Origin: Actinomycetota bacterium
GTDB taxonomy: Bacteria > Actinomycetota > Acidimicrobiia > Spongiisociales > ZC4RG35
Reading direction: 5' to 3'
Length of the DNA: 40,206 nucleotides
Assembly (NCBI GenBank): GCA_003388545.1
Contig: QQVI01000054.1
Location: 1-40,206, forward strand
In this document: piece by piece, positions 1 through 40,206 of the stretch
Position numbering within the stretch: position 1 is the first letter of the stretch
Layout: each line of letters begins with the position of its first letter
The notes under the pieces: model-generated
Databases searched by the model: none
The model's input: only the letters and a program-made list of their open reading frames with translations
What the model was told of the DNA's origin: nothing
Made by a program: the position numbers and the translations under genes

Positions 1-1
1 G

Positions 2-271
2 GCGACGCGGGTCACGATCACCGAGATGCGCGACTCTGTCTACTTTGCAGACCTCGAGATCGATGCTGGTGGGAGAGAGGTCCACATCTCCTCGAGGCCG
101 TCGGATGCCATTGCCTTGGCGGCTCGCACCGGGACTCCTGTTTTCGCACTCGAGGCGGTGATGGACGATGCCGGTGTCGAGTTCGAGGATGAGTCCGAGG
201 AAGCCGAGGTCGACCGCTTTCGCAAGATGCTCGAAGAGGTCACGGTCGAAGATTTCCTGGGCGAAGACTGA
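2..271 (+). CDS. Bifunctional nuclease family protein (DUF151), 5' truncated by window edge
   Basis: The reading frame is open from base 2, so the start lies outside the window and only the last 89 residues are seen. The segment YFADLEIDAGG..VHISSRPSDAIALAARTGTPVFA is the hallmark of the BFN/DUF151 domain: a beta strand, then the conserved S-RPSDA-AlA turn and helix. An acidic tail rich in Glu and Asp follows. Family members include mycobacterial Rv1829 and plant proteins reported to have RNase/DNase activity; the role in actinobacteria is not settled. In mycobacteria the order gcvH, garA, MerR, DUF151, MerR is conserved, and the next gene here is a matching MerR gene, which supports the call. 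The product is probably cytoplasmic. Confidence 0.9.
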   Translation, partial: ATRVTITEMRDSVYFADLEIDAGGREVHISSRPSDAIALAARTGTPVFALEAVMDDAGVEFEDESEEAEVDRFRKMLEEVTVEDFLGED

Positions 272-302
272 TCATCTCCGAGCGAGTTTTCCACAGAAAG
301 CG

Positions 303-331
303 TTGACCGGGACCTGCACAACGGGTAGCTT
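303..331 (+). promoter_or_regulatory. Sigma-70-type promoter for the MerR gene
   Basis: TTGACC (303-308), a 17-base spacer and TAGCTT (326-331) lie in the 103-base gap after the DUF151 gene. The -35 box matches five of six consensus bases; the -10 is weaker. The predicted start near 338 leaves a leader of about 37 nt with a GGAGGA ribosome binding site (365-370) four bases before the ATG. Confidence 0.55.
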
Positions 332-374
332 TCTGACAGCGGCGGAATTACGCCCTTGTAAGCCGGAGGATTTC

Positions 375-848
375 ATGTCAGGTGAGCGGGAATTTGGGTA
401 TCGCGCCCCACAGGTGTGCAAACTGGTCGGGATCACGTACCGGCAGCTCGACTACTGGGCGCGCACCGAGTTGATCACACCTTCCCTCCAGAAGGCGGCG
501 GGCTCTGGCTCGCAGCGGCTCTATTCGTTCTCCGACGTCGTACAGCTCAAAGTCATCAAGAGGCTCCTCGACGCCGGTATGAGCCTCAAGAAGATTCGCC
601 AAGCCGTGGAGATACTCCGGGAACAGATGGAGTCAGACCGTCCCCTTGCCGATGTCACTCTTCTGAGTGACGGCCAGACGATTTACGCAGCGCATTCCGA
701 GGAGGAAGTCGTGGATGTGTTCCGAAGGGGACAGGGTGTGTTTGGGATAGCGATTGGCCCGGTAGAGACTGAGGTCGAAGGCGACATCCATCAGCTCTAT
801 CCGGATCACGAGGTATTTGCCGGGGCTATCGAGGCGGGGGCCACCTGA
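375..848 (+). CDS. MerR family transcriptional regulator, Rv1830-like
   Basis: This 157-residue cytoplasmic DNA-binding protein has an N-terminal MerR winged helix: GYRAPQVCKLVGITYRQLDYWART, then SGSQRLYSFSDV, then KRLLDAGMSLKKIRQAVE, a typical helix-turn-helix, wing and dimer-helix series. The C-terminal part (TLLSDGQTIYAA.., GQGVFGIAIG) resembles mycobacterial Rv1830 (ResR) rather than metal or drug sensors, and it lacks the usual effector cysteines. The ATG at 375 is chosen because it has a GGAGGA site four bases upstream and begins just before the conserved region; the longer frame from 168 runs over the neighbouring gene and the promoter. The stop overlaps the next gene (CTGA), suggesting coupled translation. 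Targets are unknown; in mycobacteria the paralogue affects growth and cell-cycle genes. Confidence 0.92.
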   Translation: MSGEREFGYRAPQVCKLVGITYRQLDYWARTELITPSLQKAAGSGSQRLYSFSDVVQLKVIKRLLDAGMSLKKIRQAVEILREQMESDRPLADVTLLSDGQTIYAAHSEEEVVDVFRRGQGVFGIAIGPVETEVEGDIHQLYPDHEVFAGAIEAGAT

Positions 849-1282
849 GCACCGAGTCTCTCAGCGCTCACGAAGTCCCCTTCGCTCACAACAGCGAACG
901 GCAGTTCGCACTTCTCCTTGACTTCTATGGGGTCCGATGGGAGTACGAGCCAAAGTCGTTCCCAATCGCATGGGACAAGGATGGTGAGCCATCCCAGTTC
1001 TTCACTCCTGACTTCTATCTACCCGATGACGATTTGTTCATCGAGATCACCACGATGAACCAAAAGCTCGTGACGAAGAAGAATCGCAAGGTTCGTCAGC
1101 TTCGTGAGCTCTATCCGGACGTCAACTGCAAGGTCTTCTATCAACGCGACTATCTCCATCTGGTGGTCAAGTATGGGCTCGAGGAGCCTGAGAGCCTCGA
1201 GGACGTCGGTGCGCCGACGCGGATGCCAGGGCGACCGACGATTGTTCGACTCGAGGATCGCGGCGAACGTCTCACCGGATGA
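845..1282 (+). CDS. Hypothetical protein with PD-(D/E)XK-nuclease-like motif; apparent CTG start
   Basis: The frame is open and protein-like from about 845 to the stop at 1280-1282 (145 residues). It holds no ATG or GTG until 1055, only a TTG at 1034 that would remove the most structured part. CTG at 845 overlaps the MerR stop as CTGA and has a purine/G-rich stretch (831-840) just upstream, so initiation there, coupled to MerR translation, is the best explanation. Visible pattern: E18 in SERQFALLLDFYG, then TPDFYLPDD (D56), then FIEITT (E67). This resembles the E, D, ExK order of PD-(D/E)XK or TnsA-like folds, but Thr replaces the Lys and a basic stretch KKNRK follows. It overlaps gcvT by ATGA. 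Function unknown; nuclease activity is only a guess. Confidence 0.7.
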   Translation: MSTESLSAHEVPFAHNSERQFALLLDFYGVRWEYEPKSFPIAWDKDGEPSQFFTPDFYLPDDDLFIEITTMNQKLVTKKNRKVRQLRELYPDVNCKVFYQRDYLHLVVKYGLEEPESLEDVGAPTRMPGRPTIVRLEDRGERLTG

Positions 1283-2322
1283 ACCGGTCATCTCTGCACG
1301 ATCTCAATGTCGAGTTGGGAGCGCGGCTCATCGATTTCGGCGGCTGGGAGATGCCGGTCCAGTATGAGTCCGTTCTGGAGGAGCACAAGGCGGTAAGAAA
1401 CTCTGCAGGTTTCTTCGACGTGTCTCATCTCGGCCGGTTCGCGCTTCGCGGCGAAGGCGCCGCAGAAGCCCTGTCACGGCTTCTGTGCAACAACCTCGAT
1501 CGCATCGAGCCCGGCCGCGCTCAATACAGCATGATGCTCGGTGAGGACGGGGGAGTGGTGGACGATCTCATTGTCTGGTGGCTCACCGACGACGAGTACT
1601 GGGTGATGCCGAATGCCGTCAATCAGCCTCGAGTGATGGCTGCGTTTGCCGAGCATGATGGAGTGACCACCACTGATTTGCAGAGCACCACCGCAATGAT
1701 CGCAATCCAGGGGCCCGAAGGGCCGGATGTCATCGAGGACGTGCTGGAACAGAGAGTGGGCCGCTTCCGCACCAAGCACTTCCAATGGGGTGGTGGCCCG
1801 GTGTGGCTTGCCGGCACCGGATACACCGGAGAGCCTGGAGGCGAGCTGATCACCGATCCCAAGACAGCCCGAACAGTGGCGGCTGCGTTGCTCAGACACG
1901 GCGTCCGCCCCTGTGGCCTCGGTGCGCGCGACACTCTTCGGCTGGAAGCTGGTCTTCCTCTTTGGGGTCAGGACCTGGACGAGACTACGACCCCAATCGA
2001 GGCTGGTCTCGGCTTCGCAGTCGATTTCGATCACGACTTCGTAGGAAAGGATGCCTTGGAGCGGCAGCGGGATGATGGCCTGGAGCGCCGTCTGATCGGA
2101 TTCGTGTTGGAGGGTCGTGGCGTGCCCCGACACGACTATCCGGTGCGAACGGAGCGGGGGACCGGAAAGGTGACTTCGGGCAACATGAGCCCGATGCTGG
2201 AGACTGGCGTCGGCATGGCGTATGTGGCGCCACCTCCCGAAGTTGGCGACTCTCTAGAAGTCGAGATTCGGGGGCGATGGGTAGCCGGCAGCGTGGTCAA
2301 GCCACCATTTCACAGGTCGTGA
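1279..2322 (+). CDS. gcvT: Aminomethyltransferase (glycine cleavage system T protein)
   Basis: This 347-residue cytosolic enzyme transfers the methylene group from the aminomethyl-lipoyl H protein to tetrahydrofolate and releases ammonia. The N-terminal LHDLNVELGARLIDFGGWEMPVQY, the FFDVSHLGRFALRG block, RAQYSMMLGEDGGVVDDLIV and GYTGEPGGEL are all standard GcvT segments. The C-terminal barrel carries VTSGNMSPMLETGVGMAYV. Length is close to the usual 360 residues. The start ATG overlaps the stop of the preceding hypothetical gene (ATGA). The other glycine-cleavage genes are not in the window, but the DUF151/MerR pair upstream sits beside gcvH and gcvP homologues in mycobacteria, so this is probably the edge of a glycine-cleavage region. 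The related YgfZ folate-binding protein was considered; the match to true GcvT blocks is better. Confidence 0.9.
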   Translation: MNRSSLHDLNVELGARLIDFGGWEMPVQYESVLEEHKAVRNSAGFFDVSHLGRFALRGEGAAEALSRLLCNNLDRIEPGRAQYSMMLGEDGGVVDDLIVWWLTDDEYWVMPNAVNQPRVMAAFAEHDGVTTTDLQSTTAMIAIQGPEGPDVIEDVLEQRVGRFRTKHFQWGGGPVWLAGTGYTGEPGGELITDPKTARTVAAALLRHGVRPCGLGARDTLRLEAGLPLWGQDLDETTTPIEAGLGFAVDFDHDFVGKDALERQRDDGLERRLIGFVLEGRGVPRHDYPVRTERGTGKVTSGNMSPMLETGVGMAYVAPPPEVGDSLEVEIRGRWVAGSVVKPPFHRS

Positions 2323-2362
2323 TCCCGGAACCCATTCCAGAACCCAGCGCTTGGGCTTCTCC

Positions 2363-2368
2363 TAGTAT
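2363..2368 (+). promoter_or_regulatory. -10 box TAGTAT of a probable leaderless promoter
   Basis: TAGTAT ends six bases before the GTG at 2375 and there is no Shine-Dalgarno sequence, so transcription and translation of the hydrolase probably begin at or next to the GTG. Confidence 0.5.
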
Positions 2369-2374
2369 GGCCAG

Positions 2375-3238
2375 GTGAGCCAGGGCAGACGCACAACGGA
2401 TCAACGCGAGCACATGATCTACGGTGCCGAGCACCTGACCCGTTGGTCGCCCGAATCGAACGTGAAAGGAACCGTGGTTCTGGTCCACGGGCTTGCCGAG
2501 CATGCCGGCCGCTACGAGCGCACCGCGACCCTGCTCGCGGAGAGCGGCTACTCAGTCGTCGCCCCGGACCTGTTCGGATTTGGTAGAAGCGGGGGAGACC
2601 GGGCGTACATCCGGGAATGGAGCGACTACTGGGGGCAAATCGCTGCGCTGGTGACCGAAACCCGAAATTCGAGTGGAGCCCCCGTGGTGTTGCTGGGCCA
2701 TTCCCTCGGAGGTCTCATTGCCGCATCATATGGGCTTTCCCATAATCCTCAGCCCGATTATCTGGTCCTATCCGCCCCCAGTATCGGAGGCGGAGCATGG
2801 TGGCAGAAGGCCCTTGCTCCGGTACTGGCGGCCGTGGCGCCGAAGCTGTTGGTTCCCAACGCTCTCGAAGGGTCACAGCTCAGCCGAGATCCCGACGTGG
2901 GCGAGGCGTACTTTGCCGATCCCCTGGTCTTCACGAAGTCAACGGCCCATCTCGGCAACGAGATATTCTCGACGCAAGCTGACGTGAGCTCCCGCCTTCA
3001 TGAGTGGCATCTCCCCACCCTGGTCATGCATGGTGGAGCCGACACGATCGTCCCGGCGCGTACCAGTGCTGCCCTCGCAGACTTGCCGCCCGTCGAGCGA
3101 CGTCTGTACCCAAAACTTCGCCATGAGATCTTCAATGAGCCCGAAGGCCCGGCGCTGGTATCCGAAGTGGTCGAATGGCTCGATCACAAGCTCACCGCTC
3201 GGAGTGAGTCAATCCCAGAGGATCAAGACCTTCCCTGA
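2375..3238 (+). CDS. Alpha/beta hydrolase, monoacylglycerol-lipase-like
   Basis: A 287-residue serine hydrolase. The oxyanion-hole strand GTVVLVHGLAEHAGRYE, the DLFGFGRSGG loop and the nucleophile elbow GHSLGG (Ser110) follow the pattern of Hydrolase_4/monoacylglycerol lipases. The acid is Asp223 in HGGADTIVP and the base is His250 in KLRHEIFNEPE. There is no signal peptide, so it should act inside the cell on monoglycerides or similar esters; the natural substrate cannot be read from sequence. GTG at 2375 is preferred because TAGTAT sits six bases upstream in a leaderless arrangement; ATG at 2414 is the alternative. Its 3' end overlaps the convergent tdh gene by 30 bases. Confidence 0.85.
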   Translation: MSQGRRTTDQREHMIYGAEHLTRWSPESNVKGTVVLVHGLAEHAGRYERTATLLAESGYSVVAPDLFGFGRSGGDRAYIREWSDYWGQIAALVTETRNSSGAPVVLLGHSLGGLIAASYGLSHNPQPDYLVLSAPSIGGGAWWQKALAPVLAAVAPKLLVPNALEGSQLSRDPDVGEAYFADPLVFTKSTAHLGNEIFSTQADVSSRLHEWHLPTLVMHGGADTIVPARTSAALADLPPVERRLYPKLRHEIFNEPEGPALVSEVVEWLDHKLTARSESIPEDQDLP

Positions 3239-4234
3239 TTCGGCCGAACTGGCCGCTGCGAAAGCGTCTTCGAACTCCTCGGCGTCGTAGCGGTGAGTGA
3301 TCACGGGGCTCAGGTCGAGGCCTGACTCGATGAGGACGTTCATCTTGTACCAGGTGTCGAACATCTGGCGGCCGTAGATCCCCTTGAGGTTGAGCATGTT
3401 GAAGATCACAACGCTCCAGTCGATGGGAAACGGCTCACCGGGAATTCCCAGCAGTGCGACGTTGGCGCCGTGAATCGTATGGTCGAGGATGTCTTGATAG
3501 GCAGCCGGGCTGCCCGACATCTCCAGAGCCACGTCGAACCCCTCGACGATTCCCAACTCCTTCTTGATGTCGACGAGGTCGGTCTCCCGTCGGTCCACAA
3601 CACAGGTGGCGCCCATTTCGGTAGCCAGGCGTAGTCGATACGGGTTGACGTCAGTTACAACCGCATTGCGCGCACCGGAGTGCGCCACGACGGCCGTCGC
3701 CATGATCCCGATCGGTCCAGCGCCCGTGATCAGGACGTCCTCTCCGAGGACCGGGAACTTGAGTGCAGTGTGAACCGCATTGCCGAACGGGTCGAATAGT
3801 GCTGCGATGTCGGGCGATATGCCCTGTGTATGGCGCCATACGTTCGACTTGGGGACAGCTATGAAGTCGGCAAATGCGCCGGGGATGTTGACGCCGATGC
3901 CGCGAGTGTCGTTGCAGAGATGCCGCCGACCTGCGAGGCAGTTGCGACATTGATCGCATACGACATGCCCCTCGGCGCCAACCAGTTCGCCCAGCTCAAA
4001 ACCCGACACCGAGGAGCCGAGCTTCGCGATGGTCCCCGAGAACTCATGGCCGACGATCATCGGGGCCGGAACATGCTCCTGGGCCCAGTGGTCCCACTCG
4101 TAGATGTGGATGTCGGTGCCACAAATCCCCGTCGCATGAACCTCGATCAAGACCTCATCCGGTCCGGGATCGGGCACCGGGACGTCGGAGAGCCGCAAAC
4201 CAGTCTCATTCGGGTGCTTGACGAGGGCGCGCAT
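3209..4234 (-). CDS. tdh: L-threonine 3-dehydrogenase
   Basis: This 341-residue zinc medium-chain dehydrogenase oxidises L-threonine to 2-amino-3-oxobutyrate with NAD+. Its length equals that of E. coli Tdh. Catalytic zinc ligands appear as Cys38 in GICGTD and His63-Glu64 in VGHEF; the four structural-zinc cysteines are at 93, 96, 99 and 107; the Rossmann motif GAGPIG is at 171-176. GICGTDIHIYEWD and the C-terminal YGRQMFDTWYKMNVLIESGLD are specific to threonine dehydrogenases rather than sorbitol dehydrogenases. The usual partner kbl (glycine C-acetyltransferase) is not adjacent. The stop lies inside the convergent hydrolase gene. The upstream gap of about 190 bases to the YqgE gene must hold divergent promoters, but no clear box stands out. 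Confidence 0.93.
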   Translation of the reverse strand: MRALVKHPNETGLRLSDVPVPDPGPDEVLIEVHATGICGTDIHIYEWDHWAQEHVPAPMIVGHEFSGTIAKLGSSVSGFELGELVGAEGHVVCDQCRNCLAGRRHLCNDTRGIGVNIPGAFADFIAVPKSNVWRHTQGISPDIAALFDPFGNAVHTALKFPVLGEDVLITGAGPIGIMATAVVAHSGARNAVVTDVNPYRLRLATEMGATCVVDRRETDLVDIKKELGIVEGFDVALEMSGSPAAYQDILDHTIHGANVALLGIPGEPFPIDWSVVIFNMLNLKGIYGRQMFDTWYKMNVLIESGLDLSPVITHRYDAEEFEDAFAAASSAESGKVLILWD

Positions 4235-4424
4235 CAGAGGCAGCCAGCAGCGGACGACGCGGGTTCAGCGCCGCTGGGACGGCGGGTTGGTCGAGGCATC
4301 GAGATGAGCGTCGGATGAGTTACGGTTTCTGTCATCGGGCGACAGGCACCATGATTCATCTCCAATCGAGTACTCGGCGGCATGTGGCCACGCTAACAAC
4401 CGCGTGGCAGGCTGCGGTCGCAAC

Positions 4425-4946
4425 ATGAGCAATCGTGGAAGGCTTCTGGTCGCCTCCCCACTGCTCGTCGAGCCGACCTTCTATCGAACTGTGATCCTGC
4501 TCCTCGAGGACAATGACGAGGGAGCCTTCGGGATCATCCTCAATAGGGCATCCAACGAGACGGTTGCCGAGCACCTTCCCGAATGGGCCGATCTGGCTGT
4601 CGAACCAGGCCTGATTCACGTAGGTGGCCCTGTCGAGCCTGCCGTCGGCCTGGCTCTCGCTCCCTCACATCCGGGCGTCGAGCCGGTCGTTCCCGGCCTG
4701 TCGCTGGTCGACCTGGAGCAAGAGCCTGTTTCGGGGATTGGCTCGATCCGGGTCTACTCGGGCTACTCGGGCTGGGCGCCGGGCCAACTCGACGAGGAAT
4801 TGGAAGAGGGAGCCTGGTATGTGGTGCCGGCCGCACCGGATGACCCATTCGACGACCCGAATGGTCAATGGGCCCGGATCCTGAAGCGACAGCCGGGAAA
4901 GTTGGCCATGGTCGCCTCGTTCCCGGACGATCCGGCGCTGAACTGA
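4425..4946 (+). CDS. YqgE/AlgH family protein
   Basis: A 173-residue cytoplasmic protein of the UPF0301 family. The order GRLLVASPLLVEPTFYRTVILLLE, GAFGIILNR, HVGGPVE, RVYSGYSGWAPGQLDEELEEGAWYVV matches the conserved blocks of YqgE, including the GYSGW(A)PGQL signature. Its molecular function is unknown; the Pseudomonas homologue was named for an effect on alginate expression. ATG at 4425 begins directly before the conserved N-terminus; an in-frame GTG at 4404 would add seven residues and cannot be excluded. No clear ribosome binding site is seen. It is followed after 36 bases by rnhB, which has its own promoter. Confidence 0.88.
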   Translation: MSNRGRLLVASPLLVEPTFYRTVILLLEDNDEGAFGIILNRASNETVAEHLPEWADLAVEPGLIHVGGPVEPAVGLALAPSHPGVEPVVPGLSLVDLEQEPVSGIGSIRVYSGYSGWAPGQLDEELEEGAWYVVPAAPDDPFDDPNGQWARILKRQPGKLAMVASFPDDPALN

Positions 4947-4969
4947 CGGGGCAAAAGCCAAGCCGCGCC

Positions 4970-4975
4970 TACCCT
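4970..4975 (+). promoter_or_regulatory. -10 box TACCCT of a probable leaderless promoter
   Basis: TACCCT ends seven bases before the rnhB ATG at 4983, and no ribosome binding site is present between them. Confidence 0.45.
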
Positions 4976-4982
4976 GTGGCCG

Positions 4983-5684
4983 ATGTCGTCCATTGCCCCA
5001 AAACTGAGGCCCTCCCTTCGGCGGAAGGCGCCCGGGCTGGGCCACGAGCGGATCCTCTGGGAGAGTGGGGCATCGGTTGTTGTCGGGGTCGATGAGGTCG
5101 GCCGTGGGTCGTGGGCAGGACCCATATCGGTAGGCGCAGCCGTAGTTCCTCGGGACAAGCGGGTCTACAAGATCCGTGATTCGAAGATGCTCACCGAATA
5201 CGAGAGAGAGGCCTTGTTCGAGCGTATCGCCGACTGGGTCGAGGATTGGTCCGTGGGACACGCCTCTGCACAGGAGTGTGACGAGCTCGGCATGTCGGAG
5301 GCGCAGAGACTCGCCGCCCGACGAGCAATAGACGGGTTGAGCGTCAGACCAGATGAGATTCTCGTGGATGGCAAGTGGGACTTCATCGGCGGTGCCAGGA
5401 TGTTGGTGCGTGGAGATGCGACCTCGCTTTCGATTGCCGCCGCATCGATACTGGCCAAGGTGAGTCGTGACAGGATCATGCGTCGGCTCGCCCTCGACTT
5501 CCCCGGTTACAACTTCGAGGCAAACAAGGGCTACCCGTGCCCGATCCACAAGGCGGCTCTCCAAGCTTGGGGCCCGAGCGCACTTCACCGACGCTCCTGG
5601 GTGTTCATGGACCATCTCATGTGGAACGGCCTTCAGAGATATCAGCGGCCCGGATCACAACTCGAGCTACCCCTCGGTTCGTGA
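4983..5684 (+). CDS. rnhB: Ribonuclease HII
   Basis: A 233-residue endonuclease that cuts the RNA strand of RNA-DNA hybrids and starts removal of misincorporated ribonucleotides from DNA. The catalytic acidic set is visible: Asp37-Glu38 in VGVDEVGRGSWAGP, Asp129 in ILVDGKWD and Asp163 in SRDRIM. DSKMLTEYERE and SIAAASILAKVSRD are further RNase HII blocks, and NKGYPCPIHKAAL.. GPSALHRRSW is the typical C-terminal segment. Family enzymes usually read GRGPLAGP; here Pro is replaced to give GRGSWAGP, as in some actinobacteria. The start follows a TACCCT box and looks leaderless. The stop overlaps the next gene as GTGA. Confidence 0.93.
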   Translation: MSSIAPKLRPSLRRKAPGLGHERILWESGASVVVGVDEVGRGSWAGPISVGAAVVPRDKRVYKIRDSKMLTEYEREALFERIADWVEDWSVGHASAQECDELGMSEAQRLAARRAIDGLSVRPDEILVDGKWDFIGGARMLVRGDATSLSIAAASILAKVSRDRIMRRLALDFPGYNFEANKGYPCPIHKAALQAWGPSALHRRSWVFMDHLMWNGLQRYQRPGSQLELPLGS

Positions 5685-6937
5685 ACACAGCAGAAGAGGT
5701 CACGCTCGAAGATCGCGACCTGTCCGCACTGGCAGGTGAGCTAGGCGAAGGCGTGAAACTCGCGATGGAGCTCGTTGTGAAATTGGCGGAGGTTTCGCGA
5801 GCCGATCAACTGATCGACATCTCGCGAGCCCACATCGATGGCTGTTTGTATCACGGTCAGGCCGGTGTGGACTTCGCCCAACGGATGGTCGATTCGGGTA
5901 CTTCTGTGAGCGTGCCCACGACATTGAATGTCTCCTCGCTCGACCTGTTGCATCCAGAGTTGTATCGCGGCGAGGAGGCGGACGCCCGGGAGGCGCGACG
6001 TCTCATGGACCTCCACGTCGACCTCGGATGCAAGCCCACATGGACATGCGCCCCGTATCAGCTGCCCGATCGGCCTGAGCTGGGTGAGCAGATCGCATGG
6101 GGTGAGTCGAACGCGATCGTGTTTGCCAACTCCGTGCTCGGGGCTCGCACCAACCGCTATGGCGACTTCGCCGACCTTGCTTGTGCGATCACAGGACGCG
6201 CTCCCCACTCAGGGCTGCACACAGACGAGGGTCGTCTTGCCACTGTCGTGGTCGAGGTCGAGGTGGCTGATGAGCTTCTGGACGAAGATCTCCTCTACCC
6301 GCTCCTGGGCCACTGGTTGGGTGCCAATTGTGGAGTCGAGATACCAGCGATCGAAGGGCTGGACGAGCGCGCCGATGAGGACCGGTTGAAGGCGCTGGGC
6401 GCGGCCGCGGCGTCCTCAGGGGCGACAGCGATGTTCCACGTCGTGGGAGTGACCCCCGAAGCCTCCACGCTCCAAGCGGTCACGCGTTCCGGTGGCCTAC
6501 GCAGGCTCACTGTCGACTCGGACGCTCTGGCCACGGCACGCATGCAACTGGGATGGGCGAAGGGGAATATCGGCGCAGTCTCGGTCGGGACACCACACAT
6601 GTCTTCCGCCGGTTTGACGAAGCTGGCCAATCAAGTCAGTGGCCTGCGGACGGTCGTGCCGTTCTATGTGAACACGTCTCGTTCCTCCCTGGCGGAGGCA
6701 GGCGATAGTGCGCTGAGCTCGATCCAGGCTTTCGGGGCGACCATCGTGACGGATACCTGCACCTACATCACACCCATCATTGGCGACGTGTCCGGACCGG
6801 TGATGACCGATTCCGGCAAGTGGGCGTACTACGCCCCGGGGAACCTGGGAGTTGGTGTCGTCATCGGAAGCCTTGCCGAGTGCATCACTTCGGCTGTCGC
6901 CGGTGAGGTGCACCTCGATGAGAGATTCGGCGCATGA
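5681..6937 (+). CDS. Aconitase X catalytic (large) subunit
   Basis: This 418-residue protein is the catalytic domain of AcnX (DUF521). Known members dehydrate cis-3-hydroxy-L-proline in bacteria or mevalonate 5-phosphate in archaea. Recognisable blocks: ISRAHIDGCLYHG (45-60), CKPTWTCAPYQ (Cys117 and Cys123), NSVLGARTNRYGDFADLACAITGRAP (150-175), SVGTPHMSSAGL (301-312), DTCTYITPII (Cys360) and a C-terminal Lys-rich gly-turn. Where I recall Gly-Cys-Pro-His in the family, this protein has Gly-Thr-Pro-His (Thr304), a possible loss of an iron-sulfur ligand. Start GTG at 5681 overlaps the rnhB stop (GTGA); the frame remains open further upstream but that lies inside rnhB. It overlaps the small subunit by ATGA, so the two are co-translated. 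No proline or mevalonate genes lie nearby, so the substrate is open. Confidence 0.88.
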   Translation: MNTAEEVTLEDRDLSALAGELGEGVKLAMELVVKLAEVSRADQLIDISRAHIDGCLYHGQAGVDFAQRMVDSGTSVSVPTTLNVSSLDLLHPELYRGEEADAREARRLMDLHVDLGCKPTWTCAPYQLPDRPELGEQIAWGESNAIVFANSVLGARTNRYGDFADLACAITGRAPHSGLHTDEGRLATVVVEVEVADELLDEDLLYPLLGHWLGANCGVEIPAIEGLDERADEDRLKALGAAAASSGATAMFHVVGVTPEASTLQAVTRSGGLRRLTVDSDALATARMQLGWAKGNIGAVSVGTPHMSSAGLTKLANQVSGLRTVVPFYVNTSRSSLAEAGDSALSSIQAFGATIVTDTCTYITPIIGDVSGPVMTDSGKWAYYAPGNLGVGVVIGSLAECITSAVAGEVHLDERFGA

Positions 6938-7329
6938 CGAGGGTTCTCGTCGAAGGGTTCGCTGAAGGCCCTCTGCTCGCTTTGGATCAGGCACTTTCCT
7001 TCTGGGGCGGCGTCGATGCCGGAACCGGTCGGATCATCGACAGATCACATCCGGCGGAAGGTCGTTCGGTCGCCGGAGTGATCCTGTCCCTGCCGCATGG
7101 ACGGGGTAGCAGTTCGGCGGCAACAGTCCTGGCCGAGATGATCAGGATGGGGACAGGCCCGATCGGCCTTGTCCTTGCGGAACCCGATGAGATCATCGTC
7201 ACGGGGGTCTTCGTAGCCAACGCCCTGTATTCGACCTCCGTCCCGGTGGTCGTCACGTCCACCCCATCCCCTGAGATTGGCCGTTTTCAGCTGGATTCCG
7301 CAGGGTGTCGGAGGATCGACATCGATTAA
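6934..7329 (+). CDS. Aconitase X swivel (small) subunit, DUF126
   Basis: This 131-residue protein matches the swivel domain of AcnX, which closes over the active site held by the large subunit. LVEGFAEGPLLALDQALSFWGGVDAGTGRIIDRSHPAEGRSVAGVIL and PHGRGSSSAATVLAEMI are the characteristic segments; the GRGSSSA loop contributes a catalytic serine in studied members. In archaea and many bacteria the two subunits are separate genes, as here, while in some proteobacteria they are fused. ATG overlaps the large-subunit stop. The 51-base gap to the histidine kinase has no obvious terminator. Confidence 0.88.
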   Translation: MTRVLVEGFAEGPLLALDQALSFWGGVDAGTGRIIDRSHPAEGRSVAGVILSLPHGRGSSSAATVLAEMIRMGTGPIGLVLAEPDEIIVTGVFVANALYSTSVPVVVTSTPSPEIGRFQLDSAGCRRIDID

Positions 7330-7380
7330 GGTCGTGCGACCTATCGGTCTTGGGCTGGAAGGCGACGATGAAAGGTGGAC

Positions 7381-8391
7381 ATGTCGCGCGTCCGCGAGCT
7401 GAATGACTTCTTCGAGTATCTCCCCGTGCCTCTCTACCGCAGCGCACGAGACGGCGAGTTGCTAGCCGGAAACCGTGCATTGTCGGACATCTTCGGATTT
7501 GATTCCGTCGAGGAGATGCGCGCCCACAGCGACGAGGTGACAGGCTTCTACACAGACCCGTCCGTGCGTGAGACATGGCTGGCCGAGATCATCGAGAAGG
7601 GTGTAGTGCACGACTTCGACGTCGAACTGCGTCGGAGGGACGGTCAGGTCATGTGGGTCCGTGACACGGCGCGTGCGGTGTACGACGAAAACGGGGACAT
7701 CAGATACTTCGAAGGATGTCTCATCGACGTGACCGAAAGGGTGCGTCTGGAGCGCTCGCGTGACAGATTCATAGCAACCGTCTCACACGAGCTTCGTAGC
7801 CCTATCACCGCGATCTTCGGCCTGGGTAGTGAGCTGCAGAATCGCTACGACGAATTCGAGGAGCCAGACCGAATAGACATGATCAAGCTGATGACCCGGG
7901 AGGCGGAGGAAGCGTCATGGCTCATCGAAGACCTCCTTGTGGCTCATCGGGAGGATCTTGCCGGCGTCTCGATCAGCCCGGACGTGTTCCCCATCGCCGT
8001 GGAGGTCGGCCGGGTCATGGAGGGTGTCGAAGCGGAAATGGCTGTCGCCGGTGGCGATGGCCTCTCGGTGAAGGCCGATCCACTCAGGACGCGACAGATT
8101 CTCCGCAATCTCGTGACAAATGCCGTCCGATACGGAGGACCGGAAGGCAAGATCGAGATCACATCGGACAATGGCTTCGTGGCGGTGGCCGTCTGCGACT
8201 CCGGTGAGCCGATAGATGAGGCGACCTTGCAGTCGATATTCGAACCGTTCGTCACTGCCCGGAGCCACGCTCAATCCGTAGGTCTAGGGCTGTGGATATC
8301 GCGGCGCCTGGCCGAGTTGATGGATGGCTCAGTCGGATACGAGCACGACGGGCACCACTCGAAATTCGTCCTCCGCCTTCCATCGGCGTGA
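7381..8391 (+). CDS. PAS-domain sensor histidine kinase, cytosolic
   Basis: A 336-residue kinase with no membrane segment. Residues 1-125 form a PAS/PAC domain (LPVPLYRSARDGELLAGNRALSDIFGFDS ... VMWVRDTARAVYDENGDIRYFEGCLIDVTER). The phosphoacceptor is His136 in VSHELRSPITAI (HisKA), followed by the ATP-binding domain with N box NLVTNAVRYGG, a shortened G1 box CDSGEPI, and G2 box GLGLWISRRLAELMDGS. The G1 motif lacks the usual DxGxG, which may lower activity. ATG at 7381 is chosen because AAAGGTGG lies just upstream; GTG at 7375 is possible. No response regulator gene is adjacent, so it is an orphan kinase. The PAS ligand cannot be predicted. Confidence 0.85.
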   Translation: MSRVRELNDFFEYLPVPLYRSARDGELLAGNRALSDIFGFDSVEEMRAHSDEVTGFYTDPSVRETWLAEIIEKGVVHDFDVELRRRDGQVMWVRDTARAVYDENGDIRYFEGCLIDVTERVRLERSRDRFIATVSHELRSPITAIFGLGSELQNRYDEFEEPDRIDMIKLMTREAEEASWLIEDLLVAHREDLAGVSISPDVFPIAVEVGRVMEGVEAEMAVAGGDGLSVKADPLRTRQILRNLVTNAVRYGGPEGKIEITSDNGFVAVAVCDSGEPIDEATLQSIFEPFVTARSHAQSVGLGLWISRRLAELMDGSVGYEHDGHHSKFVLRLPSA

Positions 8392-8405
8392 GGTGCCGGC
8401 TGCCC

Positions 8406-8411
8406 TAACCT
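8406..8411 (+). promoter_or_regulatory. -10 box TAACCT of a probable leaderless promoter
   Basis: TAACCT ends seven bases before the galE ATG at 8419, inside the 27-base gap after the kinase gene; no Shine-Dalgarno sequence is present. Confidence 0.5.
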
Positions 8412-8418
8412 GCATCTG

Positions 8419-9420
8419 ATGCGTGTTCTCGTAAGCGGCGGTGTGGGTTTCATCGGCAGCCACACAGTGGTCGCACTGATAGAGGCCGGTCATGAGCCGG
8501 TCATCGTCGACAACCTCTCCAATTCCGACGAGTCAGTGGTCGGGCGGATCGGAGAGATCACGGGGCACGTCCCGGAGTTCCACAAGGCCGATGTACGTGA
8601 CGTGGAGAGCATGACCGAGCTGGCAGGCGCTGGTATCGATGCGTGTATCCACTTCGCGGCGCTCAAAGCAGTCGGGGAGTCGGTAGCCGACCCGATGAAG
8701 TACTACGACAACAACGTTGGAGGCACGATCGCACTCCTCTCCGCTCTGGAGAGCGCTGGCGTGACGCGGCTCGTCTTCAGCTCATCTGCAACCGTCTATG
8801 GGGACCCGGAGAAGCTCCCACTGACCGAATCGATGCCAATCGGTGTGGCCACGAACCCCTACGGGTGGACGAAGATAATGATGGAACAGGTGTTGAGAGA
8901 TCTCCATGTGGCGAACGAAGAGTGGAGCATCCCGATTCTCCGCTACTTCAACCCTGTCGGCGCGCACCCATCGGGCATGATCGGTGAAGACCCTCAAGGT
9001 ATACCAAACAACCTCATGCCCTATGTGGCGAAGGTGGCGGCCGGCGAGCTCGACCACGTCCGGGTATTTGGAGCCGACTACCCGACACCTGACGGCACAG
9101 GTGTTCGCGACTACATCCATGTCGTCGATCTCGCTGTCGGTCACATCAGGGCCCTCGACGTGCACTCAGATGACCCTGGAGTGCATGTCTACAACCTCGG
9201 CACAGGAAGGGGTCATAGTGTCCTCGAGCTGATCAAGGCATATGAGGAGGCGAGTGGCAGGAAGATCCCGTATGAGATCGTGGAACGCCGGCCTGGAGAC
9301 GTCGCGGCCAGTTTCGCAGACGTGCAAAAGGCCTACTCGGATCTCGGATGGTCGACCGAGTTCGGATTGGCGGACATGTGCGCCCATTCTTGGAAGTGGG
9401 TCAGCGGAGCGCCAAGGTGA
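8419..9420 (+). CDS. galE: UDP-glucose 4-epimerase
   Basis: This 333-residue short-chain dehydrogenase interconverts UDP-glucose and UDP-galactose with bound NAD+. The nucleotide fold GGVGFIGSH is at residues 7-15, the catalytic triad is Ser123 in FSSSATVYG, Tyr148 and Lys152 in YGWTK, and NPYGWTKIMMEQ, RYFNPVGAHPSGMIGEDPQG and GTGVRDYIHVVDLAVGH are diagnostic GalE blocks. Length equals that of bacterial GalE. It probably supplies sugar nucleotides for cell-wall or exopolysaccharide synthesis together with the phosphohexomutase that overlaps it by GTGA. A conserved -10 box seven bases upstream suggests a leaderless transcript. Confidence 0.94.
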   Translation: MRVLVSGGVGFIGSHTVVALIEAGHEPVIVDNLSNSDESVVGRIGEITGHVPEFHKADVRDVESMTELAGAGIDACIHFAALKAVGESVADPMKYYDNNVGGTIALLSALESAGVTRLVFSSSATVYGDPEKLPLTESMPIGVATNPYGWTKIMMEQVLRDLHVANEEWSIPILRYFNPVGAHPSGMIGEDPQGIPNNLMPYVAKVAAGELDHVRVFGADYPTPDGTGVRDYIHVVDLAVGHIRALDVHSDDPGVHVYNLGTGRGHSVLELIKAYEEASGRKIPYEIVERRPGDVAASFADVQKAYSDLGWSTEFGLADMCAHSWKWVSGAPR

Positions 9421-11141
9421 CTGACCTGATCGAGAGGGCCGTCAACTGGGCGAACTCCGACCCTGATCAACGAACACGCCAAGAGTTGCTGGAGCTGGTC
9501 GAGAAGGGCGACCTCGAGACGCTCGCCGAGATCATGGGAGCGACGCTCGAATTCGGCACGGCAGGGATTCGAGGAGCGGTTGGCCCCGGCTCGAACCAGA
9601 TGAACAGAGCCGTTGTGATACGAACTTCGCGAGGGCTGGCCGATTTCCTCATCCAGCGAGCGGGTGGCATACCAGAAGCGCCTGTGATCATCGGCTTCGA
9701 CGCCAGGCCGACCAGTCGCCAGTTTGCCGAGGACGCTGCTGCGGTCATCGCCGGGTCGGGCATGCGAGTTCTCTACTTCGACGACGTCACCCCAACGCCC
9801 CTGGTCGCCTTCACTGCAAGGTACCTCAAGGCCGTGGCCGCCGTGGTGGTCACGGCGAGCCACAACCCTCCACAAGACAACGGCTACAAGGTCTACGACT
9901 CGAATGCCGCCCAGATCATCCCGCCGGTCGACACGGACATTGCGCAAGCCATCGAGGAGGTGGGTCCAGCGAATGAGGTCGAGCGGGTTGCAGAGCCCTT
10001 CTCCGGGCACAACGACCTCATTCAAACCGTCCCTGATGGGATCGTCGACGCGTACTGGGCAGAGGTGAGTGCCAACAGGCCGATTGAGCCGGAGACGACG
10101 GTGAGGATCGTTTATACGCCACTTCATGGCGTCGGCAGTGAGACGCTACTCGACATCTTCGGCCGGACCGTGCACAGAGACATCACGGCGGTGCCCGAAC
10201 AGCGGGACCCGGATGGCTCGTTTCCAACTGTTGCCTTCCCCAATCCTGAGGAGCCCGGCGCTCTCGACCTGGCGATGGATCTGGCCAGGGAAATCGAGGC
10301 CGACCTCGTGATCGGAAACGACCCTGATGCCGACCGATTGGCGGCTGCCGTGCGCTGGAGAGACGGCTGGAGGTTGCTCACAGGCAACGAGCTAGGGGTC
10401 ATTCTCGGCTCATACATTCTTCGCAATTGGCGCCACTCCGAAACGCCGATCACCGGTTGCTCGGTCGTATCCAGCCCGATGCTCTCCCAGATCAGTGAAG
10501 AGGCTGGAGCCGTCCACCTCACCACCCTCACCGGTTTCAAGTGGATTGCCAATGCCGCGATGGCTGCCGAGAGAGAAGGGAAGGGTGTCTTTGCCTTTGG
10601 CTACGAAGAGGCCCTTGGCTACACGGTGGGACAAACGGTCCGTGACAAGGACGGCATTTCGGCGGCTCTATTGCTCGCTGATGTGGCGGCCCTGGAGCGC
10701 GGGAGAGATCGCTCCCTTCTCGATGTCCTGGCTGATCTGTGGATAGATCACGGAATATGGGTCAGCACGCAGAAGTCGATCACGAGACCGGGGGAGAAGG
10801 GCCAAGCGGAGCTGGTGTCTGCGGTGGAGCACATCGCAGCTGAGACCCCTTCGAGTGTCGGGGGTCTGGATGTGTCCTCTATGACCGACTACAGAGTCGG
10901 ATCCGATCAGCGGCCGCCCTGGTTGGGGGAGCAAGATCTCATCGAGCTCACTTTGGGCGACCGCGGACGGATCCTGGTGCGGCCCAGTGGCACTGAACCG
11001 AAACTGAAGATCTATGTCGATCTGCGCGCACCGGTTGAAGACTCGTCTGCGATCCACGCTCAACGAGACGACCTCCTCGAGCAAGCCGATTCGATGGGAG
11101 CCGCCGTCGAGCAGCTACTGACCGACTTCTTGGACGCCTGA
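9417..11141 (+). CDS. Phospho-sugar mutase (phosphoglucomutase/phosphomannomutase)
   Basis: A 574-residue alpha-D-phosphohexomutase that moves phosphate between C1 and C6 of a hexose. The phosphoserine loop TASHNPPQDNGYKVY has Ser148; the metal loop is GNDPDADR; the sugar loop is FGYEEALGYTVG; the phosphate loop is RPSGTEPKLKIY. All four catalytic loops are intact. Length and the EFGTAGIRGAVGPGSNQMN block place it in the long-chain group with PgcA and actinobacterial PMM/PGM, so glucose 1-phosphate/6-phosphate is the most likely pair. GTG at 9417 overlaps the galE stop, so the longer frame from 9348 is rejected. Its 3' end overlaps a small convergent membrane-protein gene by 27 bases. Confidence 0.92.
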   Translation: MTDLIERAVNWANSDPDQRTRQELLELVEKGDLETLAEIMGATLEFGTAGIRGAVGPGSNQMNRAVVIRTSRGLADFLIQRAGGIPEAPVIIGFDARPTSRQFAEDAAAVIAGSGMRVLYFDDVTPTPLVAFTARYLKAVAAVVVTASHNPPQDNGYKVYDSNAAQIIPPVDTDIAQAIEEVGPANEVERVAEPFSGHNDLIQTVPDGIVDAYWAEVSANRPIEPETTVRIVYTPLHGVGSETLLDIFGRTVHRDITAVPEQRDPDGSFPTVAFPNPEEPGALDLAMDLAREIEADLVIGNDPDADRLAAAVRWRDGWRLLTGNELGVILGSYILRNWRHSETPITGCSVVSSPMLSQISEEAGAVHLTTLTGFKWIANAAMAAEREGKGVFAFGYEEALGYTVGQTVRDKDGISAALLLADVAALERGRDRSLLDVLADLWIDHGIWVSTQKSITRPGEKGQAELVSAVEHIAAETPSSVGGLDVSSMTDYRVGSDQRPPWLGEQDLIELTLGDRGRILVRPSGTEPKLKIYVDLRAPVEDSSAIHAQRDDLLEQADSMGAAVEQLLTDFLDA

Positions 11142-11315
11142 CCTGTCGTTCCGGGGGCGCTGGCTATAAAGGTAGAGCCAGCCTGCACCGTGAATCAGGA
11201 CACCCAGCAGGAGTATCAGCCCTGCAGCCACAAATCCCGCGAGTAGAGCCGCTATGGCAGCCACAACAGCTGCCGACACCAGTGCGACGCGCACTCCATT
11301 GAGGGGACCGAACAT
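11115..11315 (-). CDS. Small hydrophobic membrane protein, unknown function
   Basis: A 66-residue protein with two predicted membrane helices (about residues 9-30 and 31-50: VALVSAAVVAAIAALLAGF and AAGLILLLGVLIHGAGWLYLY) and a short charged C-terminal tail. ATG at 11315 is supported by TAATGT seven bases upstream, a leaderless layout seen at many starts here; the frame stays open to 11603 but that extension is basic, Arg/Ser-rich shadow of the amidase gene. It ends inside the phosphohexomutase gene. I do not recognise the family. Confidence 0.6.
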   Translation of the reverse strand: MFGPLNGVRVALVSAAVVAAIAALLAGFVAAGLILLLGVLIHGAGWLYLYSQRPRNDRSGVQEVGQ

Positions 11316-11322
11316 GACAATG

Positions 11323-11328
11323 ACATTA
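11323..11328 (-). promoter_or_regulatory. -10 box TAATGT of a probable leaderless promoter
   Basis: On the minus strand TAATGT ends seven bases before the ATG at 11315. The 53-base gap to the divergent amidase gene must carry both promoters. Confidence 0.45.
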
Positions 11329-11368
11329 CCGTGCACTCGATGTTGCAAGACCCTCGCCTCTTGATCCC

Positions 11369-12370
11369 GTGAGGCGGAAACTCTGCCTGGTGGCCCTTGC
11401 GGCGTTGACCGGCGCTGCCTGTGGTGGGTTCGCGACCACTCCGCCGGTCTCGCGCGACCTGGGGAGCGCACCGGAAACAACCACCTCGTCGACTCAGCCC
11501 CCTTCCACGACGACCTCGTCGAGTGTGTTCCTGAGCCTTCCTCCATCTTCGACCCCGTTGGCAAGCGACGCTTTGGTGACTCCGTCGGGAGTGATCGTCG
11601 CAATCCTGGAGCAGACGAATAGTGGGTTCTCCGTGAGAACTCCTTGTGGAGACGAGGCGACAGTTCCGTGGGGCACTCCGATAGGGCCAGTCGACGTTGT
11701 CATCGACCCGGGCCATGGAGGAGAGGCCGATCCGGGCGCCCAGGGATCAAATGGGCTCACTGAATCAGAAGTCAACCTCGCCGTGTCTCGCCTGGTTGTG
11801 GAGCATCTCGGCAAGAGAGGTGTCAGCGCGATCCTCACTCGCACGAGGGACTATGCCTCGACACTCGGCATGCGAGCGCTGCTAGCCGACCAAGTCGGGG
11901 CCAGCTTGATGGTTTCGATCCACCACAACGCTCCTGCGCCTGGGCCCAGCGCGATGCCCGGGACCGAGGTCTTTGTTCAGAGCGACTCAGCCGACTCACG
12001 TCGACTGGGCGGCTTGCTCTATCAGCAGGCAATCGAGGCACTGAGCACGTTTGACGTCGCGTGGACCTCGGCCCCCGACGCGGGTGTGCTCGAAGTGCTG
12101 AATACACGGGGCACCGATGCCTACGGGATGCTCCGAACACCGGAGACGGTGACAGCTCTGATCGAGCTTGGCTACATCGCCAATCCGGTTGAGGCCGAGC
12201 TATTTGCCACCCAAGAGTACGTCGAGGTAGCCGCAACGGCAGTTGTCGAGGCTGTAGTCGCTTATCTGGACACCGACGAGCCGGGGACCGGCTTCATCGC
12301 GGAGGCCAGGGTATTCAACCCGCAACCGGGGATCTCCGGGGATGTATGTCAGGACCCGGAGCTCTACTGA
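11369..12370 (+). CDS. N-acetylmuramoyl-L-alanine amidase (Amidase_3), probable lipoprotein
   Basis: A 333-residue zinc amidase that cleaves the bond between N-acetylmuramic acid and the stem peptide. Residues 1-18 look like a lipoprotein signal (VRRKLCLVALAALTGAAC) with Cys18, though the box TGAAC is weaker than consensus. A Thr/Ser/Pro-rich linker follows (about 30-68), then the catalytic domain from about 107. Zinc ligands His116 (DPGHGG), Glu132 (TESEVNL) and His185 (SIHHN), and catalytic Glu267 (IELGYIAN), are all present. It should act outside the membrane in cell separation or wall turnover. Start is GTG at 11369 without a clear ribosome binding site. Its end overlaps the convergent PEBP gene by 7 bases. 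Confidence 0.9.
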   Translation: MRRKLCLVALAALTGAACGGFATTPPVSRDLGSAPETTTSSTQPPSTTTSSSVFLSLPPSSTPLASDALVTPSGVIVAILEQTNSGFSVRTPCGDEATVPWGTPIGPVDVVIDPGHGGEADPGAQGSNGLTESEVNLAVSRLVVEHLGKRGVSAILTRTRDYASTLGMRALLADQVGASLMVSIHHNAPAPGPSAMPGTEVFVQSDSADSRRLGGLLYQQAIEALSTFDVAWTSAPDAGVLEVLNTRGTDAYGMLRTPETVTALIELGYIANPVEAELFATQEYVEVAATAVVEAVVAYLDTDEPGTGFIAEARVFNPQPGISGDVCQDPELY

Positions 12371-12993
12371 GAGCCTGCGAGACGAGGGTTGAGCGTGTAG
12401 AGGCCCACCAGGACCGCTTCGGCCAGAGAGTGACCCTCCATCGCTTCCTGGACGTCTGCGGCGGTGAAATCCCCCTGTAGCTCGAGCTGTGGCACGTCAA
12501 GGGCGTGGAGCCGGACGTGGTAATGGTGGACGATGGAGTCATTCCAGGGCGGGCACGGTCCGTCGTAGCCCTTGTATGTCCCGCCCATGGTGGAATCGCC
12601 CTCAAACCAGCTCGTGTAGTCGTTGACTCCTTCACGGGGGCGGCCCGAAAGGCCCGGCTTGCCGCCTTCGGTGACGCCGTCAGAGAATTGACCGGACTCG
12701 AAGGATCTCGTATCCGCCGGGATGTCGACCATGACCCAGTGGGAGAAGTCCGTTCGTGGCAGGTCCTCGGGGACTTCACGACCTTCCTGGTTCACGTCTT
12801 CGCCAGAGCTGGGAACGTCCACGTCGATCATGAGGAGTGCGAATGACTTTGTCCCCTCGGGCACGTCTCCCCACTCGAGATGCGGGCTCTTGTTGGCGGA
12901 GAAGGTGACATGTGCTTCGGGATCGATGATGCAAAGCGAGTTGTCGCCTGGGATTTGCGCGCCGTCTTCGAAGTCGTTGCTACGTAACCACAT
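12364..12993 (-). CDS. YbhB/YbcL family Raf kinase inhibitor-like protein (PEBP)
   Basis: This 209-residue protein belongs to the phosphatidylethanolamine-binding protein family. The conserved DVDVP ligand-pocket motif, HWVMVDIP, and YDGPCPPWNDSIVHHYHVRLHALD (bacterial form of the PEBP GP-P-x-H motifs) are present. It has no signal peptide, so it is cytoplasmic; function in bacteria is poorly known. ATG at 12993 is chosen over the longer frame to 13047 because TACGAT lies six bases upstream and the family N-terminus begins at this methionine. It converges on the amidase gene with a 7-base overlap. Confidence 0.88.
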   Translation of the reverse strand: MWLRSNDFEDGAQIPGDNSLCIIDPEAHVTFSANKSPHLEWGDVPEGTKSFALLMIDVDVPSSGEDVNQEGREVPEDLPRTDFSHWVMVDIPADTRSFESGQFSDGVTEGGKPGLSGRPREGVNDYTSWFEGDSTMGGTYKGYDGPCPPWNDSIVHHYHVRLHALDVPQLELQGDFTAADVQEAMEGHSLAEAVLVGLYTLNPRLAGSQ

Positions 12994-12999
12994 GGTCCC

Positions 13000-13005
13000 A
13001 TCGTA
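13000..13005 (-). promoter_or_regulatory. -10 box TACGAT of a probable leaderless promoter
   Basis: On the minus strand TACGAT ends six bases before the PEBP ATG at 12993 and overlaps the space just after the upstream gene's stop region. Confidence 0.5.
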
Positions 13006-13012
13006 CGCGTGG

Positions 13013-13795
13013 TCAGAATGTGAAGTGCTTGATGGCCTCGCCCTCAACGGCGATGTCGGTCATCGCCGAGATCCCGAGGTCGAGGTGGATGTCGGCCCAC
13101 TCCTGTGTCACCTTCAGGTCGCTCTCCTCGGTCTTGACACCTTCAGGTGTTGTGGGGACATCGGAAACGAGGAGCAGTGCACCGCGAGCTATCTGATTGT
13201 GGTGCCCGACGATGAAGATGGTCGCAGTCTCCATGTCTATCGCGATCGCTGTGAGTCTGTGCAACCTGTCCAAGAAGTCGCCGTCGTGCTCCCATAGCCG
13301 GCGGTTGGCCGTGTAGACGACGCCGGTCCGGTATTCGAGGTCCCGCTCGACGATCTTCTCGGAGACGAACTTGTGCAGCTTGAAGGACGGTAGAGCCGGA
13401 ACCTCGGGCGGAAAGTAGTCGTTGGAGGTTCCCTCCCCACGAATCGCCGCGATCGGCAGGATAAAGTGACCTATCTCGGTCGATTTCTTCAAGCCACCGC
13501 ACTTGCCCAGGAACAGCACGCCGCGCGGCTCTCTGGCGACGAGGAGGTCCATGATCGTGGCGGCATTCGCAGTCCCGATGCCGAAGTTCACGATGGAGAG
13601 CCCCTTGTCGTTGCTGGCCGCCTGCATCGCTCGGTCACGGCCTCGGACTTCGCAGTCGAATCGTTGGGCGAACGCCTCGACGTAGCTCTTGAAGTTGGTC
13701 AGGAGGATGAAATCGCCGAACTCCTCGACAGCCATCCCGGTGTACCTGGGGAGCCAGTCGGCAGCTATCAGCTCTTTGGTGAGGCGTGGGTCCAT
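13013..13795 (-). CDS. AMP nucleosidase-like protein (nucleoside phosphorylase superfamily)
   Basis: A 260-residue NP-I fold enzyme. NFGIGTANAATIMDLL, GVLFLGKCGGLKK, GHFILPIAAIRGEGTSNDYFPPEVPALP, and the active-site helix AIDMETATIF match the short AMP-nucleosidase family (AMP + water to adenine + ribose 5-phosphate) better than MTA/SAH nucleosidase or purine nucleoside phosphorylase. The Glu of DMETAT is the conserved ribose-binding residue; the Asp in LLLVSDVPTTPEGVK is the expected base-protonating residue. It lacks the N-terminal regulatory domain of E. coli Amn. ATG at 13795 has TAGCGT eight bases upstream. The PEBP gene follows after a 19-base gap. Confidence 0.82.
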   Translation of the reverse strand: MDPRLTKELIAADWLPRYTGMAVEEFGDFILLTNFKSYVEAFAQRFDCEVRGRDRAMQAASNDKGLSIVNFGIGTANAATIMDLLVAREPRGVLFLGKCGGLKKSTEIGHFILPIAAIRGEGTSNDYFPPEVPALPSFKLHKFVSEKIVERDLEYRTGVVYTANRRLWEHDGDFLDRLHRLTAIAIDMETATIFIVGHHNQIARGALLLVSDVPTTPEGVKTEESDLKVTQEWADIHLDLGISAMTDIAVEGEAIKHFTF

Positions 13796-13803
13796 CGACT
13801 CCC

Positions 13804-13809
13804 ACGCTA
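13804..13809 (-). promoter_or_regulatory. -10 box TAGCGT of a probable leaderless promoter
   Basis: On the minus strand TAGCGT ends eight bases before the ATG at 13795, within the 26-base gap after the serine hydrolase gene. Confidence 0.4.
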
Positions 13810-13821
13810 CTGGCCAGGGCG

Positions 13822-14781
13822 CTATCTCGCTCCGGGCACCGAATCAATCATCGCGTCTGTGACCAGCCTCGAGATATGCTCCACGGCTGCGATCCCGGAT
13901 GCGTGGTCTGGCCAACCGTAGGTCAGGATCGCCACGACGTAACCCTCTTCCGGTCCTGGCGGGTCCACCCAACCGATGGAGTTGATGATTTGCCCGGCGA
14001 AACCGTTCTTCTGCGCCACCGTCCAGGATGAAGGCACCCCGCTGGTGATTCCCCAGGCTTGGTCGGGGACGACCGACGTCATCAGCTCGAGTGCGAGAGA
14101 ACGCGAGGCTTCGTTCAACGGCCCCCATTCGCCGAGGAGGACTTGACGCAGCAAACGCACCTGGTCACTTGCCGAGGTTCTCGTTGCACCCCAAGCCGAA
14201 CCACCGTCAGCAGTGATCGAGGTATCCGACAGTCCGAAGGCCTCACCTGTCTCACGAAACCATGGGGAGGCCCCGAATGACCTCCAGAGAGCCCGCACCG
14301 GCTCGTTCGCCGATTCGGTGATCATCGGCAGCATGAGATTCCACTCGCCTTCGGTGGGCAGCCTCGATTCCTGCTGTGCCTCGAGGAGAGTGCCTGCCAT
14401 GACCATCACTTTGAACACAGACGCAGTCGGCTGGCGATTCTCTGGATTGAACGCGTATTCGCATCCCGTCCGGATGTCATAGACATGAGCGGTCAGGTCG
14501 CGTCCCGCGTACTGGCTGGCCAATGAGACGGAGACCCCGCGGAAGGGATCGGGCCGGCAGCCGGCGACGAGCGGGGGACCGACCTGTGTTTCCTCTGCAG
14601 GTTGTGTGGTGGCTGGGATTGTCGATGGCGACGTCGAAGTCTGGAGTGCTTTAGTTGTGGTCGCCTGAGGCTCTGTCGTGGTTACGGAGGTCTCGCGATC
14701 GGACTCTTGTGTCGTTGTGCAGGCAGCGAGAGCGAGGATGCAGAGACTCACGACGAGGAGTCGTGTCGCTGTCGGAGGCAC
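13822..14781 (-). CDS. Class A beta-lactamase-like serine hydrolase, lipoprotein
   Basis: A 319-residue protein with a clear lipoprotein signal (LAAC, Cys21), a Thr/Ser-rich linker (about 22-68) and a penicillin-recognising domain. The catalytic set is Ser121-x-x-Lys124 (SVFK), Ser157-x-Asn159 (SAN) and Lys258-Asn-Gly260 in place of KTG. I do not see a clear omega-loop ExxxN, so it may be a peptidase or esterase rather than a true beta-lactamase. It should be anchored on the outer face of the membrane. Start GTG at 14781 follows the ABC exporter stop by 17 bases, so it may be co-transcribed with the exporter. A link to the amidase and wall metabolism nearby is inference. Confidence 0.82.
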   Translation of the reverse strand: MPPTATRLLVVSLCILALAACTTTQESDRETSVTTTEPQATTTKALQTSTSPSTIPATTQPAEETQVGPPLVAGCRPDPFRGVSVSLASQYAGRDLTAHVYDIRTGCEYAFNPENRQPTASVFKVMVMAGTLLEAQQESRLPTEGEWNLMLPMITESANEPVRALWRSFGASPWFRETGEAFGLSDTSITADGGSAWGATRTSASDQVRLLRQVLLGEWGPLNEASRSLALELMTSVVPDQAWGITSGVPSSWTVAQKNGFAGQIINSIGWVDPPGPEEGYVVAILTYGWPDHASGIAAVEHISRLVTDAMIDSVPGAR

Positions 14782-14798
14782 TATGGAGTGTCCGCCGA

Positions 14799-16616
14799 TC
14801 AGGTCGTGCCGCGCTGCCAGGAGTCAAAGAGGCGGCCGTAGACACCGCCCTGCTCGACCAGCTCGGAATGCGTTCCGTCCTGGACGATTCGCCCGTCGTC
14901 GAATACGAGAACGCGGTCCGCCTTCTCAGCGGTGGAGATGCGGTGGGCGATCGTCACGACGGTCCGCCCTGTGGTGAGCTCTCCGAGCGTTCTGCTTATC
15001 CTGACCTCAGTGGCCGGATCGACTGCCGAGGTGGCCTCGTCGAGGACGAGCAGATCCGGGTTGGCGACTGCAGCTCGCACGAGTGTCACCAGCTGTCGCT
15101 CGCCGACGGAGAGGGCGCTACCCCTTTCTCCAACCGGTGTATCCAGGCCTTGGGCGAGCTCTTCGAGCCAGTCGCTGAGGCCGAGCCGGTGGAAGGTTTC
15201 GGCCAACTCAGCCTTGCTCGCCTCCGGGCTTCCCATGGCCACATTGTCAGCGATCGTGCCCCGAAAGAGGACGCCTTCCTGCGGAACCATGACGACGCGG
15301 TCTCGCAACGAGTTGAAGCGGACCTCTCTGGCGTCGACACCGGCTATCAACACGGTCCCCTCCGAGGGATCCATCAATCGAGTGAGAAGCTTGGCGAACG
15401 TGGTTTTCCCTGAGCCTGTCTCACCGACGACGGCAACGTTCTGTTCGGGTTCGATGACAACCGAAGTCTCCCTGAGAGCCGGGGAAGCCGACGCCTCGTC
15501 GGCACGCTGTCCCGCCCGCGGGTAGCGGAACACGACGCTGTCGAACCGCACGCCCAAAGGCTCGTGGGGGAGTGTCACACCGTCCGGACCGGGGTCAGCC
15601 ACGTCAGGGGCGATGTCGAGTATGTCCAAGACACGTCGCCACCCTGCGACGGCGGTTTGCGCCTCGTTGACGGCTTCTCCGAGTATCTGCACCGGTTGGA
15701 CGAACAGCTGGACCAGGAAGAGGAATGCGACAACCGTTCCAACACTCGTCTGGCCATTGACGGCGAGGATCGTTCCGACTACGACAACCGCGGCGACCAC
15801 GAACGCTGAGGCGAACTCGGCTGACCCTGAGAACGTGGCTGAGAGAGTCCCTGCACGCACAGCTGATCTCCGATGGTTCTCGATCGCATCCTCGAGCTGC
15901 GTTCTGGTCCTCTCTTCGACACCGTAGGCGCGGATCACGGGGGCACCCACGACGGTTTCGGCCAGCAATGCGAGCATACGCCCCACTCTTTCCCGAACGG
16001 TCAGGTAAGCGATTTCAAGCCGACTCTGGAACCAGCGAATCATGAGGGAAATGAAGGGAACCAGGGCCAGGACGACAAGCCCCAGAGGCACGGAGAGAAT
16101 CAGCATCACAACCAGTGCCAGGAGAGCCTGGCCACCGTTGACCAGGAGCATCAAGCCTGCCCACTGCATGAAGCGGCTTATCTGATCGACGTCCGAAGTG
16201 ACCCTCGATACCAGGACCCCTCTCTGCTCGGAGGCCTGGTGGAGCATGGACAGGTCGTGGATGTGCCGAAATGCCCGGATCCGAATCCCGGACAGGGCTG
16301 TCTCGGCGACTCTGGCGAGGCGCAGGTGCATCCAGCCCGTGGCGCCGGCCGTGACGGCCACCGCAACGAGAGCCAGAGTTGTCATCTGCAACACAAAGGT
16401 CATGTCGACGCCGTCCTCCACGAGACCTCCGTCGATGACTTGCTGGATGGCGACGGGAACGATCACACGGCCGGCCGTCGCCACCAGGGCGATGAGCAAG
16501 GTCCCCGGAAGCCCCCTCCTAAGCTCGGGCGAAAGACGAAGGCCCCGCCGTATCGTGTGCAGTGCCCCCGCTGACCGGCGTTCCTCTACAGCTTCACGTA
16601 CAGCAGTAGTCGTCAT
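14799..16616 (-). CDS. ABC exporter subunit A (TMD-NBD fusion), canonical catalytic residues but degenerate signature
   Basis: This 605-residue half-transporter has an N-terminal six-helix domain (about 35-320) and a C-terminal ATPase. Walker A GETGSGKTT is at 398-406, Walker B LLVLDEATS with catalytic Glu527, and the switch His558 in IAHRIS. Its signature motif is LSVGE (502-506) instead of LSGGQ. It overlaps subunit B by four bases (ATGA), so the pair surely assembles as a heterodimer. In such exporters one ATP site is active and one is structural; this subunit supplies the Walker motifs of the active site and the weak signature of the inactive one. Substrate unknown: lipids, drugs or peptides are all possible. 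Confidence 0.9.
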   Translation of the reverse strand: MTTTAVREAVEERRSAGALHTIRRGLRLSPELRRGLPGTLLIALVATAGRVIVPVAIQQVIDGGLVEDGVDMTFVLQMTTLALVAVAVTAGATGWMHLRLARVAETALSGIRIRAFRHIHDLSMLHQASEQRGVLVSRVTSDVDQISRFMQWAGLMLLVNGGQALLALVVMLILSVPLGLVVLALVPFISLMIRWFQSRLEIAYLTVRERVGRMLALLAETVVGAPVIRAYGVEERTRTQLEDAIENHRRSAVRAGTLSATFSGSAEFASAFVVAAVVVVGTILAVNGQTSVGTVVAFLFLVQLFVQPVQILGEAVNEAQTAVAGWRRVLDILDIAPDVADPGPDGVTLPHEPLGVRFDSVVFRYPRAGQRADEASASPALRETSVVIEPEQNVAVVGETGSGKTTFAKLLTRLMDPSEGTVLIAGVDAREVRFNSLRDRVVMVPQEGVLFRGTIADNVAMGSPEASKAELAETFHRLGLSDWLEELAQGLDTPVGERGSALSVGERQLVTLVRAAVANPDLLVLDEATSAVDPATEVRISRTLGELTTGRTVVTIAHRISTAEKADRVLVFDDGRIVQDGTHSELVEQGGVYGRLFDSWQRGTT

Positions 16617-18454
16617 GCCGGCTCCTCGAGCTTCCCGTATGCGTCGATCAAGCGCCGGTAGGCGGGGAGGCGACCGTAGAGATCGTCATGGCTGCCCCGG
16701 TCGACAACCCGTCCGTCTTCGACGTAGATGACCTCATCAGCCAACACGATCGACGACCTCCGGTAGGCCACGATCACGACGGTGGTGTCCAGGTTTGCCA
16801 GGCCTTCGAGTATCTCTCCCTCGATCGCCGGGTCGATCGCTGAAGTCGCGTCGTCGAGGACCAGCAGCCGCGGCTTGCGAACAAGCGCCCTGGCCAGAGC
16901 GATGCGTTGTCTCTGCCCACCCGACAATGAAGCGCCTCGCTCGCCCACAACCGTGGCGTAGCCATCGTCCAGCTGTGTGACAAAGTCATGAGCTCGGGCT
17001 AGCCGGGCAGCAGACACTACCTCCTGATCTGTGAATGGCTCGCCGAGAGTGATGTTCTCATGGACGGATTCGTTGAAGAGAAAGGTCTCCTGGAAGACGA
17101 TGCTGACCGAGCGAGCCAGGGCGTCGCGGTCGAGGTCGACGAGACCGTGACCATCGAGGGATACGACACCGCGATCCGGATCGAACAGCCTGACGAGGAG
17201 ATGGGCGATAGTCGACTTGCCTGAGCCGGTAGGCCCGACGATCGCGACCGTCTTGCCGGCCCGGACGTTGAGGGTTATCTCGTCGACACCCCGCCGATCT
17301 CGATCATCCGACGGGACTACAGCACCTTCAGTCGCGGAAAGATCCACGTGTTCGGTCTCGGGGTAGAGATAGCCGACCGTGCTCGCCGTCGACGTCGCGC
17401 CACCGTTGTCATCCGGAGCCTTCGTTCCATAGACGACATCACCGGTCTCGCTGAGAACAGACTCAACCCTCTCCATTCCAACCACGGATCGAGGGAGCTC
17501 GCCGAGAAGCCAGCCAAATACTCGCATCGGCATCGCCACGAGCCTGAACAGAATGGCGAAGGTGACGAGAGCCCCGGGGGTCAGCAAACCCTGGTCGACA
17601 CGTAGCGCGCCGACGGCCAGAACAGCCAGGATTGCGACGTTGGGTAGTGCTTCGATTATCGGATCGAACATGGCGCGAAGCCGTCCCACCTCGACCATCC
17701 GGTCTCTGAGCGCGTCGGAGCGCTCGCCGAATCGGCCCACTTCAGCGTCCTCCCGGCCCAACGTCTTGACGACGAGCGCCGCATCGAACGACTCATGAGC
17801 AATGTCGGCGACCTCGGCTCGGAGGCGTTGTGCCGTCGCAGCGACGGCTCTCATGCGGCGTTGATAGGTGAAGTTGGCGATGAAGAGCGCCGGTCCCATC
17901 ATGAAACCGATCAGGGCAAGGAACGGGTCGGTTATCAGAAGAAGGATTCCGGTCACGACGAGCATGAGTAGAACGCCAAACGCCATGGGGAGGGGAGCGG
18001 CGATGAATGAGGCGGCTTCGACGTCTTCGTTGGCATTGGCCAGCAGCTGGCCGGTGGAATGCTTGCGATGCCACTCGACGGGTAGGCGCAGGTAGCGATC
18101 TGTTACTTCGACGCGGTCCCGATACTGAAGGCGAAACTGGGCGTGATAGGCGCCAAGACGGCGCAGCGCTATTCCGGCGCCACGGAGAGCTGATACGCCC
18201 AACACCGCTGCAGCTGCCCCAGCGAGGGTTGCCGTCCCGACATCACCCGCGTCAACGGCCGGAAACAACACCTCGTCGGTCACCCAGCCGAGCACGTACG
18301 AAGAGACGATCGTCATTGCGGCATACAGGACCGTCCCGATACCCCCGACGAGGAACTCTCGTGGTGCTCGTCGCAACTGGCGTTTGATCAGATCCAGCCC
18401 CTTGCCCATCCGGACGGAGTCGGTCGGGATGGGAGTCGGATCGGAGGGAGGCAT
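16613..18454 (-). CDS. ABC exporter subunit B (TMD-NBD fusion) with degenerate Walker B and switch
   Basis: This 613-residue partner of subunit A has a membrane domain (about 35-320), an unusual hydrophilic insert of some 45 residues (about 340-390) between the domains, and an ATPase with Walker A GPTGSGKST (407-415) and an intact signature LSGGQ (510-514). The catalytic Glu after Walker B is Asp535 (LLVLDDATS), and the switch His is Tyr564 (VAYRRS). Together with subunit A's LSVGE these changes fall on one composite site, so they are mutually consistent rather than random decay. ATG at 18454 has TAGCCT nine bases upstream. First gene of the exporter pair. Confidence 0.9.
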   Translation of the reverse strand: MPPSDPTPIPTDSVRMGKGLDLIKRQLRRAPREFLVGGIGTVLYAAMTIVSSYVLGWVTDEVLFPAVDAGDVGTATLAGAAAAVLGVSALRGAGIALRRLGAYHAQFRLQYRDRVEVTDRYLRLPVEWHRKHSTGQLLANANEDVEAASFIAAPLPMAFGVLLMLVVTGILLLITDPFLALIGFMMGPALFIANFTYQRRMRAVAATAQRLRAEVADIAHESFDAALVVKTLGREDAEVGRFGERSDALRDRMVEVGRLRAMFDPIIEALPNVAILAVLAVGALRVDQGLLTPGALVTFAILFRLVAMPMRVFGWLLGELPRSVVGMERVESVLSETGDVVYGTKAPDDNGGATSTASTVGYLYPETEHVDLSATEGAVVPSDDRDRRGVDEITLNVRAGKTVAIVGPTGSGKSTIAHLLVRLFDPDRGVVSLDGHGLVDLDRDALARSVSIVFQETFLFNESVHENITLGEPFTDQEVVSAARLARAHDFVTQLDDGYATVVGERGASLSGGQRQRIALARALVRKPRLLVLDDATSAIDPAIEGEILEGLANLDTTVVIVAYRRSSIVLADEVIYVEDGRVVDRGSHDDLYGRLPAYRRLIDAYGKLEEPA

Positions 18455-18463
18455 CGGAATACA

Positions 18464-18469
18464 AGGCTA
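18464..18469 (-). promoter_or_regulatory. -10-like box TAGCCT upstream of the exporter
   Basis: On the minus strand TAGCCT ends nine bases before the exporter ATG at 18454; spacing is at the long end of the leaderless pattern seen elsewhere. Confidence 0.35.
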
Positions 18470-18522
18470 CGCCGTCAGGGTGCCAAACCCAATGTCGGCG
18501 GCCCGTTGCAGCCCCGGGTCGA

Positions 18523-19527
18523 TCAGCCGTTGATCGCAGGAATGATGGACGATCCGTAGTGCTCTAGCGTCTCATCCTTCTGATCGTGCATCAGGTAGAT
18601 CCCGAACTGGTCAACGCCCAACGACTCGAGCTCACGCAGCTTGTCGACATGCTGTTCGACCGTGCCGAGTATGCAGAACCGATCGACGATCTCATCCGGG
18701 ACGAAGTCTGTCGAAGGGTTCCCGGCCTTGCCGTGGTGGGAGTAGTCGTAGCCCTCCCGAGCCTTGATGTAATCAGCCAGGGCCTGGGGAACCTTCGCAC
18801 TGTCTGTTCCGTATCTGTTGACCAGGTCGTGGACGTGATTGCCCACCATGCCGCCGAACCATCTCAGCTGGTCCCGTTGGTGGGCGATGTTGTCGCCGAC
18901 ATATGCAGGGGCCACTACACAGATGGAGATACTGTCCGGGTCGCGGCCCGCCTCTTTGGCGGCTTCGTGCACCGCTCCCATGGTCCACTCCAGGATCTGC
19001 GGATCGGCAAGTTGCAGGATGAACCCATCGGCATGTCGGCCGACCGTGGCGAGCGCCTTCGGACCGTAGCCCGCCATCCAAACCGGGAGTGTCCAACCCT
19101 GATCGATCCAGGGAATTTGTAGTTCGGCTTCGCCGTAGGTCACCTTCTGACCGGAGACCAGGGCTTTGATGAGCTCGGATGCCTCGACCATCTCCGCCAG
19201 GGTCTTTGGCTTCTTGCCGATGTAGCGGAGAGCCGAGTCACCTCTTCCGATCCCGCAAATGGTGCGGCCGTCGAACATGTCGTTGAGCGTCGCAAATAGC
19301 GATGCGAGCACCGTGACGTCTCTCGTGCCGGGGTTGGTGACCATCGGACCGACGACCATGCGCTCTGTGGCCCCCAGCATTTGGGAGTAGATGACGAAGG
19401 GCTCCTGCCAGAGGACGTGGGAGTCGAACGTCCATCCGTGTGTGAATCCGAGCTCTTCCGCCTTCTTCGACAGGCGGATGACCTCGCTCGCCGGTGGATC
19501 GGTTTGCAGGACTACGCCGAAGTCCAT
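18523..19527 (-). CDS. Luciferase-like (LLM class) flavin/F420-dependent oxidoreductase
   Basis: A 334-residue TIM-barrel protein of the bacterial luciferase superfamily. MDFGVVLQTDPPASEVIRLSKKAEELGFTHGWTFDSH is the family N-terminus; MVVGPMVTNPGTRDVTVLAS and the ICGIGRGDSA cofactor loop point to F420- or FMN-binding members. A C-terminal YLMHDQKDETLEHYGSSIIPAI closes the protein. It is the last gene of the pyrimidine operon, starting right after the semialdehyde-dehydrogenase stop (TAGATG). I recall a subfamily named after CPS_4043 with a similar sequence, but cannot check it. The reaction is not known; RutA, another member of the superfamily, opens the uracil ring oxidatively, and an alternative ring reduction step is a hypothesis only. 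Confidence 0.85.
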   Translation of the reverse strand: MDFGVVLQTDPPASEVIRLSKKAEELGFTHGWTFDSHVLWQEPFVIYSQMLGATERMVVGPMVTNPGTRDVTVLASLFATLNDMFDGRTICGIGRGDSALRYIGKKPKTLAEMVEASELIKALVSGQKVTYGEAELQIPWIDQGWTLPVWMAGYGPKALATVGRHADGFILQLADPQILEWTMGAVHEAAKEAGRDPDSISICVVAPAYVGDNIAHQRDQLRWFGGMVGNHVHDLVNRYGTDSAKVPQALADYIKAREGYDYSHHGKAGNPSTDFVPDEIVDRFCILGTVEQHVDKLRELESLGVDQFGIYLMHDQKDETLEHYGSSIIPAING

Positions 19528-21024
19528 CTAGCTACCGTGCTGGGGGAAGCCGAGGTCCACGCCGCGGTGGATGGGGTCGGGCCAGCGACTGATGACAACC
19601 TTGGGCTTGGTATAGAAGTGGACACCCTCGGGGCCGTATATCGCATGTGTCCCGAATATCGAGTTCTTCCACCCTCCGAAGCTGTAGAACGCAAGAGGCA
19701 CCGGGATCGGCACGTTTATGCCGACCATGCCCACTTGGATCTCGTTCTGGAACTTGCGCGCAGTGCCTCCGTCGTTCGTGAACACTGCTGTGCCATTCCC
19801 ATAAGGGTTGTCGTTGATCATCTTGATCGCATCTTCGTAGTGCTCGGTTCGCACCACGGAGAGGACGGGACCGAAGATCTCGTCTTTGTAGATGCTCATC
19901 TCGGGGCTGACGTTGTCGAACAATGTCGGCCCGAAGAAGAACCCCTTCTCGTGGCCCTCTACGGCAAAGTCGCGGCCATCCTCGACCAGTGACGCTCCTT
20001 CTCGTTCGCCGGCATCGACATAGCCGGACACTCTTGCCTTGTGGTCCGCGGTGACCAACGGCCCCATCTCGGAGCCTTCCTCGAGCGAGGGCCCGACCTT
20101 CAATTGGCCGATTCGCTCCCTGATCTTCGGGATCAGGCGGTCGGCGGCATCCCCAACAGTGGTCACAACCGAGATCGCCATGCAGCGCTCGCCGGCTGAG
20201 CCGTACCCTGCGGACACCGCGCTGTCTGCAGCCAGGTCCATGTCCGCATCGGGCAGCACGACCATGTGATTCTTGGCTCCGCCGAGCGCCTGGACTCTCT
20301 TCCCGTTTGAGGTGCCGCGTTCGTATATGTAGCGGGCGATTGGGGTAGACCCGACGAACGAGATCGCTGCTACGTCCGGGTGATCGAGGATCGAGTCCAC
20401 TGCCACCTTGTCACCATGAACCACGTTGAAGACGCCATCGGGCAAGCCGGCTTCCTGCAGCCATTTGGCGGCGAGAGTCGACGTGGAGGGGTCCTTCTCG
20501 GAGGGTTTGAGAACGAAGGTGTTGCCGCAAGCGATCGCGATTGGGTACATCCACATGGGCACCATCGCAGGGAAGTTGAACGGCGTGATTCCGGCCACGA
20601 CACCAAGTGGCTGGCGAATCGTGTAGGTGTCGACGTTCGTGGAGACCTGCTCCGAGTACTCCCCCTTGAGGAGATGGGCGATGTTGCAGGCGAACTCGAC
20701 CACCTCCAGGCCGCGCTGAACTTCGCCGAGCGCGTCGTCGAAGGTCTTCCCGTGCTCCTCGCTGAGGACTCGGGCCATCTCCTCGCGTCGTGCGGCGACT
20801 ATCTCCCGAAACGCGAACATGATGTTCTGACGTCGGGTCAGTGCGGAGTCACGCCAGGTCTCGAAAGCGGACTTGGCGGACCGGACTGCGAGGTCGACCG
20901 TGTCAGGGGTGGCCATGGCCACCTCGCCACTTTGCTCGCCCGTCGAAGGGTTGAACACCGGTCCGGTTCGCTCGGGCTTCCCAGTTACGGGCTCACCCCC
21001 TATCCAATGCGTGATTTGGTTCAT
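19528..21024 (-). CDS. mmsA: CoA-acylating methylmalonate/malonate-semialdehyde dehydrogenase
   Basis: This 498-residue aldehyde dehydrogenase converts malonate semialdehyde (or the methyl form) to acetyl-CoA (propionyl-CoA), CO2 and NADH. ITPFNFPAMVPMWMYPIAIACGNTFVLKPSEKDP and VFNVVHGD are MMSDH-specific blocks; the nucleophile is Cys281 in GSAGERCMAIS, and the usual general-base Glu is replaced in LGGAKNH, as expected for the CoA-dependent class. The start ATG 21024 has GGAG five bases upstream; the longer frame to 21171 is a shadow of the dihydropyrimidinase gene. In this operon it fits the last step of beta-alanine breakdown after transamination. Confidence 0.92.
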   Translation of the reverse strand: MNQITHWIGGEPVTGKPERTGPVFNPSTGEQSGEVAMATPDTVDLAVRSAKSAFETWRDSALTRRQNIMFAFREIVAARREEMARVLSEEHGKTFDDALGEVQRGLEVVEFACNIAHLLKGEYSEQVSTNVDTYTIRQPLGVVAGITPFNFPAMVPMWMYPIAIACGNTFVLKPSEKDPSTSTLAAKWLQEAGLPDGVFNVVHGDKVAVDSILDHPDVAAISFVGSTPIARYIYERGTSNGKRVQALGGAKNHMVVLPDADMDLAADSAVSAGYGSAGERCMAISVVTTVGDAADRLIPKIRERIGQLKVGPSLEEGSEMGPLVTADHKARVSGYVDAGEREGASLVEDGRDFAVEGHEKGFFFGPTLFDNVSPEMSIYKDEIFGPVLSVVRTEHYEDAIKMINDNPYGNGTAVFTNDGGTARKFQNEIQVGMVGINVPIPVPLAFYSFGGWKNSIFGTHAIYGPEGVHFYTKPKVVISRWPDPIHRGVDLGFPQHGS

Positions 21025-21034
21025 GGCTACTCCG

Positions 21035-22447
21035 TTAGATCTTGTACTGGTTCTCGCCGCGGCGCAGATAGGCCCCATCACCTGGGCTGCCCAGATACTC
21101 ATCGTTGGCGACGATGGTCTTGCCCTTGGACAGCACGGTCTCCACCTTGCCCTGCAACTCCCAACCTTCATAGGCCGAGTAGTCGACAGCCATGTGATGT
21201 GTGTCGACGGAGATGGTTGTGCGCCCGTTCGGGTCGAACACCACGATGTCCGCGTCGGAGCCGATCGCGATCGTGCCTTTGCGCGGGTACATCCCGAACA
21301 TTCGGGCCGGGGTGGTGGCGATTATCTCGACGAACCTGTTCAGCGAGATTCGGCCTTCGGCCACACCGCCGTTGTAAATCAGCCCAAACCGGTTCTCCAC
21401 CCCCGGCATCCCGTTGGGGATCTTCGAGAAGTCGTCTCGACCGAGCTGCTTCTGGGTGCCAAATTGGGGATGGTCGCCCATGCAGAAGGGGCAGTGATCG
21501 GTTGAGACGACCTGGAGGTCGTTGGTCTGCAGACCCTGCCAGAGACGTTGCTGATGCCCCTCACTCTCATCCCGGAGCGGGGGAGAGCAGACGTACTTCG
21601 CACCGTCGAAACCGTTGCCCAGGTTGTCGAGGGAGAGGAACAGATACTGGGGGCACGTTTCGGCGAATACGTTCTTCCCTTCGTCCCGTGCCTGGATGAC
21701 GGCATCCAGTGCCTCTCGGGCGGAGAGATGGACTATGTAGAGGGGAACACCGGTGAGCTCCGCGAGCTTGATCGCGCGGTGGGTGGCCTCTCCTTCCAGA
21801 ACGGATTTGCGGACGATGCCGTGGTAGATGGGGTCGGTCTCACCCCTCTGCAAGGCTTGCTCGACGAGCACGTCGATTGCGATCCCGTTCTCCGCATGCA
21901 TGCAGATCGTGGCGCCGATCTCAGCACCCTTCTGCATCGCCCTGAGGATGTCACCATCATCCGAGTAGAAGACACCGGGATAGGCCATGAACATCTTGAA
22001 ACTGGTGACACCTTCGTCAACGAGCATCTGCATCTCTTTGAGCGTTTGCTCATTGATGTCCCCGGTGATCATGTGGAACCCGTAATCGATGGCACAGTTG
22101 CCCTCGGCCTTGCCCATCCATGCCTCAAACCCGTCCATTGCGGACTCGCCCTTTGTCTGGACCGCGAAATCGACAATGGCCGTGGTGCCGCCCCATGCCG
22201 CTGCCCGGGTGCCTGTCTCGAACGTGTCGGCCGCGAACGTTCCTCCGAATGGGAGCTCCATGTGTGTGTGCACATCAATGCCCCCAGGCATCACATACTT
22301 GCCAGTCGCATCGATCTGCTCGTCGGCGTCGACGCTGTGCTCACGGCCCAGAAGAGCGACGACCTTCCCGTCGTCTATGAGGACGTCGGCCTCCATGATC
22401 TCTGTGGCGGTCACAACGGTCCCGCCCTTGATCAGTGTCTTACCCAT
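21035..22447 (-). CDS. Dihydropyrimidinase (D-hydantoinase family)
   Basis: A 470-residue cyclic amidohydrolase that opens dihydrouracil or dihydrothymine to N-carbamoyl-beta-amino acids. The binuclear zinc site is complete: His60 and His62 (GGIDVHTHMELPFGG), the carboxylated Lys151 (SFKMFMAYPG), His184 (HAENG), His240 (IVHLS) and Asp317 (STDHCPF). Tyr156 matches the oxyanion Tyr of the family. Length and the FKMFMAYPGVFYSDD loop favour dihydropyrimidinase over dihydroorotase or allantoinase. AGGAGG lies four bases before ATG 22447. The aminotransferase gene is 8 bases upstream. Hydantoin could also be used in vitro, but neighbours indicate pyrimidine breakdown. Confidence 0.93.
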   Translation of the reverse strand: MGKTLIKGGTVVTATEIMEADVLIDDGKVVALLGREHSVDADEQIDATGKYVMPGGIDVHTHMELPFGGTFAADTFETGTRAAAWGGTTAIVDFAVQTKGESAMDGFEAWMGKAEGNCAIDYGFHMITGDINEQTLKEMQMLVDEGVTSFKMFMAYPGVFYSDDGDILRAMQKGAEIGATICMHAENGIAIDVLVEQALQRGETDPIYHGIVRKSVLEGEATHRAIKLAELTGVPLYIVHLSAREALDAVIQARDEGKNVFAETCPQYLFLSLDNLGNGFDGAKYVCSPPLRDESEGHQQRLWQGLQTNDLQVVSTDHCPFCMGDHPQFGTQKQLGRDDFSKIPNGMPGVENRFGLIYNGGVAEGRISLNRFVEIIATTPARMFGMYPRKGTIAIGSDADIVVFDPNGRTTISVDTHHMAVDYSAYEGWELQGKVETVLSKGKTIVANDEYLGSPGDGAYLRRGENQYKI

Positions 22448-22455
22448 GGTTCCTC

Positions 22456-23748
22456 CTATTTCGTGGCTTTGGAAATGGCTGTCTCCAGCAACTCGAGGCC
22501 TTCCTCGGCTTCTTCTTCGGTAACCGTGAGAGGCGGGGCGATTCGCAGCGTGTTTCCGAAGAGACCGCCCTTGCCGATGAGAAGGCCGGCCTTCCTGGCC
22601 TCCTCCATCACCCGAGCGGTGGTATCTGCGTCCGGGTCCTTGCCGTCGGGCACGACGAACTCAACGCCGATCATCAGGCCCTTTCCACGGACGTCGCCGA
22701 TCTCGGAGTGCCTTGACTGGATGTCTGTTATCCCGGATTTGAGCTTCTGGCCGACCTTGTAGGCGTTGGTCTGCAGGTCGTTGGACAGTAAGAAGTCGAG
22801 GTTGGCGAGTGCTCCTGCCGTGGAGAGGGGGTTCCCCCCGAATGTGGAGATCGAGTTCGCTTTCAGGCAGTCGATGATCTCTGCCCGCCCGACCACGCCG
22901 GCGATCGCCAGACCGTTGCCGAGGCCCTTGGCAAAAGTGAGAAGGTCGGGAGTCATTCCGTGAGCCTGATACCCCCAGAAGTACTCCCCGGTGCGTCCCC
23001 AACCGGTCTGGACCTCATCGGTGATCCAGAGACCGCCCTCCCGGTCGATGACCTCTTTCATGGCTCCGAAGAACCCGTCCGGGGGAGTGGCGAACCCGCC
23101 GACCCCCTGGATCGGTTCGGCGATCATCGCCGCAACGTCCCCGGCGACGGCAACGTCGATCATGTTCTCCAGATCATCGACACAGGCGCGAGTGAACTCA
23201 TCGTCAGGGAGGTGGCCGAACGGGCTGCGGTACTTGTACGGCCCATGGACATAGACCGTGTTGAATGGCGTCAGTTGAGTCGCCGACCAGGACCGTTGTC
23301 CGGTGATGGCAACCGACGAGTGCGACTTGCCGTGATAGCTGCCCCTGACGGCGATGATCTGGTTGGACTTCCGATACTGGGTAGCCATCATCAGGGCAGC
23401 GTCGTTGGCCTCGGTCCCCGAGTTGGTGAAGAACACCTTGGCGTCGGGAATCCCGGAGAGCTCCGCGATCTTCTCCGCCAGTTCGATCTGTGATTCGATC
23501 AGGTACAGAGTCGATGTGTGGAGCATCTTGTCAGCCTGGCGGTGGATCGCTTCGACTACCTCGGGCACCTTATAGCCCGACATGGTCGTGAGGATCCCAC
23601 CGAAGAAGTCGAGGTACTCGTTGCCCTCGGCGTCTACGACCCGACGGCCTTCACCCTCGACGAGGGCGATGGGCTCCTGGTAGTAGAGGGCGAGCCAGGA
23701 CGGCAGGACCTCCTTGTGGCGCGCGTGGAGCTCGGCGTGGGTGGTCAA
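22456..23748 (-). CDS. Class III PLP aminotransferase, probable beta-alanine (or 3-aminoisobutyrate) transaminase
   Basis: This 430-residue enzyme has class-III blocks: FFTNSGTEANDAALMMA, RGSYHGKSHSS, AAMIAEPIQGVGGFATPPDGFF, WITDEVQTGWGRTG (PLP-ring Asp) and LTFAKGLGNGLAIAGVV with the Schiff-base Lys. Sequence resembles alanine-glyoxylate aminotransferase 2 and beta-alanine-pyruvate aminotransferases. Between a beta-ureidopropionase and a semialdehyde dehydrogenase its obvious substrate is beta-alanine, giving malonate semialdehyde. The start is TTG at 23748, which overlaps the upstream stop as TTGA; the longer frame to 23802 would run back into the ureidopropionase gene. Confidence 0.88.
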   Translation of the reverse strand: MTTHAELHARHKEVLPSWLALYYQEPIALVEGEGRRVVDAEGNEYLDFFGGILTTMSGYKVPEVVEAIHRQADKMLHTSTLYLIESQIELAEKIAELSGIPDAKVFFTNSGTEANDAALMMATQYRKSNQIIAVRGSYHGKSHSSVAITGQRSWSATQLTPFNTVYVHGPYKYRSPFGHLPDDEFTRACVDDLENMIDVAVAGDVAAMIAEPIQGVGGFATPPDGFFGAMKEVIDREGGLWITDEVQTGWGRTGEYFWGYQAHGMTPDLLTFAKGLGNGLAIAGVVGRAEIIDCLKANSISTFGGNPLSTAGALANLDFLLSNDLQTNAYKVGQKLKSGITDIQSRHSEIGDVRGKGLMIGVEFVVPDGKDPDADTTARVMEEARKAGLLIGKGGLFGNTLRIAPPLTVTEEEAEEGLELLETAISKATK

Positions 23749-24587
23749 GGAGTTACCAGCTCGTCGTATGCGTCGGGCCGACGATCGCGGTAGAAGGCCC
23801 ACTGTTTCCGGACTTCGTCGATCATGTCGAGGTCGAGGTCCCGAATCACCAGCTCCTCGTCTGTATCGGAGGCAGCGTCACCCACCTTTTGTCCCCGCGG
23901 GTCGACGAAGTAGGAGGAGCCATAGAAGTCGTTGTCGCCGAACTCCTCTTTCCCGACGCGGTTGATCGCACCGATGAAGTACTCGTTGGCAACCGCAGCG
24001 GCCGGCTGCTCGAGATTCCACAGGTACATCGAGAGTCCGCGGCTGGTCGCGCTCGGGTTGAAGACGAGCTTGGCTCCGTTGAGGCCGAGTGCCCTCCACC
24101 CCTCAGGGAAGTGGCGGTCATAGCAGATGTAAACGCCCACCTTTCCCACAGCGGTGTCGAATACCGGGTAACCACCGTTCCCGGGACGGAAGTAATACTT
24201 CTCCCAGAAGCCATTGACATGGGGTATGTGCTGCTTGCGGTACTTGCCGAGGTAGCTGCCGTCGGCATCGATCACGACTGCAGTGTTGTAGTAGAACCCG
24301 TCATCCTCCTTCTCGAAGATGGGGACCACGAGGACCATTTGGGTCTCCTTGGCCAGGTCCTGCATGAGCTTTGTGGTCGGGCCGTCGGGGATGGGCTCGG
24401 CGTAGTCGAAGTGCTCGTCGTCCTGGACCTGGCAGAAGTAAGGACCATAAAAGAGCTCCTGGAAGCACATCACCTGGGCCCCCTGCTTGGCGGCCTCTCG
24501 GGCGTAGTCGGCGTTCTTCTTGATCATCGACTCTTTGTCGCCGGTCCATTCGGTCTGGACGATTGCTGCTCTCACAACGTTTGCCAT
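23745..24587 (-). CDS. Beta-ureidopropionase (carbon-nitrogen hydrolase)
   Basis: A 280-residue nitrilase-superfamily amidase that hydrolyses N-carbamoyl-beta-alanine to beta-alanine, CO2 and ammonia. The catalytic triad is Glu44 (CFQELFYGPYF), Lys118 (YRKQHIPHV) and Cys155 (VYICYDRHFPEG). YICYDRHFPEGWRALGLNGA and the NPSATSRGLSMYLWNLEQPAAA segment are close to beta-ureidopropionase/N-carbamoylputrescine-type enzymes. ATG at 24587 has GGAG six bases upstream; an in-frame TTG at 24599 is less likely. A hairpin (24603-24618) lies directly before the ribosome binding site. It follows the binding-protein gene and starts the catabolic part of the operon. Confidence 0.92.
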   Translation of the reverse strand: MANVVRAAIVQTEWTGDKESMIKKNADYAREAAKQGAQVMCFQELFYGPYFCQVQDDEHFDYAEPIPDGPTTKLMQDLAKETQMVLVVPIFEKEDDGFYYNTAVVIDADGSYLGKYRKQHIPHVNGFWEKYYFRPGNGGYPVFDTAVGKVGVYICYDRHFPEGWRALGLNGAKLVFNPSATSRGLSMYLWNLEQPAAAVANEYFIGAINRVGKEEFGDNDFYGSSYFVDPRGQKVGDAASDTDEELVIRDLDLDMIDEVRKQWAFYRDRRPDAYDELVTP

Positions 24588-24602
24588 GTGGGTCTCCAAT
24601 CT

Positions 24603-24618
24603 CCGGGTGAGAACCCGG
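24603..24618 (-). promoter_or_regulatory. Small hairpin upstream of the ureidopropionase ribosome binding site
   Basis: Inverted repeat CCGGGT and ACCCGG separated by four bases. In the minus-strand mRNA it forms a 6-bp GC stem with a UCUC loop, about ten bases before the GGAG site. It could shield the site, mark an mRNA end after processing, or be incidental. Confidence 0.4.
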
Positions 24619-24648
24619 CACTACTCAAAACTTAGCCAAGAACAAGGA

Positions 24649-24678
24649 TACGGGAGCAAGCGTCAGCTTGCCCCCGTA
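24649..24678 (-). other. Long hairpin between transport and catabolic halves of the operon
   Basis: Arms TACGGGAGCAAGC (24649-24661) and GCTTGCCCCCGTA (24666-24678) pair over 13 positions with one A/C mismatch and a four-base loop. No U-run follows on the minus strand, so it is not a typical intrinsic terminator; a stabilising element for the binding-protein mRNA or a partial terminator is more likely. Confidence 0.5.
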
Positions 24679-24702
24679 CCTCAGTTGCGGATCGAAAGGG
24701 CC

Positions 24703-25869
24703 TTACTCTCCGCCCGGCCGGAGTTCGATGTCGCGACGCTCGTATGAGGCGCCAGTGACGTCGAGCCCCTCGGCTTCCAGCTCATCGACCGCCTGTTGGG
24801 CGAGATCGGTGCGGTAGGCGTCGTCGGAGCTCGTGACGCCTTGCAGCTCTTCGACCACAGCGGTTCCTACCTCGACCGTTTGATCCCAAAGCGACTCGTT
24901 CATGACGCCGATGCCGTTGGTGGCCGGGAAGATCAGGGCCAGGATTTCGTTGAGCTGCCATGCCTGGTGGCTCTCCCCAAGAGTCGAGCCGTTTTCGAGG
25001 ACGATCTCGACGCACTCGTCGAAGTTGTCCAGACAGTGGATCCAGCCACGGAATGTCGCCTTGAGGAACCGGACCGCTATGTCTTCGTTGCCTTCTTCGG
25101 CGATCCATTCGGCGTTGACCCATATTGCGTCCTGGAGCATCGCTGTTGCGACGTCAGGATCGTTGAAGTCGATGACGTTGAGATCTTCCGGCTGATACAG
25201 CTCGCCCGTCTCAGGATTCTCAGCCTCGAGCACCTGGGCGTATTCGTTGTAGATCATCGCCTCAGCGGCGTCGATCTCGCCGTTGAGCAGTGCGAGCATG
25301 TCGAAGTTCTGGCCCACCAACTCCACGTCCTGGACGTCGAATTTGTTGATAGCGCCGGTCAGCTCGTACTCGTTGCCGAAGCCCCAGTTGCCGACCGTCT
25401 TCCCCTCCCAATCGGTCGGATGGGTGATTCCCTGCTCCACGAACGAAACAGAGAGCGTCCCGGAACGCTCGAACACCTGGGCGATATTGATGATCTCGGC
25501 TCCCTGCTCCCGGGAGACGAGGGCCTTGGGCACCCAAGCGATCCCGAACTCGGCACCGCCCGTGGCGAGGACCGTTTGAGGCACGATTTCGACTGCTCCC
25601 TCGAGAATCTCGACGTTGAGGCACTCGTCTTCATAGAACCCGAGATCCTGCGCTACGAAGTAGCCCGCGAACTGTGACTGCGCCACCCACTGGAGTTGGA
25701 CCCTCACGTCATCGGGCTCGGTGCACTCTCCATCCGGTGCAGAGGTATCCGGGGACGTGGTGTCCGGGGATGTCGTATCCGCCCCTGTGTCATCGCCGCA
25801 AGCGGTGAGTACCAATCCGATCACGGCGAGGAGGGCCAGCAGTCTCTTCCATCTGTTGTTCAGCTTCAC
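24703..25869 (-). CDS. ABC transporter substrate-binding lipoprotein, NMT1/THI5-like (NitT/TauT class)
   Basis: A 388-residue periplasm-facing binding protein. The signal ends in LTAC (Cys24) followed by a linker made of repeats of Thr-Thr-Ser-Pro-Asp. The mature domain begins VRVQLQWVAQSQFAGYFVAQDLGFYEDECLNVEIL, a classic NMT1/THI5 opening used to bind pyrimidine precursors, riboflavin, nitrate or sulfonates. Start GTG at 25869 has AAAGGAGA five bases upstream. It sits between the permease genes and the pyrimidine-breakdown enzymes, so uracil, thymine, a dihydropyrimidine or an aminopyrimidine is the likely ligand. The binding protein is often made in excess, which the hairpin downstream could support. 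Confidence 0.9.
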   Translation of the reverse strand: MKLNNRWKRLLALLAVIGLVLTACGDDTGADTTSPDTTSPDTSAPDGECTEPDDVRVQLQWVAQSQFAGYFVAQDLGFYEDECLNVEILEGAVEIVPQTVLATGGAEFGIAWVPKALVSREQGAEIINIAQVFERSGTLSVSFVEQGITHPTDWEGKTVGNWGFGNEYELTGAINKFDVQDVELVGQNFDMLALLNGEIDAAEAMIYNEYAQVLEAENPETGELYQPEDLNVIDFNDPDVATAMLQDAIWVNAEWIAEEGNEDIAVRFLKATFRGWIHCLDNFDECVEIVLENGSTLGESHQAWQLNEILALIFPATNGIGVMNESLWDQTVEVGTAVVEELQGVTSSDDAYRTDLAQQAVDELEAEGLDVTGASYERRDIELRPGGE

Positions 25870-25932
25870 TCTTTCTCCTTTGTGCGTTCCAGCGATTGTC
25901 GAAGGGTATCCAAAGTCCGGCTCACATGTTGC

Positions 25933-26760
25933 TCAGCCTGCCTCGGTCGCCCGGAGGGACACGTGCCAAGACATCACGAGTCTCTCGGCGCCCAGGATGA
26001 TCCCATAGAAGGCGATGCCTATCGCAGAGGCCACGAGTATCGCTGCCCAAGCATCGGGAAATACGAACAGGTTGGCTTTGGCGATGATGTATTGCCCAAG
26101 CACGTCTTGGGGCCCTCCGAAGTACTCGGCCACGATCGCCGCAATGATCGACAGTGTCGATGCCACTTTCAGAGCGCTGAAGAAGTAGGGGAGGGCGCTG
26201 GGGATCCGCACCTTCGTAAAAAGCTCGCGCGGGGTCGCGGCAAAGGACCGCATCAGCTCCAGCTCGCCCGTCCCGACTTCGGTGAGGCCGCGCACCGTAT
26301 TGATCATGACGGGGAAGAAGACGACTATGGCTACCACCGTCATCTTCGACACAGGGCTGGTCACCGGGAACATGTTGTTGGCGATGGGGGCAAGAGCGAT
26401 GATCGGCATCGCGTTGGTCGCGATAGCGAACGGAAGAATGCCTTCGCGAGCAGCCTCCCACCGCACTGAGATGAGGGCCACGGTCACTCCCAGCACGACG
26501 CCTGCAGTGAGACCACCGATGACCTCGATCATGGTGTTGCCGGCCGCGCTCATTATCACCGACCATTGATCAACGAGCCGGGAACCGATCTCGGAAGGCG
26601 CGGGCAGGACGAAGGACTCGACATCGAATGCCCTGATCAAGCCCTCCCACGCAACGAGCCCGAGAACGAAGAGGACTGCCGCAGGAACATGCTTGCGCAG
26701 ACGGTGTCGCAACTCGGATGTCCTGGTGGCTTCGCGGGCTGCCGGCTTTGTATCAGTCAT
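25933..26760 (-). CDS. ABC transporter permease (BPD_transp_1), second of two
   Basis: A 275-residue inner-membrane permease with about six helices (VPAAVLFVLGLVAWEGL near residue 30, then several hydrophobic stretches). The EAA loop is ELMRSFAATPRELFTKVRIPSALPYFFSALKVASTLSIIAAIVAEYFGG, typical of the NitT/TauT/ThiX permeases. It overlaps the ATPase gene by ATGA and is followed after 63 bases by the binding-protein gene. It differs clearly from the first permease in the operon, so the channel is probably a heterodimer. Confidence 0.88.
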   Translation of the reverse strand: MTDTKPAAREATRTSELRHRLRKHVPAAVLFVLGLVAWEGLIRAFDVESFVLPAPSEIGSRLVDQWSVIMSAAGNTMIEVIGGLTAGVVLGVTVALISVRWEAAREGILPFAIATNAMPIIALAPIANNMFPVTSPVSKMTVVAIVVFFPVMINTVRGLTEVGTGELELMRSFAATPRELFTKVRIPSALPYFFSALKVASTLSIIAAIVAEYFGGPQDVLGQYIIAKANLFVFPDAWAAILVASAIGIAFYGIILGAERLVMSWHVSLRATEAG

Positions 26761-27530
26761 TGCCGATCACCTCTGCGCAACGACTCGCGGACCTCTGTGA
26801 TCTTGTCGTAGTAGGCGGCCGATTCCCTCGTGTCCACAGTGCGCGGATAGGGAAGCTGGGTCTCGATTCGATCGGTGATCCGCCCGGGCCGCGCCGACAT
26901 GACGATTACTCGCGTCGAGAGAAATACGGCTTCGGGAATCGAATGTGTGACGAATACGACGGTGGTGTGCGTCTGTTGCCAGAGACGCAGCACTTCTTGC
27001 TGCATCAGCTCGCGAGTCATCTCATCGAGTGCTCCGAAAGGCTCGTCCATCAGCAACAGCGACGGCTCGAACGCCAACGCACGCGCTATCGCGACACGCT
27101 GCTGCATGCCGCCGGAGAGCTGCCAGGGGTAGTGCTTGGCGAAGTCGGAGAGCTGAACCAGGTCGAGCATCGACGCGGCTCGCTCTGAGCGGGCTTCCTC
27201 GTCCATAATCTCGAGAGGCAACTCGACGTTCTTTGTAACCGTTCTCCAATCGAGGAGCGTGGCCTTCTGGAACACGATCCCGTAATCGCGGTCCAGTCGG
27301 GCTTGCTGGGGCGACTTTCCGTTGACGGTGAGCTCTCCTGACGAGGCCGGGACGAGGTCGCCGATCAGCCGGAGAAGGGTGCTCTTGCCACAGCCCGAGG
27401 GCCCGATCAGGGAGACGAATTCACCACTTTCGATGTCGAGATCGATACCTCGAAGTGCCTCGACGCGATCCGAGCCCTTCCCGAAGGTCTTGCCCAAGTT
27501 GCGGGCACGTACGACAGGCGAATCGCTCAT
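26757..27530 (-). CDS. ABC transporter ATP-binding protein (NitT/TauT class)
   Basis: This 257-residue ATPase energises pyrimidine-type import. Walker A is GPSGCGKST (43-51), the Q-loop region reads FQKATLLDWRTVTKNVELPLEI as in nitrate/taurine systems, the signature is LSGGMQQRV, Walker B is LLLMDEPFGALDE and the switch His is in FVTHSIPEAV. All catalytic residues are present. Four-base ATGA overlaps on both sides tie it to the two permeases. Confidence 0.93.
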   Translation of the reverse strand: MSDSPVVRARNLGKTFGKGSDRVEALRGIDLDIESGEFVSLIGPSGCGKSTLLRLIGDLVPASSGELTVNGKSPQQARLDRDYGIVFQKATLLDWRTVTKNVELPLEIMDEEARSERAASMLDLVQLSDFAKHYPWQLSGGMQQRVAIARALAFEPSLLLMDEPFGALDEMTRELMQQEVLRLWQQTHTTVVFVTHSIPEAVFLSTRVIVMSARPGRITDRIETQLPYPRTVDTRESAAYYDKITEVRESLRRGDRQ

Positions 27531-28390
27531 CCCGTCGCTCTTCCCGTCATCAGCTCCACTTCGAAGTCACGGCTGCCGGCTGCGAGTGTCTTTCTCTCGA
27601 CCAATGTCACGACTGTCACGAAGATGACACCGACGAGCGCCGTGACGATCACGGTTGCGTAGAGCTTCACGGACCGGGCGCCGAACTGCTGGGAGAAGGT
27701 GAGCAGCGCTCGCCCCAGGCCGTCACCGAAACCTGCCGGCAGCTCGCCGATGAGGGCGCCGATCACGCTCGCAGTCGCGGAGACTTTCAAGGCCGTGAAA
27801 ATATACGGAAGGGCCGATGGAACCTGCAACTTCCAGAGCACTTCTCTCGGCTTGGCGGCGTAAGAGCGCATCAGCTCGAGTGCCGTGGGGTCAGGAGACT
27901 TGAGGCCCCTGAGGGTGTTGATGGCCACGGGGAAGAAGGTCAGGTATGCCGAGATGACTGCGACCGACAGCCACTGGGGGAAGTCGAGGCGGCCACCCCA
28001 TACGACGACCATCGGGGCGATGGCGATGATTGGGATCGTCTGGCTGGCAACCACGTAAGGCATGAACGAGCGCTCCAGCAATGTCGACCTCACGAACAGG
28101 ACGCTGAGCGCAAAACCGAAGATGCCCCCGATCACGAACCCTAGGAAGGCTTCTCGCAGCGTGAAGAAAGATCTTGCTGCCAGGTCGAGGATCAACAGGT
28201 CGCCTCCACGCCTCACGGGGCGGAACAACTCGATGATCATGTCCCAGACATGGGGCATGGTCGTGTTGTCTGGCCGCACGGGCCGGATCCAGCCCATTTG
28301 CAGCCAGATGAGCTTGTACCCCTCCCAGATGGCGATCAAGACGAAAGTGACGACGATGAAGGAGAGCACGCGCCGCCATCTGCTACTCAT
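27527..28390 (-). CDS. ABC transporter permease (BPD_transp_1), first of two
   Basis: A 287-residue membrane permease. The first helix is VLSFIVVTFVLIAIWEGYKLIW, and the EAA loop LELMRSYAAKPREVLWKLQVPSALPYIFTALKVSATASVIGALIGELPAG fits the NitT/TauT family. First membrane gene of the pyrimidine operon. ATG at 28390 is chosen; GTG at 28411 is an alternative that would add seven residues (MVEAGRT). A promoter-like TAGAGT box and a possible 12-codon leader ORF that ends on top of this ATG lie just upstream. Confidence 0.87.
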   Translation of the reverse strand: MSSRWRRVLSFIVVTFVLIAIWEGYKLIWLQMGWIRPVRPDNTTMPHVWDMIIELFRPVRRGGDLLILDLAARSFFTLREAFLGFVIGGIFGFALSVLFVRSTLLERSFMPYVVASQTIPIIAIAPMVVVWGGRLDFPQWLSVAVISAYLTFFPVAINTLRGLKSPDPTALELMRSYAAKPREVLWKLQVPSALPYIFTALKVSATASVIGALIGELPAGFGDGLGRALLTFSQQFGARSVKLYATVIVTALVGVIFVTVVTLVERKTLAAGSRDFEVELMTGRATG

Positions 28391-28421
28391 GGTTCTGCCG
28401 GCCTCCACCACTCCTGTCCAT
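28383..28421 (-). CDS. Possible 12-residue leader peptide overlapping the permease start
   Basis: ATG at 28421 follows TAGAGT by eight bases, the same leaderless layout seen at other starts in the window. It would encode MDRSGGGRQNHE and stop with TAG seven bases inside the permease gene (stop 28383-28385, permease ATG 28388-28390). It could couple translation into the permease. It may also be a chance ORF with the permease starting at GTG 28411. Confidence 0.3.
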   Translation of the reverse strand: MDRSGGGRQNHE

Positions 28422-28429
28422 GGCGAGCG

Positions 28430-28435
28430 ACTCTA
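28430..28435 (-). promoter_or_regulatory. -10 box TAGAGT of the pyrimidine operon
   Basis: On the minus strand TAGAGT precedes the leader ATG by eight bases and the permease ATG by 39 bases. It is the only good -10 candidate ahead of the nine-gene operon. No convincing -35 box was found. Confidence 0.45.
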
Positions 28436-28512
28436 ACGGCGCCCGACCGACCGCCCCCCGTAAAGCAACGCTTTCCATTGTGCAGGGCCGTTTTGCGTGC
28501 GAAGCTAGAGCT

Positions 28513-28692
28513 ATGTCGCAGCCAACCGGTTTCGAATACAAGGCCCACAAGAACGGCTCCGTTGTGATCAAGCACAACGGGAAGAAGGCCACGGTCCTTC
28601 GAGGCGAGCGAGCCCAGAAGTTTCTTCGTCGGGTCGAGTCACGCGACCCCCAAGAAGTGATGGCACGGATAACCGGGAACTACAAGCGCTAA
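28513..28692 (+). CDS. Small conserved-looking hypothetical protein
   Basis: A 59-residue, strongly basic protein (MSQPTGFEYKAHKNGSVV ... KFLRRVESRDPQEVMARITGNYKR). The pattern FEYKAHKNGSVVIKHNGKKATVLRG looks like a compact beta sheet followed by a helix, and I recall similar short actinobacterial proteins of unknown function. Its high Lys/Arg content suggests nucleic-acid binding, but nothing proves that. ATG at 28513 is preferred over the longer frame to 28420. It lies alone between the divergent operon and the convergent leuA gene, 14 bases from the leuA stop. Confidence 0.7.
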   Translation: MSQPTGFEYKAHKNGSVVIKHNGKKATVLRGERAQKFLRRVESRDPQEVMARITGNYKR

Positions 28693-28706
28693 CCCTGACG
28701 GGTGCG

Positions 28707-30485
<1,779 letters not shown>

Positions 30486-30518
30486 CTACATGAGGAGAAG
30501 GAGAGCGGAGTGCGTCAT
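30486..30518 (-). CDS. leuL: leuA leader peptide MTHSALLLLM
   Basis: A ten-residue ORF on the minus strand with four Leu codons in a row (CTC CTT CTC CTC) before Met and a TAG stop. It sits between a promoter and a terminator upstream of leuA. Ribosome stalling at the Leu codons when charged Leu-tRNA is scarce would favour an antiterminator and let leuA be transcribed. Such leaders are known for leuA in other actinobacteria. Start ATG at 30518; a weak purine stretch (GTGAAG) precedes it. Confidence 0.85.
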   Translation of the reverse strand: MTHSALLLLM

Positions 30519-30534
30519 GTTCTTCACACCGAAC

Positions 30535-30563
30535 ACTCTAGGCCCATCGAGCACCTGCCACAA
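30535..30563 (-). promoter_or_regulatory. Promoter of the leuL-leuA transcript
   Basis: On the minus strand TTGTGG (30563-30558), a 17-base spacer and TAGAGT (30540-30535). The predicted start is about ten bases before the leader ATG at 30518. It falls in the 65-base gap after the GNAT gene. Confidence 0.55.
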
Positions 30564-30583
30564 GCAAAGGACATCGGTTGGCT

Positions 30584-31282
30584 TCATCCAGAAAGGTCGG
30601 CCAGCACGTCACTCAGCGACCTGACTTGGAGACCGTCCCGATCGAAGTTGTCGGGTTCCAGCCACGTCTCGAAAGCCGACCTGATCCGGGGCCACTCTTC
30701 GTCGACGATCGCGTACCAGGCCGTGTCGCGATTGCGACCCTTGTAGTGAGTGGCCTTGCGGAATGTGCCTTCATAGGTGAAGCCGAGGCGTTGGGCTGCT
30801 CGCCGCGATGGTTCATTGAGGGCATCGCATTTCCACTCACAACGCCGATATCCAGTCTGAAAAGCACGATCGATCATCATGAAAATGGCCTCGGTTGCGG
30901 CGGTCGTCCTCTGCAACACCTCAGAGAACACGATGGAGCCGATCTCGAGCACGCCAGAAGGCGGGTCGATGCGGAGATAGGAGGCAAACCCGACGGGTTT
31001 CGACCCAACGACGATCGCATAAGGGAGCCATCCGTCCGCTTCGATGAGCTCGACGAGAGTCTGCTCGAGATCCGCGACGGACGGGAATGGCCCAAACGAC
31101 ATGTATGTCCATAGCGACTCTGGAGACGTCACGAGACTCTCGAAGAGAGCCGGGGCATGCGATTCGGAGAGTGGCTCGAGCACCACGTGGCTTCCCTGCA
31201 TCAAGGTGGGGGAGGGGAACTGCGGCGGTGTCCAGTCTCCTAGAGGGTCGCCAATTGGCTGGCCGAGCTCGTTCTCAGTCAT
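30584..31282 (-). CDS. GNAT family N-acetyltransferase (RimJ/RimL-like)
   Basis: A 232-residue acetyltransferase. LEPLSESHAPALFESLV is the RimJ/RimL-type opening, GSKPVGFASYLRIDPPSGVLEIGSIVFSE is the central sheet and acetyl-CoA region, and EWKCDALNEPSRRAAQRLGFTYEGTFRKATHYKGRNRDTAWYAI is the standard C-terminal block of the RimJ/RimL type. The target is probably a small molecule or a protein N-terminus. ATG at 31282 overlaps the end of the crotonase gene by 8 bases, so the longer frame to 31525 is rejected. Last gene of the minus-strand set that starts at 33165. Confidence 0.88.
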   Translation of the reverse strand: MTENELGQPIGDPLGDWTPPQFPSPTLMQGSHVVLEPLSESHAPALFESLVTSPESLWTYMSFGPFPSVADLEQTLVELIEADGWLPYAIVVGSKPVGFASYLRIDPPSGVLEIGSIVFSEVLQRTTAATEAIFMMIDRAFQTGYRRCEWKCDALNEPSRRAAQRLGFTYEGTFRKATHYKGRNRDTAWYAIVDEEWPRIRSAFETWLEPDNFDRDGLQVRSLSDVLADLSG

Positions 31283-32099
31283 CGTGGTCCTCGAAGGTGC
31301 CATGTCGTCCGGCGCCCCGAGCAAAACGACCGGCGCCTGCGATACCCTCGGCAGCCAGCACAGGAGAACTGATCTCCCACTCTTGTGCCATTGCGGCAAG
31401 CCGGGGCAGACCGTGCTGGCTGCGCACCGACTCCCTATCGGACCGCAGGCACTCTTGGGGGAAACGCGCGATGTCAGCGGCGAGATCCTCCGCCCGCTCC
31501 CGACTCTCGCCGTCTTCGATGACATACTCAGCGAGACCTATTCGAAGACACTCTTCGGCCATCACCTGTCTGCCGGTCAGTATCAGATCGAGGGCTCTTC
31601 CCTCTCCGACGAGTCGAGGGAGCCTGACCGTTCCGCCGTCGATAAGGGGTACTCCCCAGCGCCGGCAATAGACACCCATATACGCGCTCTCTTCCATGAC
31701 CCGGATGTCACACCAGAGCGCCAGCTCCATCCCTCCGGCCACAGCGGGCCCTGCGATTGCAGCTATGACAGGTTTTGAGAGCTCGAGCCGTGTCGGGCCC
31801 ATCGGGCCGGTTGGCAGGCCAAACCCGTCGACGCTCTCTTCAAGCGATCCCGGAGGGAAGTCGAGATCCGCCAAAGGTCGTTTCTCGTCGAGCCGGCTGG
31901 CAGCCTTCAGGTCGTATCCGGAGCAGAACGATCCCCCCTCGCCCCAGAAGACGGCCACCAAAGCCGTTTCGTCCTGATCAAACTCGGTGAAGGCTTGTCG
32001 TAGTTCCTCGGCAGCAGTGGGATCTACTGCGTTTCGCGCCTCGGGGTTGGAGTTGATGACCGTCCAGACCGGCCCGGACCTTTCGACTCGTATAGACAT
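31275..32099 (-). CDS. Enoyl-CoA hydratase/isomerase family protein (crotonase)
   Basis: A 274-residue crotonase-fold protein. The oxyanion-hole loops are CSGYDLKAASR and PAVAGGMELALWCDIRVMEESAYMG. Of the two catalytic Glu positions, one is in the CDIRVMEE region while the second reads PLIDGGTVRLPRLVG with Asp in place of the classical Glu, so hydratase activity is uncertain; many family members with such sites act as isomerases, hydrolases or dehydratases. The gene lies 4 bases after the AhpD-like gene and overlaps the GNAT gene, giving a three-gene set with no clear pathway. Confidence 0.85.
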   Translation of the reverse strand: MSIRVERSGPVWTVINSNPEARNAVDPTAAEELRQAFTEFDQDETALVAVFWGEGGSFCSGYDLKAASRLDEKRPLADLDFPPGSLEESVDGFGLPTGPMGPTRLELSKPVIAAIAGPAVAGGMELALWCDIRVMEESAYMGVYCRRWGVPLIDGGTVRLPRLVGEGRALDLILTGRQVMAEECLRIGLAEYVIEDGESRERAEDLAADIARFPQECLRSDRESVRSQHGLPRLAAMAQEWEISSPVLAAEGIAGAGRFARGAGRHGTFEDHDD

Positions 32100-32103
32100 C
32101 GGC

Positions 32104-33165
32104 TCACTTTCGCAGCTTCCGAATCACGCGACGGATCATCCCCGGCCTTTCGCGCTCGGTCGTCAAACCGGCGTGTGGGAACTCGAGGACTCCGAGGTCG
32201 CTCAGCAACGGTCGCATGCGTTCCCGCTGCCTGGTGAGAGCGGGTTGACCTGTCGCCTCGACGATCCGATTGATCATCATGAAGCAGGCCGCTACCTCCG
32301 CTGCCGTTACGGCCGCGGGTTGACCGACTTCTCGGGCCAAGTTGGTCACGGTCGACGGATCCGGTCTGGGACTGACGGCCGACCTTGCCATTGCCACGAG
32401 CTGAGCCCCTCCCTTGACCCCAGTATCCTGATCCGGGTCGACGATTCCACCCATCTGCAGTGTCACTCCCTCCCGATCGGCAGCCGCTCTCAGTGCGGTC
32501 AGGTGGCCGAGAGTGCAGTAGAAGCAGCGATTCCCGTATGAGACGGTGGACACGACAAGCTCGAGTTGGGTATGAGAAAGCCCCCGTATCGACCGCGAAG
32601 AGTGGCGATCATCCTGGGGCTTGTACATCCGATCGAGAATGAGGTTTGCCACCCTCTGGGTTCGCGGCACCGCGCTGAGCGCGAATCGCGGCAAGGGCAG
32701 TCCGGTGGTCGGGACCCACGCCTTTCTCATACGCAATGAGCTCACTTCACCGACCTCGGATGGCTTGCCAGCCGATGGCTGGGGGAGTGGCGCTGGTTCC
32801 AGTCCCAGCAGCTGCTGAAAGACATCGATGCCGATGACGATCGAGACCCAGCCCACTAGCTCGACGTATCTCACTACTCCCAGGTAGTCGGTCGCTGCGC
32901 TGGCAAGTTCGCGATCGATTTCGGCTGGGGCGTTCACCATGAGGTGGACCAGATCGACCGTCTTTCCACTGAGGGCCTGGCTGGATGGCTTCTCTCCCGA
33001 AGCCCTTGATTGCCTAGCGGCAGCAGCTAGTCCTACCTTCTCGAACGCCGTCCAGCCGTTTCCCGGCCTTGCGAGCTCCTCCCACGTTGTCTTGAACAAG
33101 GCAGTCAGATCCGCTGGCACGGGCATGGCCGCGCCTGAGTAGTCGAATAGTTGGTCTCCGCCCAC
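32104..33165 (-). CDS. AhpD-like / carboxymuconolactone decarboxylase family protein
   Basis: A 353-residue protein with the AhpD/CMD signature in the C-terminal half: SYGNRCFYCTLGHLTALRAA with Cys214-x-x-Cys217 and His221, the redox centre of alkylhydroperoxidase-like proteins. The N-terminal half (about 60-120) has the helical look of a second, cysteine-free copy, so a duplicated domain is possible. GTG at 33165 is supported by TAGTGT six bases upstream. It leads the operon with crotonase and GNAT genes. A peroxide-detoxifying role is inferred from the CxxC only. Confidence 0.8.
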   Translation of the reverse strand: MGGDQLFDYSGAAMPVPADLTALFKTTWEELARPGNGWTAFEKVGLAAAARQSRASGEKPSSQALSGKTVDLVHLMVNAPAEIDRELASAATDYLGVVRYVELVGWVSIVIGIDVFQQLLGLEPAPLPQPSAGKPSEVGEVSSLRMRKAWVPTTGLPLPRFALSAVPRTQRVANLILDRMYKPQDDRHSSRSIRGLSHTQLELVVSTVSYGNRCFYCTLGHLTALRAAADREGVTLQMGGIVDPDQDTGVKGGAQLVAMARSAVSPRPDPSTVTNLAREVGQPAAVTAAEVAACFMMINRIVEATGQPALTRQRERMRPLLSDLGVLEFPHAGLTTERERPGMIRRVIRKLRK

Positions 33166-33171
33166 GGAGCC

Positions 33172-33177
33172 ACACTA
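33172..33177 (-). promoter_or_regulatory. -10 box TAGTGT of a probable leaderless promoter
   Basis: On the minus strand TAGTGT ends six bases before GTG 33165. No ribosome binding site precedes that start. Confidence 0.5.
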
Positions 33178-33245
33178 CTTCCGACCACGCACTGTGCTCG
33201 CGCTGCCGGCGATGACGGCGCTCTGTGCCCTACCTCTCGGCGACC

Positions 33246-33614
33246 TCAGCCGTCGGCCTTGATGTTCCTCCACATGCCCATTTCGAAGTGGTCGACTATC
33301 GAACCGTCCGGCGTTTGCGTCACCAGACGGCAACTGACCAGATAGTCACCCGCCGAGAGATCGACGGCGAGAGACGAGCTCGCTCCAGCCGGGATGACGT
33401 CCGTGGCGGCAACGACATTCCCCTGCTGGTCGGTGACGACGAGTGTGTGAATGAATTCTCCAACATTTGAGATACGCAGAGTTTGTTGACCGGTCAGCAC
33501 ACGTTCTGGTCCAACGATGGAGCCATCGTCGAGGATGAACTCGTTAGAGGTCGAATCACTGGCGGTGCAGGCGACGGCGGCCATGAGAATCGCCAGAAGC
33601 AGCCTACCCCTCAT
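33246..33614 (-). CDS. Cupredoxin-like lipoprotein
   Basis: A 122-residue protein with a lipoprotein signal (AVAC, Cys16) and a single beta-sandwich domain. A type-1 copper ligand set is visible: His56 (GEFIHTLVV), Cys95 (LVSCRL), His109 and Met114 (DHFEMGM, H-x4-M). Between Cys and the second His there are 13 residues instead of the usual few, so the copper loop is enlarged. It should be anchored outside the membrane. It overlaps the upstream kinase gene by ATGA and so is made with it. Electron carrier, copper sensor partner or redox buffer are possible roles; none is proven. Confidence 0.72.
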   Translation of the reverse strand: MRGRLLLAILMAAVACTASDSTSNEFILDDGSIVGPERVLTGQQTLRISNVGEFIHTLVVTDQQGNVVAATDVIPAGASSSLAVDLSAGDYLVSCRLVTQTPDGSIVDHFEMGMWRNIKADG

Positions 33615-35056
33615 GCTGTCACCTTCTGCCCGGAGCGCACCCGAACCGCGGGCAACGCGATCTCGAAGGTTGTGCCGGCCGGCGAGGTCTGTACAGCGAG
33701 CGAGCCATCCAACGCGTCGACGACCATGCGTGCCATGTAGAGCCCAAGGCCGGTGCCGGAGCTGAAGCTGGACTTCTCAAACTTCTCGAAGATCCGGGGG
33801 AGGAACTCGGGGTCGATCCCTGGCCCGTCGTCGGCGACGGCTACGAAAGCCGCTGATTCGGGTCGACTGCCCACCTCCAGATCGGGACTGATCGTGGATT
33901 CTGCGGAGCACACCACATCCACCCGGTTTGCTCCGTGTGTCCGTGCGTTGTCGACCAGCGAACCCACCACGAGTTTGAGAGCGCTCAAATCGGTCTTGAT
34001 CCTCAGCTCATCTGCCTGTTGGTCGGGGGTTCTGGAAGCAGATATGAGTGCACATAGCTCTTCGATACTGTGCTCGGTCATCTCCCGGGAGAGACCGCGA
34101 TTCTCTATCCGGGCAACGGCAAGAATCTGATCGATGATCTCGAGCAACCTGTTGCCATCCTGAACCATGGAGTCGATCAGGGACGCCTTCTCGTTGTCTT
34201 CGAGATCTGCGCTGCGAACAAGCTCGGCGCCTGTGACGACGCTGGTGAGGGGAGTTCTCAACTCATGATTGATCATCAGGACGAATTCGGACCGAATCCG
34301 GATCTTCTCCTCCGCAAGCTCCAGTGCCTCTTCGGCCGCCTTGCGCGCTTCCTCGAGATCAACGTTCGTTTGCTCGAGCTCTGCTGAATGCCGTCGGAGA
34401 AAGTTCGACTCGAGCTCGATTGCCTCGTATCTCCTCGCGGTGCGACCGCGACCGAATATCGCCAGCACGCCGAGTATCGCAAAGGTGGCAGCTGCCCCTG
34501 CTAGCTGAAGTGTCGCAGGTTGCAGTTCGCCCGGTTGGGTGCGACGCCCCAGCAGCTCGGGGACGTCGTAGTGGATCAGAAGTGCGTTGCTCGCCTCCTC
34601 GATGGGATGCACTACCTGGTAGAGGACTGTTCCGGCGGGCCAGGTCTCGATGCCGTCGAGGACTATCGGGCTCTCAATCGCCAAGGCGACGGCTGTGAAC
34701 CTCTGGTTCTCGACCGCCGCTAGGAGCAGTTGGTTGCTGAGTTGATACCCGACCTTGTTGCTGGATGTGGAGGCAATGACGTTGCCGGATGCGTCTAGAA
34801 CCGACACGGCCTCGACACCCAAGTCGTTTCGAGCCACTCTCACTGCGATATCCGGATCCGCGTTCGACTCGATATGCGCGGCGGCCGTCCTGGCGTCGTT
34901 GATGAAGACGTCGCCCTCGCCAATTGGCTTCGAGGCCTCCTCCTGAACCAACACCGCCATCAAGATCGCGGCGGCTGAGAGCAAGAAGGCAAGCGCTATC
35001 AGCGCGAACCACCATCTCGATGGGCGCCGTGCAGTTGGGTGCTGTGTCTCGGACAC
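33611..35056 (-). CDS. Membrane sensor histidine kinase
   Basis: A 481-residue kinase. Membrane helices near 16-38 and 184-202 flank an extracellular sensor domain (about 39-183) that looks like a Cache/double-PAS fold (VSVLDASGNVIASTSSN). A coiled coil (about 215-255) leads into HisKA with the phosphoacceptor His264 (INHELRTPLTSV) and an ATPase domain with N box SLVDNARTHGAN, G1 DDGPGIDPEF and G2 GTGLGLYMARMVVDALDGS. All motifs are complete. No response regulator is adjacent. Start is GTG at 35056. It is translationally coupled to the cupredoxin lipoprotein, which could present copper or redox state to the sensor domain. Confidence 0.88.
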   Translation of the reverse strand: MSETQHPTARRPSRWWFALIALAFLLSAAAILMAVLVQEEASKPIGEGDVFINDARTAAAHIESNADPDIAVRVARNDLGVEAVSVLDASGNVIASTSSNKVGYQLSNQLLLAAVENQRFTAVALAIESPIVLDGIETWPAGTVLYQVVHPIEEASNALLIHYDVPELLGRRTQPGELQPATLQLAGAAATFAILGVLAIFGRGRTARRYEAIELESNFLRRHSAELEQTNVDLEEARKAAEEALELAEEKIRIRSEFVLMINHELRTPLTSVVTGAELVRSADLEDNEKASLIDSMVQDGNRLLEIIDQILAVARIENRGLSREMTEHSIEELCALISASRTPDQQADELRIKTDLSALKLVVGSLVDNARTHGANRVDVVCSAESTISPDLEVGSRPESAAFVAVADDGPGIDPEFLPRIFEKFEKSSFSSGTGLGLYMARMVVDALDGSLAVQTSPAGTTFEIALPAVRVRSGQKVTA

Positions 35057-35156
35057 ACTCCATATTTCGGCACAGGCGTGGTGTCTCTTGACCCGGAGGC
35101 GTGATTGAGCTGGCTATTCCGTGGATGTGGTCACGCCCTCTCCGAGAGGAGCTAGA

Positions 35157-35174
35157 ATGTTGAACGTTCAACAT
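35157..35174 (+). promoter_or_regulatory. Perfect 18-bp palindrome, probable operator
   Basis: ATGTTGAACGTTCAACAT reads the same on both strands. It covers the annotated ATG of the dioxygenase and overlaps a -10-like TAGAAT (35153-35158). The TTGAAC/GTTCAA half-sites look like those of MarR or TetR-type repressors. If the -10 is used, a repressor here would block RNA polymerase. In RNA it could instead form a 7-bp hairpin at the start codon. Confidence 0.65.
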
Positions 35175-36056
35175 GTGGATATGAGCATCATCAACCCACC
35201 ACAACCCGGGGCGGCTTTCGACGAGTACCTGAACAAGGACGGGGCTCTTCACAGGGCTCGACCACGATGGAAGGCCGACGACGGGCCGCTTCCCTCCATC
35301 TATCTGAGTCATGGGGCACCTCCGGTCTTTGACGACGCGCATTGGATCGGCCAGCTCTCCAGATGGGCCCTGTCGTTGCCCAAGCCTGAGGCCGTGCTCA
35401 TTATCAGCGCTCACTGGGAGAGTGCACCGGTCGCCCTTTCCGCCACAGCCGCGTCGACACCCCTGGTCTACGATTTCGGAGGCTTTGCCCCCCGGTACTA
35501 CTCGATGGAGTACCCAACTCCCGATGCGACCTCCTTGGCCGGCGAACTCCGCTCGTTGATGCCCGAGCACGTCGAGATTCATCAGCACTCGCATCGCGGG
35601 CTCGATCATGGAGCTTGGGTACCGCTCAAGGTCATGTACCCCTACGCGGATGTGCCGGTTCTCCAGATGAGCATGCCCACACACGACCCTGAACAGTTAT
35701 TCGCGTTGGGTCGTCGCCTTCGTCCGCTCCGTGACCAGGGCGTGCTCATCATTGGCTCGGGTTTCATGACCCATGGTCTCCGCTTCGCAACCAGAGAGAT
35801 GTTCTACGACAACGTGATACCCGGTTGGTCCCGGGAATTCGACCTCTGGGTGGCCGAAGCCTTGGAGGCGGGGGATCTCGACACCCTGGCCAACTATGAG
35901 CGTGCACCTGGGATGCCTTACGCTCATCCGACCGTGGAGCACTTCACTCCGTTGTTCATTGCTCTCGGTGCCGCATCCGATCCGGCGGATGCGCCGCGGA
36001 CCGTCATCGATGACTTCCAGTTCGGCTTTGCCAAGCGATCGGTTGAGTTCGATTGA
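35157..36056 (+). CDS. Class III extradiol dioxygenase (LigB/DODA, YgiD-like)
   Basis: A protein of up to 299 residues with the 4,5-DOPA-dioxygenase fold. Metal ligand candidates are His52 (YLSHGAPP), His86 (IISAHWES) and His151 (GLDHGAWVPL); SGFMTHGLR carries another conserved His. PALYDFGGFAP-type text (VYDFGGFAPRYY) and VPVLQMSMP are standard. Such enzymes open catechol-type rings or, like YgiD, are of unclear physiology. ATG 35157 has AGGAG five bases upstream, but it also lies in a -10-like box and in a palindrome; ATG 35181 is the alternative start. The region before residue 45 is longer than in usual family members. It is divergent from the kinase gene. Confidence 0.88.
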   Translation: MLNVQHVDMSIINPPQPGAAFDEYLNKDGALHRARPRWKADDGPLPSIYLSHGAPPVFDDAHWIGQLSRWALSLPKPEAVLIISAHWESAPVALSATAASTPLVYDFGGFAPRYYSMEYPTPDATSLAGELRSLMPEHVEIHQHSHRGLDHGAWVPLKVMYPYADVPVLQMSMPTHDPEQLFALGRRLRPLRDQGVLIIGSGFMTHGLRFATREMFYDNVIPGWSREFDLWVAEALEAGDLDTLANYERAPGMPYAHPTVEHFTPLFIALGAASDPADAPRTVIDDFQFGFAKRSVEFD

Positions 36057-36085
36057 CACGGACCTGACCCGGGGGAGGGGAGTGG

Positions 36086-36537
36086 CTAGTTCCTGCGGCG
36101 GTAGGACACCGTCATCGCGATGTTCCATTCGGACTCGTCGGACGAGGTCTCCCAACGCCAGACGAGACTGTCTTCTCGTCGGACGAGGTCTCCCAACGCC
36201 AGAAGAGACTGTCTTCTTCGATATCGGAGAAGACCATCCTCTTGAAGAGCTGGTCACTATCGACCCGGCCGGCCGTCGCAAAGCACGGGTCACCGTCGAC
36301 CATCTGTCCCACGAAGTTCCAATAGTTGCCACTCTGGTCGACCCAGGTCTGACGCCAGCCGTCGAGTTCTGAATACACCGACACGCTCATCCCGGTCCAT
36401 GCTTGTGGGGGCAAGATCGAGAAGCGTTCCACGAGCACCTTCCCCTCGTATTCCCGGGTCACGGTGTTGGCGGCTTTGCCGGCCTCAGTCACGCAGTCCC
36501 ACTCGCCGACCCAGAAATCGAACGCATCAGGTCCCAT
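36086..36537 (-). pseudogene. DUF1579-like gene, frameshifted by a 41-bp tandem duplication
   Basis: From ATG 36537 the frame reads FDFWVGEWDCV ... NTVTREYEGKVLVERF ... GMSVSVYSELDGWRQTWVDQSGNYWNFVGQM, the layout of DUF1579-type small beta-barrel proteins. After residue 120 it enters a tandem repeat (36135-36216) whose 41-bp period is not a multiple of three. The present frame then gives a foreign tail (KTVSSGVGRPRPTSPNGTSR, stop at 36112). Reading with one unit removed yields WRWETSSDESEWNIAMTVSYRRRN and a stop at 36086-36088, the expected end. The gene thus looks recently broken, or at least given a different C-terminus; a sequencing artefact of this size is unlikely but possible. Confidence 0.75.
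36135..36216. repeat. Two tandem 41-bp units
   Basis: Unit 1 is 36135-36175 and unit 2 is 36176-36216; both begin TCGTCGGACGAGG and end CTGTCTTC. They differ at one base (C in the first, A in the second, within CCAGA-x-GAGACTG). The single difference suggests that the duplication is recent but not brand new. It causes the frameshift in the DUF1579-like gene. Confidence 0.95.
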
Positions 36538-36581
36538 GCCTCTCTATGTCCTCGCGGTGGGGTCGGATGTCAGGATCTCCA

Positions 36582-36587
36582 TAAGAT
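36582..36587 (+). promoter_or_regulatory. -10 box TAAGAT of a probable leaderless promoter
   Basis: TAAGAT ends eight bases before ATG 36596 and no ribosome binding site intervenes. Confidence 0.45.
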
Positions 36588-36595
36588 GGATCCCG

Positions 36596-37036
36596 ATGAG
36601 CTATCACCACGTGCAATGGGGGAGGACCTGGCTTCTCTTCCTGCCGTTGTTTCTCGCAGTGGTGATCTCAACGTCGTTGTCAGGCTCTCTGACACTCACA
36701 CTTTCAACGCTCGGGTTCACGCTCGCCGTCTTCTTCGTGCTCGTCTACTTTCAGCGACTCGAGGTGGTGATCGCAGACGACGAGATTTCGGCCGCATTCG
36801 GGTTCGGGAAACCTCGGCGTTCCTACGGGATGGCCGAGATATCGGACGTGTCGCTGGTACGCACACCCTGGTGGTACGGGTTCGGCGTCAGGAAGATCCC
36901 GCATGGTTGGATGTACAACGTGTGGGGGCTCGACGGAGTAGAGCTGGAATTGGAGGATGGCAGGATCTTCAGGATCGGCACGGACGATGCTGACCGACTC
37001 TTTGGAGCGCTGGAACTCTCGCTGCCGCGAAGGTAG
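36596..37036 (+). CDS. Two-helix membrane protein with PH-like C-terminal domain
   Basis: A 146-residue protein. Two adjacent hydrophobic stretches (about 10-30 WLLFLPLFLAVVISTSL and 32-52 LTLTLSTLGFTLAVFFVLVYF) form a hairpin, followed by a cytosolic beta-rich part: LEVVIADDEISAAFGFG, PRRSYGMAEISDVSLV, and PHGWMYNVWGLDGVELELEDGRIFRIGTDD. The pattern GVRKIPHGWMYNVWG-x-x-GVEL and DGR-x-F-x-IGTDD is seen in bacterial PH-like membrane proteins of unknown function. ATG 36596 is chosen for the TAAGAT box eight bases upstream; the earlier in-frame start at 36464 overlaps the divergent DUF1579-like gene. Confidence 0.75.
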   Translation: MSYHHVQWGRTWLLFLPLFLAVVISTSLSGSLTLTLSTLGFTLAVFFVLVYFQRLEVVIADDEISAAFGFGKPRRSYGMAEISDVSLVRTPWWYGFGVRKIPHGWMYNVWGLDGVELELEDGRIFRIGTDDADRLFGALELSLPRR

Positions 37037-37064
37037 GAGCGCAGCAGCGAGACTCGTGTGAGGC

Positions 37065-37823
37065 CTAGCCCGGGGTCACCGTCTCTTCTGCATACTTCCC
37101 TACCAGCAACACGCCGACGTCGGCTTGCCCGGCGGCCAGGTTCAGGCCATCACCAGCGACTGATCCTGTCAACACGGCCGCTCGGGAATCGGAGACCGAC
37201 CGATTGTGGTACTTGAACCAGGGGAGTTCCGTGACCGAGTCTCCGAACTCGTCGTGCACTATCGGGCCCGTGCCGATCCAACTCAGTTCCATGACCACCG
37301 TTGCCGGCGGAAGCTCCTCGCAGGTGCTCACAACGCCCGCCGGGCCGTCCTCGATGCAGACATAGCCGTAGAGGGGAACAGTTAGCGAAGCTGCGGCTGA
37401 TCCCAGCTTGGGGTCGAAATCGAATGTTCCACCATGTTCGGCGGCAAAACCCTCGTACTCAGTACGTGTGACGATGCCGGTGTCCGGATCGGTGAACTCG
37501 TGGGTATAGAAGAGCGTCACCTGCGGATCGCGAAAGTGTGTCTTCCCAAAGTCACTGGATCGCGTCGTCAGATAGAAGACCTTCACTGTCAGGTCGCTGA
37601 AGGTGGTTTCGGTCTCCTCGATCCAGGCCCCACCGGCCAGCTTCACTTCCTCGCTGTAGCTCACCGACGCAGCTTCGGCAGGCGGTACGACTGCCATCAG
37701 CACTATGAGAACGGCCAATGTCGCGATGACTGCCCGGCGGAATCCGGGCCTATCCCAGCGTCGTGATGTACCGATGATCTCGAGATCTTGTGAGGCTCCC
37801 GAGGTGGAAGATGTCTTTCTCAT
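37065..37823 (-). CDS. Secreted protein of unknown function
   Basis: A 252-residue protein. A basic N-terminal region of 30 residues, a hydrophobic stretch (AVIATLAVLIVLMAVV, 31-46) and a cleavage site after PPAEA (about 51) make an export signal. The rest is beta-rich without known motifs: Thr/Ser/Asp-rich strands, WIEETETTFSDLTVKVFYLTTR, a pair of cysteines (CIEDGPAGVVSTC) that could bond, and no membrane anchor. I do not recognise a family. Neighbours give no hint. The 104-base gap to the DUF1801 gene upstream must hold divergent promoters. Confidence 0.65.
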   Translation of the reverse strand: MRKTSSTSGASQDLEIIGTSRRWDRPGFRRAVIATLAVLIVLMAVVPPAEAASVSYSEEVKLAGGAWIEETETTFSDLTVKVFYLTTRSSDFGKTHFRDPQVTLFYTHEFTDPDTGIVTRTEYEGFAAEHGGTFDFDPKLGSAAASLTVPLYGYVCIEDGPAGVVSTCEELPPATVVMELSWIGTGPIVHDEFGDSVTELPWFKYHNRSVSDSRAAVLTGSVAGDGLNLAAGQADVGVLLVGKYAEETVTPG

Positions 37824-37927
37824 CGGACGAGGGTGCGTCAGACGACTTGCAAAGGACTAGGAGGGGACTTGTCACGGCACGCGTCGGCCCGACTCGATGG
37901 CTGCTGATACCGTGAAGGCGGAGACAA

Positions 37928-38317
37928 ATGGCTGAGACCAGGTTCGGTACCTTCCAAGAGCTGCTCGAGATGACTGCGCTCGAGATGAGGCCTGTTGCCG
38001 AAGGACTGCGGAATCTCGCCTTCGAAGTGCACCCGGATGCCGTCGAGGTGGTTCGGCTGGGCGATCGTGCGGCGACATACGGGCTCGGCCCAAAAAAGAT
38101 GAGTGAGGGGTACGCCTACATCCTGCCGCACACGTCATGGGTGAACCTCGGGTTCTACCAGGGGGCAGGCTTGCCCGACCCCGACCGTCTTTTGGAGGGC
38201 ACTGGTGCACGGATGCGCCACGTCAAGGTGCATTCTGTGGAAGAAGCCAGACTCCCGGGTGTGCGTCGTCTGTTGGAAGAGGCTCTGCTCGAGCGCCGCG
38301 CCGCCCTGGAATCCTGA
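37928..38317 (+). CDS. DUF1801 domain protein (first of two)
   Basis: A 129-residue cytoplasmic protein. It has the DUF1801 layout: helical N-terminus (FQELLEMTALEMRPVAEGLRNLAFEVHPDAVEVV), a Gly/Tyr-rich centre (YGLGPKKMSEGYAYILPHTSWVNLGFYQGAGLPDP) and a C-terminal helix. Members of the family such as YdhG are small proteins, some linked to iron chaperoning; the role here is unknown. A GGAG ribosome binding site precedes ATG 37928. The next gene is of the same family although the two proteins are only distantly similar. Confidence 0.8.
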   Translation: MAETRFGTFQELLEMTALEMRPVAEGLRNLAFEVHPDAVEVVRLGDRAATYGLGPKKMSEGYAYILPHTSWVNLGFYQGAGLPDPDRLLEGTGARMRHVKVHSVEEARLPGVRRLLEEALLERRAALES

Positions 38318-38385
38318 ATGGAAGCGGATGGCCGTCGGCCGGGGGAGCCGGGGCTACAGTCCTGCGGAGCAACACTGGAATCCCG

Positions 38386-38817
38386 ATGACGACTTCTGAC
38401 ATGGCCGGCACCGAGAAGCTCGATTCTCAGGTGGCCGCCGCCTACGACTCATATGGTGAAGATGTGCGCCTCGGGTTGCTCGAGATGCGCCGGCTCATTC
38501 TCGAAACCGCCGAGGAGACCCAAGGTGTAGGTCCGATCGAAGAGTCGATCAAATGGGGACAGCCCGCCTACCGCACAGTCGAAACTGGCAGTGGCAGCAC
38601 GATCCGTCTCGCACCAGCCGGACGGGACTCGGGTTACGACTATGCGATGTACTTCATCTGCTCGACGAATCTCATAGGCCAATTCGAGGACCTCTTCGGG
38701 GACACCTTCACCTATGACGGAGAGCGGGCGCTGCTCTTCAAGATCGGTGAGCCCTGGCCCACCGACGAGCTTCGTGAGTGTGTGGCAATGGCCCTTACCT
38801 ATCACCAACGGATGTAG
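38386..38817 (+). CDS. DUF1801 domain protein (second of two)
   Basis: A 143-residue protein with an N-terminal helix (VAAAYDSYGEDVRLGLLEMRRLILETAEE), the central EESIKWGQPAYRTVETGSGSTIRLAP and the C-terminal helix DELRECVAMALTYHQRM, as in DUF1801/YdhG proteins. ATG 38386 or 38401 may be the start; a TACAGT box (38355-38360) lies about 25 bases upstream of the first. It ends 50 bases before the candidate dif site and converges with the VOC gene. Confidence 0.82.
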   Translation: MTTSDMAGTEKLDSQVAAAYDSYGEDVRLGLLEMRRLILETAEETQGVGPIEESIKWGQPAYRTVETGSGSTIRLAPAGRDSGYDYAMYFICSTNLIGQFEDLFGDTFTYDGERALLFKIGEPWPTDELRECVAMALTYHQRM

Positions 38818-38867
38818 AACCGGCGAGCAACCCAAAGGGGGGAGAACACCCAAGTCGGGATCCTCTT

Positions 38868-38895
38868 ACTTGACATAACGTGGATTATGGGCGAA
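38868..38895. other. dif: Candidate dif site (XerC/XerD recombination at the replication terminus)
   Basis: 28 bases with the dif architecture. Left arm ACTTGACATAA (38868-38878), centre CGTGGA (38879-38884), right arm TTATGGGCGAA (38885-38895). Read on the minus strand it starts TTCGCCCATAA and ends TTATGTCAAGT. The left arm matches the E. coli XerD arm (ATTTAACATAA) at 9 of 11 positions, and the right arm matches the XerC arm at 7 of 11. It lies in a convergent intergenic gap of 95 bases, where dif is usually found. The TTGACA start is a tempting -35 box, but no -10 follows at the right distance. Confidence 0.75.
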
Positions 38896-38912
38896 CTAGA
38901 GGAGGGACGGGC

Positions 38913-39289
38913 TCAGCGGTGCTGATCGATCAGGATCGCATTCCCATCGGGATCGGTCAGTGTGAAACTAGCCGGACCAGACTCTGAGTCTCTCCCGTTG
39001 TGTCGTTGTCCGGCTGTAGCCCTGCATCGATGAGCTCATCACGAATCTTGCGGATGTCAGTGAATTCATCGATCTCCTCGGCATCCGAGTTCCATCCCGG
39101 GTTGAAGGTCAGGATGTTCCCTTCGAACATCCCATGAAACAGCCCGATCGTGGTCGAGTCGGGACTTCTCAGGATCAGCCACGACTCTTCGTCGCCTCCG
39201 ACCGCCTCGAAACCCAGTTTCTGGTAGAAGTCTCGGGACTCGTCCATGTCGGAGACCGAAAGACTGACCGAAAACGCTCCTAGCTCCAT
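38913..39289 (-). pseudogene. VOC/glyoxalase family gene with a frameshift near its 3' end
   Basis: From ATG 39289 (with GGAAAGGA upstream) the frame encodes a small VOC protein: MELGAFSVSLSVSDMDESRDFYQKLGFEAVGG, then SWLILRSPDSTTIGLFHG. It ends abruptly at 38957 (TQSLVRLVSH). In the next frame the missing domain end follows: SGPASFTLTDPDGNAILIDQHR and a stop at 38913-38915, with the typical TDPDGN-ILIDQH. An extra AG in the minus-strand run GGAGAGAC (near 38990) restores frame if removed. Hence a recent two-base insertion, or a sequencing error, splits the gene. Metal-site residues and substrate are not clear. Confidence 0.78.
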
Positions 39290-39317
39290 GTGATGTGTCC
39301 TTTCCCCTGGTCAGGGC

Positions 39318-39725
39318 CTATTTCGACGAGGTTGCGTTCTGCAGCCGATCTTTGATGTGTTCGGGCACAGGTACCGGCCGGAAATGCTCCGGATCGACGA
39401 AAACCCACACCAGCTTGCCGGTGGCGACGACCTGATCGCTCCCGGCCAGTGTCGTCTCGACATCGATGTCCATCGAAGCGGTGCCGAATCGCTCGACCCG
39501 GATCGTCGTCTGGAGAGTGTCACCCAGGCGCGCCGCGGACTTGAAGTCGATCTCGAGTCGCGCGGTGACAACCTCGACGCCGTTTCCACCGACTTCAGGA
39601 CCACCCAACCCCAATTCCTCTAGCCAGTCGGTCGCCGCGTCATCCCAATAGCGGGCGTAATTGCCGTTGAAGACGATGCCTTGCGGGTCGCAGTCCGAAT
39701 ATCGGATCTTCTGCAGGGTCGGCAT
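39318..39725 (-). CDS. Hotdog-fold acyl-CoA thioesterase (4-hydroxybenzoyl-CoA thioesterase type)
   Basis: A 135-residue protein. KIRYSDCDPQGIVFNGNYARYWDDAATDWLEELG carries the YxDxDxxGhVxxxxYxxY pattern of the 4HBT family, with the catalytic Asp in DPQG. The next sheet (VTARLEIDFKSAARLGDTLQTTIRVERFG) completes the hotdog fold. Likely substrate is an acyl-CoA; in such proteins it cannot be assigned further. ATG 39725 is preferred over the longer frame to 39929 because TAAGGT lies seven bases upstream and the family starts here. Confidence 0.88.
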   Translation of the reverse strand: MPTLQKIRYSDCDPQGIVFNGNYARYWDDAATDWLEELGLGGPEVGGNGVEVVTARLEIDFKSAARLGDTLQTTIRVERFGTASMDIDVETTLAGSDQVVATGKLVWVFVDPEHFRPVPVPEHIKDRLQNATSSK

Positions 39726-39732
39726 TCGCGGC

Positions 39733-39738
39733 ACCTTA
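39733..39738 (-). promoter_or_regulatory. -10 box TAAGGT of a probable leaderless promoter
   Basis: On the minus strand TAAGGT ends seven bases before ATG 39725 and there is no ribosome binding site. Confidence 0.45.
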
Positions 39739-39844
39739 CAGGCCAAGGCAGGACGATGCGCTCCGCCTACGCCCACGATGAGGTCGCGAGCCGGAGAGCC
39801 AGTTCCAACGAGCGTGCGTCCTAGCCTCAGGGAGCCGATCTCCC

Positions 39845-39870
39845 GGAACAAATCGCGCAGAGATAGGGTT
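39845..39870 (+). promoter_or_regulatory. SigR/SigH-type (ECF sigma) promoter for the thioredoxin gene
   Basis: GGAAC (39845-39849), 18 bases, then GTT (39868-39870) followed by G. This fits the thiol-stress sigma consensus (GGAAY, 16-20 bases, GTT). The predicted start near 39878 gives a leader of about 30 bases containing the AGGAAGG ribosome binding site (39895-39901). A TAGGGT box overlaps it and could serve the main sigma factor. Confidence 0.6.
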
Positions 39871-39909
39871 GTAGATGGGGAATCCAACAAATCCAGGAAG
39901 GTATTTTTC

Positions 39910-40206
39910 ATGGCCACAGTGGCACTCACAAAAGAGACATTCGACGAGACGGTTCAGAACAACGACACGGTCATCGTCGACTTTTGGGCAGAGTGGTGCG
40001 GCCCTTGTCGCAGTTTTGCTCCCACCTTCGAGGCTGCGTCCGAGAAGCACGACGACATCGTGTTCGCCAAGGTCGACACCGAAGACCAGCAGGAACTGGC
40101 AATGGCGTTCGGCATTCGCTCGATACCGACGCTCATGGTGTTCAAGGAGCAGGTGATCCTCTACTCACAACCCGGTGCGTTGCCGGCCGAGATGTTCGAA
40201 GACCTC
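39910..40206 (+). CDS. trxA: Thioredoxin, 3' end beyond the window
   Basis: The first 99 residues are seen and the frame runs off the window. VIVDFWAEWCGPCRSFAPTFE carries the active-site Cys-Gly-Pro-Cys after Trp, and SIPTLMVFKE the cis-Pro loop, so this is a classical thioredoxin that reduces protein disulfides in the cytoplasm. AGGAAGG lies eight bases before ATG 39910. An ECF-type promoter upstream suggests induction by thiol-oxidative stress. The thioredoxin reductase gene is not seen. Confidence 0.92.
   Translation, partial: MATVALTKETFDETVQNNDTVIVDFWAEWCGPCRSFAPTFEAASEKHDDIVFAKVDTEDQQELAMAFGIRSIPTLMVFKEQVILYSQPGALPAEMFEDL

What the first reader, a model, noticed from the sequence alone, without database searches (positions are those of the whole stretch)
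38868..38895. A dif-like XerCD site places the window at the replication terminus
The 28-bp block has two 11-bp arms around a 6-bp centre, with ACATAA facing TTATG. On the minus strand the XerD arm is TTATGTCAAGT, which matches the form I recall for actinobacterial dif sites. It lies in the gap between convergent genes. dif marks the terminus where dimer chromosomes are resolved, so this would locate the end of replication in this genome and supply a reference for strand bias and pseudogenes around it.
Basis: partly seen in the sequence, partly recalled or inferred. Interest (0 to 1): 0.75.

Follow-up and report, generated by a model that had tools for sequence, protein, structure and literature searches.

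The report
Chromosome dimer-resolution site (dif)
The 28 bases are the single site where this uncultured actinobacterium's XerC/XerD enzymes very probably separate fused chromosome copies; that is an ordinary site, correctly spotted, and a G-rich seven-base signal (GGGGGAG) on both sides points to it in relatives across the phylum.

Summary
The finding is right. Window 38868-38895, minus strand, reads TTCGCCCATAA-TCCACG-TTATGTCAAGT: an 11-6-11 Xer site whose XerD arm is identical to the published Frankia alni dif. It is the only copy in the 93%-complete genome within 3 mismatches. The motif occurs in 63 of 99 relatives, nearly always once, with none for the reversed control. Conservation stops at the site's edges and includes bases that were not in my query. 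[quoted passage not shown]

In 14 single-contig chromosomes of the phylum the motif lies 40-49% of the circle from dnaA. GC skew cannot be tested here: the contig ends 1.3 kb past the site and skew is weak in the class. A better landmark replaced it: GGGGGAG points at dif from both sides (194:14 in 57 related loci; 15:1 in the window) and flips at dif. It is also the top dif-pointing heptamer in ten complete genomes of other classes (107:7). I read it as a candidate FtsK-orienting (KOPS-like) motif; I found no report of it in the open-access papers searched.

The dif is an ordinary new member of a known kind; the polar motif and a conserved thioredoxin neighbour are the extras.

The parts
38868..38895 (-). 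dif site, 28 bp: TTCGCCCATAA TCCACG TTATGTCAAGT
38868..38878 (-). XerD arm TTATGTCAAGT, identical to that of Frankia alni dif
   Evidence: XerD binding inferred from homology
38879..38884 (-). 6-bp centre TCCACG; outer T and G invariant in 45 related loci
38885..38895 (-). XerC arm TTCGCCCATAA; CCCATAA invariant in 45 related loci
   Evidence: XerC binding inferred from homology
1549..38844 (+). 15 GGGGGAG heptamers pointing to dif (starts 1549, 2591, 10790, 10925, 15566, 21579, 23081, 29718, 31208, 32781, 33796, 36071, 36618, 38341, 38838); one opposed copy at 20665. Candidate FtsK-orienting motif
39910..40206 (+). Thioredoxin gene (cut by contig end), conserved on the XerC-arm side of dif and reading away from it in 22 relatives
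38386..38817 (+). DUF1801 protein gene ending 50 bp before the site (start codon approximate)
38913..39289 (-). Glyoxalase-like (VOC) gene convergent to the DUF1801 gene, with a frame change near its C-terminal end
   Evidence: the C-terminal frame was read by eye

Best explanation
The 28-mer is the chromosomal dif site of an uncultured Acidimicrobiia-type actinobacterium. When homologous recombination fuses the two replicated chromosomes into a dimer, septal FtsK pumps DNA towards the terminus until the two dif copies are brought together. XerD, bound at TTATGTCAAGT, and XerC, bound at TTCGCCCATAA, then exchange strands at the edges of the 6-bp centre and restore two monomers. The GGGGGAG heptamers, which point to dif from both sides, are probably the marks that tell FtsK which way to pump. 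Shown here: sequence, single copy, conservation, presence of XerC/XerD/FtsK, position opposite dnaA in relatives, and motif polarity reversing at dif in relatives. Inferred: binding, cleavage, FtsK reading of GGGGGAG, and the terminus position in this particular genome.
For: One copy in the genome with up to 3 mismatches. Motif in 63 of 99 relatives, nearly always once, reversed-pattern control zero. Conservation ends at the site's borders, with invariant CCC, T and G that were not part of the query. XerD arm 11/11 identical to the F. alni dif that seeded actinobacterial prediction (PMC3025954). Exactly two phage-integrase-family genes: one scores best as XerD, the other best as XerC and lies between a dprA-like and a sigma-factor gene. 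FtsK with gamma domain. In 14 single-contig chromosomes the motif lies 0.40-0.49 of the circle from dnaA; uniform placement gives this with P about 2e-10, ignoring shared ancestry. GGGGGAG points to dif from both sides, XerC side 88:9 and XerD side 106:5; it is the most polar of about 3,800 heptamers tested and 15:1 in the window, with seven copies inside genes read the other way.
Against: 36 of 99 relatives had no match at 1 mismatch; incomplete assemblies and more diverged arms are likely reasons, not tested. Both recombinases score slightly below NCBI's equivalog cut-offs for XerC and XerD. The contig ends 1.3 kb past the site, so no polarity or skew switch can be seen in the window itself. 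Plain GC skew in the window and in two complete relatives is too weak to help.
Confidence: 0.97

Rival explanations
1. The site is the attachment scar of an integrative element that uses XerCD (IMEX-like) rather than, or next to, the chromosome's own dif.
For: Such elements carry dif-like sites and insert at dif (background in PMC3025954). In relative G020 two dif contigs share one flank and differ from the XerC edge of the site onward, as an insertion at dif would give.
Against: Only one copy in the genome within 3 mismatches, no second XerD arm near it, no third tyrosine recombinase, and the thioredoxin neighbour on the XerC side is the ancestral one shared with 22 relatives.
Confidence: 0.02
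2. The 28-mer is a chance palindrome or a terminator-like sequence between convergent genes.
For: It lies between convergent genes, where terminators occur.
Against: Expected chance matches in the window are 7e-6. The same sequence, including the unpaired outer arms, recurs once per genome across the order with unrelated flanks, and the arms are only partly symmetrical.
Confidence: 0.01
3. GGGGGAG polarity is a by-product of leading-strand base composition and not a guide for FtsK; the dif call stands either way.
For: G-rich leading strands are common, and related words such as GGGGAGG and AGGGGAG are polar too. No binding data exist here.
Against: GGGGGAG is far more polar (194:14) than other orders of the same bases, e.g. 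GGGGAGG 125:30, GAGGGGG 53:24, GGGGGGA 36:23, while plain GC skew is near zero. Density rises towards dif in G206 and in the window.
Confidence: 0.35

Closest known systems
Actinobacterial dif (Frankia alni dif CACGCCGATAATGCACATTATGTCAAGT, quoted in Kono et al. 2011, PMC3025954)
   Same: 23 of 28 identical; XerD arm 11/11; 11-6-11 layout; one per chromosome; near the terminus
   Different: XerC arm has CCC-ATAA where F. alni has CCG-ATAA; centre TCCACG instead of TGCACA
Escherichia coli dif/XerCD/FtsK (dif sequence from memory)
   Same: Layout, XerD arm 9/11, two recombinases, FtsK with gamma domain, G-rich polar motif pointing to dif
   Different: 18 of 28 identical; the best polar motif here is GGGGGAG, while E. 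coli KOPS GGGNAGGG is only moderately polar (118:40 in the same 57 loci)
KOPS / AIMS (strand-biased guide motifs that increase towards dif; PMC2680272, PMC5993296, PMC13342612)
   Same: Strand-biased, points to dif on both arms, switches at dif, denser near the terminus in G206 and in the window
   Different: Motif sequence is GGGGGAG; binding by FtsK not shown

Membership tests
dif site (XerCD) | 28-bp site: 11-bp XerC arm, 6-bp centre, 11-bp XerD arm, inner ATAA/TTAT palindrome | tested here: met
dif site (XerCD) | One copy per chromosome | tested here: met
   One in G000 with up to 3 mismatches; one in nearly all matching relatives. G000 is 93% complete.
dif site (XerCD) | Conserved as a site in relatives, not as flanking sequence | tested here: met
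   Information content falls to background within about two bases of the borders
dif site (XerCD) | XerC and XerD encoded in the genome | tested here: met
   Exactly two tyrosine recombinases; best equivalog scores XerD 322 bits (cut-off 329.6) and XerC 297 bits (cut-off 335), both slightly under
dif site (XerCD) | FtsK with gamma domain | tested here: met
dif site (XerCD) | Lies near the replication terminus of the same chromosome | tested here: inconclusive
   Met in 14 single-contig relatives; own genome is in 358 contigs, supported only by GGGGGAG polarity 15:1 in the window
dif site (XerCD) | Bound and recombined by XerC/XerD | not testable with these tools
   Needs in vitro binding or an excision assay
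KOPS (for GGGGGAG) | Points to dif on both arms and switches polarity at dif | tested here: met
   Both arms in relatives; only one arm is visible in the window
KOPS (for GGGGGAG) | Enriched towards the terminus | tested here: inconclusive
   G206 samples rise from 0-4 per 20 kb near ori to 4-9 near dif; window density (8.0 per 20 kb) equals the highest of 15 other contigs (mean 4.4), with 7 copies in its last 10 kb. Less clear in G129.
KOPS (for GGGGGAG) | Recognised by FtsK gamma domain and orients translocation | not testable with these tools
   Needs biochemistry

The most novel reading that the evidence does not exclude
GGGGGAG is the FtsK-orienting motif (KOPS) used across Actinomycetota, distinct from the E. 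coli GGGNAGGG, and its polarity can place and orient contigs of uncultured actinobacterial genomes relative to the terminus even where GC skew is absent.
Probability: 0.5. Interest if true: 0.5.

Novelty: new member of a known kind. Interest (0 to 1): 0.38.

Why it matters
It fixes the terminus region in a fragmented genome of a poorly cultured class, with a site that can be used to anchor and orient other assemblies. The polar heptamer found on the way gives a concrete, testable candidate for the sequence that steers FtsK in Actinomycetota. It also works as a terminus marker where GC skew fails.

Tried and rejected
Plain GC skew in the window and in two complete class members: too weak and dominated by gene direction. 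Strand-separated third-position skew: changes sign near dif in G206, weak in G129, mixed in the last 8 kb of the window. E. coli KOPS GGGNAGGG: only moderately polar here and not consistent in G129. Origin from an integrative element: rejected, see rivals. Second XerD arm near the site: none. Literature: no paper in the open-access library holds both Acidimicrobiia and dif site; papers holding GGGGGAG with dif or FtsK were unrelated; the Nolivos 2012 KOPS paper is not held, so prior reports cannot be excluded.

Full report
What is there. On the minus strand, 38895 to 38868, the window reads TTCGCCCATAA TCCACG TTATGTCAAGT. This is the 11-6-11 layout of a Xer site with the inner palindrome CATAA/TTATG. 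The window has no other match within three mismatches, and the 2.46-Mb genome (358 contigs, 93% complete) has no other copy of the 28-mer within three mismatches. An exact match to ATAA-N6-TTATGTCAAGT is expected 6.9e-6 times in the window by composition. The site lies in a 95-bp gap between convergent genes.

Conservation. 63 of 99 relatives carry the motif with at most one mismatch. Nearly all have one copy, and the reversed pattern gives none. In 45 distinct aligned loci, information content is near zero outside the site and high across it. The CCC before ATAA and the T and G at the ends of the centre are invariant although they were not part of the pattern used for the relatives, so the conservation is not only an effect of how the loci were found (a part of the loci came from an exact 21-base search, which does fix the T and G). 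The XerD arm is identical to that of the Frankia alni dif that seeded the published prediction of dif in 66 actinobacterial genomes (PMC3025954).

Machinery. The genome has exactly two phage-integrase-family genes. One scores best as XerD among the two equivalogs and follows an alanine dehydrogenase gene. The other scores best as XerC and sits between a dprA-like gene and a FliA/WhiG-type sigma factor gene (these neighbour names are from reading the sequences). Both are slightly under the equivalog cut-offs. FtsK is present with motor and gamma domains.

Position. In 14 single-contig chromosomes of the phylum, two of them from the same class, the motif lies 0.40 to 0.49 of the circumference from dnaA (12 with exact lengths). 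If placement were uniform, the chance of all 14 being that far is about 2e-10. This ignores shared ancestry, which makes the true number larger. In G374, which has three matches, I used the one with the common dif centre.

Polarity. Looking for strand-biased words in the two complete class members, I found GGGGGAG at the top. It then ranked first among about 3,800 heptamers in 57 dif loci of the window's order: 194 copies point to dif and 14 away, on both sides of the site (88:9 and 106:5). Other orders of the same bases are less polar. In the 20-kb samples spanning dif in both complete genomes, every copy left of dif is on one strand and every copy right of it on the other (2:0 and 0:8; 6:0 and 0:3). 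In the window the count is 15 to 1, and seven of the fifteen lie inside genes read in the opposite direction, so gene direction does not explain it. Fifteen other contigs of the genome have a lower mean density (4.4 against 8.0 per 20 kb) and, summed, 65 copies on the major against 21 on the minor strand. In ten complete genomes of other classes GGGGGAG is again the first heptamer, 107:7. A switch of KOPS orientation at dif is described as a hallmark of the FtsK-XerCD system (PMC13342612), and strand-biased words that increase towards the terminus are called AIMS (PMC5993296). I therefore read GGGGGAG as the likely FtsK guide motif of this phylum; that FtsK reads it is not shown.

Neighbourhood. 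A thioredoxin gene lies on the XerC-arm side of dif, reading away from it, in 22 relatives, 74 to about 3,800 bp from the site, never on the other side or in the other direction within the flanks held. In the window it starts 1,015 bp from dif. The genes on the XerD-arm side of the window had no counterparts near dif in those relatives, apart from weak histidine-kinase matches.

Limits. The contig ends 1.3 kb past dif, so no switch of any kind can be seen in the window itself. GC skew is weak in this class. The site marks dimer resolution; forks may end elsewhere nearby. Binding and recombination are untested.

Verdict. As a dif it is an ordinary new member of a known kind. The part worth taking further is GGGGGAG.

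Noticed in passing
window 1549-38844: GGGGGAG points to dif 15:1 in the window and is the most dif-directed heptamer in relatives of the order and in ten complete genomes of other classes; candidate actinobacterial KOPS.
   Followed up: yes
window 39910-40206; loci between L022 and L111: A thioredoxin gene is linked to the XerC-arm side of dif in 22 relatives, always reading away from dif.
   Followed up: yes
window 38913-39289: The glyoxalase-like gene next to dif changes frame near its C-terminus (the end DPDGNAILIDQHR lies in another frame); a real pseudogene and an assembly error cannot be told apart.
   Followed up: partly
L038 and L043 (genome G020): Two dif-bearing contigs in one MAG share the XerD-side flank but differ from the XerC edge of dif onward, as strain variants or an insertion at dif would give.
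   Followed up: partly
L042, within 30 bp after dif (dif core at 2105-2125): Directly after dif there is an inverted partial copy (CATAACGTGGAT), equal to the centre plus the start of the XerD arm read backwards.
   Followed up: no
L038, L039, L040, L043, L050: Several dif sites lie within 500 bp of a contig end, seemingly more than contig lengths suggest; assemblies may tend to break at dif.
   Followed up: no
G374:C1:2832810 and 2865361; G334:C42:105 and C58:105: Two genomes of one genus carry an extra dif-like pair ATAAGCGCGGTTATGTAAAGT; in G374 the two copies lie 32.5 kb apart in opposite orientation, away from the main dif; possibly a Xer-using element.
   Followed up: no
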